Source: Isoetes taiwanensis (taxonomy: Eukaryota > Streptophyta > Lycopodiopsida > Isoetales > Isoetaceae). Taken from it: a stretch of 64,000 bases of DNA. The stretch is from positions 2,904,829 to 2,968,828 of the forward strand of contig JAJEKV010000041.1 of the NCBI GenBank assembly GCA_021234155.1, in the 5' to 3' direction. A program made the position numbers and the translations under genes. The notes under the pieces were generated by a model that saw nothing but the letters and a program-made list of their open reading frames with translations, had not been told where the DNA came from and did no database searches. Position 1 is the stretch's first letter. Each line of letters begins with the position of its first letter. Below are positions 1-64,000 of this stretch, one piece after another.

Positions 1-48
1 AAGCTACTATATTATGAATTTGCATTGATTTTTTAATTGTTAAAAAGC

Positions 49-68
49 CTTTGGGAATCGAACCCAAA
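49..68 (-). other. tRNA T-arm-like hairpin (SINE or tRNA relic)
   Basis: On the minus strand a 6-bp stem (TTTGGG/CCCAAA) closes a 7-base loop TTCGATT, the form of a tRNA T-arm with a good pol III B box. A run of T follows at about 41-46 on the same strand, like a pol III stop. I see no matching acceptor stem or A box upstream, so a whole tRNA is not supported. A tRNA-derived SINE end or chance are the alternatives. Confidence 0.3.
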
Positions 69-792
69 CAGTCCATAAGACATAATATTCATGTTATCTC
101 CATTCTCATTTATATATATACCGATATCGATGGATTGTAACTAAATTTTAAATTTTTTTAACGTCAGACATAAATATCCAATGGTTAAGGTTTAAACAAT
201 TGAATTACACGGTTGTGGTTAAAACAATGACTAACGCTATCTCAATCCTCCTTTTCTTCTTCCACAACATCTTCATCATGGAACGTATCGACTATAAGCT
301 TCATCATGGAACAGATCGATTATAAGCATGTTTCACTGACAACTAAGAAGCATTACGAAAGGATCAAGAAACCCTCATATCAAGTCTATTTTCATAGAAT
401 TTAGAACATCGCGACAACTTACCGCATATAAGATGTCACCCTTCTTCTATATTAGAAAATAACCAATATGGATGGCTTCACAAGAATGAGAGAGAACACT
501 CCTAGTTTAATTGTACTAAAAACAAGAAGCTTCATATGGATAACGCCAGCAGATAATCTAGTAAAAACGAGGCCCTGTAGATGAAAAGGGTTTTAAATTT
601 ATGAAAAATCATACTAATCAATAATCACCGCTCTTGTGTCGTGATATGCGTAAGCTGCTTGTTCTTGCCAAAATATCAGCTTTTTGCCATTAGTTATTCT
701 CCTCGATCTTAGAGGCAAGGCCTAAATGGTTCCTAGAGGCAAATCATAAGGCAAATAGGTGAGATGGTTGCAAAAGCATGGCTCTTAGATGA

Positions 793-1040
793 TCAAATGC
801 TCAAAATGCTTTTGGGGACAAGATCAAAGATAAGAAGTGATTTCAGACTGCCATTAGAATGAAGTGGCATCTGCATTGTGATATGATAAGCAACATCCAA
901 AAATGTGATCATTCTGCTGAAGCCAGCAAATGCTTTAGCTTCGTTCTGCAAGATAGCAACGCCAGTAAATGAATCTACTGCTCTAACACTACCACGACTC
1001 GTTCCATCGATTGCATCCCGCAAGTCCGCAACCTTCAAGC
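793..1040 (-). CDS. possible 3'-terminal exon, unrecognised protein
   Basis: An open minus-strand frame of about 82 codons ends in TGA at 793. Its upstream edge has a good acceptor (TTATTTTGTAG at 1041-1051), and the frame stays open from the junction, starting LKVADLRDAIDG. The peptide has ordinary mixed composition (VRAVDSFTG, ILQNEAKAFAGFSRM), unlike the low-complexity shadow frames nearby. I do not recognise the family. It may be the last exon of a host gene, a captured exon, or chance. No partner exon was found further along the minus strand. Confidence 0.35.
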
Positions 1041-1173
1041 CTACAAAATAATTCGCCTACCATCAAGCTTCCTAGTCCCGGAAATGTTATAAGCCGTAGA
1101 GTTCTGATTCAAGAGAAACAAAGCTTAGAAAATAAACTAAAACAAGTTTCTAAGAACATCATAACAAAACCCG

Positions 1174-1330
1174 CCGGATTTGCCATTGCCATACCGCCAA
1201 AGATTTGCCATCGCCATAGCTACCGCATTTGCCATCGCCATAGGCTGCCGACCTTGCCAAAGTCGCCATCGTGTGTCTACCGCTTCTACCGCCATGGATG
1301 TTTGTCTACCGCTTCGCCGACTGCCATGGT
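1174..1330. repeat. short degenerate repeat, GCCATCGCCAT type
   Basis: The words TTTGCCAT, CGCCATAG and CTACCGC recur every 12-30 bp. This local low-complexity patch creates overlapping open frames on both strands (IAIATAFAIAIG type). None looks like a protein. Nothing else is visible between 1041 and 1174. Confidence 0.5.
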
Positions 1331-1429
1331 TGCGGTGCATGCAAGCTCGGGCAATGAAAACCCCCGACAGAGGCTGAAAGTTAACTAATAGCCTGTACTG
1401 AAACTCCATATGTGGGCGTGGAAAGTTAA

Positions 1430-3260
1430 CCAATAGAATGAAACCAAGAGGATCGCCTATCTTAGCCGCCTATTTTTTCAAAATCCGGACCGCCCATTCC
1501 TTTAGTCCAACCAATAGATGTACACCAATTAAGATTGCAATCTCTACCGCCCACCCTCGGTAAAAGCATGAAAGGTGTACGACATTGTAATCAATTGATG
1601 TACAAATATGATACTTTCACGCATATTTTGGTTATATTTTTACTTGTATAAACATGCTACTTTCATTTTGCGTACTTTGCATATACATTTAAGCTAAATT
1701 TCTATATGTTTTGGCCATGCATGTACTTTTTGGGTACTTTGGGTGATTTGTGTAATATAGCCACATGTACCAAAGGATACATTTATAGACACCTTTCATG
1801 CTTTTAATTTCACGAGATCCGGCCATCCATGTGGGCTAATTTTCACTACATAGTTTAATTTATTATTTTCATTTTAACATGTGACACCATGGTCTTGCTA
1901 TATTCACGCCCATATAAAATGGCCGTGACGCGCGCCACGCGGTATACCCTTGCTATATTGGCCATGCGGCCATATGGCCTACATATTTTCCATATTAAAT
2001 TAAAACACTAGGATTGCTTTACTAGCCAAGCATGTATGGAAGCCAGATGCCATGTGGGCATGCATGGAAGAGCCCGGATAGCCTGAGCCATATAAATCAA
2101 GTGGAAGTGTACGCCGCGGCGCTTCATAGCCGAGCGCTTCATAGCAGAAAGCCGCTACAAGTGTAATGGTCATCACATTCAAAGGCGGAAACATGCAGTG
2201 CCAATAGGAGGAGAGGACTCGATCAAATCCAAAAAGTCACTCATCTTGGCCCATCCGGTCGCTGATAAGAGCATTTTTATAAAAATATAATATAGTTGTG
2301 GCTTTTTTCCAATAAATCCAATGTACTAGGAAAGTTCCAATTTAGAGAATCCACCATTCTTTCCTAAGGCTACAGCCACAAGATCTGGGTGAAAATTGCT
2401 ACGGCCGCTAAAGACCGGGCCAGGAATATTCCCCACGCTATATACACTCGCCGGAATTACGCATCGTATGAGCTTTTTCTGGAGCGCTTAAGTGTATATG
2501 GATATGGTTCATTTATTCTTTTCTTTCAGAGAAGCTGAAAAGAGACGCGGAGCCATGCTTCTCATACTTTCCAAAAATAGGCACAATGTAAAAAAACAAT
2601 CGCCCTTTTGTCATCCCAATCCATACCTCGCATTACATATTTAGAAAAATAGAGTTCTGCCATGGCGGTAGTACTTCCCTATTCACTATAGGATGAACTG
2701 CTTCCTGGCTGCACCAATAATCCAATTTGATTTGCCTTTGCAAGCAAAAAAAGAAATTGACAAAGGGAAAGACAGGGACTACCTGCTTTTCCCAAGCTTA
2801 TGGTTTGAAGCCTGCGATCAATGCGGCTTAGCAACCGCAGAAAGCATTTGAATGATGGACTCTCACATCACATGGCTATTCTAGACACTTCATCATGCTG
2901 GCCTCCATCTCTCGGACACTCAGCCCCTCGCTAAAAGAAACTGCTGCGGCTAATTTTAATGCCTATAGATAGCGAGGGCATATTATCTCTGTAAAATGTA
3001 CGTAACATACGTTAATTTTAAGCAAGTGTATCACATAGTTGTTCTACAATAAACATTCTTCTAAATTCGAATATGGAACATGTATTACTATTGTGAGAGG
3101 AGGGCATTCTTAACTTCCACTTATATCACTGACGATTCCCGGTATAGCAATGCAAGATATTGAATACTTTCTATAACAAGGCTTATCGAAAGTTCTCAGG
3201 AATGAATATTATGGAGGATGAACATATGGTGTTGTTTAAGAGAAGACGGTAACCTAAGTA
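1430..3260. other. AT-rich DNA, no gene seen
   Basis: No reading frame, splice-bounded exon or clear repeat stands out. There are runs such as GTACTTTTTGGGTACTTTGGG near 1720-1745 and a G/C-richer patch at 1920-2110, but I could not pair inverted ends. This may be old mobile-element sequence. Confidence 0.4.
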
Positions 3261-3269
3261 TTTGCAAAA

Positions 3270-3850
3270 TGCTCCAAAACATTCCACATGGACCCAACAT
3301 GCCACGAGCAAGGTTCACATGCCAAGGTGGAACACTCATGCCACCTAGGCTCCAACATGCCAAGGTGGCTCCAAAACATGCCACATATGGCTCCAACATG
3401 CCACGAAATTTAACATGCGGCTCCAACATGCCACCTAAGATCTAACATGCCAAGGTGGCCCGCATATTGCCACATGGGTTTCCAACATGCCACCTAGGCT
3501 CTAACATGCCAAGGTGACTCCAACATGCCACCGAGGCTCTAAGATGCCAAGGTGGCTCAAACATACAAGGTGACTCAACCATACCCACGCGTAAGCCTTC
3601 AACATGCCACCTAGGCTCCTAACAACACAAGGTGGCTCAAACATGCCATGTCAGCCCACCATGCCACCTAGGCTCAACATGCCAAGGTGGTTCGACATGC
3701 CACCTTAGGCTCCAACATGCCAAGGTGGCTCAAACATGCCACGCAGTTCAACATGCCACCTAGGGCCTAACATGCTGGCAGGAAATTAACATACCCAAAT
3801 TTAACATGCCAGTAGGCTCAAACATGCCGCACTCCAACATGCCATGTGGT
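3270..3850. repeat. minisatellite, ~18-40 bp units (AACATGCCA)
   Basis: About 25 imperfect units carry AACATGCCAAGGTGGCTC or AACATGCCACCTAGGCTC. The two unit types often alternate, and AGGTGG/CCACCT makes many short inverted pairs. Units vary from about 18 to 25 bp. The open frames here come from the repeat. Looser relatives lie at 15300-15690. Confidence 0.85.
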
Positions 3851-5800
3851 TCCGTGGTAATGTCGATGTTTCGAAAAGGCTATGAGTCGATCACGCCCGT
3901 GGTGGAGAGTTGTCATTCAGTGGGCTGGCGACCTTCCAAAGAGGACCTTTAATCTAACTTCTTCGAAGGTTTTAGGGTTCTTCTTCCTCAAGGCCAACGC
4001 CCCACTACCTCATGACATTGTTCAAAGATCCCGTCCAACTCGACTGGTATGGTTTCAAAACGCAAAACCCTCGTGGGTTGCTGTGTTGGTTGTAGGTTTA
4101 CGTTATGGAGGTCGAGTTTTGCCCCAAATGTACTGAGACATGGTCGAAGCTGCGCTTGAAAACCGTATAATAGAAACTGACGAAATGGGTTTGATTCACC
4201 GGTATGTGCTTCATTACAGCCGAGGCAAAATGCCAATGCCTCCTTCCCGAACTCAATTTATCCGACCGCTGAATTCCTCCATTCAAGTAACTTGCCCGAG
4301 CAAAGCTCAAAAAATTCAAGATCCGGGTCCGTGAGAACATATAAAACCAAGAAGTGTCCCATAAATGGCCTGTAGAAAACTAAGTAGTTTGTCGTCGGGC
4401 AAGACAAAAGCCCCTGAATGGAGATCGACTGCATGTCATCCGAACAGCAAAATTAAATTTAGGACCGTTACACCTGGGCCATTTTTTGCAGCAAAGAAAC
4501 ACGAACCTCTACATGGCAAGATTCTCGCGACCTCCGCCAAGGCTAATTCACTACGAACGTGTTGGACATGAGCTACTTTGGCGCTGGCCCGAGCGGTGGT
4601 CTTCACCACCTAAATCCTTGGTTCTGTAATGTCGATGTTTCGAGTCCGCTGGCAGAGTCGATCACACCGGAGGGAGAGTTGCCCGGTCTGATGGCCAAGG
4701 ACCTTCCAGAGAGGACCTTGGGGGTTTTAACTTTCCTCGAAGGTTTTAGGGTTCGCTTCAAGGCCAACGCCTCCCACTACCTCATGACATTGTGCAAGAT
4801 CCCGTCCAATCCGGACCCGTGTATGGTTTCCAAAACGCAAACTGTGGGTTGCTAGGCGGTTATTGCGGGGTTTACGCGGAGGTCAAGTTTTATTCGGGCC
4901 GTACTGGAGACATATCAGAAGCCGCAGCTTGAAAACCGTAAGAAACCGAATAAATAGGTTTGATTTACCGAGGCAAAGCTTTCCACATCGCTCCTCCCGG
5001 AGTGGGCAAATGCCAATGCCTCCTTCCTAACCCACTTATCCAACCGCTGAATTTCCATTCAAGTAATTTGCTTCGGTAGGCTCAAAATTCAAGATCTGGT
5101 CGAGAATATATAAAACCGCAGCGTTCCCGGCAATGACGGTAGAAAACTGGGCAGTTTTGTCGCTCGGCAGTACAAAGGCCCCTGAATGGAGATTTGATCA
5201 GCTTCATGTCGTCCAAACAAATAAATTAGCCTAGGGACCAAGTTACGCTTACTATTTTTGTAGCAAAAGAAACACGAACCTCTACATGAAAAGATTCTCA
5301 GACCCTCCGCTAAGGGCAATTCAATACTACAAACGGTTGGACATGAGCTACTTTGGTGCTTCCGGAGTAGGTAGTCTTCCACGGAAACCTTGGCCATTCC
5401 GTGGTAATGTCGATGTTTTGAGTCCGCTGGCGAGTCGATCACGCTTCCGGTGGGAGAGCGTTCGGCCCGCGGGCCGTGGACCTCCAGAGGACCTGGGGTC
5501 AAACTTCTTCTGGTTGTTTTGCCTTGCCTTTCCTGCTTCAACACCCTCCCCACTCACCTCACGATATTGTAGCAAGATCCTCGGGTCCACCAGTATGAAA
5601 TTTTTCCAAAACGTGAAACCCCTGCGGCGCTGCTAGGTTATTGCGGTGGTTTACGCTATGGAGGTCGAAGTTTTATTCGCCTGCACTTCAGACATGGTCG
5701 GTGAAGCCGCAATGGAAACCGAAGCAATAGAAACTGCATTTAAATGGGGTTTGATTTACCAGCCCCAAAGGTTTTAAATTAGAAGTCGTAAGAACACATT
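3850..5800 (+). repeat. forward copies of a ~0.8-kb repeat family
   Basis: Landmarks recur in order: GAGCTACTTTGGCGC (about 4568 and 5345), GTGGTCTTCC, TAATGTCGATGTTT, GAGGACCTT, AAGGTTTTAGGG, AAGGCCAACGCC, TATCC(A/G)ACCGCTGAAT and AAGAAACACGAACCTCTACATG. The spacing from about 4568 to 5345 gives a unit near 0.78 kb. Each unit has a TATA-like TATAAAACC (4335, 5105) after the CCGCTGAAT box. Short open frames exist but do not repeat with conserved protein sense. The same family, diverged, forms the 15.8-21.2 kb array. Its class is not clear; LTR, satellite or gene fragment are all possible. Confidence 0.6.
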
Positions 5801-5989
5801 TTATAGTAGGCAAACATTTTTGAATGATCTCGATCGCTAATAGATCCAAAGTCTGTTATTCTGGGCCACATGGCTCAAGATGCATGTTCGAAAAAAAGGT
5901 ATACCGTGTGTCCCAAGTGCAATCGAACACATTTTACTGCAAACGAAACTCCTACACACCGGGCAAGGCACAGTTTCGCGCTTTTGAGG

Positions 5990-7085
5990 CCATACCGTCG
6001 TGATTGGACCGTGATCTGCACAATGTCATAAGGTAGTGGAGGGCATTGAAGCCGATGATTCGAGCCCCTAAACCTTCCTTCCGTAATAGTTCACCCAAAG
6101 GTCCTCTCCGAGGGTCCCCTCGGCCACTGACCGCAACCTCCTCCCACCCTAACTATGATCCGACCGCCAACGACCAAACATCGACATTACCCCCGAGACC
6201 AAGTCCGTGGGCGTAAGACCACCTCTCGCCTGACGCTACCAAAAGTACCTCATGTCCAACACGCTCAGAGGAATTGGCCTTAGCCGGCGGCGCGTATCAC
6301 CGCCATGTAGAGGGTCTTCGTGGTTTCTTTGCTACAAAAATGACCGCTGCATCCTAATATCCCATACCTCACTGCCGCATCACATGGCTAAGTCAAATCT
6401 CCATTCCGGGCCTTTGTATCGCCCAACGACAAAACACGACTTGGTTTTCTACAATCGCCGAATTCGACACCTTTGCGGTTTTATATGTTCTCCTGACAGT
6501 ATCTGAATTTTGACCGCCGGGCGTTACTGAATGGAAAATTCAATCATTTGGATAGTGGAAACCGGTTTCGAAGGGAGGCATTGGCATTTGCCCTCCCCGA
6601 GGAGCACCGGTAGGAAAGCCCGCTTCGGTAAATCCAAACCCATTTTCGCCGGGCTTATTGCTTCTGTTAACGCAACACCATGTCTCAAGTGCAATCAACA
6701 AAACCACCTCCATAACGTGAACCCTATAATAACTCAGCAACCCACGTGGTTTGCGCTTTGGAGGCCATACCGGCCGATTGACTAGATCTTGCACAATGTC
6801 AGCGAGTAGTGGAGGGCGCTAAGACGCCTAAGACGCTAAACCTTTCTGCACAGTTCGCCCCAAAGGTCCTCTCTAGCGTCCTGGCCAACGGACGCAACTC
6901 TCCCACTCGGACCGTGGATTCGACTCTCGCTAACCCGGACTAAAACATCGACATTACTCCGAGACTGTTTCGCGGGCGTAAGACCACCCCGGCCCCGACG
7001 CCAAAGTAGCTCATGTCCAAAGACGCTCAGAGGAATTGGTTTTAGCGAAGGGTGCGTATACCGCCATGAGGGTTCGCTTTTCATT
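5990..7085 (-). repeat. inverted copies of the same repeat family
   Basis: The landmarks of the forward copies reappear reverse-complemented: ACGCCAAAGTAGCTCATGTCC at 6999-7019 and TACCTCATGTCC near 6245, CAAAGGTCCTCTC (6098, 6861), AACATCGACATTAC (6177, 6941) and TTTTATATGTTCTC at 6480. Two decayed units are present. With the forward copies they make a long imperfect inverted repeat centred near 5.8-5.9 kb. Confidence 0.55.
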
Positions 7086-7379
7086 GCAAAAAATGACCGT
7101 CACAGAATCCTTATCCTCATGACTCCTAAGCAAAGGTTTTCCCGAGCAAGGTTTTCTTTTCCTAGTTTGTGTTTAGGTTTGCTGTGTTAGTCAAGGGTAT
7201 TTGCTTGATGGCTCCAACAATTGTATCTCTAATTTTAATGCAAATCATCTAAGTGCAATAAGTTATCTTGTTTTTCAAAGAACCATTGATTCTAGTGCAA
7301 ATCGTTAGAAAGAAATTCATTGATAAGATAAATTAGATACAATTAAACCATTGATGACGCGGATAACTATTGATCAGTT

Positions 7380-7900
7380 TTATAGCTTAACCTTAGTACC
7401 AACTTACTAGATATAGGCATGGTTTAATGGTGTTCCACCAATGATATCCAAAATGGGGATAATGTTAGATATTGGCAGAAGTCTTCAAGCATTTTATAAT
7501 GCTTGGGGATTTGTTGCAATGGTCCTATTCCCCTATAAACAATTACATCTCAAATTTTAATGGTCTAAATTATACCTCAAGATGTAGGAACTGGCTTAAT
7601 GGGTGTTCCACTAATCCATATCCAAAATGTGTAATAATGTTAGGATATTGTATTTGTCTTGCCATTTTAATGCTTGGGATTTGTTGCAATGGTCCTTTCC
7701 TCCATAAAGAAATACATCTCACAATTCTTAATGGTTTGTTGGTGCAAAAATGTAGGCATGGTTTAATGAGTTTTCTAACAATATCCAAAATGTTAGGATA
7801 TTGTTAGATTTTATGTGGTCCTACACATTGACGTTTAGGATTTGGTTGTACGTCCTCGTGACCTCCCAGGAATACAAATCAAATTTTACGGTTTTGTTAT
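7380..7900. repeat. imperfect tandem repeat, ~170 bp unit
   Basis: Three or so AT-rich units share the phrases GGGATTTGTTGCAATGGTCC (7508, 7677), TACATCTCA, TTTTAATGG and AATATCCAAAATG(T)TTAGGATATTG. Copies begin near 7460, 7640 and 7790. No protein-coding sense is visible. Confidence 0.6.
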
Positions 7901-7929
7901 GCAAAATAGGCGTTAAGTAATTGAAGTAG

Positions 7930-8510
7930 TTGAAGTAACTTGTCTTACATGGAATACTAGTATAAGGACATGTGATCGCACGCAGAAATCACATGTAGCA
8001 AATCAAGTAATTCTATCCTACCACTATAAAGACCCGTGATATGGAAGGATAGGACATGTAGAGAATCAAGCATTCTTTCTTCACTTATAAAGACATGTGA
8101 CAATAGCACACATGTCGAATTCATGTGATTCTTTCCTATAATGCCTTAGCAAATAGCACTGCCCTACTGTACTATATAAAGAATAGAATTGTTTACATGT
8201 GACATGGAAGCATACTTCCATACGTAGAGAATCAAGTACTCTTTCCTACTTATAAAGACATGTGACAATAGAAGTATTAATACATGTTGTAATTCATGTA
8301 TTCTTTCCTACAATGCTTTAGTAATAAAGTACTGTCCTACTACTATAAAGACATGTGAATGGAAGCATAGGACATGTAGAGAATCAAATATTCTTTCCTA
8401 CATCTTTATAAAGACATGTGACAACAGAATTATTAGACATGTAGAAATTCAAGTATTCTTCCTACTGGATTGTATTATAAAATGACATGTCACAATAGAG
8501 GAAACTAAAA
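7930..8510. repeat. imperfect tandem repeat, 60-130 bp units
   Basis: At least six units carry TATAAAGACATGTGA followed by ACATGTAGAGAATCAAGTATTCTTTCCTAC. The spacing alternates between about 60 and 130 bp. AT-rich; no gene. Confidence 0.7.
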
Positions 8511-8754
8511 CAACAAAGGATGTTTAGTCCACTGTGGTAAAAGAACACCATTATTGAACAAAACCATACCTACAAATCCACATGTAGACCTTTTGAAACA
8601 GATACGGTATCTGGCCCAAAACTCCATGTTTCCACAAGGACCAAAACTCCAGTGAGTGTGATATGAACCGCCACATGTAGTTAATGATTCTTGTATTTAG
8701 TGGCCTAGATATATATAAACCAGAGAGGACGCGGTAATGGGCGAAAAGTAAAAA

Positions 8755-9060
8755 AAAACTAGTGTTGGTCAAGGACACTAGCCGCGCTTCCCACCTTGAG
8801 TGAGAGGACCAAAAGCAGCTCAAACTCACCTTCATACCTTACTAAGTACAATGTAGATTACAAAATTGAGGTGTCGCTAGAAGCCGGCGTCATATGTCGA
8901 CTTCACTGAAAGTGGAGGGGACTCTATGTATCGGGGCTAGCGCGTCTAAAAGATCTTTATTGAAATTGAAACTTATATAAGGGTCGTACTCGAAAGGGCA
9001 TGGTCGGCTTCAATCTTGAGTGAGAGGACTTCGTATTGTTCCAAGCTCCAATTCTCGGGC
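8755..9060. repeat. three copies of a ~70-bp GGTCGGC...GAGAGGAC motif
   Basis: Copies near 8762, 8870 and 8986 read roughly CAAGG(A/G)CA.GGTCGGCTTC...TTGAGTGAGAGGAC. The same motif recurs four times at 22456-22864, so this segment and the 22-kb segment probably come from related elements. It lies about 1.4 kb upstream of the SET/TNP2 region. Confidence 0.55.
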
Positions 9061-9063
9061 CCA

Positions 9064-9103
9064 TTTAGGATTTAGGGTTTAGTGGTTTAGGGTTTAGGGT
9101 TTA
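9064..9103 (+). repeat. interstitial telomere-like repeat (TTTAGGG)
   Basis: Five units, three exact TTTAGGG plus TTTAGGA and TTTAGTGG, end in TTTA. This is the common plant telomere unit. The run is too short to be a telomere and may be a repair scar or chance. Confidence 0.75.
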
Positions 9104-10440
9104 TACTAATATATATTGTATCTATCACGTACTGCTCAAACTATTGTGCGATATAGTACTTACCTTTTGTAATTGGCGTAGGGACAAAAATAGTTTGCGA
9201 TTGTAAAAGATATGGGGCTGAAGAGACTTTAATTTTAGAATGGTTGTTGAAGACCATCCTGAGCAAGATTTGGTACATTTGAACAACCCACCAAATCTCG
9301 ATGCTCAAGCCATGGATATCAAAGTTGGTATACAATTATTATTTGTTTTTTTAAGAGTATTCTCCCGGCCAAGTATATATCTCAAGATGTTTATGATATC
9401 CTGATCTATATGTTCTTATGTTTGTCGCTTTATCCGGATCAACTGCTCGAGATCCTCGACTTACCACGCGGCTTTGGACGTATCCTACTACCGGTATTTG
9501 CTTGGGAGTTTACATAATATAAAATGCTGTCCTACGGGCAGATTGGACCGGATCCTCACCGCCGGTCCAGATCCACTACCACGCTGTTTTAGATATATCC
9601 TACATGATCCTACAAATTACATTGATCATCATAATCCTTGGTCCAAGATCCCACGGCCACATTGCATGCTCGCCTTGGTATTTTCAACAACTTTTAAAGA
9701 AAGGCTTTTAAAATTTTATATATAGGAAATCTAACCCCCGTCATTAACCCCAACCCCCATTCAAACCACTAGACCAAGCATTACCCTATGAATAATTTAT
9801 GTTTCCAAATATACTAAGGGTAATGTCCTAATTAAGATAAAATAGAATATAACATTCTAGTAAGGAAATAGGGAAATACTCCGTAGTTCTAGGATGTTTT
9901 GAAAGTTTCGCACGTTCTCGAAGTTCTAGAATGTTCTAGAAATTTCTAGAATGTAAGGAATCCAGGAGAATTAAAGGGAAATCTAAGGAAATCTCATATA
10001 AATTGTAAGAGAATCTAGGAAGATATTTACAAGTCTAAGGGAATCTCTTAAAATCTAGTTGAATCTAAGAAAATCTTGATGAAGTCTTTAGAGTTTTTTT
10101 TAAGATTTTGCAGAGAGCCACAATAGAATGTTCTAAAATGTTTCATAATAAAGGTGTACAATATAAATCTGAAAAAAAATGGTCTAGATGCTCAGGTAAG
10201 CTTCTACTAAAAAATAGAAAGTGTTTTAGAATAAATATAATGCATCCAAAATAGATTATTTTGGAAGGTTCTAATGCTCAAGGGTAAGCACTCCTAAGAG
10301 AATCTAGGGGAATATTCATGAATGCTAAATATAGTACATAGAATGTTGAAGAATATAGAGGAATCACAAGAGAATCTCAGTAGAATCGTTGGTTACCTAA
10401 AGCACGACAATGCGCCGTAGGACGTGTTAAATCTCTTGTC
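9104..10440. other. AT-rich DNA, no gene seen
   Basis: The stretch 9900-10400 is rich in the words TCTAGAATGTT and GAATCTAAGGAAATCT, a loose degenerate repeat. No splice-bounded exon was found. It may be the 5' non-coding part of the element carrying the SET and TNP2 regions. Confidence 0.4.
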
Positions 10441-11180
10441 TAAATATGTAGGTAGATGATGCTGATGTCTCCTCCAAACTAGATGTGGATTTTGGTTTAA
10501 TGTTGTCCATAGAGGCATATGAAACTGAAGCAGTAACCCGATTCATCAATAATGTGGATGGGTGCCGCTCAACGCTGAGTGTTCCCCTGCGTGAAAGAAC
10601 ACGAAGGGCTACAATCATGAGAACATTGCATGTGTCGCACATTTCCCAAGAACGCTTGGCCTCACTGCCCGAGCGTGAAATTCCTGAAGAATTGCAAAGA
10701 TTAGTCCGACCCTTTGTTAGCGGAGCCGCATTTGTCCAGAAGCTGGATTCGGCCTTATCTCCGGCACGCGTATAGAAGTGGAGCGAGATACCCACATTCC
10801 ATTAATGCCATATGCAGGTCCCGAGTACGATTGGAAAACTTGGCAAACTTTGACTAAATATGCTTGGCGTATGAGGATTTATGGAATGAATTCCAATGCT
10901 GTGTCGATAGCTGTGGGGGCATATGATGAGGAGTTGAAGTTTATTGATGGTCGGCCAGGGGTTCATGGCAATATTGCAGGGTTCATCAACAGTTCTATTG
11001 ACAACCGTGAGCGATGCAATTGTGAATTTTTAGAGTGTCAAGGAGGGGAGGAAGATTTTTTACAAGATCCGTAAAAGCGTATATATCATGGTGTGTGCTA
11101 TTAAAAGCATAAACATTGGAGATGAGTTATTCATCAACTATCGCTATGATAGACCTCTCCCATTTGAGATGGAACAATAG
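10440..11180 (+). pseudogene. SET-domain protein (histone-lysine methyltransferase fold), decayed
   Basis: Visible sequence: after a divergent lead (10485-10772), the second half reads GLISGTRIEVERDTHIP, then MPYAGPEYDWKTWQ (~10806-10848), GNIAGFINSS (~10966-10995) and CNCEF. In another frame follow VYIMVCAIKSINIGDELFIN and YRYDRPLPFEMEQ with a stop at about 11179. Family knowledge: this order matches a SET domain, with the Y-x-G strand, the (G)N.ARF.NHS-like segment that binds S-adenosyl-methionine, and the closing A...I..GEEL..(D)Y motif. The usual R-F-I/L-N-H-S reads GFINSS here, so key residues have drifted. At least two frame changes break it (near 10770 and 11050-11060). The TNP2 transposase starts about 0.7 kb downstream on the same strand. 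Cargo of a DNA transposon is the likely setting; an unrelated old host gene is possible. Confidence 0.65.
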
Positions 11181-11265
11181 TATTGTTGTACTAAAAAAAA
11201 GGAATAAAGAGGTTTTTTTTTTTTAATATGTTTTTTGTCATTCGTGAGTCTATACAAATGGTTGT

Positions 11266-11679
11266 ATGTATTTTATACTTATTACATTATTTGACATGAT
11301 GGTTAATACGTTACTCCTGTTTAATGAACTCATTCAGAGCGGTCTCCATCCCGATCCATTAGTTCTAAGTTACAGGCAAAGGGAAACCTATCGTCGTGAA
11401 TTTCAAGCCAGAGCGCACCAATATGAAGATATTGCATACGATCAATATGAAGAGGATGAAACTATTGACGAACCCGAGAACGAAGTCTTTCGTGACGAGC
11501 CGATGCTCGATATGTTGCACGCTCTTCAAGAATTACCTGATATTGATTTAGATGATGTCGAGGATGGTGGTGGAGAGGATATGGTAGAAGATGTGGGATA
11601 CCCTTCGAGGATTGGTCGTACTGACGATGACCCTATTGTTATCGGCGTAAACGCAGCTTATTTCCCTCAAGGCGTCTAA
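11266..11679 (+). CDS. acidic reading frame, unrecognised
   Basis: This 137-codon frame lies between the SET and transposase regions on the same strand. After a hydrophobic start it reads YRQRETYRREFQARAHQYED and then becomes very acidic (YEEDETIDEPENEVF, DIDLDDVEDGGGEDMVEDV). Composition and position suggest a linker or N-terminal part of a transposon protein, but I recognise no family. The ATG at 11266 is simply the first in frame; the region from about 11285 has the better coding sense. Confidence 0.45.
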   Translation: MYFILITLFDMMVNTLLLFNELIQSGLHPDPLVLSYRQRETYRREFQARAHQYEDIAYDQYEEDETIDEPENEVFRDEPMLDMLHALQELPDIDLDDVEDGGGEDMVEDVGYPSRIGRTDDDPIVIGVNAAYFPQGV

Positions 11680-11889
11680 CCTCTCTCGCTTGTCTGTGCC
11701 TGCTAATTCTCAATCTCCAAACCAAGTTCAAGTGGAGCAATGCAAGTGTCTCTGCTCTATTGAGGTGACATACTTATCAAGTCTTTCTATCTTACCACCA
11801 TCTCCATCTTTTATCTTACCACTCTTAGATGCGCAGGTTATTGCACGAGAAGATCCTTCCAGAGAAGAACAATATGCCTACCGACAGAT

Positions 11890-14800
11890 CTCAAGTTAAG
11901 AAAATGATTCAAGCTTAATCGCCTTGGTTATAAAGTCATACATGCATGTCCAAATGATTGTATGATCTTCTATCCCCCTGCCGAGCATGAGAAGTCCACT
12001 CATTGTCTCGTATGTAATGAACCGAGATACAGGAATGACCTAAAGGGAAAAACGGTACCTCAGAAGGTTATTCGACACTTTCCAATAATCCCAAGGTATA
12101 TGCATCACCACTTCTTACAAATAGTTGTAAATTCACTTATTTTCTGTACTTATATGTTGCCTATAATTTATTCTATAGGTTAAAGTTGATGTTCCGCTGT
12201 AAGACATTGGCTAGCCTAATGGACTTCACGGCTACACATGCATCTAGTGATGATGTGATGCGAGTCCCGAAATTTACAAGCAGTAGCTTTTGAAGCATGT
12301 CGATGCGACATGGCCCGACTTTGGAAAAGAACCACGTAACGGCGCTTTGGGCTGGCCACCGATGGCGTAAAACCCATATGGTACACAATCGATCGCATGG
12401 TCTACATGGCCGCTGATGATAGTGAACTACAACATACCCCATGGTTGTTGATGAAGAGTGGGCACATTATGATGACTTTATTGATACCCGGGAAGAAAAA
12501 CCAAGTAATTTAGATGTGTACCTAAGAATAATTGTGGATGAGTTACCCCCTTTGTGGAACACAGTATTCAGGTCCACGATGCCCATAAAAATGACGCTTT
12601 TAATCTTAGAGGTATACTATTGTGGACTATGCATGACTTTCCCCGGTTTGCCGAAAGTCCCGAAAGTGTTCGGTTTAAGACATCGGGGCACTTCTCTTGC
12701 ATGATATGTGGGGAAAAGTTGCAGCACCGCCACCTAAGCATCCAAGAAAGTAGTATACGAGGGTTTTAGGGAGTATTTGCCGCCACGAAACCCTTCGTAA
12801 AGCAAATAAGTACACCGGGTGGCAATCAGACTATACGTAACCACCAAGCGTAATTACCATACGAGAATGGGGTGAGCGCTTGGAATAAGAAGGAAGAGGG
12901 GGAAAATCCGCAAGGGGAAATCCGCAAGGGGCACCTCAGCAATGAGGAGGTCGAAATGGCCTAGACAAAGGAGGATGAGGAATTATACAAAGGTGGCGAG
13001 GAAGCCGCAGAGGAGGAAGTCTTTATCGCCAATATGAAAAGGAAGTCCTGCTTTTTATAGACTACCATATTGGACCGACCTATTGATTCAACACCTTTAG
13101 ACCCGATGCATATCTTCAAGAACGGGAAACTCTTTATGGAAGCATGTATTTGGTCAAAAAGACACAACAAATGCCGTGATGGACCTTAAGGTAAGTAATA
13201 CAAAGAAAGAGGCATGGATCCGAGGTGAAGGGCAACCACTTCCTCCGAAAAATGGGTTATTGCTAGGGCTGACCATCGAAGCTATTTATGATGATTTAAG
13301 GGCCCTTAGAACACCAACTGTTACATGCAATCATTGGCGAACCGCATTCACAAGTAGTGGGGAGCCGACCGGTTTAAAGTCCCATGATCGGCATAAGTTC
13401 TTGCATGTAAGCAATTGAAGTCCACATATATATGCACTACTATAAAATGTAACCCATAACTTATATTTGGTGTTTGGATCATGCGCTCTTCATGCCCCCG
13501 ACTTTTAGGGAGTTTTAGACAAGGGACCATTGAGGCAATAAGTGCCCTATCAAAGGTCATAAGGTTGTTACCCATGTTGATTTAGTGGTCCCCTCGCCTA
13601 TTTTATTTGTGGCTAAATTTTTGTTTTGGACCTCATAGGTGGATGTGTAAAAAACTATACCGAAAAGACGAAATTGAAGAGATGAAAGTGAAAATGGCGT
13701 AGGCATGTTGCTTGTTGGAGAAGGAGTTTCCCACGAGCTTTCTTGATACAAAAAACCCATCTTTTGGTACATCTTATCGAGGAAGTGGAGCTCATGAACT
13801 GTATACGCCGATGGGATGTTTTTCTTGGAAAGGTTTATGAAGGTATTGAAGGATATGGTGCGGCCAAAGAGCACGCCCCCAAGGTAGTATGGCGTAGGGA
13901 TGGCTTTAAGTAAAGAGTCACTTTTCTATATGATGTAATACATTTCCGCCAGACATCCGTGATGCACCTCGCTATGGAGTGATGAAGGGGACGAAAGATT
14001 GTGGGGGTAGTGGCAGAAGGCAATGGTATGCGTAAGTCATTTCCGATATATGATCATTATAGGTTAATCAATTTCTTCTTTACAATTCGCACCAATGGCA
14101 AAATGGATTGCTCGTTATGAGAACGCAAAGGAAGAAATGGAAGAGAAGAGGCATGAATGGAGACGACATAATAGACGAGCCCCGCACTCCCGATGGATAT
14201 GAACCCTTGCCTACAAGATGGAAAGAGAATGGGTACTACAGTGCTTTGACCGATGCATATCACAAGGGGAGTATATTACGTTTCCTGTAATGGGCATACG
14301 ACAAGGTGTCATGAAAAAGGTAGTTGCAACAAATTATGTTGATGTCAAAATCGAGTATTTTCTTTTTGATGTTATTGTATCTATTGACATTAATAGTGCT
14401 TTTGACAAAGATATATCTTACTCCCTCGATATGGTGGCATGGGACCCACTATCGCGGTGAGTTCTCTTGACATACACAGGAAGACTTGTGGATCATGAGT
14501 CATGGCATCATTCATGATGGAGTTTCAATCAAGTGTTGCCGATCGTAATCGCCGAAGCCACCCGCGATTGGGTCTGAGGTTAAAGACTATAATGGAGGTG
14601 GATGTTGGTGGCAATTTTAAGACCTTCATATTCGATGTCGATTGGTTTGACCTTCAATTAAGGGGCCAGCCTACAAAGAAAGTATGATAGAACAAGTGGC
14701 TTTTTCACACCAACTCTAGCAAGATGTACCCCGGTAGTGAGACGCTTTGTCCTTCCGCATAACCGTGAAACAGTACACACATACACATATCCACTTCAAA

Positions 14801-14935
14801 ATTTAGACCATCAATATCAATCTCACGCCCAAACTTTTGACCAGATTTTTTTTTTACCGATCGACAAGACCCAACATGGTGGTTTATCATACAAACTACA
14901 CCGAGGGGACCAATATTCCAAGGTGTTGTGCTAGA
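11890..14935 (+). pseudogene. TNP2-type En/Spm (CACTA) transposase, decayed
   Basis: Recognisable blocks appear in family order. LNRLGYKVIHACPNDCMIF, CLVCNEPRYRNDLKG and VPQKVIRHFPIIPR lie at 11914-12095. An 83-bp intron follows, then LKLMFRCKTLASLMDFTATH (from 12179), DFGKEPRNGAL with STWPLMIVNYNIP (~12318-12440), SNLDVYLRIIVDELPPLW (~12505-12560), FNLRGILLWTMHDFPRFAE and YRLPYWTDLLIQH (~13055-13095). GLKSHDRHKFLHV (~13372-13412) matches the SHDCH block. MFFLERFMKVLKDMVRP (~13815-13865) fits DUF4218, and FKTFIFDVDWFDLQLRG (~14618-14668) fits DUF4216. Family knowledge: TNP2 catalyses cut-and-paste movement of CACTA elements. More than ten stops and frame changes make this copy dead. Codon sense fades after about 14935. 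Confidence 0.85.
12096..12178 (+). other. intron of the TNP2 transposase
   Basis: The donor CCAAG|GTATATG and acceptor TTCTATAG|GTTAAAG join the IPR block to LKLMFRCK in phase, giving the expected IPRLK-type transition of TNP2 proteins. The 83-bp length is normal for a short plant intron. Confidence 0.75.
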
Positions 14936-15059
14936 GGAGTCAATAACGCCTCAAGAGCCCTCCGGGCGATCAAGGCATTCAAACTCACCCTAAAACGAGC
15001 ATCAAGAGTTTGGGCCACCAAATTCTCATGCAAAGATCTTACACCGTGAGCAATTCCAC

Positions 15060-15690
15060 CTAAATACGATGTACTTCGTGCATTTTAATACAAATGTTGG
15101 TAATGCTAACAATGACGACTTCTAGTTAGAACCTAGAGGAGACGATCATTAAATTCTATATGTCAAATATTATGCACATCCTCGCAATAATCCTTCGATA
15201 GGCTATGTCTATTGGTCTTCGTGGTGCAATAAAACCCATTCAATTCAATTTTTTTCTTTGGTATTGGTATACATTATATCTGAGGAATAAAGAACGGCTG
15301 GAACATGGGCTCAAAGAAGCCACATAGGCTCAAGCATTGCCTCTAGACTAGAACATGCAAAGAGTCTTCAATGGTATCTTAGTTACTTCCGATTTTCTCT
15401 AATCTTAAACCAAAGGCCACCACCAAGTTAACCCCTTTGATCATTGCTTAATTTGATGCTATCCACTAGCTTTCGTTGTGGATCAACGCTCTACCTTTCA
15501 AACAGATAATAATAATGGTATTTTGTAGGTGAACAAGTCCAAATACATAGAGTGAAGCATGAGGAGCCTACGACGCTTGAACGTAGGCGCTGCATTTCCT
15601 TTAGGGTCTAACATGCTACCTAGGTTCAAACAAGTCTCTTAGGCTCAAGCATTGTCTAGGCTCAAACATGCCCCAAAGATCAAACATGCA
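15060..15690. repeat. non-coding DNA with degenerate ACATGC/TAGGCTCAA repeats
   Basis: From 15300 the words TAGGCTCAAGCATTGCC, AACATGCTACCTAGG and GGCTCAAACATGCC recur loosely. They resemble the 3270-3850 minisatellite. No gene is seen. The stretch runs straight into the CACTA-like end at 15691. Confidence 0.5.
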
Positions 15691-15790
15691 CACAACAAAA
15701 ATAAAAATAGTTTAAACGACGTCGCTATAACAAAATACGTCGCATGCGACGTATTGACGCCGCATGACGCATACAACGACGCGCTTAAAA
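15691..15790 (+). mobile_element. CACTA-like left end with subterminal repeats
   Basis: The segment opens CACAACAAAAATAAAAATAG, close to a CACTA terminus. GACGTCGCTATAACAAAATA and the palindrome ACGTCGCATGCGACGT (15737-15752) follow. The same palindrome fills the right end at 46818-47140. The 3 bp before the proposed end (GCA) do not equal those after 47236 (ATA), so a shared element is not proven. Confidence 0.5.
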
Positions 15791-15815
15791 CTCATTTCTT
15801 AGTTGGGTGAACATG

Positions 15816-18800
15816 AGTGGTCTTCTCGTCACGTAACTTGGTCCCTAGGGCAACGCCGACGCTCGAGTCCATTGGCAGAGCCAAATCGCAGCCCCGAGAG
15901 GGGAGGTCGCCTGTCCGGCCCCCGTGGCCTTGGGGAGAGGAAATTCGGCAAGCAGCCTTCCTGGGGATTTTAGGGTCCGTGCTCAAGGCCAACACCCCCA
16001 CTCCACGCCAAGTCACGCGCAAAGGTCCCTACTGAACCGGCAAGGAGAGGGCCTCCAAAATGTAAACCCCGCGGGTTGCCGTGTTCTAGAAGGGTTTATG
16101 CGCTTTGGGGGCGAGACTTGGTTTGTTGCACTTGGGACCTGGCGAGAAGCCGCAAAATGTGAATACGGAGCAAGGGGAACTGACGGAGCGGAGTTTGGGC
16201 CTGTCCTCCTCCCGATGTGGCAAGTAAAAGTCGGGGCGCTTTTGGCAAAGGACAAGACATTCATAAATTCGCAATTAATGCATTGTACAAAAATAAATTC
16301 TGATTTTTTGCCACCTGGAATCCTAATCCATTTCCAAAGACACACCCAATTTTTTGAAATTTTCGGAGAAGGTCTAGGTCAAAGGGTTAGCATTAGAACG
16401 GTCGGGCAGCCCGCCCACCCCCAAAGGCAACCGAAAAGCCGCACCCTTCCCCAAGTCAAACGAGGCCCCCTATCCGGACCTTGGCAGGGATCCCTCACAA
16501 GAGGGGAGAGTCCGGACCCCAAGAGGCGGATCCAAAAGTTCCCCGCCAAATCGTCCTAATGGCTAAATTACCCTAGGGAGCAAGTTACAAGGTCGGTTTT
16601 TGCAAAAGAAAGAAACACCTCCACGACAAGATCCCGCATCCACATCCTAGGCCAATTGACTACGAAAGTGTGATGGAAGTGAGCTACTTTGGCGCTTCTT
16701 GAGGTCGGGTGGTCTTCCGGCCACGCCACTAACTTGGTCCCCGTGGCAATGTCGACGCTCGAGTCCATTGGCAGAGTCAAATCGCGATTCCTGAGAGGGG
16801 AGGTCGCCTGGTCCGGCCCCTGTGGCCTTGGGGAGAGGAAATTCGGGGCAAGCAGCCCTGATTTTAGGGTCCGTGGCTCAAGGCCAATACCCCCACTCCA
16901 TCGCCAAGTCACGGCAAAGGTCCCGCCTCCGACCGACAAGGAGAAGGCCTCCAAAACGTAAACCCCGCGGGGTTGCCGTGTTCTAGAAGGGTTTGGCGCT
17001 TTGGGGGTGACTTGGTCTGTTGCACTTGGGACCTGGCCGAGAAGCCGCAGCCGAATACTGGAGCAAGGGGAACCGACGGAGCGAGTTTGGGCCTGTCCTC
17101 CTCCCGATGTGGCAAGTAGAAGCCTGGGGGCTTTTGCAAAGGGCAAGACATTCATAAATTCGCAATTAATGCATTGTACGAAAATAAATTCTGATTTTTT
17201 GCCACCGATTCCTAATCCATCTCCATCACACACATGTTCCCCAATTTTTGAAATTTTCTGGAGAAGGTCTAGGTCAAAGGGTTAGCATTAGAACGGTCGG
17301 GCAGCCCGCTGTGGCAAACTAAGCTGGCACCCTTCCCCAAGTCAAACGAGGCCAGACCTTGCAGGATCCCTCACAAGAGGGGAGAGTCCCACCCCAAGAG
17401 GCGGGATCCAAAAAGTTCCCGAGACAACCCTTCCCGGCACGGCCCCTGGGCCGTGACGCTTAATGACCACCCGCCCGGAGTCCCGTTCCCCTATCCGACC
17501 GCTGATCCTCCGCTCAGGGGCCCCCTTCGAAGGCCCAAAAGATTCCAGATCGGGTCCGAGAACTTGTCAAACCGCTGGCCCCCCGGTCTACCCTTGTAGA
17601 AACCGCAGCAGTCTTTGTCGCTCGGCACCGGAGGTTCGAAATGGCAAATCGACCCGCCAAATCGTCCTGAATGGCGAAATTACCCTAGGGAGCAAGTTAC
17701 AAGGTCGGTTTTGCAAAAGAAAGAAAACACTCACGCCTCCCACGACAAGATCCCGCATCCACATCCTAGGCCAATTGACTACGAAAGTGTGATGGAAGTG
17801 AGCTACTTTGGCGCTTTTGGAGGTCGGGTGGTCTTCGCCACGGAACTTGGTCCCCGTGGCAATGTCGACGCTTCAGTCCATTGGCAGAGTCAAATCGCGA
17901 TTCCGGAGAGGGAGGTCGCCTGGTCCGTCCCTGTGGCCTTGGGAGAGGGAAATTGGGCAAGCAGCCGGGATTTTAGGGTCCATGCTCAAGGCCAACACCC
18001 CCACTCCACGCCAAGTCACGCCAAGGTCCCGCCTCGACCGACAGGAGAGGGCCTCCAAAACGAAAACCCCGTGGGCTGCCGTGTTCTAGAAGGGTTTATG
18101 CGCTTTGGGGGCCGAGACTTGGTCTCGCTGCACTTGGGACCTAGCCGAAAGCCGCAGCCGAATAATACGGAGCAAGGGGAACCGACGGAGCGGAGTTTGG
18201 GCCTGTCCTCCTCCCGATGTGGCAAGTAGAAGTCGGGGGCTTTTTGCAGCTGGCAAGACATTCATAAATTCGCAATTAATGCATTGTACGAAAATAAATT
18301 CTGATTTTTGCCACCGGATTCCTAACCCATCTCCAAAGACACAGTTCCAATTTTCGAAATTTTTGGAGAAGGTCTAGGTCAAAGGGTTAGCTAAGGTCAA
18401 AGGAATGGAGTTTGTGGGATCAACCGACTTGGGGTTGACCTTGGCTCAGTGGACGCTATACTTGGTCTAAGATTGCATTGAGAATATAAGCATCATACCT
18501 ATTAGAATGAAGATAAATGATTACGTAAAAGCATCATAACTACTAGAATGAAGATAAATGATTACGTAAAAGCAAAAAGACTAGTGCGGGTTTGGGGGAA
18601 GCTTGTCATTTGACATGGATGGCATAATTAACTTGTAATGAACTCAATTCGGGGCAAGCAACTTCCTGGGAGTTTAGGGTTCCAGCCTGGCATCAACGCC
18701 CCACTCCATGTCAAGATACGGTTTTGCAAGGTCCCGACCAAATCGACAAGGAGAGGGCCTTCAAACGTAAACCCCGCGGACTTGCCGATTCTAGAAGGGT

Positions 18801-20640
18801 TTTGTTTTGGGGGCCGAAGTTTTGGTCTTCCGCCACGTAACTTGGTCCCTAGGGCAACGCCGACGCTCGAGTCCATTGGCGAGTCAAATCGCAGCCCCGA
18901 GAGGGGAGGTCGCCTGGCCCGGCCCCGTGGCCTTGGGGAGAGGAAATTCGGGGCAAGCAGCTTCCGGGATTTTAGGGTCCGTGGCTCGCATCAACACCCC
19001 CACTCCACGCCAAGTCACGACGCAAGGTCCCGTCCGACCGACAAGGAGAGGGCCTCCAAAACGAAACCCCCGCGGGTTGCCGTGTTCTAGAAGGGTTTAT
19101 GCTTTTGGGGCCGGTGACTTGGTCTGCTGCACTTGGGACCTGCCAAGAAGCCGCAGCCAAGAATACGGAGCAAGGGGAACCGACGAGCGAGTTTGGGCCT
19201 GTCCTCCTCCCGATGTGGCAAGTAGAAGTCTGGGGCGCTTTGCAAAGGGCAAGACATTCATAAATTCGCAATTAATGCATTGTACGAAAATAAATTCTGA
19301 TTTTTTAAATTCCTAACATCTCCATCACACATGCCCCAATTTTCAAAATTTTCTGAGAAGGTCTAGGTCAAAGGGTTAGCTAAGGTCAAAGGAATGGAGT
19401 TTGTGGGATCGTTGTACTTGGGGTTGACCTTGGCTCACTCGGACGCTATACTTGGTCTAAGATTGCATTGAGAATATAAGCATCATAACTATTAGAATGA
19501 AGATAAATGATTACGTAAAAAGCATCATAACTACTAGAATGAAGATAAATGATTACGTAAAAGCAAAAAGACTAGTGCGGGTTGGGGGTGTTAGATTTGG
19601 TTGCTTGTGATGATGGTTGTGTTTCAAAGATCAAGGCATATGGATAGAGAGAATGCCCTTGTTCAACGGATCGCTACCCCTAAAGCCTATTTGACATGGA
19701 TGGCATAATTAACTTGTAATGAACTCAATTCGGGGCAAGCAACTTCCTGGGGAGTTTAGGGTCCCAGCCAAGGCCAACACCCCCACCCATGTCAAGATAT
19801 TTGCAAGGTCCCACCAAATCCGACAAGGAGAGGGCCTTCAAACGTAAACCCCGTGGACTTGCCGTGATTCTAGAAGGGTTTTGTTTTGGGGGCCAAGTTT
19901 TGGTCTTCCGCCACGTAACTTGGTCCCTAGGGCAACGCCGACGCTCGAGTCCATTGGCGAGTCAAGTCACAGCCCGAGAGGGGAGGTTGCCCGTCCGGCC
20001 CTGGGCCTTGGGGAGAGGGAAATTCGGGCAAGCAGCTTCCGGGGATTTTAGGGTCCGTGCTCGCATCAACACCCCCACTCCACGCCAAGTCACCACGCAA
20101 GGTCCCGCCTGACCGGACAAGGAGAGGGCCTCCAAAACGTAAAACCCCGTGGGTTGCCGTGTTCTAGAAGGGTTTGCGCTTTGGGGGCCGAGACTTGGTC
20201 TGCTGCACTTGGGACCTCGGCCGAGAAGCCGCAGCCGGAATACGGAGCAAGGGGAACCGACGGAGCGGAGTTTGGGCCTGTCCCTCCTCCCGATGTGGCA
20301 AGTAGAAGTCTGGGGCTTTGCAAGCTGGCAAGACATTCATAAATTCGCAATTAATGCATTGTACGAAAAATAAATTCTGATTTTTTTTTGTACCGATTCC
20401 TAATCCATCTCCATCACACAGCCCCCAATTTTCAAATTTTCTGAGAAGGTCTAGGTCAAAGGGTTAGCTAAGGTCAAAGGAATGGAGTTTGTGGGATCGC
20501 TGTACTTGGGGTTGACCTTGGCTCACCGGACGCTATACTTGGTCTAAGATTGCATTGGACGAAAACCCCGTGGACTTGCCGATTCTAGAAGGGTTTTTGT
20601 TTTGGTTTTTCTCGCTACCTAAAGCTATTTGACATGGATG
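15816..20640 (+). repeat. five-copy imperfect tandem array, 0.9-1.1 kb units
   Basis: The landmark AACTTGGTCC...GACGCT(C)GAG occurs at about 15838, 16730, 17846, 18840 and 19918. Each unit later holds GTTCTAGAAGGGTTT, CGATGTGGCAAGTAGAAG, ATAAATTCGCAATTAATGC and GGTCTAGGTCAAAGGGTTAG. Units 1-3 continue into a GAACGGTCGGGCAGCCCGC segment. Units 4-5 instead carry GGAATGGAGTTTGTGGGATC and a doubled GAATGAAGATAAATGATTACG (18500-18565, 19480-19560). Long open frames arise on both strands in the same place in each unit, but length changes among copies show no selection on any frame. The family is shared with 3850-7085. Confidence 0.8.
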
Positions 20641-20839
20641 GCATAACTAACTTGTAATGAACTGGTTTTGTTTCTAAAACAATTGTATCTTGATGAAAGA
20701 TTGCTTCATAGTTTCCAAGTGAAAATTTTTTTAATGTGTCCGCGACCGCCTTTGTTGCCCCTCCCCGGTCAAAGACTCGCCTTTTTCGATGCACACTTTT
20801 AGTTATGCATTTTATTGCATTTATGGTTTATAAATTCGT

Positions 20840-21240
20840 AGTTAATGCATGACATGGAATTAAATTATGGTTTTTGGTCACCTGGCTTCCATGGTCATCA
20901 CCAAAGATACAGAAAATTTCCAAAATTTTTGATAAGGTCCGCACCCAAGCTGCTAGGGTTAGAACGGTCCTGCAGCCCGTTGTTGGGCAAGCATGACCGG
21001 CACCCTTCCCCAAGTCAAACAAGGCGACTTTGAATGGCCACCTCAAGAGGGGAGAGTCCCGCCCCCGTGAGACGGACCCCAAAAACGCTCTCGAGGCAGC
21101 TGCCTCGCACCGCCTGGGGACTGTGGTGCTAATGAACACCCTCCCGGCTCGCCTCCCCTATATATCCGACCGCTGAATCCTCCGCTCAAGGATCCAAAAT
21201 TTCGGACTGTTCAAATAAGCCTAGGGACAAACTTTAATGA
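20840..21240 (+). repeat. sixth, partial unit of the same family
   Basis: The segment GAACGGTCCTGCAGCCCG...CACCCTTCCCCAAGTCAAAC...AAGAGGGGAGAGTCC (20960-21060) matches 16395-16520 and 17290-17400. It ends with CCTATATATCCGACCGCTGA (21156-21175), whose TATA-like box is best preserved here. The 20640-20840 gap holds no recognised feature. Confidence 0.6.
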
Positions 21241-21244
21241 GCTT

Positions 21245-21375
21245 CACATTAAAAAAAAAAGATGCAAAACAATAACGCCGCTATAACAAAAATATACGCC
21301 GCCCCGGACGCCGCGTGGCGACGCAGATTTGAAATAACGCCGCGATAAGACGGACGCCGCATGCGACGCCTAGAA
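21245..21375 (+). mobile_element. second CACTA-like left end
   Basis: CACATTAAAAAAAAAAGATG opens the segment. AACGCCGCTATAACAAAAAT follows and parallels GACGTCGCTATAACAAAATA at 15719-15738. GACGCCGCATGCGACGCC (21354-21371) is a near copy of the subterminal palindrome. The two left ends lie in direct orientation and bracket the ~1 kb array. Either could be the partner of the right end at 47236. Confidence 0.4.
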
Positions 21376-21499
21376 TATTTTGAACTCAGGCGTTTTTTCC
21401 GAACTTCTTTTTGCCCTACTTCTTCGAGGTTCTTGGGCGATCCAAATAAGCCTTAGTACCCTCGAACCCGCAAAGCAACTATTCTAAGGTTAGTATATC

Positions 21500-22350
21500 A
21501 TGTTTTTTAGATTGAATAGGTTTTTGATTGAATGGTGCATGCCCAACCTTCCTTTTTTTGTTTCCTTTCCTTCCTCTTCTTCTTTGTTCTTGATTTTTTT
21601 TTCCCATTCTTCCATGCCTCGCTCATTCTTCCTCCTTCTTTCTTTCTCATGCTTCATTTCTTCCCTCATTCTTCCTCATGCTTCATTTCTTCCTCCTTCT
21701 TCCATGCTTCATTCTTTTTCTTCCCATATTTCTTCTTTCCTCATTTCTTTCTCATTCTTTTCTTCCTCATTCTTTTCTCATTTCTTTTCTTCCTCATGCT
21801 TTCATTCTTTTATTCCTCACTCTTTTTCATTCTTCCTCATTCTTTCTCATTTCTTGCTTTCTCATTTCTTTCTCATGCTTTCATTTCTTTTCTCATGCTT
21901 TCATTTGTTTCTCATTTCCATTCTTTCTCATGCTTTCTCATTCCTCATTCTTTCCCTCCCTTCCCTCATTTCTTTTCTTCTCTTCCCTTCCTTATTCTTC
22001 ATTTTTTTTTTCATTTCTTATTCTTCATTCTTTTTAATTTCATTTCTTCATTCTTCATTTGTTTCTTATTCTTCACATTTCTTCCTCACTTTCCATTCGA
22101 TCCTTTTCTTTCCCTTCCTTTATTTCTTCCTTCCATTCTATTCCCTTCCCTTCTTTATTTCCTCTTATTTTTCTTCATTCTTTTTGTTTCTTCTCTTATT
22201 TCTTCTCTATTCTATCCTTATTTCTTCCCCTTCTATTCTTTATTTCTTTTCTCTTGTTTTATTTCTATCTCTTTGTTTTCTATCCCCCTTTTTTTTCCTT
22301 TCTTTCTTCTTCATCTTTTTCTTCTTTGTTCTTATTCTTCTAATGCTTTG
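21500..22350 (+). repeat. long polypyrimidine tract (TTCTTCCTCATTTC)
   Basis: Some 850 bp of almost pure C/T on the plus strand are broken by isolated A and G in CAT words (TTTCTCATTTCTT, CTTCCTCATTC). The long open frames here (306 and 298 codons, only S, F, L, P, H, I) come from base bias, not selection. It could form triplex or act as an intron-like or leader segment of the element. Confidence 0.8.
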
Positions 22351-22455
22351 TTACTTCATGGTGCCTTTCTATTACGATTTGGACCCGGACAGATCTTGTA
22401 CACGATCCTTATTTTGGTAAGTAGTTGATCGTGACTTGCATTTTATTTTTATAGT

Positions 22456-22864
22456 TTTAAGTAGGTTAAAAAAATGATGGAGGGCTTGTTCAAGGGCACG
22501 GTCGGCTCCACCTAGAGTGGGAGGACCATGTACCCGGTTCAAGTCCACTTTCACTACAATCATAAATGTTTCCTAGGTTAATGAGTGGTTTGTTCAAGGG
22601 CACGGGCCGGCCCACCTAGAGTGGAGAGGACCACGCACTGGTTCAAGTCCACTTCCGCCCAATTTGTTATTTTTAGGTTTAAAATAAAATTGTAGTGGCT
22701 TGTTCAAGGGCACGGCCGGCTCCACCTTTGCGGGAGAGGACTAGGTGTCCGGGTCCAAGTCCACTTTTTCTTCTCATTCTTAGGTAGATGTGGCTACTGC
22801 AAGGACATGGTCGGCCCACCGCGAAAGTGGGGAGGACCCGTGTTCGGGCCTTAGTTCACGCTTA
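22456..22864 (+). repeat. four copies of a ~110-bp motif
   Basis: Copies near 22484, 22590, 22700 and 22797 read TTGTTCAAGGGCACGGTCGG, then CTCCACCTAGAGTGGGAGGA and, in three of the four, GG(T/G)TCAAGTCCACTTT or a close variant. GGTTCAAGTCC resembles a pol III B box, but I see no A box at the right spacing. Related copies sit at 8755-9060. Confidence 0.65.
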
Positions 22865-22869
22865 TTGTC

Positions 22870-23480
22870 GGCTTTTAGCTAGAGGTAGCTAGGGCTAGGT
22901 TAAGTTAACAAGAATCGGATGATTCCCTTCACACCCGCATAAAAGTTAAAAAAAAAAATAGGTTAGGCTAACTTAATGTAGTACTAATTCGCACTAAAAG
23001 CTTTTGGTAAAAAAAAAATAACTTAACTAATTAACTAAATTATTTCAACATGTCTAGTTGTTAGCCAAAGGCATAAAAAATTATATGTACAATTAACTAA
23101 ACTTAAAGTGACCTCTATAGTGCTAATTTCTAATTTAGTTAATTTTTAGTTAATTTTGCTAACTAATCCTAACAAGGTGCTAAGATAAGTTTAGGTAGTG
23201 TTTTTGGTTAAAAAAGTTAACTAAATTTTGGGACTATCTCGCTAACTAATTAACTAGTAATACTAATGTAAATTGACCGTGGGTCCAATACCCTAATCTA
23301 ACCTATTTAGTTTTTCTTGTTTCTTCTTCTTTTTTTTTGCTTTTGGGGCTGGGGTCTGATAAGGTATTAGTCGCCATAGGGCGGTTATAAGTAATGATTA
23401 TATGGTCCGCATACATGTTTGATATTGTCGATTATGTTGCATTTACTTTGTGCATGCTTGGCTTTTGTATTCATTATTTT
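22870..23480. other. AT-rich DNA, intron-like
   Basis: TTAACTAA words recur. A T-rich run ends near 23340, and CTTTTGTATTCATTATTTTG...TTGTAGGC near 23465-23495 looks like a splice acceptor before the coding-like stretch that follows. No other feature seen. Confidence 0.4.
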
Positions 23481-23500
23481 GTTTTGTTTGTAGGCATAAA

Positions 23501-25018
23501 ATGGCCTCAAAGAAGGACAGAGATGCTTAGTGAAATTAGGCGATCCTCATCAATCAAATATGCGCATTGATCGACTTAACGACATATGCAAACCGATGAT
23601 CGAATTAACCGCTTTGTAGCATCGCTTGAGAAAGAATGTCGGTCTCAATTATGTGGGAGGTGGCCGTAGCATGAGTCCGAAAGTTGGAAGATATGATGAG
23701 AAAGAACTTAAAGTCTTGGGTTTGCAACCCGGAGCCAGAATTGAGGATGCTACTTTAAGTATAAAGTGCCACTTATGAGCCCCTATGCCGAGGCATACGC
23801 GGGGACGATGGGCTAATTCGCGGGCGGCGCAAAGGTCCCACGAAAAGATCACAAGATGGCCAAGAGTAGTCTCAATGATGAACAGTGAAGGAGTTAGATA
23901 GTCTTATCCATGGTGGGAGCTCTATTGGTGCAGGGCTAGATTATCATTACATGTCATGATTTATTGACAAAGATTCCCGCGGATGCCGCTGGAGTTGTAA
24001 AGTGCATTGGTAGTAAACAAGACCGCCAGATATACCAAATCCGCATCTTGGGAACCCCGTGACTTTAATCAAGATGATTATTATAATCGGCATTGTGTGG
24101 AGAGGCCAAGATAGAGCTGCATCATGGTTGTTGGTCGACAAGTATATCCGCTTCAAGAGCCCAAGTCCAAAGATTGGCCACACCCCTTGGACTTGCCCCC
24201 CAGGTCTTTTTGTGGAGATGAGCCACAAGTCCCCGCCATTCATGAATGGAGGAACCTTTGCAGAATTATTTGACCATCTTCCCAGCCAATTCTCTTCTTA
24301 TAGGAGATGGTCAAATGCAATGCATAGTGCTCCAAGAAGGGCTGATATGAAGATAAGTGCGAGTGGAAAGCCAAAATGAGACTCGTGGTATAAGCACGCC
24401 CCGTAAATAGCTCTCGCCTGCGTATGAGTCTATGCCATCCACGCCCAAAGTTGGACACACACAAAGCTCAATTGCAAAAAGGGTCAAACTCCATTTTGAT
24501 GACTCCCCTTTACAAATGTGTGGGTGGCTATTGGTGATTGGGACACGGCCCTCCGCTTTTTGCAAGGAGCTTAATGCCCAAATTGAAGAGCCAAGTATAC
24601 ACTACAAGATGGAACGGCATGCGATATCCTTGGTGGGAGAAGAGAGTTTTACATCATCATCGATGACCAAGCATCATGGGGGCATGAGATATCCGACATC
24701 TATTCCCCGGGCTACATTTACTTAGATGCTCCTTGATTTTGTCCAGTGCAATGCGGCTTATGGGGTTGTGTGTTGAGATAAACCCAACCGAATCGATACT
24801 TTAGCACATTGGACATCATCCAACATATGAAGGTCCAAATGATGATGGATAGAGAGCTGGTGCACATGGATCGCCCATCTATTGCTCGCCAAGGCCGTCG
24901 ATGTGTTCAAAACAAAGTGGCTTTCTTCCTCGATATAGTTGTGAGAGAGAGACGACATATGAAGTGTGGTGATCCACTTGAGATGGCTAAGCTACTGTTA
25001 AATGCTTGCAAGAAGTGA
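23501..25018 (+). pseudogene. decayed coding stretch, unrecognised
   Basis: Plus-strand coding sense is visible in pieces: MASKKDRDA at 23501, then KVGRYDEKELKVLGLQPGAR (~23672-23731). NQDDYYNRHCVERPR lies at ~24068-24112 and GRQVYPLQEPKSKDWPHP at ~24136-24189. The last piece is DIIQHMKVQMMMDRELVHMD and VVRERRHMKCGDPLEMAKLL, ending NACKK with a stop at 25016-25018. Pieces lie in different frames, with about ten breaks. No domain is recognised. It sits between the repeats and the Arg-rich exons, in the right place to be a gene of the surrounding CACTA-like element. Confidence 0.5.
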
Positions 25019-25159
25019 TTAATATAATTTTGTCTTCCTATTTGAGGCTTGTTGCAACCAATAAATGTTTTTTAGTCAAAATTACTAATGAAAAAAAAAA
25101 AAGTAATTTATTAATCAAAAAATTATTATTAATGGTAAATAAATTATTAATCATAACTT

Positions 25160-25460
25160 GTAGATAAAGTGTCGCTACAGACGTCAAACCCTAGGTTTTG
25201 TGTGCTACATCATCAAACCCTAGATTGTAAATGCCATGTGGCACAATCTAGGGTTTGATGATGTGGCACATGCAAGCTAGGGTTTGATGACATGGCACTT
25301 ACTATGATGTGGCAATAGGAAGTCGCGACGCGACACAACCTAGGGTTTGATGATGTGCCACACGCAACGAGGGTTTCATGATGTGGCACTAAAAATGCCA
25401 CGGGATAATTTAGGGTTCTGCATGACATGATACATGGCCCGATAATATGGCAACCTAGAG
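25160..25460. repeat. inverted and direct repeats, CTAGGGTTTGATGATGTGGC
   Basis: A perfect 21-bp inverted pair (25208-25228 with 25243-25263, 14-bp spacer) is the best preserved part. CTAGGGTTTGATGATGTGGC then recurs in direct orientation at about 25248, 25278 and 25341, with degenerate copies to 25460. This gives hairpin potential just downstream of the decayed gene's stop. It may be the tail of a small element. Confidence 0.65.
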
Positions 25461-25897
25461 TTCGATATGCACCCCATACATATATATATGAGATACTTTT
25501 CTAATATAAATAAGAAGATAAGAATATAAATTTAGGTATTTATTCAAAGACACTTGTTCAAAGCTTTTCTCTCGCTAATTCTCGTATGTTCAAATTAATA
25601 TATATAGTCATGGCGAGGCTCAATTCTTAGCGGTTTTCCTCATTGTGGCCCTCTTTACTCGCTGATGCAATATTCATGGCATTATATGCTCCCCCCTCCG
25701 CCCCGGCCAAGACGGTCCAAGATCTGCAGTGAAGTCCCGCCGGCTCATTAGTGGCACATTTCAACCATAAAAATACTATTTTTCATCTCTATGGTTTGTA
25801 AGTATCATTCTATTATTGCAAACCAATATCATTCATGGTTATCAAATGTTTCTCTCACAATTTCTTTTGATCTAGGTGTGCTCTTTTTCTCTCTGCG

Positions 25898-26311
25898 ATG
25901 AATAGAGGTAATCGCAATCGCATCGAGAATGAGCAAGACGAAGGTAAGTATTTATATAGTTTTTATTATACGCTTTACCCTCTAATTAGGTATGTGAGTT
26001 TATGCATGGAGTTTTAATTTGTTGTGTAGAGGAAAGGGACGAGTTTAGAGAAAATAGGAGGAGGACTCCACGAGGTAGGGGCAATCGTGCTGATGTTCCT
26101 CCAAGACGCCAACCTCCACCTATCACTACACCAGCAGGTTTGGGTATTAAGATAGCTTTTTATAAAAATAATAAATAAATGAATTGTTTTTTGCATGATA
26201 TTTGTGCTTCTGCAGCTCCTCCGCCGCTGCCCTACGTAACCCCCCGTGTGAATATGCACCCAAACCAAAGGGGGTTTAAGGGGGATTTTAATTTAAATGT
26301 GTCAAATGCAA
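25898..26311 (+). CDS. Arg/Pro-rich protein, first three exons (TNPA-like by position)
   Basis: Exon 1 (25898-25943) opens MNRGNRNRIENEQDEG-type and ends AAG|GTAAGT. Exon 2 (26030-26137) follows GTTGTGTAG and reads RENRRRTPRGRGNRADVPPR, then RQPPPITTPAG. Exon 3 starts at 26216 after CTTCTGCAG and reads PPPLPYVTPRVNMHPNQRG. The frame stays open across both junctions in phase, which is good evidence for a real spliced gene. The third exon's donor is not certain (ATG|GTTTGT at 26312 fits). A basic, disordered N-terminus ahead of Arg/Ser-rich exons (33915-45236) in a CACTA setting suggests a TNPA-like DNA-binding accessory protein; this is inference from position only. Confidence 0.5.
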
Positions 26312-27200
26312 TGGTTTGTGTTAATAATGTTAGTTGTGTGTTAATGGTTTGTGTTAACTAAAAAAATTTTTGGCCCCTTCGGGGCCTTAAGGATGGTGTA
26401 GGGGTGTAGATATAAACATAACCTAATACTCTAATGATGGATGGTATATCATAGCCTCACAAATCTAACAAACTAGAGGTGCTCAAATTATGGAAATAAA
26501 AACATTGCATAGAATTAGACATATAATATTATACCAATACCAATATTAATACATGAGGTAGCATGTAATAATAGAATTTATTAATAATGAACAAACAAGC
26601 TTAAATCCTTGTCGCTTTTTTCTCCAAAGTTGCATACATCCATACATGCATATAGCTTTGGGTTAGGAAACCATTTATAATGGTAGAAAAGGCACAAGCT
26701 AGTCTCCTGTCTCTTAATACAAAATAAAAAGAGAATTATGAGACTAGGTAGGAACCGCAACAACTGCAAGATTGTACAAGAATAAGCCAAATCCTCCCGC
26801 ATAGGTTTGCACATAAACTTTTAAAAACAAAGACATACTTCTAAATGATTTATGATAATGGAGCAAATGGAAGGAAAAAGGAAACAAATTCGCATTATGA
26901 TGCAGAAAGAGAGCATAAAGTTATACTATTGGCAAATAAACACTCATTTATTTAGATTTTAAGATAGAGCATATCATGCAATTGCGCATTATACACATGC
27001 ACGAAAAACTAGGGAACATACCTTTAAGTTATATCACCATAACTTGAAACAAGCAGCCACAAACCTTACCTTTTGTTTTCTTGAATCCACATAAAGTGGC
27101 CCCATGCACATATTATCAAGTAGAAGTCTCCCCGCTTTGAGACGTAACCGGTTTGCTTAACAAGAGATTCTTGTAGTTTTGCATTTTCCACTCAAGGTGC
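26312..27200. other. AT-rich intron-like DNA
   Basis: No exon is seen. A 77-codon minus-strand frame (26581-26814) has no supporting splice sites or family. Base composition turns sharply G/C-rich near 27200, where the LINE begins, and AT-rich sequence resumes after 32345. The LINE therefore probably sits inside this intron. Confidence 0.45.
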
Positions 27201-27835
27201 TCATTTTGTCGCAAATCGATTCTCGCCACAACCACCCTTTCCGCAGCCGTAGAGATCCCTCAAACTTTGGGAGTCATGGCCACAGAAGATGGGCCGCCCT
27301 GGGAAACCCAAGGCGAGGGCCCGCCAAGACAAACGGTCCCGATCAGCCATCATGGATGGGGAGAGTCATCCTCCATGAAGAAGGAGGCTCTGCTAAGGCT
27401 AAGGCCCTCAACAGGCCAGCCCTACGGAAGGGATTAATTGCTCGCACCACATAGGAACTCCCCGCCTTCGGCAGAGAATTGGAGCCACGCCAAAGCGGGA
27501 ATGGAGGCTAACAAAGGCTCGGATTGAGGCTAACAAGCGTCCGGCCGGGGCATGGCGTTGGAGATGGAGTCCCTCGGATCCCATGTGCTCAAAAGGCAAA
27601 TCGGGTCGAAGAACCGTATCACAAAGCTTGAGACCTCAAGACGCCGCATGTGGAAGATGGCCTTGGCCTTGCACACTTCGAAAGGCAGCCAAGCCGTGCA
27701 GAGGTTGCCGACATGCGGGCCCGCCTTAGACTCGCGTGGTTCATCACTCGACACCATGACACGAGAGGGAGCGCGCGAATGCAGAGACGATGGTCACGCT
27801 GTCTCTCTTGATCCGAGGTAGAGGCAGCCACCACC

Positions 27836-28860
27836 ATGGCACGGGGAGCACAGTCTGCCTTGCGCATTGTGCCGCATTACGCCGTGGATCTTCGTAAAGA
27901 TCGAACAGCAAGCCCGGCCCTCGATGCCCAGCAATTGGCTCGAGCACGCCTCGCTACTCAGAGCCTGGAGCCTGTGGGCTCAGGGCAACCATCCACGACA
28001 TTTGCAGCCGGGTCTCTACCGAGGTTCATAGTCACCGCAGTTAAAGGTGCAGGAGATGGCCAAAAGAAGAAAGGCTCGCAGAAGAGCCGTGGTCCCCGAC
28101 TTCACAAAGTCGGTGAACGCCGCTCGGGATCGGGCTATCCCGGGCCACGCCTCCACGCCGACAACCCACGCCCCTCAAGATCGGGCAGCCCCCCCACACC
28201 CCGGGGCCACTCCACGCCATCCCAGCCCATCACCTCACTTCACCCCCGGAAGACAGACCCTACCTTTCGCCCACCTTTGGACCCGGCAGTCGCTAACTCC
28301 GTGAGCGCAGCGAGAGGCCACAATCTGGTAGTTCGAGGTATGCCGAAAGCAGCAGGGGAGAGTTCGCCCACAACATCCTAACACACATTCTCGACGGATG
28401 ACATTCCCGGCCAGTTCACATTGAAAGCAGTTCCTAAGATGGGGCTTCACGGCCGCGGACCGATTGTCATATTCACGGCTAAGGATGCATGCACAAAATG
28501 CCATATTGCGCCGTGGCCGATGTTGAAGGGGACATCCTCAGATGTGGACCGGGGACTCACACCCGCGGTAAATGAGGCACGCAGACAGAGCTTGTCAGTG
28601 GTCGAGGCATTCGCCAAATGGGGGTGCCGCAGATTGGTTCGGAGGCAGATGCACATTTTCCCGACAAATTATCGCCGCAGACCCCGCAGCCCCAACCACA
28701 GCAAGACGCGGCCCCGCTTCTGCTTCTACTACCACGGGCCCCCTTCTCCTGCTCCTACTCCCCGCTCCCTCGCGGCCCACACCCTCAGCCACATGTCGCC
28801 TCCCGGCTTCCATCTACTTTCACTCACTCGCTTCCGGCCCTCCCCCATGACTCAGGCTTT
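27836..28860 (+). pseudogene. LINE ORF1-like region
   Basis: The longest frame (27836-28381, 181 codons) is basic and Pro/Arg/Ser-rich (SQKSRGPRLHKVGERRSGSG, SGSPPTPRGHSTPSQPITS). That is typical of the low-complexity, nucleic-acid-binding ORF1 of plant LINEs. I see no clear CCHC knuckle. Several overlapping open frames in this G/C-rich zone make the true frame uncertain. Confidence 0.4.
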
Positions 28861-28889
28861 ATGCAAGATACCATCCCTCTGCTGACAAA

Positions 28890-29710
28890 TAGGAATTGTG
28901 TCTCCTGTGGTCTCATGGAACTGCCGAGGCTTCCCCTTGGCGTATGGGACACCAACCCGCGGGCAGCCGGTATGGATCTCATCTTCCTCATGGAGACATG
29001 GGAGCATGCTGGACACAAAGCACCGATTTGTCGTTACCAACATTTCTCGGTCTTCAATACCTGACAGGACAGGCGGGTCATGGTGGAGTGGTTGCTACTA
29101 CACGGACAACCTTGGCACATTCTGCTACCCTCCGTACATTTTACAGACACACAACCGGCCTTTCGGGTTCGTGGTGCATAATACCGCTGGCAACCCTTTT
29201 TTTCGTCACCGTTATTTCCCTCACGCAGACAAAGACTCTTCTATCGCAGCCACCCCGATGCGATAGATGGACCCGTATGTCGATCTATATGATGACATAC
29301 AGCAAAGAAGACAGTTGGGTAGGGTCGCCCTTCTTGAGATTTCAATGCACGGACAGAGTAGAGCAGCCCATGCGACTTGACCCCCTCGCCGACGATAATG
29401 TCCTGCAGCCTACGCCCTGCAGAAGTAGCCTGCTGCGCTACGTCGGATGACAGCCAGGTCACTCGCTTTGGCATGGGCTTGTTCCCCGCTATGTGGCATT
29501 TTGACTTGATAATTTGCAATGGCCTTTCACAAAGGGTCCATTCTCGCAAGTGCACATGCATGTGACAATCGTGGGGAGGGTCTAGTGTGGTGGACTATGT
29601 GCTTGTAGTTGGCGCGAAGATATGCATCTCATCGGGCCAAGCTTCCTGTGGGCACGACATTGGATGAGGAGGTCGACTCAGATCACCTCCCACTTTATTT
29701 GACCTGGTTT
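28890..29710 (+). pseudogene. LINE apurinic-type endonuclease
   Basis: VVSWNCRGF at ~28906-28932 is the start motif of LINE endonucleases (S/N-W-N-C-R-G). LIFLMETWEH (~28980-29009, frame 2) matches the catalytic E-T block (LxExK/TW). DSDHLPLYLTW at ~29665-29697 is the closing SDHxPL motif. Order and spacing fit one domain of about 260 residues, split by at least three frame changes. It would nick target DNA for target-primed reverse transcription. Confidence 0.75.
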
Positions 29711-30539
29711 GGCGAGCCGTAATCCCCCCACTATGCCAGCCCCGGCCCTCGCTTGAGACTCGATTATGAGCGTGCGTAGGACTACCAGATGCTCATGAAC
29801 GCCTCCCGCACTCGCAGGACTTCCACACTAGAGCAGCATTGCATCAGCCGACTTCGCTATTACGATGCGCGGACAGTGCTTTGGCGTACCCCCCCTGCCG
29901 CCGCCCAGTGGTCAAGAATATTCCCGCCAGAACCGATGGTTTGATGCGATCGTAAAGAACGCAAATTTAAGGCCACATCCCGATCCGTGTACCGCCAGGT
30001 TACCACAGCATCACTTCATCCGGAAGGACACAAAGGCGCTGCACCTTTGCCAAGCATCGGGGGAGATGTTCTACCGGCCTGACACTCATCCTCAACCTTT
30101 GCAGAGTGCTCAAGGCCAGCCTACCTGGCTGGGACATCACACCCCCGCAAAGGGGAACAGCATTTGCGCGAAATCTATGACCCGGCCAGGGACGCTGACG
30201 CTTGCCATACCCCCACGATGGCCCCCATTGGTTCTCGTGGATGAGGATGTTGAGGAGGGCCCGCGAACGGCTAGCTAATGGGAAGGCAAACGACCGATGG
30301 TATGCGTGCCGAAGTTACTCATGTGGGCGGCGGCCAAGCCGCCGGCCCTCACTACCCCTGCTCAACGTAGCATTGCAGAGGGTTTCCCACAATGGACCAC
30401 GCGTGGTTGTTCCCATTCACAAAGCGGGCGATTCCACAATCGGTCCGCCACCACGGACGATCATGGTCGGGCCAAGATTTGCCAAACTATTGGTCGGGCA
30501 TTCTCGAAAGAAAGAAGCTGACCACCAGGCGAGGCAAAT

Positions 30540-31150
30540 GATGTGCGAGCCCCTCACACAGTAAGGCTTTCGACCCCCACTCAACGATTGACCATATCTT
30601 TACGCTGCGGGCACTGATTGAAGATACCGAATCACCTACCGGACTTGTATTGCTGCTTTGTGGACTTCGCAAAGGCTTTTGATACGGGTCCCCCCCTAGA
30701 AAAGTTGTGGGCTAGATCAAGGCCAACCGGGGCTCCCCCGCCGTGCGTAATGCCATATACGTTGTATGAGAGTTGTTTTGGCAGATGCGCCGACGGGCCA
30801 AGCATTTACCAGTAGTATCGGGTCCCAGGTTGCCCCCTCTCGCCGACACTTTTTGGCCTCTACATTGATCGCTTAGAGCCCCGGCTTCGAGCATGGGGAT
30901 GGCATACATCTTTTTTGCACCAGGTCATCCGGGCCACCATCTATGCGGACGATGTTGGCCTTTGGCCCACCCCCGTAAGATATGCGGTCTCACCCGATGC
31001 CCTAGACACATTTTGTCGCTACGTACATGCGCGGCCAATCCGCCAAGACCGTGGTGGTTCTCATATCCTCTTCACGCCACCCCATGCCTCCCCGTGACTC
31101 ACATATCGGGATGTACTGTGGCGCCACGCCACCTACAAGTACCTAGGGTG
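30540..31150 (+). pseudogene. LINE reverse transcriptase
   Basis: STIDHIFTLRALIED (~30580-30624), LYCCFVDFAKAFDTGPP (~30646-30696) and YADDVGLWPTP (~30939-30971) match RT blocks 2, 3 (with the first catalytic Asp) and 5 (the A-D-D pair). YTLYESCFGRCADG lies between. Frame changes separate the blocks. I cannot assign the clade by eye; the CFVDFxKAFDTV style is common to several LINE groups. Confidence 0.75.
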
Positions 31151-32317
31151 GAGTTCCTCCTCGCCTCGGGCTGAGGCGCCTATCCGCTATGGTGACAGCA
31201 GGCCGGAAAGCTTTTATGCAATGCAACAACAAATACCGTGCAGAGCTATATGATTGGGGCCATCACCACATCTGCTCGCACCGGGTCGAAATTCGCCCTT
31301 CAGACGGGTCGGTTTTAGGCCCGGCCGCCCCTTTGACGACCTGAATGACTTGGAGCAGGTGCGAAGGGCATTTTGGCACGCACTTGGGTGAAACCTTCAA
31401 ATTTCATCGATTCTCGGCCGCAGAAATCGATTCTTACCGCCAAATGGCCCTTTGATAGACACATCGCCTATTTTCAGTAAAGTGGTTACTATGGGTGATG
31501 CTCGGCCCCCGCGACCGGCTTACACTCGCGGGCTATGAGTCCGCAGCCGCTTAGGGCCCGCTGAGGGGTAAGAGAGATCGCTGGTTCGCCAGATGGAACG
31601 CGGCAGAGCACGATGCGCATACCGGGCGCAAACGTCCGATCGCGATGTACCGCGGAGTACCTAGATGCTTGTTTCGGCAAGCTCGGGGACCCCATTGCTC
31701 TAGAGCAGGTCAAATGGCCCATTACAAGGAGCACATCAACCCCGCAGTTAGCCCTCGGCCCACATGCCTACTCGCTTTCACACGCCTTTTGAAAAGCTGC
31801 CAGCTCATTGCCTCCATTCGCATTGTGCCCACCATCTTCGCAGATCGGACGACGCAGTGTGGATTGGGAGCCCCGCCAGACAAAGTCGCCATTGCCGCCA
31901 AACGGGTGCCGCTGAGGATGAGTCTCACACTTTCCGTGAGTTGCCCAAATGCTCACCGATTCGGGCCGACATAATGCCCCTTAGTACCTACCGACGCGGT
32001 TCTTGCATTTGCCGATGAACACACCGCCAGACGACGCGTCTCCGGGTCATACATCCAGAGGTACCGACCGCGAGGAGTCACCTTTGCCCCCGCCCGGCTC
32101 AGTTCACCGACTAGGCACTACGGGTGGTGCATGACCAGATATATTGGGATGTTTCGCATTTTATATGATTAGCATGTAGTTTGTCGCCAGGCCGATTGTC
32201 GCCACGTTTTTCCTCAAAACCCTTCGGCTGGGTTTTAATCCGGCAAGAATCCGCTTGTCGCTTTTGTATTGGGTCCCATAGACCGATTGGTCTCCTCGTG
32301 GGACGATAAAAGTAACT

Positions 32318-32341
32318 TCCTTCCTTCCTTCCTTCCTTCCT
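32318..32341 (+). repeat. (TTCC)n tail of the LINE
   Basis: CTTCC is repeated five to six times directly after GGGACGATAAAAGTAA. A simple-repeat 3' tail instead of poly-A occurs in several LINE clades. It sets the element's 3' edge. Confidence 0.65.
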
Positions 32342-32344
32342 ACC

Positions 32345-33914
32345 GATTTGAGTCACATTGTTTGACGCGAAAGTGCCCGGAGAATAAATTAAAGCCAATT
32401 TTTTCCAATGCATGAGTAGAAGTTTTAGCTTGTCAAGCGTAGACTGCAACTTCGATACTGCTCCAATTCTAACAGCCGCCGTTCTTTCTCCATTCCCAAG
32501 AAGATACTCGCGGCCGCTTCGCAATTGAATGATGAGTATAATAACCTATAAAGCGTATGCACGCCCAAAACCTTTTTGTACCTCGCAGGGCAAAAGCACC
32601 TGGCCAAATATATCTCCTTTTGTGGAAGCCTCGAGCCTCGCTTGGCATCCGTACTCCCCGGGTGAAATGCTTCATGGATAGCACTGCGGATCGTTTTTTG
32701 AATCGCCCGAGATATGCACTCACACCTTCTCCACCCCCGCCAAAATAACAATTATTGGGTACCCTTTGGTGAAAGATTTGCACAAAATGGCCTTTGCACT
32801 TAACATCACAAGTCATATTGTTGCTAATGCTATGATATCGTAGTCTTTGTTACGTTGTTGTTAGTTACGTAACTATTAAGCACGCAAAACATGGCTCGTG
32901 ATTTTAGACATGTGAATACCGACCAAAAGCACATGACAAAGCAAAGACAACCAACGAAATGGAATTGACTTGACAAGGATTGGAAAGCAAGAGTCCGTGA
33001 TGATGTAGACATTAATATGGACTGCCCTCGCTTTGGTGAATAAGACAAATAAAACCAAGATTAGGCGATCCCGACGCCGTAACAGCTAAGACAGAAAAGT
33101 TTTGCTAAGACAGAATTTTTTGTCAGAACCAATACATAGTTATGACTTGCACAAGTTGACACATTTAGCTACAAGGAAAGATGACATGATTATTAACACA
33201 CTCCTAAACCTTACTTGAAGAACCTTGCTTTCTAAAAGCGTGTTCCTCTCGTCGACAAAACATAAGCAGGGAATTAGCATTCGATGACAATTAATTTGGT
33301 GTTTTCTATAGAAAGAACAAAGGGCAGTGTACAGAAAGGAGCCAAAACAATCTACATCATATACCTGGGACAAGAATCAGACAAGAATCAGATGGGTCGG
33401 CTGATTTGGGTGGAAGTGCTGCAAACTTGCTTCCACGCAATGCCCCTTCCTCCGTTAGAGTTTCTAGCTATCATGAGGCGAGGCAAAGGCTTACAATACT
33501 CATTTGGGAATCTCACAAAGAAACCGCAGATTCAATATAATCTGCTCAGGAGTTGCAAGTCGGAAATATTGGCATCTATCAATGGATTAACGTGATGGGT
33601 TATCGAATTCAACATCAAACAAACCCTAACCGTGCCCTAATTTCGGCTGTCTCCAATTTCATGAGAAAAGGGCTTTCATTATAAGCCCTTGGATCCTTTT
33701 TAATTAAAAGAGGGCTTTCTTTGTAAGCCCTCTGATCTTAACCATTGAGGAAGGATGAAACAAAAATTGCACAAATTGCATGCAAAAATTTGGTGCACTC
33801 TAGATGTACTAATTAGTATGCCTCGTGCAATACGCGCATGAAATCATATGAAAACCATGCCAAAAAACGTATAAAGTCACAAAAAAAACCCCCTGTTATA
33901 ATGCTACATATTTT
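32345..33914. other. mostly AT-rich DNA, no gene proven
   Basis: A minus-strand frame at 32425-32751 (RSAIHEAFHPGSTDAKRG, KEIYLARCFCPARYKKVLG) has mixed composition but no family I recognise. Two small hairpins, GGGCTTTCATTATAAGCCC (33670-33688) and AGGGCTTTCTTTGTAAGCCCT (33711-33731), lie close together. The rest looks like intron. Confidence 0.4.
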
Positions 33915-34083
33915 GCCTCTTTGACACCAACGCCAGTTAGGCAGCCTCCCGCTCCTATTCCCCAACGACATAGTGTTGATTATCGGCCTCCACGTTCTCG
34001 CGAGAATATTGAGAATGCTAGACGTAGTATGGACTCCCGTCCTAGGCAAGAGACGGGAACAGATTTTTCTAATGCAAGGAACT
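33915..34083 (+). CDS. Arg/Pro-rich exon, left part (split by LTR element)
   Basis: The plus-strand frame reads TPVRQPPAPIPQRHSVDYRP and SRENIENARRSMDSRPRQET, ending NARNL at the insertion point. A pyrimidine-rich run and CAG near 33914-33932 could be its acceptor. The style (Arg, Pro, Ser) continues the exons at 25898-26311. The Ty3/gypsy element cuts the exon after the duplicated GAACT. Confidence 0.5.
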
Positions 34084-36523
34084 TGCTGCCATGCTATGGC
34101 AGCATGTAAGAGCCAAGCATATATTAGCACTAATCCTATCAGTTTGGTTCAATTTGCAAGATATTAGGAGAATGCTTCACTAACATATATTCAAGTTTGA
34201 AGAGCAAAGGAAGGACAATTGACTCAAGTCACTCAAGAGATACAAAAGGTCAAACAAGCAAAGGAAGTGTAGAGAAGAAGAGAAAGAAGACCCCTTGAAG
34301 AGCATTCCATGGTATGTGATCATTTATAAGCTTGGCATCTTTGGCATTTTTTTGATTTCCATCCTCATACACCTCCCAAAGTCAAACTTGACCTTGAAAG
34401 TTCTTTCTAGTCAAAATACACCTTCATAAGACACCCACTTACTTCATCATCCACTAGTTTAGGAGAGACTTGACTTAGTCATAACTTTGCTTATGAAGTC
34501 AACATTACATGCAACTTGAGCAAAATGTAGAGAGGCTTGCAAAATCCCTAAGGGAAATGCTCAAAATTCAAATATGCCTCAAAGATGCCTCAAAGATGCT
34601 ACACAAAATTTTTGGCTTCCTAATGAGCACTAGATGTGCCAAGTCCCTCTACACCTTACTTCACACATCACACCCATCACCATTTTATCCTTTTCATCTC
34701 AAACTCTCATTCAAATCAAAATTCATTTCAAAATATCATTGTTGCCACATCTCATCATTCACACACATCATCTCCACATCATTCTAAAAATTTTGACTAG
34801 AGAGAATTTTCAAATTCAAGTGGGCTGACACGTCATCACTCCCATTGGCCATGTCATACCACTTAGCCATGTCATCTCTTTCAAATGCCACTTCATCCAC
34901 TCCCCAAACTTTTCTCCAAATTCCAAAGATCTCTATGGTGAAAAAAGATCCCAGAATATTATGGGGCACAAAAAAAGATTCCCCTAGAAAAAAAGAATTT
35001 TGAAGAAAGGCCTTATTTTAGGCATGGTATATGTTTTCTAGGGAATCGTGCCATGGGGTTTTAGGGGTGCAAAAAATTTTCCTATCTACCCCCCCCCCCC
35101 AATAATTTCTCTTCCAAGCCAATTCCCCACAGCCAAGTGGAGCATCCGGGCGTGTGGGGCGGTGGAGGTACCGAATCCCACGTGGACACTGCACGCAATA
35201 ATCAGAAGAAATCGATTTTTTAAGCCTTATATACTTTGTCTGCTAAATTGAATTAGGCCTGTGGGATATTTCTCTTCGAACTGCCAAAAACCTAAACCTG
35301 AAAAATGCCAAGATCCGTTCAAGTCGACCTAACAAACCATTAATTCATCACCTAAACTGGCCGAATCATCATGTTTAATGCCATGAATGCTTAGTGCGGG
35401 CTAAAAGACAGAAGATTTGAAGGAAATGATGAAGATTTCAACGGAACAGTACATTCTACAAAAGGGGATTTTTCGCACAGAAGAGTTTCGAGGGCTTGAA
35501 GGCAAAGAAGATTTTTTGGCTTTGAAGAAGGACCGGCTTGACAACCTTGAGCTTGATCCTGACCTCCTATGTTTACCTTTGATCCGGATTATTGACTTAA
35601 TTCTCTGGATTTTTATGTGCACCTATTTGATCCTGTGCCCAAGACCCCGAGCTTGGGATGTCATATTGTATCTTCTGAGTGATTGATTTAATTGAAAATC
35701 CGACCTTTGCAGCAATCTGTTTGAGTTGCTTTGTGATCTTTTCCAAAAAAGCAAAAATTGTCATAGCTTTATTGTCATAGCTTGAGTATCTAGTGCCCGT
35801 GCATATTGTTAGCTGTGTGTTGTCTACCTGTGTCACAAACCCTTAGAAAGTGCAAAAGCCAAATCCCTGCACTGCAATGGAAAGTTGGCATTGTTAGAAC
35901 ATGAGGTATTGCACAACAAGTGTGGAGCATGGGAGAGCCACTGTTTGAACTTCAATCCTGTCAAAACAAAGTATGTGGAAGTAGACAGCATTAGATACAC
36001 GCACAGTTGACCCTTACAAAACATTATCTTTCAAGAACATTTTCCTCTTACAGTCTTAGGCTAAGAATTATCAAAAGAAAAAATTGGATCCCTTATGGTC
36101 AAAAAGAATAGTTGGCCCCTGGTGTGCAGACAAATCTGAGAGAGATAGAGTTGATAGTTCCAAAAAATTCATCACCAATATCGAGTTCCAAATATCAGCT
36201 CTCTGTCAGGGATATTGACCAAAAATTGACTGGGTCAGTGATTTGAATCTCGCCCATCTAGCCTACTCTGACCTTGCTGAGCTTTTGCAGTCTGTTAGTG
36301 TCAAGTGTTGAGCACATCAAGGAGTGATATCCACACCCATAGCTTCATAAATCACATTCTGCAAGAGATTTTGTGAAGCAGACTTTTTTCTCTTCAGGGA
36401 AACACACTCCTAGTGATCTTTTGTGATTCTTTCTGGAATCTTTGCACTCAGAGTGGTTGCCTTAAGCAACCTGGAGGTTCTAAACCACTGAGGTTGAAGG
36501 TTTTGCCAGGAACACCTTCAACA
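34084..36523 (+). repeat. 5' LTR of the Tat-like element
   Basis: Runs from TGCTGCCATG to CCTTCAACA (TG...CA). The first bases contain the inverted pair TGCTGCCATGCTATGGCAGCA. A G/C-rich patch with a poly-C run lies near 35085-35210. A candidate primer site (TGGAGGTTCTACCGAG) starts at 36527, four bases after the LTR; I cannot name its tRNA. Confidence 0.92.
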
Positions 36524-36566
36524 TTTTGGAGGTTCTACCGAGATCATCTTCCTGGAATCTGGACTC

Positions 36567-37771
36567 ATGGCACCAAGAAGAGTTAATGAGACATCTGAGC
36601 CTACTGAGACACAGGATAATCATGAAGCAACTGCTACACCTACTGTTACCATACAAGCAACTGCAGGCATGCCTTATCAATACTTTGAGTTAAATGTGCC
36701 TACTCCAGTCCCTGTTTTTGATCCGAGCATGAATGCCAACAATTTCCTCAAGACTTTTGAAGAATACTATCAAGAATATGGTCACAAAAAAAAGGTCAGA
36801 AGTTTTCTGAGTTTAAGAAATGTTTCAAGAATGATGAGGTAAGGGCTTGGTTAGAATATGTTATAGGTTTAGGCACCAATTCTTGGGAAGAACTGGTAAA
36901 AAAGTTTCTAGCAAGGTTTGGAAGAGTCTTGGACCCCCAAGATTTAATATTTGAGTTGCAAACTTTTCGCATCAAACATGGTGAAAGTGTGCAGCAGTAT
37001 GTTGAAAGATTCAATCACTATCTTGTCAAATGCCAAATCAATCATGTTCCTAACCATACATTGCATCTAGTGGCTTCTTTCATCAGGGGATTGAGCAGCA
37101 GAACAAGAATACACAGAAAGCTTTTGAAGATCCAAAAACAGGAGGGATTTGATACAATACACAAGGCTTTCACCAAAGCCACTGAAATTGCTGATATGAT
37201 ATCATACTTACCAGATGACATACACTCACCAAGTGATCCTTTTTTTCCAGATTATGAGCAGGAGTGTATGGGATCAGCACCTGTACCTGTCTATGCTATC
37301 CAAAAGGAAAAGAAAAAGGTTAAGGTGGAAGATGATGAGGCTCCTGCAGCAGATGTAAGAGCGGAGATCACCAAGGTATCTGAGGCACTGGTTGAGGTAA
37401 CTAAACAACTGCAAGAGTTGAAGAGCTCAAAATTTGAAAAGAAAACTTACCCCCCATGTGTGCATTGCTTTAGAGATACTCACTCTTCTGATTATTGCTG
37501 GTATAGGCCATGCACTAAGTGTGGAAAAAGAGGTCACTTTGGTAAAGAATGCCCTGTGTGTGAATTTTGTAAGGCTGTAGGACATTATGAGGATAGGTGC
37601 AGTGTCAAAGAATATTTTGCCAGACAAGAAAAATCTAAAATTGGTGAACCAAGTGCATCTATAAGGTTTGTGCAGGAAGTTGAAGAGCAAGAGGAGATTA
37701 TGGTCATCCACACCGTAAGGATGAATAATGCCAAAGAGAAAGAACTAGCACCGAGGAAGCCGAGATTTTGA
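36567..37771 (+). pseudogene. gag (capsid and nucleocapsid) of the Tat-like element
   Basis: An N-terminal Thr/Pro-rich leader is followed by a capsid-like segment (FRIKHGESVQQYVERFNHYL near 36965) and a Lys/Glu-rich linker. At ~37510-37550 a zinc knuckle reads CTKCGKRGHFGKEC (CX2CX4HX4C), with a second Cys/His cluster CEFCKAVGHYEDRC right after it. Gag would package the element RNA. Confidence 0.85.
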
Positions 37772-37859
37772 AACATAAAGATGCCGAAGCAAGCAAAGGG
37801 TCGCGGCTCTTCCTCCTGCTCAAAAATTCGTCAAGAAGGAAAAAGAGTGTGAGGATTTT

Positions 37860-38408
37860 GAATATTTATTGAAGAATTCTAAAATCTGTGTAGATTTCCT
37901 GACCCTGCTCAAGATAGCCCCTTCTTACAGAAGAAATGTGCTCAATCTTACTAAGGAAGATGAGTTTGCCCTGACAAACCACATTGATGAGCACATGCTC
38001 ACTCAGGATGATAATGATCCTGGAGCTTTCACTTGTGTTGCTAAAATGGAAGGAAAAATATTAACCAAAGTTCTGCTAGATGGAGGATCACCCTTGAACG
38101 TGATGCCACACCATGTCATGAGACTATGTGGACTAGAAATAGACAAGAAGGCTCCAATGATCTTGAAATCTTTCTCTAACTCTAAAATCAATCCAGTGGG
38201 AATAGTTAGCAATGTGCCTATTGATGTTGAAGGAATAATGGTTGCAGCTAACTTTGTTGTGGTTGGTTTTGAAGGAATAGGGACAAATCAGATATATATG
38301 ACTTACTTTTTGGGCGAAGGTGGCTTTCTACAAAGAGATGCTAGGCCCTGTGTGGTCAAGAGGAGAATGTACCATCTCAAATGGCAAGAAAAAGGTAACA
38401 TTGTATAA
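37860..38408 (+). pseudogene. retropepsin-like protease region
   Basis: VLLDGGSPLNVMPHHVM at ~38070-38120 is the active-site segment of plant gypsy proteases (here D-G-G-S instead of D-T/S-G-S). PIDVEGIMVAANFVVV near 38215 fits the following beta strands. It would cleave the element polyprotein. Confidence 0.7.
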
Positions 38409-38539
38409 TAAGTTAGAGAGTTTGAAAGCATGAATTTCATTGAAGAAGAAATGTTAATATCACATCCATGTGGAGAATTTGAACTGGATACAGTAGAGTT
38501 GGAGTCTAGCATAAAAATCTCAAAGGAGTTAGCTTCAAC

Positions 38540-38940
38540 CAGGTTGAGCAATTTTGCTTATTTATGGTTTGATGGTGGTGTTTCCAAAAGGCTTAATGTG
38601 GCATCTTCTGCTGCTATTCTCAAGGATGCTTCCAACAAAGTTCTTTCAAGCAAGTAGAAGAATTTATCCTAATGTCACTTCTAATATGGCGTAATATAAG
38701 GCATTGATTGCGTGTCTTCAAGAGGCAAAAATCTAAACATCGTGAATGTAATCATCTTTGGAGACTCTCACTTGTCTCCAGCAAATATCGAGAATATCGT
38801 GCCAAGAATGAAGACATGTTGCAGCTCAAAAATCAAGCCATGCCGAACCAAGAATTTTGATACCTGGGAACTCTGCCATGTTCCAAGGGAGCAAAATGGT
38901 GAAGCAGACTCGTTGTGCAGAAGTGTGCTACTTGAACATT
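38540..38940 (+). pseudogene. archaeal-type RNase H-like domain, placed before RT
   Basis: YLWFDGGVSKRLNVASSAAI (~38556-38615) matches the opening D-G-G strand. VIIFGDSHL (~38750-38776) fits the GDS(Q/E)L block, and LCHVPREQNGEADSLCR (~38872-38922) fits the closing HVPREQNxxAD motif. These three motifs together are typical of archaeal-type RNase H (aRH). In the Tat elements I know, aRH follows the RT and its own RNase H; here it lies upstream of the RT. Confidence 0.65.
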
Positions 38941-39019
38941 TGGCTGAGGGAGCAATTCAAGAGGAGGAACTTGAGAGGAGAGATCTGCAACAGCTATACC
39001 CCATCCTGGTAATCAATGC

Positions 39020-40030
39020 AAGTGAAGACAAACAGGTAAGGGAAGTCAAGGTCAATAAGAAGGGTCTAGATAGGGTGTTATATGTTGGAGATTTGTTCAG
39101 AGAAGAGGATAATGCTTTGGTTACCAAATTTTTTGATGATTGGAAGGATATCTTTGCTTGGGATTATGATGAGCTGGTGGGAATTGACAAAAGCATTTGT
39201 GAATTTGAAATTAAGATAAAGGGAGGTATGAAACCTGTTATACAAAAGCTAAGAAGAATCAATGATTCTCTATTAGGTCTAATCAAGGAAGAATTATACA
39301 AAATGAAAGATGCGTGTGTGATTATCGAAATTGTGAATCCTGAGTGGCTATCTTGCATTGTTCCTGTTGAAAAGAAAAACAAGGCCATTAGGATCTGCAT
39401 AGACTATAGAGATTTAAACAAAGCTACTGTCAAAGATTGTTACCCTTTGCCATTTCTGGAAGAGGTGTTGCATGTCAGAAGGTGGAAAGAGATTTACTCA
39501 TTCTTAGATGGCTTTTCGTGTTTTAATCGATAAGCATCAAGGAAGGTGATCAGCCAAAAACTTCATTCATCACACCTTGGGGAACATTTGCCATGAAAAG
39601 AATGCCATTTGGATTGATGAATGCTTCTGCAACATTCCAAAGAGCCATGGATGCAATTTTTAAAGAAATGCCAGCTAACATTTTTCGTGTGTTTTTGGAT
39701 GATCTTTGTTTGGGAACTTCTCTGGAAAGACATTTTGATATGCTAACCATGTTGTTTGACTTGTGTAGAAAGGGAGGAGTGAGTTTGAACCCCAAAAAGT
39801 GTGTTTTTTTATCATCAAAAGGAGAATTGCTTGGGCATGTAGTATCCACAGCAGGAATTCAAATATCTGACAGTAAGATTGAAGCCCTAAGGAAAGTGAC
39901 ACCTCCAAAAACCCTCAAACAGGTTAAAAGCTTCATAGGGATGACCAGCTTCTTGAGAATGTATGTCCCTCATTTTTCCCACACCATAAGCCCAATCTCC
40001 AGCCTCACAAAGGTTGGGAAGTTCTCCAAA
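39020..40030 (+). pseudogene. reverse transcriptase of the Tat-like element
   Basis: Blocks in order: SICEFEIKIKGGMKPVIQK (39195), IRICIDYRDLNKAT (39390), YPLPFLEEVL, MKRMPFGLMNASATFQRAMD (39593), VFLDDLCLGTS with the catalytic D-D (39690), SLNPKKCVFL (39784) and FIGMTSFLRMYVPHFS (39930). A clear Ty3/gypsy RT. Confidence 0.88.
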
Positions 40031-40059
40031 AGTGAAAGCAAACACATCCTAGTAGATTG

Positions 40060-40420
40060 GGATGAGCAATGCCAAAATTCTTTTGACAAAATCATTGATG
40101 CCATTTGCAAATCTATCCTGCTAAAACCTCCTGATCTAGAGAAGCCCTTCAAAGCTTACATCAAGCAGACAAAAAGCAATTGGTTTGGCACTGCTACAAG
40201 GGGATCATGTAATTACTTTTGCAAGCAAGATGTGGTCTGATACTGAAATTAGATATCCCAGGTTGGAGAAAAGTGCAGCAGCCCTGATGTTTTTAATAGA
40301 GAGACAAGGACATCTTCTGCAAAACAATCAGGTGCAAGTGTTCATGAGGCAAAATCCTTTTTCACTCCTATTTGCAAAAAAGCAGCCAAAGGCCAAATCA
40401 GGCAGTGGGGCTTGTAAGAT
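40060..40420 (+). pseudogene. gypsy RNase H region
   Basis: Directly after the RT, LLKPPDLEKPFKAYIKQT fits the usual start of a gypsy RNase H. HVITFASKMWSDTEIRYPRL (~40207-40266) fits its SRKLxxxExxYxxxEKE middle. It is poorly conserved compared with the RT. Confidence 0.6.
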
Positions 40421-40749
40421 CCAAGCTTATGATATTACCGTAAAAGGTGGTAAAGTTGATCGAGAATCCCAGCTCCTATCTTCCACTTGTGTTGTTTGAG
40501 CATGAAGATCAAGATGGTTTATGTGTTGATGACAATCTAACAAACTTGATCTCTGTTGATGCAGAAAACATTGATTGGCAATTTGACATCAGAAACTATT
40601 TGGAAAGCAATGAGTTACCTAAGAACTTGAGTAGCAAATCAAGAAAGAAGATTTAGGGACAAGTGCAAGAAGTTCAAAGCTAATTGAAGGGATCCTATGC
40701 AAAGTTGACAAGGAGGGAGTCTTGCTGAGATGTGTGGATAAAGAAGAGG

Positions 40750-41854
40750 CTAGAATGATAATTGAGGCGTGTCATGAGGGAGTTTGTGGAGGACACTTTG
40801 CAAAGTATACAAACCGCAAAAAGATTTTAAGGTCGGATACTTTTGGCCTACTCTCTTTAAGGATTGTTATGAAACTATAAAATGCTGCCATAAATGTCAG
40901 ATTTTTGGCAAAAGAACCTTACAACCAGCTGCCCTGACTGCCATAATTTCCCCTGGACCTTTCCAAATGTGGGGGCTGGATTTTATAGGCCCCATAGACC
41001 CACCTTCCTCAGCTCAACACCAGTTTATATTAGTTGCCACTGATTACTTTACCAAATGGGCAGAGGCAATTCCTTTGAGAGAAGCCAATGCCCAAGCCAC
41101 TGCAAGGTTTCTACATGAAAATATCTGTGCCAGATTTGGTATCCCTTTCAAAATTGTTTCTGATAGAGGCAGCCAATTCATCAACCATGCAATTGCATTA
41201 CTTCTAGCCACCTTGAAAGTCAAACACACCAAGAGTTCATCCTATTACCCTCAGGGAAATGGCCAGGCAGAGTCAACCAATAAGACTCTCAAATCAATCC
41301 TGAAGAAGACCATCAGTGTTTCAAAAAAGGATTGGCATTTAAAACTCCATGATGCACTTTGGGCATACAGAACTACCATCAAAGTGGCTACAAAGCACAC
41401 CCCTTTCAGTTTGGTGTATGGGATAGAATCAGTATTGCCTATAGAATTAGAGCTTCCATCACTCAGACTGGCCTATCAGATAAATTTGGAAATGGATAAT
41501 GCTCTAAAAGACAGATTTGTGAGATTGATGCAGCTTGAGGAGCATAGATATGAGGCTGAGAATGCAATAATGAGGAAAAAGGCCAAGGATATTGCAGCCT
41601 TCAAAGCAGCACATAAGTTACAGGGAGTCTTGAAAGAAGGAGAGTTAGTGTTAAAGTGGAACAAAGCAAGGGAAGATATGGCAACAAAGTTCGAAAATCT
41701 TTGGGAAGGACCATTTGAAGTAATAGGGACAGCTGGCAAAGATTCATATTGGCTGAAGGATATTGCTGATGGCAGAGAATTGATGAACCCTATCAACATT
41801 GTGCACCTAAAAAGGTATTGGCAACAACATGTTGCCCTTGCTCTGTTCAACTGA
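40750..41854 (+). pseudogene. integrase of the Tat-like element
   Basis: A zinc-binding start (HEGVCGGHF at 40772, CHKCQIFGK at 40892) leads into the core. The DDE motifs are MWGLDFIGPI (40970), KIVSDRGSQFI (41150) and YYPQGNGQAESTNKTL (41243). WAYRTTIKVATKHTPFSLVY and a C-terminal LKWNKAREDMATKFENLWEG follow. No chromodomain is seen after it. Confidence 0.9.
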
Positions 41855-42516
41855 AATCTCTGTTGTAAGATGTAGCTAGGTTTAGTTAGTACATAGGGTC
41901 AAAGCTAGATCAGTTAGGCCTATCTTAGTAAGGGTAGTTCTGCTTTAGAGTTGTTATTTGTGTATTAATGAGTCTATAAGTGTTGCTATGCAGATTGTGA
42001 TCAACTGAGGGAGTGAATTGATACTAATGATCATAGTTCCATGCAGGTGCATCTGAGCATGTCTTTTACACATCTCTTCCATTGCACCACATTGATCTTC
42101 ATCATCTGGAGTTGCTGACATTGCCTCCACACCAGCAACTCACTCATACTAACAAGTTTTATCTTCACATGCAGGTGCATTCCTATGTTTATCTCCATCT
42201 GTCATCTGATCAAGAGTTGACCTCATTGCATCAGAAAACCCTCCTATATTGCCAATAAATTTCCCAAGCTGCTGTCATACCACCATCCTGCAGCTTCTCA
42301 TAACTAAAGAGATTTACTTTCCATGCAGGTTCATCTGAAAGTAACATCATATGCACGTTCATAATATCAAATCTATCACCTTCCAATCCATATGCAGGTC
42401 ATTGAGTTGCCAACCATATTCTCATATTGGCAACTGGCTGGAGAACATGTCAAGAGTTATCAAGCAGCTAGTCAAAAGGGGCTGGAAGACCAGCCTTCTC
42501 TTTTTGTTTGGCATAA
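41855..42516 (+). repeat. 3' internal region with CATGCAGGT repeats
   Basis: ATGCAGGT(G/T)CAT-like words recur at about 42043, 42171, 42325 and 42391. This is a loose repeat in the element's 3' untranslated part. A clear polypurine tract is not seen directly before the LTR; AAAAGGGGCTGGAAG at 42474-42488 is the nearest candidate. Confidence 0.45.
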
Positions 42517-44964
42517 TACTGCCATGCTATGGCAGCATGTAAGAGCCAAGCATATATTAGCACTAATCCTATCAGTTTGGTTCAATTTGCAAGATATTAG
42601 GAGAATGCTTCACTAGCATATATTCAAGTTTGAAGAGCAAAGGAAGGACAATTGACTCAAGTCACTCAAGAGATACAAAAGGTCAAACAAGCAAAGGAAG
42701 TGTAGAGAAGAAGAGAAAGAAGACCCCTTGAAGAGCATTCCATGGTATGTGATCATTTATAAGCTTGGCATCTTTGGCATTTTTTTTATTTCCATCCTCA
42801 TACACCTCCCAAAGTCAAACTTGACCTTGAAAGTTCTTTCTAGTCAAAATACACCTTCATAAGACACCCACTTGCTTCATCATCCACTAGTTCAGGAAAG
42901 ACTTGACTTAGTCATAACTTTGCTTATGAAATCAACATTACATGCAACTTGAGCAAAATGTAGAGAGGCTTGCAAAATCCCTAAGGGAAATGCTCAAAAT
43001 TCAAATATGCCTCAAAGATGCCTCAAAGATGCTACACAAAATTTTTGGCTTCCTAATGAGCACTAGATGTGCCAAGTCCCTCTACACCTTACTTCACACA
43101 TCACACCCATCACCATTTTATCCTTTTCATCTCAAACTCTCATTCAAATCAAAATTCATTTCAAAATATCATTGTTGCCACATCACCTTTGACACCTCAT
43201 CATTCACACACATCATCTCCACATCATTCTAAAAATTTTGACTAGAGAGAATTTTCAAATTCAAGTGGGCTGACACGTCATCACTCCCATTGGCCATGTC
43301 ATACCACTTAGCCATGTCATCTCTTTCAAATGCCACTTCATCCACTCCCCAAACTTTTCTCCAAATTCCAAAGATCTCTATGGTGAAAAAAGATCCCAGA
43401 ATATTATGGGGCACAGAAAAAGATTCCCCTAAAAAAAAGAATTTTGAAGAAAGGCCTTATTTTAGGCATGGTATATGTTTTCTAGGGAATCGTGCCATGG
43501 GGTTTTAGGGGTGCAAAAAATTTTCCTATCTACCCCCCCCAAGCCTAATTTCTCTTCCAAGCCAATTCCCCCCTGCCGCGTGGAGCATCCGGGCGTGTGG
43601 GGCGGTGGAGGTACCGAATCCCACGGGACACCGCACACAATAATCAAGAAATCGATTTTTTAAGCCTTATATACTTTGTCTCCGCTAAATTGAATTAGGC
43701 CTGTGGGATATTTCTCTTCGAACTGCCAAAAACCTAAACCTGGAAAATGCCAAGATCCGTTCAAGTCGACCTAACAAACCATTAATTCATCACCTAAACT
43801 GGCCGAATCATCATGTTTAATGCCATGAATGCTTAGTGCGGGCTAAAAGACAGAAGATTTGAAGGAAATGATGAAGATTTCAACGGAACAGTACATTCTA
43901 CAAAAGGGGATTTTTCGCACAGAAGAGTTTCGAGGGCTTGAAGGCAAAGAAGATTTTTTGGCTTTGAAGAAGGACCGTCTTGACAACCTTGAGCTTGATC
44001 CTGACCTCCTATGTTTACCTTTGATCCGGATTATTGACTTAATTCTCTGGATTTTTATGTGCACCTATTTGATCCTGTGCCCAAGACCCCGAGCTTGGGA
44101 TGTTATATTGTATCTTATGAGTGACTGATTTAATCGAAAATCCGACCTTTGCATCAATTTGTTTGAGTTGCTTTGTGATCTTTTCCAAAAAAGCAAAAAT
44201 TGTCATAGCTTTACTGTCATAGCTTGAGTATCTAGTGCCCGTGCATATTGTTAGCTGTGTGTTGTCTACCTGTGTCACAAACCCTTAGAAAGTGCAAAAG
44301 CCAAATCCCTGCATTGCAATGGAAAGTTGGCATTGTTAGAACATGAGGTATTGCACAACAGGTGTGGTGCATGGGAGAGCCACTGTTTGAACTTCAATCC
44401 TGTCAAACAAAGTATGTGGAAGTAGACAGCATTGGATACACGTACAGTTGACCCTTACAAAACATTATCTTTCAAGAACATTTTCTTCTTACAGTCTTAG
44501 GCTAAGAATTATCAAAAGAAAAAATTGGATCCCTTCTGGTCAAAAAGAATAGTTGGCCCCTGGTGTGCAGACAAATCTGAGAGAGATAGAGTTGATAGTT
44601 CCAAAAAATTCATCACCAATATCGAGTTCCAAATATCAGCTCTCTGTCAGGGATATTGACCAAAAATTGACTGGGTCAGTGATTTGAATCTCGCCCATCT
44701 AGCCTACTCTGACCTTGCTGAGCTTTTGCAGTCTGTTAGTGTCAAGTGTTGAGCACATCAAGGAGTGATATCCACACCCATAGCTTCATAAATCACATTC
44801 TGCAAGAGATTTTGTGAAGCAGACTTTTTTCTCTTCAGGGAAACACACTCCTAGTGATCTTTTGTGATTCTTTCTGGAATCTTTGCACTCAGAGTGGTTG
44901 CCTTAAGCAACCTGGAGGTTCTAAACCACTGAGGTTGAAGGTTTTGCCAGGAACACCTTCAACA
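42517..44964 (+). repeat. 3' LTR of the Tat-like element
   Basis: Matches the 5' LTR over its whole length. Differences concentrate in the G/C-rich patch near 43525-43640, plus one short extra segment near 43183. Followed at once by the target duplication GAACT. Confidence 0.92.
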
Positions 44965-45236
44965 GAACTTGGAGGAAGATTTCAACAGGTAAATATATAT
45001 CCACTACGTACCAAACATTTCTTTGGTTGCAGCATGTTAAAGATGCTCATTCTCTCATTACTTCCCAGGTCAAGAAGTAGTGGAGCAACAGACTCACAAC
45101 GTTCAAGATTGCGACGATCATCACAGGGTTCGGGATCCGAAGAACATGGTCGCTCGCCTGACTTGGAGAGGGAAGGATCCCGACGACGTCAACGTGTCAC
45201 TGAAGAAGAGCGTCCATTTCGCTTTGTTTTAGACAC
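44965..45236 (+). CDS. Arg/Ser-rich exons, right part (TNPA-like by position)
   Basis: After the LTR element the exon resumes and ends CAACAG|GTAAAT at 44988. The next exon (45069-45236) follows ACTTCCCAG and reads SGATDSQRSRLRRSSQGSGS, EEHGRSPDLEREGSRRRQRV and TEEERPFRFVLD, ending GACAC|GTAAGT. The phase is kept through the junction. Strongly basic with Ser and Glu, so probably disordered and possibly DNA-binding. Same style as 25898-26311, which suggests one gene. Confidence 0.55.
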
Positions 45237-45393
45237 GTAAGTCTGCGGGTGATTTGGCCCCGAATATACCCGACTATCATATTAATAATAATTTTTTGAT
45301 GTAAGTTATGTGAACATATTATTTAAGATATCAACCTTAAATATTAGTACTTTGTCATCTAAATTTGTTGTTTTGTTCATTCTCTTCACTTAG

Positions 45394-45470
45394 AATACAT
45401 TGTAAAGTGCTCAAAAGGTTCTTAATCGGGATGGATATGTATATTGGACGGTAGACATAAACACGCTTTT
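45394..45470 (+). CDS. possible further exon of the same gene
   Basis: After the acceptor CTTCACTTAG the frame reads IHCKVLKRFLIGMDMYIG in phase with the previous donor. Coding sense then blurs. Similar fragments (RNRAHFKKKKEAIGQKS near 45830, AFERAKDPESKHRARTDKA near 45985) suggest a decayed basic protein. En/Spm TNPA-like proteins often have such Lys/Arg-rich blocks, but I see no decisive motif. Confidence 0.35.
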
Positions 45471-46565
45471 ATATACCCACCATTTATGCTTCGGGGGACG
45501 CTTCTTCCTAAGAAAGATGATGAGGGAAGTGTCTTTTATACTACATTGAGGGACGCGTCACAAATAATATCTCTCGCTTTATGGCCTCCCGTGGTATAGG
45601 GGAGTGGCTCCGGCGCTTATGACCAACGCTTGAAATAGAGAGCCAAAAATAAAATGAAACAGAGTTTCCCGTAGATAGAAAAAAAAAAAGGCGTTTAATC
45701 GAAGAAGCTCACTGATGATGGGCGAAGCTTATACGAAAAAGGCGGTACATGACCTAGTCATAGTCTTGTTTTTATTATTTTGATATGGCGTTGATCTATC
45801 GATTTATGTCAAAGGCAACATGTGGTCAAGGAACCGGGCGCACTTTAAAAAAAAGAAGGAGGCGATTGGTCAAAAGTCCCTAAACCACTTAATCTCCACA
45901 AGGAAGATATCAAGGTATTTCTTATTTTTTTTGTCATTCGTTCACTTTAACTTGTGATAATGTTGTGTGCCTTGCAATCAGATTGCATTCGAACGTGCAA
46001 AGGATCCAGAAAGCAAACATAGAGCTCGGACCGACAAAGCAACTAAAAGTGAGCGAAAGGCGTCCTCATTTGGGCTCCGTGCCATTAAAAAAGGTTTTTC
46101 TATAGATTCGTAAGAGCTATATTAGTTCACATTAATTTTAATAAGAACTTTAAATGTCACTAGCTAATACTCGTTATATTGTCATAGGAACATCTATACG
46201 GGTTTGCCCCTAACAAGCAGCAGGTACAAGTAGCCACGGAACGTGGAGCTGTTTATCCAGTATCAACAGCTTATAATGACGAGGGAACTCTCCCAATTCA
46301 CGGGAATGCGGGGTGCGTTGTAGAAAATTATTATAATTCTATGAACTACATTAACGCCATATTCTTTTGGTTTTATAGGAAGCAAGTGGGCGGATATGAA
46401 TGAAGGTCTAGAGCATGACATGGGGCTCTGGGGCGCGAGGATCTCAAACGCCGATGGAGAGCCATCCAATCGCAAACCGTCTGCGGCCGGCGGTTCGAGG
46501 GTTCTCTAACTACGCACTCCGGATGACTACTCCAATCGGGACCGAGAGAGAGTAGCTCTAGGCTA
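45471..46565 (+). other. decayed exon/intron sequence, unrecognised
   Basis: Basic peptides appear in several frames (see 45830 and 45985), with possible introns between (AG|ATTGCATTCG at 45981; donor-like GTATTTC near 45917). Around 46200-46310 the phrase LYGFAPNKQQVQVATERGAV is open in one frame. Probably the 3' part of the same transposon gene, dead here. Confidence 0.35.
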
Positions 46566-46574
46566 AAAGGGTGG

Positions 46575-46805
46575 ATACTCCTCTTAACGAGTCTTTTGTG
46601 ATTATTTAAAAATATAAATACAATTCACTTTTGTGATTATTTAAAAATATAAATATAAAAATAATTTTGTGACTATTTAAAAATATGAATATAAAAACAC
46701 TTTTGTGATTATTTAAAAATATTTTTATATTTATATTTTTTATATAAATATATTTTTTATATAAATATATTTTTTATATAAATATATTTTTTATTTATTT
46801 TTATT
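46575..46805. repeat. two AT-rich tandem repeats
   Basis: About four units of ~36 bp (CTTTTGTGATTATTTAAAAATATAAATA) are followed by four units of 18 bp (TATATTTTTTATATAAA). The array lies just inside the CACTA subterminal zone. Confidence 0.75.
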
Positions 46806-46809
46806 TTTT

Positions 46810-47236
46810 TCCCCTACACGTCGCATGCGACGTATCCACGTGGCTTTTTTTTTTGCCACGTGGCTTTTCTATACGCGGATTTTCGAATTTTCCACGTGTA
46901 TATTCCACGTGTATATTCCACGTATCACGTCGCATGCGACGTATACACGTGGCTTTTACGCACGTGTATATTCCACGTGTCTGTTCCACGTGTCACGTCG
47001 CATGCGACGTATACACGTGGCTTTTACGGCACGCGTGGATTTTTGGTGATGTTCCACGTGTATATTTCACGTGTCACGTGCCATGCGACGTCTGCGCGAC
47101 GCCTGTTAACGTCGCATGCGACGCACGTCGCATGCGACGTGTCTGCAACGACGTCTGCGCGACGTCTGAGCGACGCCGTCAGACGTCGCGCAGACGTCGC
47201 TATTGGCGTCGCTAAATGACCCTTTTCTTGTTGTGA
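46810..47236 (+). mobile_element. CACTA right end with palindromic subterminal repeats
   Basis: The last 13 bases, TTTTCTTGTTGTG, read CACAACAAGAAAA from outside, a CACTA-type terminus. Inside it lie four exact copies of the 16-bp palindrome ACGTCGCATGCGACGT (46818, 46927, 46995, 47125) and near copies at 47078 and 47109. CCACGTGTATATT units and GCGACGTCTGCGC units also occur. Family knowledge: such subterminal repeats bind the TNPA-type protein. The 3-bp target duplication could not be matched to a left end. Confidence 0.75.
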
Positions 47237-47400
47237 TATATCCTAGAAATTTCCTACCTATTTATATTATTCCCTTTTTTTTTTCAAGTTTATGAACATA
47301 GAAAGACCTACAAATTCTGATCCTTTGATTGCATGATATCTTTTCTCATCACATTATAAGCTTTTGAACTCCTAATAACTTTTATTTTTTAAACTACAAG

Positions 47401-47540
47401 GGAGCTGATTTATTTCTTGAGAAAGAATTGCTAAACCCATTTACTGAATATGGATGGAAAGCAGGAGCATTTCTTACTCTCCCTCCAATGTACAATGATA
47501 CTTTCAGTGTTGGACTCTTTTGGACTAGATTTCCTTTTGG
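47401..47540 (+). CDS. possible host exon, unrecognised
   Basis: A 140-bp exon-like block has only one open frame: GADLFLEKELLNPFTEYGWK, then AGAFLTLPPMYNDTFSVGLF. It is bounded by a T-rich acceptor (TTTATTTTTTAAACTACAAG) and a donor GG|GTAAAT. The clean splice edges, ordinary composition and lack of breaks stand out from the decayed surroundings. I do not recognise the family. It lies just outside the CACTA right end, so it may belong to the gene in which the element landed. Confidence 0.5.
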
Positions 47541-47995
47541 GTAAATATATATATGCTTGGGACTATAGAGGGATCACTTGATCGCCAGGGTTGCTCACGT
47601 TCTTTTCCTCTGTTCAAATACGTATCGAGGAAAACCATAACATTACATCCTATTTTGCATGAGAAAGGCACAACAAATTAGAGACATGAAGCAGTGAATG
47701 CTTTATTCAAAACAAAAATTGGAAAATGAAGGATGCCCAATTTTTTGTACATGAAATATATGTAACGGGAATGTAAATTTTGTGCTCCGCTATTGCTCCG
47801 ACAATCTTGAAATGTAAACTTTCATGCTCCAAATCTTCTTTGAGTATTAAAAAACCACCTCTTCAAATTATCACTAAACCCGACAATGCCAGGAACCATA
47901 ACTAGTAAAGTATAAGTTACAAAAGAAAATCAAGCATGGAAAATGCATATGGGATGCATCTATCTTCTTGAGAATGCGCCTTTTTCCATTTGAAA
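47541..47995. other. AT-rich DNA, no gene seen
   Basis: Intron-like composition with no further splice-bounded open block that I can support. Confidence 0.4.
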
Positions 47996-48109
47996 TCATT
48001 TCTTGACCACAACTTCATCAAGAACGTGATTTCTTGGATGGTCTAAACAGGATCCAAGGGAATTGATAGCATGCTCAGTCATTTTATGTTTCTCTTCATC
48101 CTGGTATTT
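47996..48109 (-). CDS. possible terminal exon on the minus strand
   Basis: The minus-strand block reads KYQDEEKHKMTEHAINSLGS then CLDHPRNHVLDEVVVKK and a TGA, 37 codons. It starts after AATCCACAG, a good acceptor. Composition is protein-like and unbroken. The opposite strand to 47401-47540 means the two cannot be one gene as they stand. No family recognised. Confidence 0.35.
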   Translation of the reverse strand, partial: KYQDEEKHKMTEHAINSLGSCLDHPRNHVLDEVVVKK

Positions 48110-48395
48110 CTGTGGATTCAAAAATCTTCACAATTCTCAAGCACGCATCGAGGCTCATATGTGGTTTTATTCAAGGATCTTCCTTTGAATTTTGGACTCA
48201 TTTTTTAGCTATATTGTATTGTATTGTATTGTATTAATCGTGCCCTCTAAGGACTATAAAGATCATGGAGCAAGTATCTTAGTCTCACCAAAAGATTACG
48301 ATGAGATTCGACTATTTTAAAATAAAGAACAAAATTTAAAATGAAACGCACTTATTTGCTGCAAACGCACTTCAAAAGGAATCTTTGAAAGATTC
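48110..48395. other. AT-rich DNA with a (TTGTA)n run
   Basis: TTGTATTGTATTGTATTGTATT near 48213-48235 is a short pentanucleotide microsatellite. No gene seen. Confidence 0.5.
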
Positions 48396-48403
48396 CCTAA
48401 AAT

Positions 48404-50411
48404 CATAGTTACCGAAAACGGCCGTTTTCGCCGTTTTTTTGCCGTTTTTTTAATTTTCCCCTAAGGCCGTTTTCAAAGGTGAAAACGTGCATTTAAAAAA
48501 CGCCATGTTGAAAACGCCTACGTGGCGTTTTTTTGCGCCGTTTTTTAGAAAAAAACGGCCGTTTTTGGTAAGAGAAATTTTTTGGGGAAAATTTCGTTCG
48601 TGCCCTGTTATGCTTTGGAGGTAAAAAATTGAGGCAAAGAACTGCGCCCCTGTTTCCAATCGATTCAAGGTAGCTCCAGCCCATCCGGCAACTCCTCAAC
48701 AAGCTCGATTTACCATTCCACAGGTCGATTCAAGAAGAAGAAGAAGGCAGGTATTTTGCATTTCGATTTCTATTTTCATTATGCATATGAATCTGTCAGT
48801 TCAGTCTTCAAGCAAAGCAAGCGCCCATTGCCTTATAGTCCGGATTTCGTGGCCTTGAATCGACCTGCCATAGCCATTGCTTATTTCGACCTGCTGCTCA
48901 AACATAGAATAACATTTCGACCTGCCATAGCCATCAAACATTCGACCTGATTCAAATATGCATAGGTTTCTTATGCAATGCAAGGTAAGAATTTTTACAG
49001 TCCTTGTAATCTCTGCCCAGACCATAGTTCGACCACTACTTATTAAATAAGCACTATCAGGTTGCTGTAAGTTTCGATTCAAGCAGCATATATTCAGGTT
49101 TTGATTCATGCATTCTGAAAGCAAAGGGCGACCAGGTTTTTTTGTTTTTCCATTTTCTATCAGTCTATTCATTGTCTATCAGTCAATACATTTCGTTTTT
49201 TGCTCTGCCTATGTATTTCCACTATCTGGAAATTTCTTTTCTCCATATTTCGATTTCTGAAGCATTACAAACAGCAGCACTTGGTCTCCATATTTGCAAT
49301 GTTTTTTTATCATTTTGAATTATGATTTCAGTTGTTGTAGCATCAAATTCATCATGTCTGTAAATGTTTGCAGCAAGGATAAGCATGTTACATATATTGC
49401 TTGCATTTTGCAGCAAGTATAAGCCAGCAAGTCTTTTATTAGTTACAGCATGATACACTTCATACTAGGTAGCAAGCTCATTTTGTTATTATTGATATTT
49501 TTTCCCATTCTTTCAGTTCTTTGTTGAGTCATGAGCGGCAACAGGAAAAGGAAGCACAAATAGACAGTGCCAGATCCAAGTGATTGATGGAAGGATAACC
49601 TATGAATTTACATCCATTGAATGGAAGATGGTTTTTGTCGTGTGATTGAGGATATCATGATATTGCTCTGCCAATCATTATTATGCTTTAGATGGAATAT
49701 CTTTCTTTATATATTTCTCATAGCGTCAATCCTCTGGTGACCACTTTAACTGATATATTTTAATTGATATAGTTATTGAACAATGTAGAAATTGTACAAG
49801 CAAATGGTTGAATTTGAAGGCTGGATTACAAATGCGATTCTTTGTGCGTAAATTGTATACTTCACAAATTAGAGGGATTTGTCTCATAAACAAAATTTTC
49901 GGATCTGAGAAATGCGAATATACTTTGCTGAGGTTGGCTGGAAGACTCCAAAAGAGGCCTATCAAAGTCTGATAGCAATGTCAGAAGCTTTCACCATAGA
50001 TGGCCTTTAAAATGGTAGGGAAACTCTATTTCGAAACTTGTTGGGTTATCATACTGCATAAGCTGATGGGCTATCAAACATAAATTTTAGAAAGCCACAA
50101 ATGCACCTAAAGGTGAACATGTATCTTCTCCTTGTTAGTTCCACAACTAAGCCCCTTTCTTTGGCAGTGTAAAAGGATATCAGTAGGTTCTGCTAATGCT
50201 CTGATCAATATATCTCCCAACAGATATGCATTTGCCAAATTCCTATATATATGATACATAAGGAATAAAAAGGAGTTTTCCTGAGAACTTGCCTTTTTTT
50301 TGGATTTTTTCAAGACCTTGCCGTTTTTTTTGCCGTTTTCGTTCCCGTTTTCGTTTTCGTTTTCAATTCTAACTTGCCGTTTTCATTTCGTTTTCGTTTT
50401 CGGTAACTATG
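48404..50411. mobile_element. non-autonomous hAT-type DNA transposon, 2.0 kb
   Basis: Perfect 17-bp terminal inverted repeats, CATAGTTACCGAAAACG (48404-48420) and its complement (50395-50411), are flanked by the exact 8-bp direct repeat CCTAAAAT (48396-48403 and 50412-50419). Eight-base duplications and short CA...TG ends are typical of hAT. Both subterminal zones are packed with GAAAACGG/CCGTTTTC words (48415-48570 and 50320-50400), likely transposase binding sites. No transposase is present: only the short MSGNRKRKHK at about 49532 hints at a lost N-terminus. The perfect ends suggest a fairly recent insertion. Confidence 0.9.
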
Positions 50412-50739
50412 CCTAAAATTCCCTTAAAAAAGTCCATTTTTAAGATTTTTTTGTGACAGGTGTGACAATTTAAGTAATTTAGGTACCATTTTTGAGGGGT
50501 TGATTGAACATAACTTTCATGCAAAAATTTTAAATAGCAATTTTTATCCTCTTAAACTAGAACAAAAAATAATTACTTTTATAAAGTGTAGCAAAAAGGG
50601 GCAATAAAAAAAATAGCAAGGGTAGTAGAGTGACAAAGAAGTGATATATTCATGGTTGTGAAAATTGTACAAAATTATGAACAAAATTGTCAAAAATATA
50701 GGACATTTTGACGCACAATCATCACCGCACTTTCTTTCT

Positions 50740-51541
50740 TTTACATGTTCGAGTCATCGGACAAACTTACATTTTGCAGCAAGATCAGGATGCATCTCAT
50801 CCTCTGACTCATTTATTCCCTGACCACTTGAGCCTTCATCCTCAACTTCACTCTCAAAACTGGATGTACTCGAACGATTCTTCCTCACTGTCTACAAGTG
50901 AGTCTTCATCATCATCTTTTTTGGCCACCTTTTTGACTTGTTTGTCTAATCCACATGCCGGCCTTATTAAAGTTTGAGTGACCATACGTAACTTATTAGC
51001 AAAGCAATCGTAACAAAGTCATATGCAAGAACCTTTACTTCAGCTTAGATCTATGACATGCCAGTGCTTGCTTTGGACTTAGCTCTCTTTCCCACTCTGT
51101 TTTACCATCTCCAAAGTATAACTCCCAATCAAAGCATTGGCGATTCGTTCTCATCCAAAGCACTTTTAATTGAGTGGGAATTCCATCCTCTTTGTTACCT
51201 CCAAGTACTTTAGCTAGCCGAATGGCCTCCCAGATTCATCATTATCACCGGGACAGCTACGAGCATTCCTTTTGAATCTCGAGACCCAACCAGATACTGA
51301 AAAACAACTTGTTGTGCTGTCGCCTAGGGCGGTGTACATGACTCGCTATCTTCATCCGAGCTAGCCAATATCTCTACATGTTCCTCTTGATTCTCAACTT
51401 GCACGAGGGAGAGTTTGCCTAGATGGCCGATTAATGTAACCGGTCTTCGACCTTGTAATGAAGCTTGCAACATGTCACGTTGCCGAGAAAAAAATTGAGG
51501 CCACCATAAAGCATCTGCCTCCCCAAAATGGTTAGAGCATG
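50740..51541 (-). pseudogene. unrecognised minus-strand gene, cut by the chromovirus
   Basis: Minus-strand coding sense: ALWWPQFFSRQRDMLQASLQ (~51460-51520), VENQEEHVEILASSDEDSES, then RFKRNARSCPGDNDE (~51230-51275). IWEAIRLAKVLGGNKEDGIP, LKVLWMRTNRQCFDWELYFG and DGKTEWERELSPKQALACH follow (~51055-51230), then an acidic end LDKQVKKVAKKDDDEDSLVD (~50890-50950). Two or three frame changes and a stop interrupt it. No family recognised. Its upstream part ends exactly at the chromovirus LTR (51542), so the insertion may have split it. Confidence 0.5.
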
Positions 51542-53185
51542 TGACGCCCTCGCTAAACGTGACGGGCGCCGTCCGCACACTTTCAAAGAAAATCCCCATC
51601 CGCTCAACAACCGCATGGGCCCTTCGTCTACCCCGCACTCTGAGGTGACTCCTAGTGCGGGAAGGGAACACGAAGGTGTCTTGTGCGCCCTTCCCCTATG
51701 GGCTCCTATAATAGCGAAGGCGATAACACGCCGTAATCCAGCATCAACATATACAAATACTACCTCGGGGTAGTGCATCACTCATAATCCAAGGCAAAGA
51801 TGATAATCACGAACCATAAAACATGAGAGCTCCTACCCCGCTCGGACTGTAAGGAGGATGACCGACCGGGCTAGGCCTCAAGATAGAGCGTAACCGAGTC
51901 ATGGCAATGGCGAAGGGCTGGCATAGAACAATGGTTAGGGTTGACCACTCCATCCGCCCTCCCCATGCATACTTTGCGGATGGGCTAGATCAGGCTCGAT
52001 AGGACTCTAGCCTTCCTGATACGCAACCCCATGGCATCACCCATCGGGACTACTCCAGGTTGCATCTCCCTCGGTCCGGATGAGGCAGAAGGGTTGCATC
52101 TCCCCTTCCCAGGATCTAGAGGTGCCGTGGGCGCTAGAGAATCGTGGCGACACACCCATTCTTCACTGACCGTGAACCCCCCAAAACGAGAGCCAAGCCA
52201 ACACTTGCAGCTCTCGAGAGGCAGGGCAACACCATTGCCCCAGAGGTGTCGGACCCATGCTCGGCCCACACGAAGTGACCGACCATAAGCCTAGCCCACT
52301 ATGGGATCCCCCGGCTCCCCCACTCGGCAGGGATCCTCCTCCACTTTCCCTCTAGCCCCCGTTATATGGTGCTGAGTCATATCATAGCCTCAATAGCCCT
52401 GTGGGCTCCTATGCACAAAGTGCAACTAATAGGAACTAAGGGTCTACTCTAGGAGCATACTACATATGGCTCTAGGTCTCTACCCCTTCCCCATACAAGA
52501 GGAGCAAACATGATCAACCATCATCACATAATCATCACATCATGAGAATAATCATAAGAATAACATCTTAACCTAATCATACAAATCTAACTAATAGTTA
52601 GGGTTCCTTGATTAGGGTTCAAGATGTTGAATATGGGTTCTAGGATGGCTCTACTCTAGATACAAAATACTAGCATATCCGGAATGCTAATTTCCAGATG
52701 AGCTATCACAACCACTATCCTACATACCTGCCCCTCGGCTCTCCCTCCATCCGCGTGTGCCTCCATGGTCTCCTGACTCACGAGATGCCTCCCTACTCCA
52801 AGAACGAAGTCTACCCTGGCTGGGGCACGGGCCGCACCGCCTATGCCACAAGAAAGCCATGTTCAAAACGGGTTTCGAACGAGTAGGTGAGTCTCCTGGG
52901 TGCTAGGGCCGAAAGAGGTCTAGGTTAGGGTTCATGCCTATATGAGTTAGGGTCCACCTAGGATGCCACGTGGCACCAATCGGGTGAGTCCCGTGGTGGC
53001 GAAAGCCCCAATAGGTTAAGGCCACGCGGATAATGGCTTAACCTTTGGTTGGCTAAGTTATGAGAATAACTTAGCCATGCCCCCTAGTGCCACAATCTAT
53101 GGTATACAAGGCTATGAAGATAGACTTGTATGGTGACGATCCAGAATATAATGATTTATGGCGTATGTTCCCCCTGACCGCCACA
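51542..53185 (-). repeat. 3' LTR of the chromovirus
   Basis: 1644 bp, TG...CA. The outer edge TGACGCC at 51542 matches TGACGCC at 63059. The inner edge CCACA at 53185 meets the polypurine tract. The 5 bp outside are GCATG; the other target copy lies beyond the window. Confidence 0.88.
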
Positions 53186-53196
53186 TTCTCCCCTTA
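53186..53196 (-). promoter_or_regulatory. polypurine tract of the chromovirus
   Basis: On the minus strand AAGGGGAGAA abuts the LTR start TGTGGCGG. This is the expected primer for plus-strand synthesis. Confidence 0.75.
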
Positions 53197-53629
53197 GGAC
53201 AATGTTTGTCCTCAAGATTGCGCTTAAGGTGACGAACCTACCTTATGCCCGCACAAGCAACAACATGTCATAACCTTTAGTTTAGTTTAGCAATCAAGTT
53301 TTATTAGTTCAAGTCAAAATTTAGGCTATATTTGTACTTATACAAAATTATATAGCCTTAACACTTTATTTCTTACGATAATTCAAAACATTATGGTAAG
53401 AGTTATTAGGGTTCATAATCTAAATTATGGCTCTCCCTATCTTCTCGTAATGCGCCTCCTGAGGTCCACCTTCTACTTGCCCGCAAAAAGGAGCACATTA
53501 CGCTAGTTTAGTTAATAATTTGTGGTTTTAGGGGACCACCCCTTTTACCTCCTTGAGTCGAACTCCACCGACTCAAGGTTGTCCTACTACCTTGCCCAAG
53601 ATCATGGCCCTTTCGGATTTGAGCTTAAG

Positions 53630-53990
53630 GATCATTTAAGATGCTCCCATCATCGCCCATGATCGAGTGCTACCTTGTACTCGGTTACCCAGTGCCGAGT
53701 ACCCCTAGTGCATCATGCCCCCCGGGTTTGAAGCTAGGGAACGTCTCACGATCCCATCATCGCACATGATCACTTTAACCTTCACCATGACCCTCCTACG
53801 GCCGTGTGTGCGCATTCCCGCATCGTGGCATAGAGATCATCCGATCGATGTCCCATCATCGCCCACTATGCCTTATTCCTCACTCACATGACCCTAATGG
53901 TCATGCGCACCTCTTGGTGCGTGTGGCCTAGAGAATGCCCTAAAGGTGTATCCCATCATCGCCCACACGATCCAAGGTTCTGGCACATGC
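53630..53990. repeat. CCCATCATCGCCCA repeats in the element's 3' region
   Basis: Four copies (about 53645, 53753, 53848 and 53948) at ~100-bp spacing lie downstream of the element's coding part. They form a small tandem array in untranslated sequence. Confidence 0.6.
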
Positions 53991-54089
53991 ACCCTAGTAA
54001 CTAGAATGCATGCCGGGCTTAAGGCTAACTAACAACATACTAGCTAACCACCGGCAAGTCGGGTCGCACCAAGCCTGAGACGACATCGC

Positions 54090-54240
54090 CCATCAAACTC
54101 CTTCATAAACTCGGGTATTGCTTCTCCAAGTCTTGCTTCAATACCCATGTCGCATCTTCCACTGCAAGTGCTTCCACTTAACCAAATACCGGAGGAACCG
54201 AGACCTCCTAGTCTTCTTGAATGACTTATCAAGAAGCAAT
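54090..54240 (-). pseudogene. chromodomain of the integrase
   Basis: Minus-strand peptides RYLVKWKHLQWK and EDATWVLKQDLEKQYP match the two core blocks of a chromodomain (YLVKWKxL and ATWE). In chromoviruses this domain, at the integrase C-terminus, is thought to steer insertion by reading modified histones. Confidence 0.75.
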
Positions 54241-54379
54241 TCGTGCACTATTTCTACTTGCTCCCTCCGGCATTTCCAACAAGGTTGGAGTATCTAAAAC
54301 CTCCTCGTGGTTAGGATTGTGCCTTTTAATAAACTTACGTGGAAGACCTTGTGCACCTTGAGATGGGCCGGAAGATCCA

Positions 54380-55430
54380 ACTTGTAGGCTTGAGAGCCCA
54401 CTCTCCAAAATCTTGAACGGACCAGCCCACCTAGGGGCAAGCTTCTTGCAGCCCCAATCCGCAGCCTTTGGCTTGCTTCACCTTTATCTTCAACCGACGC
54501 TTATCGCCGCCTTTGAATTCTCTTACGGTCCTCAGGTTTGTCGGCTACACTCTTCTCACACTTCTTGCCGCCAATAAATAACCCCTTTACTTCTTCCACT
54601 AGCTGCCGATATCCCCTAACATCTGGCTGATACTTCTACCTTGGACACAGATTGTGCCGTGTATCCGGGGTTAAGCACCGGTACCCGTAATTTACCATGA
54701 AAGGAGACATCCGAGATGACTCCGCTTGGCAATCGCTTGTAGGCGAATTCCACCAAGTGGATGTACTCATCCCACTTGGACCGCTTGTTCCACACATAGC
54801 TTCAAGCATGTCTTCAATGATCCGATTCGGCCCTCTCCGCCCGCCATCCGTTTGGGGATGATATGCCGTGCTCATGGAGAGCTTCGCCCAATGGTGCTGA
54901 AGAGGTCCCCGCCAAGGCACTCATAAACTTGGAATCCCTATCGATATTATCTCCCGAGGCATGCCATGGAGTCCGAAAATCTCCCTTACAAATAACTTGG
55001 CAAGATCTAATGCGGTGTCAAGAGTCTTGCAAGGCACAAAATGTGCCATCTTAGATAACTTATCTACGACAACCATCAATGCATCCTTGCCTCAAGAGTT
55101 CTAGGGAGACCCGATGAAATCCATGCTTATGACCTCCCACTTTGCATTTGGCACCCCAATGGCTCAAGAGCACTGAACTGGTTGTTCCGCTTTGGTCTCA
55201 CCGACATAACCGGCAATCCCGAATATATGCAGCTATCCGCCTCTTCATTCCCGCCGGCCGTAGCTACTTCGAATCTTGAAATAGGTCTTCATGAAGCCAA
55301 AGATGCCCCGCTATTGGGCTGTTATGTGTGTCATGAAGAATTAGCTTCCTTTACCCCCGATGATTCGGCACACACAACTTATGCTTGTGGTACAACATGT
55401 TGCCTTCCTTCTTATAATGCTTGAAGACTT
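54380..55430 (-). pseudogene. integrase of the chromovirus
   Basis: Zinc-finger side: GNMLYHKHKLCVPNHRG (~55355-55405). Core side: LSMSTAYHPQTDG (~54840-54880) with the usual run into the third catalytic residue, and SPFMVNYGYRCLTP (~54660-54705). Order and strand fit the element. Confidence 0.75.
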
Positions 55431-55599
55431 CCCCGCCTCCTTATCCGCTTCGCTTCCTTTGGAAAGGCTTTCCCATACCTCCTTGAAGTCCACATCCGCT
55501 GGCAAGGACTCCTCAATCTTCTTGCCAAACTCACTCGAAAAGAGTGGAAATCGCATTACAATGCGCCCTTGTCTCAAATGGTCTCCCGAGAGGGCATCT

Positions 55600-57086
55600 C
55601 TACAACATTAAGCTTACCAGCTTATATATAATATCAAAATCATACTCCTCAAGGAATTCCATCCACCTCCTTTGCCTTAAGTTGAGGAGTGGTCGGGTGA
55701 AAAGATACTTGAAGGCTCGTGATCGCATCCAACTGAAACTTCCTTCCCGGCAGATAATGCCTCCATATCCTCAATGCCCCGACAATGGCTAGCAGCTCCC
55801 GATCATGGGTTGGGTAGCGCTGTTCGGCGCCGCTCATCTTCTTCGAAGTCGTAGGCTTACTACCCTTCCTTCTTGCATCAAGACTGCCCCTTGCTATCTT
55901 GCTTGCATCCGCTGCTACCAACTTATCTTTTACTGATCCGGAGAACAAGCATTGGTGCTGTCGTTAGGGCCTCTTTAAGCTTCTCAAAAGAAGCTTGACT
56001 TTCTAACCAATGGCTAGTCCAATCCTTAATCTTCTTGGCCTTAGTGAGGTCCCACAAGGGGACGCCCACTTCAAGAAAGTCCTTGACGAAACTTTCTCGT
56101 AATATCCCGCCAACCCGAAAAGCTTTTACTTCGCCACATTCCTTGAGCTGGCCAATCAACTATTGCCTCAATCTTAGATGGATCTGTGGAGATTCCCTGA
56201 TGTTACTACATGCCCCAAGTACTCCACTCGGCCAAGGTAAAGTGGCACTTAGAGAGCTTCCCATACAACCGATGACGCCTCAACTTCTCCAACACTTTCC
56301 CCGAGATGCCGATAATGCTCCTCAAGGGACTTGTCAGATTAGGATGTCGCCGAAGAAGACAATAACAAACTCATCCAAGAAGTCTCAAGATGTCGCTCAT
56401 GAGGCGATAAACGTTCTGCTGGAGCATTCGATAGTCCAAAGGGCATTATCAGAACTCAAAGTGACCATACCGCTCGAAAGCGGTCTTATGGATATCCTCT
56501 TCTTTTTATTCTTATCCGATGGTATCCTGACCTCAAATCAATTTTAGAGAATACCTTTGCTCCTTGTAATCGGGTCCATTAGATCATCTCGCCTTTGGCA
56601 ATGCATACTTGTTCTTTATCGCCCCGCTTATTAAGCCGGGCGATAGTCTATGCACATTCTTAAGCTCCCATCCTTCTTCTTCACAAAGAGTATAGGTGTT
56701 CAAAGGAGACACACTTGCTCTTATAAATCCAAGCTCGAGCAATTCCTCAAGCCGCTTTGAGCTCAATCAATTTCGGGTGCTCATTCTATATGGCGCCTTC
56801 TTGGTAGGCTTCGTGATCCGAGCCAATGTGATCTCACATTCCACACCCCTATAAGGTGGTAAATCCGCCGGATTTCATCCGGAAATATATCCTTGAACTC
56901 TGAAATAAGCCTTGCTATCTGCCTGGGCAACTGATTTCCCTTTGGTTCACTTCCATCCTGCTTGCCTGGCTCAACTGATTCCATCCTCAAGATGTAATCC
57001 ACCTTATTCCTTTCTATACTCCTCCTTAGCTGCTTCAAAGAAATACACTGCATAGGAGAATCTAGCTTCTTACCTTTCACTATCAA
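55600..57086 (-). pseudogene. reverse transcriptase and RNase H of the chromovirus
   Basis: LISEFKDIFPDE (~56890-56925) is the usual start of gypsy RT. RLEELLELGFIRASVSPLNT fits the L...G.I..S.SP block and KNKYALPKAR fits DYRxLN...YPLP. SFEKLKEALTTAPMLVL (~55930-55990) leads into RNase H, with AEQRYPTHDRELLAIVGALR and WRHYLPGRKF (~55740-55830). Confidence 0.8.
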
Positions 57087-57781
57087 CTTGTCGCCGCCCG
57101 TGCCGCCATGGTGACTTCATTCCTGCCGCAATCAATCATGGCTTTGGCTGGCTTCAAAAAATCCATCCCCACTATCAGATCATATCTTCCGATATCCATG
57201 ACTTCTGCTCCCATCGGCCACTTAGCCCCACTAAGGTCTATGTCAAAGGTGATCCTCCTCCCCTTAGTGTGCCGAATGGCGCCGTTTGCCATAGCTACTG
57301 GCCTTGGCTTAGACTTCAATACCTTGTTCTTCATTAGAGCAGCCAATCTAGGAGATGCAAAATTATGAGAGCTACCTGTATCTATGAGGACTACATAAGA
57401 ATTACTATCTATGATCCCGTCCGCAGCGATGACAGTTGACTGATTCTCTATATCACCTGTCTCAATGTTTGCACATATGTGGCACTCACCATCTATGAAG
57501 TCCTGGCCCTCCTGCTGGTCGTCGTCCTCGTCCGCTTCTGTTGGGGAGTCCCAATCCAAGAGTTCTGCCAAGGCTGACTGCATGACGAATGGACAATCAT
57601 GTGTTCGGTGCCCTGGCTGGAAGCACCTGAAACATAGCTTTTTCTCAATGCATTCCTGTCTCTTTTCCTTCGGCAGACTGTCTAGGAGACGCTTAAGAGC
57701 GCTGCCCCCTGATGCATTCTGTGGCTTACGGTCCCCAAAAGCTTTGCTCTGACCCTTACCTTTGCCGGGCCGACTCCCCAT
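57083..57781 (-). pseudogene. gag C-terminus with CCHC knuckle, and protease
   Basis: A 232-codon open block. Zinc knuckle CFRCFQPGHRTHDCP (residues ~49-63) is followed by an acidic linker and the protease active site VVLIDTGSSHNFASPRLA (residues ~130-147). DLIVGMDFLKPAKAMIDC (residues ~203-220) is the second conserved protease strand. Confidence 0.85.
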
Positions 57782-57799
57782 GGTGTAGCCGCTGATTGC

Positions 57800-58700
57800 T
57801 TACTCGATATTGTCCCCGAGCACGCCCCAACTCTTACCCCCGGGTTGATCGCTTCTCTTGGAGTTGCTGGTGCCTCCTCCAAACTTATAGCTTTATCTTC
57901 GGCCTGCGCAACTGACCTTGGGTTGATTGCTCTAACAAGCCTCTTGATATTGCTGTTCAACCCCTCAATGTAAGTATCCACGGCTTGCCTCTCTGAGACT
58001 CCAGGAACATGCAGCCTGAGCCTCATAAATTCTTCTGTATACTTAGCCACTGATAAGCTACCCCGATTCAACCTCAGAAATCTGCCGGAATCTGTCTACT
58101 AGTATGAGACCTTGGCACGTAGTGCTTGCGGAAAGCCTTGCTGAAGGTCTTAAACCTGCAATTGTTCCTCTTCAGCTTGTTGGATTTAGCATATCCCTTC
58201 CACCAGATCCTTGCCGGTCCAATAAGGTTAGCTGTAGCAACTTTCCCTATGTCCTTGTCTTTCATACCGTATGAGTTGCCAAATTCTTCCATTTCATCAA
58301 GCCATGCTTCAGCCTCCATGCCTCGATCTGTTTTTCCCCGAAACCGGCCGAAGCTTCCTTGTCTTCCATACATTGCTCATAGCACTATCCACCTTTTTCT
58401 CGATAGTCACCGCCTTTCTTGCTCTTTTCCTTGCTTTTAGGTGTGCCCGACCGACCGCTTGAAAGCTAGAGCCGTCCTCACCGGAAGAGCTATCTCGATG
58501 AGCTGGAGCTAGATGATGATGGACTCCTGGTTCTCCTCTTCCTTCTCCTATCTCTCGACGCTCCCCCCGTTGCCCTCCCCCTTCCTCGCCGAGGGACTTC
58601 GCCACCACCCTAAAACAAGGTGGAGGTGGAGGACCATCTTCCCATTCATTCATGAGTTGATGAGGTGTTGCATCCGGTTCCTCATCTCGCACCAACCTTG
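57800..58700 (-). pseudogene. gag capsid region of the chromovirus
   Basis: AEAWLDEMEEFGNSYGMKDK and LIGPARIWWKGYAKSNK (58140-58310) match the retrotransposon gag core (W..xE..F......D..K...A...L.G.A..WW). SVAKYTEEFMRLRLHVPGVS (~58000-58060) is the next gag block. The N-terminal part is rich in Arg, Lys and Pro. Confidence 0.8.
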
Positions 58701-58829
58701 CGCTGATCGGCCTCCTCGTGACATATCCTGCTCAACGCCTTCATGTTCTCTCGCCAAACAAGTTCCTTGGTACCCAATTATGTGGTCGGTGGCCGATCTT
58801 GAGATCCTCGTGACTTGAGTTCCTTGCTG

Positions 58830-61388
58830 CCGCAAGGATTGATCATCAATACATTTTATTTGGGTTAGATGTTGATCAATTTTACTTGCAATTGAATTAT
58901 CTTTAGTTATAAGAAATCATACAAAGCCTTACATTGACAAAACAGTTAATAGTCATTAATACATAAGGATTACATGATAAGGTAGATATATCTTAGCACA
59001 ATGGGTACAAGAAATACTTAGCACAAAACTTAAGAAAATTTTACAACTATTCAATGGCCTCCCGAAAGCCTGAAGAAGTTCTTGACATCCCTGAATCGGA
59101 GGCCTTTGCCGAGGTTGCGCAAGATGTTCCTCGCCGATCTTCCTTCAAGTGCTTTCGGGCCATCTCCTGTTCCGGAGTTCTGATGTCGCTGTCGCTACCA
59201 CTGAAAGTGTTGCATCCCTAAGGTGCCCTCTCGCAAAATCGAGGCAATGGAGCGCGACTGCCCTGTTGAAAAGAATGATGTGATCGGCATGGGCGTATAT
59301 CTTCGAGTGCTGCCCGAAGCCCGAAAGTGCTATGAGAAGTGCCACGGATTCTTCCCCCCTTGGGCTGAACTCCTTGTGGAAGACTATCATTTGCCCTTGG
59401 TCGAGGGTCGAAGATAGTAGCGGCGTCGCGGCCCTTCCCTACGCCATGATCCAAAGGCCCTTCCTCGAAGCCGCTTTCACCGTAGGCATCAACCGCCATC
59501 GTCTTCATGATCCCTCCACATGCCGGGTTGCATTGTCCAAGTTGATGCCGCTGACCCTTCCCTCATGCTCCTGCTCGAACTGGCTCGGCTTTGAGCTTGG
59601 GCCCTTCCCCGTTTGTAGAGTGTGCTCAGATCTGAACTCCTCCTCCGAGATGATAGGTTCCTCGCTGCCGATAGATCTCCCTTTATTCGGCCGATAGGGT
59701 CGCTATGTCCCACATTGTCTCCCCAAAGATAAGAGTGTCTCTCCGCCAGCCCCTTTGGGATCTCCCCGGTATGAGTAGTCGATGAGGTCTCAAGCTTCTT
59801 CCCCGCGGTGCTATCATGCCCAAGAGCTCATCGATTCAAGACCCCTGCTCCCGACAAGGGACAAGTTGAGGATGTCATTTGCAAAATGTACTCCTCCCCG
59901 CCGATGACTATCGGCGACGACAGAGCCGTGATGCCGACCGGGTGGGTCGGTAGTCGCTTCTCACGCCGTCGCCATGCCTCGACGCGATACCTCCGCATTC
60001 TTGTTGCCTCCCCGCTCTCCCATTCGGGTTCGCCCTCCCTAGCCGCCAGAGTCTTCATGGATCTATAGAGATGGTGCCCCCGACGCCGCGCCATAGTATT
60101 CGTAGGGCGGAGGACTCTATATTCGTGGATTTGATCCCGGGCTCTCTACGGGTATCAAGTGGCGCTAAGTCTAAGGGGCTGAACAGAGGGTTCCCCTACT
60201 TTGTTGATTGACTTATAGTGCATGAAGAGGGCAAGGGTCGCCTGAAATGAAAGGTACCTATGCCTATTATGTCCGGTCATGTAATCGGGCATGGTCCTAG
60301 TCCTATCCCATAGTCAAGCTTGCCTTTGGATCCCCGCCAACTCTCGACCTAAGGCTTGGGTAAGTGTCTCAAGGGAAACCCACCCTCCCCCTAGGAGGCG
60401 CCTAACTTCCCAAGGCAGGACCGCTGGTCATATTGGCACATAATGTCCGTGTAGTAGGGTGTTCTAGTCAAAGTTGCATGAAGATCAAACAAGTGATCAA
60501 ACACGTAGAAGGCTTGATCTACTCGGAAGCTGATGGATATGGTGGCAAAAGATTGTACCATCTCTCAAAGTTGCTTTGGGCCATTGAGCGTGAAAGGGTG
60601 TAGAAAATGGCTTGCAAAGATCGCTGAGGATCGTAAAATCGCCTAAGGGGCGGGAGCAGCTTTCAGAGGGAAGAAAAATGGCAAATGGGGCCTATTTTTA
60701 TAGACTATGGGTGACCCTGGTTCGTGCAAAAAGGTACCTACCTAAGACGACCTTGGTTCTATGGCTCTGGGTGTCCAAATGAACTACCATGAAGTGCAAA
60801 CTTAAGCAAAACAAAGCAAGAAACACTACATGGCAATTTGTTGGATCAAATTTGGCTAATTTGGCTCAAAGATGGGCTGACCCGGTGAATCACATGATGG
60901 CCTCAGCGTCATGACGCAGACGCGCTTTGGCGCCATGCCTCACCCCGGCTTGGCCTGTTTTGGGCCAATTTTTGGTCATTTTTGGGAATTTAAAGATGCT
61001 AATATGGCTAATTGGGCCAATTCTAACCTAACTAGCAACTTATTTTGAGCAAAACTGACATCTAAAAGCAAGATTTTGGGGGTAGGCGGGTGAATCCGCG
61101 CGAAACGCGCCCGCGTCGCGGACGCAGAGGCCATTGGCGCGGTCTCACCCGACTGGCCCAATTTTTAGCATTTTAGATGATTTTTTTGCCAAAATTTTGT
61201 TGTAGTCATGATTTCTAGGGTGTTTCTAGGCATGCTATGAAGAATTCTACTACAATTGGGTTCTATTTCCTACATTTCAAGCATACAACATTTTTTTCTA
61301 ATTATAGAGGAAAATAACTTTTATATTAATAAGAAACATAGTTACATGAAAATTTTAATTCTTCTACAAAATTTACAAAATTTGAGGC
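58830..61388 (-). other. unassigned zone between the H3-like frame and gag
   Basis: Two coding-like patches on the element strand do not match gag or pol: SALSGFGQHSKIYAHADH-type sequence (~59300-59390, LIALSGFGQHSKIYAHADHI) and RYRVEAWRRREKRLPTHPVG (~59930-60000) with ITALSSPIVIGGEEYILQM next to it. The rest (60100-61380) is non-coding, with AT-rich parts. Such extra length before gag is unusual for a chromovirus. Confidence 0.4.
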
Positions 61389-62228
61389 CTAGGGCCTCTC
61401 CCTGCGGATCCTCCGTGCTAAGTGAATATCCTTAGGCATAAGGGTAACTCTCTTAGCATGGATAGCGCAGAGGTTCCCTTCCTCGAAGAGCTGGACCAGC
61501 TCTGCTTCGGAAGCCTCTTGCAGGGCCCGGGTCATTAGAGGGGTAACCCTATAATCGGTCCGGAACTGCTGCAAGACCTCTCTAAGGAGACGCTCGAAGG
61601 GCGCCTTCCTTATCAGGAGATTCGTGCACATCTGGAAGTGCCGAATCTCCCTAAACACCCGGGCATATGTGCTGTTCGGCCCGTGGTGAACCCTCTTGGG
61701 TTTTTCCGGTCTCGGTGGGGGTGGCTTGGGCTGGTTCTTCTTCGGCCTGCCGCCCACCACGACGCGCTGCACCTCCTGCTGGCAATACCACTCATTGTAC
61801 CTCGTCCAACGACGAAGGTACTCCTTGTATGCCACCATCTTCCGTTTGAACTCCCGGTCCTGCTGGAGCGCGAATGCCCGCTCCCCTACCTTTTGTTTCT
61901 TCACCACCTTAGGTGGTTCCGGCCACTTAGGGTAGGGTGGCCTAGCGTCGGGGTCCTGCTGCCCCTCCTCCTCCTCTTCTTCATCCCCGCCCTCCTGCTC
62001 CTCTTCCTCCCGCTGAGGCTCATCAATAACGATGGTCCGGCGAGGGCCATCGTTCCTCTTCTTCGTCCGTCGCTCTTGCTCCCTCAGCTCCCTCTCTCTC
62101 TCCCTTTTCTTCCTAGCGGCCCTCTCCTCCGGCCACTCTGCTACTTTTTCCTTTCCCTTCTTTTTGGGCACTGAAGGGCCCGCTTCTTCTACCTGTTGTT
62201 GTGCCTGTTCTTCCACCTCTTCTTCCAC
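61389..62228 (-). CDS. histone H3-fold protein inside a chromovirus
   Basis: A 279-codon unbroken frame on the element's coding strand, between 5' LTR and gag. Residues 1-185 are highly charged ([36 protein letters not shown], then [13 protein letters not shown]). Residues ~188-279 are a histone H3 fold: FREIRHFQ (alpha-N), [15 protein letters not shown] (alpha-1), [15 protein letters not shown] (alpha-2), [20 protein letters not shown] (loop 2, alpha-3) and a terminal RRIRRERP. By eye 32 of the last 40 residues equal canonical H3. C, H, R and D of the H3-H3' contact (CAIHAKR...KD) are kept. Loop 1 has the canonical length, without the extra residues typical of CENH3. The true start is uncertain: no ATG precedes residue 131 in this frame. 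Role unknown; a nucleosome-entering or chromatin-mimic protein is inference. Confidence 0.85.
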
Positions 62229-62318
62229 CTCGGTGTCTGTGGCCCCGAAATGGCGAGACTCGCCGGTCCTCTGGGTACCTGCCGACGGAGAACTGCTGCT
62301 GGGACTCTCCTCGGCGTC

Positions 62319-62484
62319 ATGGAAGGAGGCTTCGCTGCTGCTGCTGGCTGGGGGGAAGCTCCTCTTCCCCTTTCTTGGGTCGGAGGTGCTCCGGGATCTT
62401 CTTCACATGCCGCCCTGCTGCCTGCGCCATGGAGAGGGTAGGTCTTGTTCCAGGCTTCCTGTAGGTTTGCTTGGTGCGTGCCAT
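62319..62484 (-). CDS. short frame starting with the histone H3 tail (MARTKQT)
   Basis: From an ATG in good context (GATATGG) at 62484 the minus strand reads [20 protein letters not shown], then [20 protein letters not shown], 55 codons in all. ARTKQT is the exact start of histone H3 (Arg2, Thr3, Lys4), and RK at residues 9-10 parallels Arg8-Lys9. The next residue is Pro, not Ser. It lies 0.57 kb inside the 5' LTR and just upstream of the H3-fold frame on the same strand. Together they suggest the source was an H3 gene; I treat them as two separate parts. Confidence 0.7.
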
Positions 62485-63043
62485 ATCTTATGGTTCAGAA
62501 AATGGGTGACGAAGGGCTGAGCAAGAGAGAGTTGGAGGTGAAGGGTTGGAGAGAGAAAATGAGGTGTCAGATATTTAAAAAGGAGGGTCCCTGGGAATAT
62601 TCTCCTACCATAATTACCCCTATTTATTAGCCCCCCTTATTAATTACAAGATATTTAATAATTATTTAACTATTAATGTATATATTAACCTATATTAATT
62701 GATATTATCTTTAAATTTTCGAATTTTCCTAATGGTTCGAAGTGCAATTTATGAATTTGCGCCATTTTTCACCTGGGTCTCCGATTGGCATGATTCTTCG
62801 ACCCATTTTAGGTGAAATTTGATGCAGATGCATAATTTTCACTCCAAATTTACTAGAAGGTTCGTTTGACTCACTCAAATCTTCGTCTAACACTTAGCCT
62901 AATTCCTGACCCACTACCTAGGAGAAAATTTTTTCCCCCATTTTCGCGGTTCAATGGTGGAAATGTTTATTTCACACCCCTATAGGCCTGTTAGACTACT
63001 TCATGGTTATGGTCAGTGCTAGTTCTTGGTCAACCAAGAACAT
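62485..63043 (-). other. leader of the chromovirus, no gene seen
   Basis: AT-rich from 62620 to 63040; the only frame is the H3-tail start described separately. Expected leader or packaging region. Confidence 0.5.
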
Positions 63044-63055
63044 CGCTCGATACCA
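63044..63055 (-). other. primer binding site, initiator-Met type
   Basis: On the minus strand, two to three bases after the LTR end, TGGTATCGAGC resembles TGGTATCAGAGC, the complement of the plant initiator-Met tRNA 3' end. A near match, as usual for gypsy elements. Confidence 0.65.
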
Positions 63056-63058
63056 TTG

Positions 63059-64000
63059 TGACGCCCACGCTAAACGTGACGGCCACCCGTACCGCACACT
63101 CGGCAGAAATCCCCCATCCGGCTCAACAACCGCGATGGGCCCTTCGCCTCCCCCCGACTCTGAGGTGACTCCTAGTGCGGAAGGGAACACGAAGGTGTCT
63201 TGTCGCCCTTCCCCTATGGGCTCCTATAACAATTTGAGCGATAACACGCCGTAACTAGCATCAACATATACAAATACTACCTCGAAGGGTAGTGCATCAC
63301 TCATAATCCAAGGCAAAGATGATAATCACGAACCATAAAACATGAGAGCTCCTACCCGGCTCGGACTGTATGGAGGGATGACCGACCGCTAGGGCCTCAA
63401 GATAGAGCAGATCGAGTCATGGCAATGGCGAGGGCTGGCATAGAACAATGGTTAGGGTTGACCACTCCATCCGCCCCTCCCGCATACTTTGCGGATGGGC
63501 TAGATCAGGCTCGATAGGACTCTAGCCTTCCTGACACACGCAACCCCATGGCATAACCCATCGGGACTACTCCGTGTTGCATCTCCCTCGTCCGATGAGG
63601 CGAAGGGTTGCATCTCCCTTCCCGTGATCTAGAGGTGTGCCGTGGGCTAGAGAATCGTGGCGACACACGATTCGCACTGACCGAACCCCCAAAACGAGAG
63701 CCAAGCCAACACTTGCAGCCTCTCGAGAGGCGTGGCAACACCATTGCCCCAGAGGTGTCGGACCCATGCTCGCCCACACCGCAGTGACCACCATAAGCCT
63801 AGCCCACTATGGGATCCCCCGGCCCCCACTCGGGGATCCTCCCTCCACTTTCCCTCTAGCCCTGTTATATGGTGCTGAGTCATATCATAGCCTCAATAGC
63901 CCGGTGGGCTCCTATGCACATGTGCCGCAACTAATAGGAACTAAGGGGTCTACTCTAGGAGCATACTACATATGGCTCTAGGTCTCTACCCCCTTCCCCA
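63059..64000 (-). repeat. 5' LTR of the chromovirus, cut by the window edge
   Basis: 942 bp matching the first part of 51542-53185 (in plus coordinates), including TGACGCC, GAGGTGACTCCTAGTGCGG and GGCTCTAGGTCTCTACCCC. The remaining ~0.7 kb and the target duplication lie outside. Confidence 0.88.

Follow-up and report, generated by a model that had tools for sequence, protein, structure and literature searches.

A histone H3-variant gene in a chromovirus family of Isoetes taiwanensis

A Ty3/gypsy chromovirus family in the Isoetes taiwanensis genome carries, between its primer-binding site and gag, a gene for a long variant of histone H3. We hold it to be next to certain that this is a selected, element-encoded H3 protein. 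The whole statement, that is to say, an accessory H3-variant gene of a chromovirus whose protein enters host nucleosomes with altered rules, seems to us evenly poised between right and wrong.

The element and the position of its H3 gene

The window, which is the whole stretch of DNA analyzed here (64,000 nucleotides; bases 2904829–2968828 of contig C1047), contains one copy of the element (Table 1). The minus strand is the coding strand of the H3 frame (61389–62228) and of the element, and the plus-strand translation at the frame has stops. Gag, protease, reverse transcriptase (RT), RNase H, integrase, and chromodomain follow one another in order on one strand; thus, judged from its sequence, the element is a Ty3/gypsy chromovirus with two LTRs, a primer site, the gag-PR-RT-RH-IN order, and a chromodomain. 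The placement proposed in the earlier note (on the element strand, inside both LTRs, between the 5′ LTR and gag) is borne out by the LTR match and the typed domains, and its chromodomain was recovered as PF00385 at 2.2e-11 in L032:5-472, the piece that matches window positions 54353–53897. The match to the gag CCHC zinc knuckle is weak taken alone. The two LTRs of the window are ~90% alike; both LTRs were seen in three copies, in two of which the 5′ LTR is cut by the window or fetch edge. The primer-site sequence TGGTATCAGAGC, which we take to be the plant initiator-Met tRNA primer site, is present in most copies, and a pattern search found the LTR end followed by TGGTAT in 26 of 30 loci picked by their leader DNA (described below).

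Table 1. Features of the H3-carrying element, in window coordinates.
Feature	Position	Strand	Evidence or remark
5′ LTR	63057..64000	-	LTR-LTR match; truncated at the window edge; copy L033/L034 has ~1.27 kb
Primer-binding site TGGTATC..	63044..63055	-	Sequence; directly behind the LTR end GTCACAA
AT-rich leader with 8 upstream ATGs opening short frames	62485..63043	-	Sequence
H3 gene start and H3-like N-terminal tail, out of frame with the rest in the window copy	62317..62484	-	
Ser/acid-rich, basic, probably helical insert of the H3 protein	61656..62402	-	Stop-free frame 62402-61389
Histone H3 fold, 88 residues	61392..61655	-	PF00125 2.4e-28; PDB H3 5e-32
Stop codon of the H3 gene	61389-61391	-	
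Gag (capsid-like, CCHC knuckle) and aspartic protease, broken frames	56958..58464	-	
Reverse transcriptase and RNase H, broken frames	55254..56745	-	Match to Pfam-typed frames of other copies
Integrase, broken frames	54338..55244	-	
Integrase C-terminal part with chromodomain, broken frames	53897..54353	-	Match to homologous piece L032:5-472
3′ LTR	51540..52815	-	LTR-LTR match

A Pfam profile search matched PF00125 to the frame 61389–62228, and 176 distinct PDB sequences matched it as well, of which all 60 best listed are named H3; the histone fold that had been read from the letters is thus confirmed. The last 88 residues of the frame constitute the H3 fold, which aligned without gaps, and at the same length, with residues 48–135 of host H3. 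The earlier note had also described a charged extension of ~185 residues before the fold. The extension is present, but the stop-free frame is longer than the one described there (62402–61389, 337 codons), and the ATG at 62484, which lies in another frame in the window copy, is likely the true gene start. In intact copies this start is in frame with the fold, so the charged extension sits between an H3-like tail and the H3 fold. In the window, 571 nt separate the primer site from the ATG at 62484, whose context has a purine at −3 and G at +4. Preceded by 8 short upstream frames, the H3 gene is the first long frame of the element RNA; it has its own start and its own stop, with nothing to suggest that it is joined to gag or pol.

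Similar broken frames (..IVIDGEEYI..) were observed between H3 and gag in two copies (L031:4286-4633 and L033:4302-4760). The L031 piece had no Pfam match, and these frames are perhaps an N-terminal gag part or another gene.

Elsewhere in the window, we observed (i) a second LTR retrotransposon on the plus strand (34086–45200), with LTR-like repeats 94–99% alike and ~8.44 kb apart, long gag/pol-like frames, and matching RT and integrase regions, in which no H3 was found; (ii) a tandem array at 15790–20560 with units of ~0.9–1.1 kb that are 60–92% alike; and (iii) at 21494–22428, a pyrimidine-rich stretch of ~0.9 kb in which long open frames overlap, probably a simple repeat.

Copies across the genome and selection

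When the protein was searched against its own genome (a 1.66-Gb assembly of 1110 contigs), at least 127 matches were scored out of 22873 first-look candidates, and 98 of the 127 had no stop in the matched stretch; these are the best-scoring matches and hence biased. Against that bias, a search with the leader DNA only was made, which yielded 2077 candidates; 40 of these were scored, and 30 loci were retrieved. The H3 gene was found at the same place in 30 of the 30 leader-picked loci, beginning 74–89 nt past the leader match and with a MARTK start in 29 of them; its frame was wholly open in 5 copies and not in the other 25. The copies are spread over many contigs. The junction of LTR end and primer site, with sites counted by the junction alone and not for H3, has 471 exact copies in the genome against 0 for the reversed control. 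Conserved across the copies of the family, the extra ORF is, on this sequence pattern, a standard accessory gene of the element. The lack of further copies with the frame at the same place had been named as the observation that would speak against such a gene, and the leader-picked loci supply those copies. A one-off H3 retrocopy was rejected on account of the many genome matches and the gene in every leader-picked locus, and a host gene cluster was rejected on account of the LTR/primer-site placement of the gene.

The comparison of synonymous and non-synonymous change among copies that the earlier note had called for was made by the Nei–Gojobori method with Jukes–Cantor correction. The first set was built from 30 loci of the protein search, with L077 and L078 left out, giving 27 intact frames and, with 7 duplicates removed, 20 distinct intact copies. 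In this set, in which the choice of copies by protein match favors a low dN, dN/dS was lowest in the fold (0.041), with 0.118 for the insert and 0.139 for the tail; synonymous p-distances over the regions ranged from 0.27 (in the fold) to 0.39. Five members of the set also came out of the leader search, in which the protein plays no part; among these, dN/dS was 0.067 in the tail, 0.161 in the insert, and 0.035 in the fold, where the synonymous p-distance was 0.17. Over all 30 leader-picked copies, with errors included and indel codons skipped, the values were 0.223, 0.246, and 0.173, which are probably upper bounds for active lineages because errors and decay after insertion raise the ratio. 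By these ratios, the H3 fold is under purifying selection.

The element could instead have picked up a piece of host H3 mRNA or gene once and carried it without function. Such a passenger has a precedent in the fungal hAT transposons of Pseudocercospora fijiensis, in which, according to the portions of PMC6710886 available to us, all amplified H3 copies have been inactivated except the original, and it would fit the 25 leader-picked copies that are not wholly open. We nevertheless regard it as scarcely credible, in view of the low fold dN/dS of the intact copies (still 0.17 with broken ones counted), the presence of the gene in every leader-picked copy, and a second, differently built family (described below).

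The leaders of L047–L076 differ by 1.9% on average, as against ~26% at the synonymous sites of the adjoining H3 frame. Template switching among copies could account for this gap, as could constraint acting on the leader, and the picking of copies by leader contributes to it.

The unbroken H3 frame beside damaged gag and pol, to which the earlier note had given weight, proved to be weak evidence. The gag/pol frames of the window are broken, but few leader-picked copies have a wholly open H3 frame and the LTR–LTR differences resemble assembly error; we therefore dropped this contrast as a proof of selection. In the three copies with both LTRs (from the window and L031–L034), gaps and substitutions numbered 43/32, 41/35, and 47/28, and transitions and transversions 14/18, 11/24, and 16/12, with no excess of transitions. 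Of the gaps, 29/43, 32/41, and 36/47, and of the substitutions, 23/32, 32/35, and 24/28, lay within ~3 nt of a CG, where 43%, 36%, and 36% of the columns lie. Decay of methylated cytosines yields transitions. Clustering at CG without such an excess therefore suggests base-calling error at (methylated) CG sites of the assembly. In a second gap comparison, of L066 with the 29 other leader-picked loci, 422 of 733 gaps in the H3 region were near CG (42% of columns) and only 99 were multiples of three, and in the leader 9 of 75 gaps were near CG (17% of columns), which is no enrichment. Since the leader gaps of this mixed comparison are not enriched at CG, some frame breaks may be real decay. Whichever applies, error or decay, no reliance can be placed on the "damaged" gag-pol of the window or on an age read from the LTRs, and dating by LTR divergence was dropped because the LTR differences look like assembly error.

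The H3 protein and its proposed role

Intact copies encode ~362–372 residues that begin with MARTKQT[Y/A]RK, continue into a charged insert, and end in the H3 fold. The 369-residue protein of copy L003 comprises (i) a basic tail (residues 1–40); (ii) a Ser/acid-rich part (residues 41–118) with a net charge of −10, in which 34 of 78 residues are invariant; (iii) a basic stretch; (iv) an acidic stretch (residues 161–190), again with a net charge of −10, in which 9 of 30 residues are invariant; (v) a conserved block (residues 191–250), of which 46 of 60 residues are invariant in 20 copies; and (vi) a Pro/Lys hinge followed by the fold, in which 76 of 88 residues are invariant. The acidic stretches are thus the least conserved parts of the protein. 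The block at residues 191–250 is predicted to be helical in a low-confidence model; the AlphaFold2 models reached pLDDT values of 50 and 48.

Comparison with host H3 revealed that all 20 intact copies share most of the listed contact residues with it: (i) 10 of 11 in the H3–H3′ bundle, with D106 replaced by E; (ii) 11 of 13 at the DNA contacts, with positions 85 and 86 differing; and (iii) 10 of 11 at the ASF1 contacts, with position 125 differing, the three residue lists being those that we take to define these contacts. Of the canonical tail contexts (K4, K9, K14, K18, K23, K27, and K36), only the MARTKQT[Y/A]RK start is kept; the remainder differs and is followed by the long insert. Positions 87–90, a patch that selects chaperones in known H3s, read LMTR in most intact copies versus SAVL in host H3, and K56 is changed to M and K79 to R. 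In the three copies compared, 28–30 of the 88 fold positions differ from host H3. The kept residues would fit a protein able to pair with H4, to be taken up by ASF1-like chaperones, and to contact DNA, and the changes appear to fall where the loaders of H3.1 and H3.3 discriminate and where two marks sit.

Loop 1 is longer in CENH3 than in H3. The fold here has no loop-1 insert (88 versus 88 residues, ungapped from residue 48), and the PDB entries listed are H3, so that a CENH3 origin is unsupported. The stretches REIRHFQ..TNLLI and VTLM may nevertheless resemble plant CENH3.

We propose the following course for the element. As no long frame precedes the H3 gene in the RNA, the full-length RNA would make H3 before gag-pol, which would then need reinitiation, splicing, or a separate RNA. 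The product would be a long H3 variant with an H3-like tail that keeps the K4 and K9 start context, a charged insert of ~240 residues, and a full fold; it would pair with host H4, be handled by host H3–H4 chaperones, and be built into nucleosomes. The altered 87–90 patch, K56M, K79R, and the missing K27/K36 tail context would give chromatin with different loading and marking rules; such chromatin may let the element escape silencing or rewrite it, or may mark targets for the chromodomain integrase. Nuclear entry, nucleosome targeting, and the disturbing of silencing had already been put forward as candidate roles in the earlier note, and they remain conjectural. That the H3 of the element acts by entering host nucleosomes has, in our estimate, roughly even prospects. 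Such entry would not be assured, since the fold differs from host H3 at about a third of its positions, and with so long an insert separating tail from fold, normal packing might not be possible.

Short of lasting incorporation, the fold and tail may serve the pre-integration complex by giving it access to histone import factors and chaperones, or by docking it on chromatin under assembly. Such a targeting or nuclear-entry factor would suit a family whose integrase has a chromodomain, the mostly kept ASF1-contact and H3–H3′ residues, and the conserved block at residues 191–250, which could bind a partner. We consider it unlikely, as the protein appears not to be fused to gag or pol and the DNA contacts are kept beyond what a handle for chaperones needs. 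The acidic and Ser-rich stretches, together with a mostly kept fold interface and an altered 87–90 patch, might instead mark a decoy that binds H4 and H3–H4 chaperones and starves silencing-coupled assembly while itself not being built in. Those acidic stretches are where conservation is lowest, and the canonical K4/K9 start, which a decoy could do without, is nearly always there as MARTK; this reading is less likely still. H3 needs H4 for stable folding, which counts against a basic, histone-like protein that condenses the element RNA or cDNA inside virus-like particles. An element-encoded protein with a basic tail and a fold, read from the first long frame of the RNA, would suit this packaging role, but gag has a CCHC knuckle match of its own, itself weak, and the kept H3–H3′ bundle, ASF1 contacts, and tail start would be left unexplained; we rate packaging as very improbable. 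Incorporation into host nucleosomes is the reading that we prefer.

A second H3 family and known systems

A canonical H3 query of the same genome, with 150 of 9022 candidates scored, returned 15 host-like H3 sequences at 96–98% identity and at least 135 further ones at 71–86% identity, many of them in frames of 400–500 codons. One of the latter kind, L077 (G000:C1018:19364760-19367035, L079/L077), encodes 411 residues from the first fitting ATG: a 277-residue N-terminal part, a tail-like stretch containing ARKS, and an H3 fold that departs from host H3 by 11 changes and is more host-like than the fold of the first family. The 277-residue part had no Pfam, PDB, or protein-database relatives (2466 candidates scored), and searched alone in its own genome it gave at least 140 scored matches (3782 candidates). 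Upstream of L077 are an LTR-like end, GCGTCACAG, and, at a distance of 761 nt from the ATG, a primer site, TGGTATCAGAGCC. A DNA search with the LTR end, primer site, and leader of this family scored 40 of 2779 candidates; of these 40, 23 (the query copy among them) stand immediately 5′ of a match listed for the H3 query or for the 277-residue part, and the other 17 are absent among the matches listed for these two queries. The second family, known here from its 5′ part alone, thus appears to follow an LTR-like end and a primer site as the first does. Nine positions are changed from host H3 in both families, only two of them to the same residue (F54 and P135), so that one capture and two captures both fit. 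Among bacterial and archaeal contigs, one H3-like coding stretch matched this family, in L078 (JAIYDP010000008.1), filed as a Verrucomicrobiaceae MAG; it is probably eukaryotic contamination.

We know of no histone gene in standard chromoviruses; the element here shares their gag-protease-RT-RNase H-integrase-chromodomain order and adds a histone gene to the standard set. Viral histones exist, such as the bracovirus H4 with its extended tail. There too, a parasite encodes a core histone with a lengthened tail, and this histone could be taken into host nucleosomes. By contrast, that H4 is carried by a wasp-associated DNA virus, whereas the H3 here belongs to a retrotransposon and is known from sequence alone.

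A database search with the whole protein gave 2903 matches (7971 candidates sharing most words scored), of which the best 120 listed cover 28–62% of the query and include no transposon protein by name. The insert of the first family had no protein-database match (7979 candidates scored), and nothing of this family was found in bacterial and archaeal contigs or in viral contigs. In the literature searched, outside which lie preprints and most subscription papers, we found no description of an LTR retrotransposon family in which a core-histone gene is retained under selection as a standard part, and the available portions of PMC6710886, PMC3538342, PMC9289625, PMC7264820, and PMC12477816 report no histone gene in an LTR retrotransposon.

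As far as these portions go, what is known already is the capture of H3 by fungal hAT transposons and the extra domains of plant Gypsy elements. In fungi, among them Pseudocercospora fijiensis and its relatives, hAT DNA transposons captured and amplified H3-like genes (PMC3538342 and PMC6710886, in part), and Pyrenophora tritici-repentis has 26 H3Ls with N-terminal tail insertions that match neither H3 nor CenH3 completely (PMC3538342, in part). On the same partial accounts, the likeness to our element is twofold: an H3-like gene that a mobile element has multiplied, to copy numbers in the tens or hundreds, and tail insertions in the Pyrenophora H3Ls as in the H3 here. The differences are that (i) the fungal carriers are DNA transposons, whereas the carrier here is an LTR retrotransposon with gag-pol and a chromodomain; (ii) the Pyrenophora copies are, by the same portions, nearly identical and recent, whereas those here are diverged, under purifying selection, and of two families; and (iii) the H3 gene here, unlike the fungal one, has a fixed place behind the primer site. 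No inverted repeats of at least 40 nt were found in window positions 50000–64000, and an H3 carried by a hAT of the fungal kind does not fit an element that has LTRs and gag-pol.

Among plant Gypsy elements with extra domains, Phalaenopsis Ty3/gypsy elements carry an m6A demethylase, in a screen that covered 121 angiosperms and whose results, in the available part of PMC9289625, name no histone. Additional ORFs of plant LTR elements are reviewed in PMC7264820, where the word histone occurs 0 times in the main text as available. Such elements resemble ours in having a conserved extra ORF that may act on host control; in ours, the extra gene, placed between primer site and gag, encodes a core histone.

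That an element-encoded H3 variant sits in host nucleosomes, so that a parasite writes the chromatin that its integrase reads and with which the host silences it, we regard as possible but somewhat less probable than its opposite. Elements are known to read chromatin through chromodomains and to counter silencing; a selected core histone as a standard part would, on the literature searched, be new. The idea of parasite-written chromatin becomes directly testable, and the two sets of residues offer a natural experiment on H3, in the parts that the parasite keeps (the H3, ASF1, and DNA contacts, K4, and K9) and those that it changes (positions 87–90, K56, K79, and the remaining tail). If the proposal is true, two diverged families would show parasite-written chromatin to be a lasting strategy.
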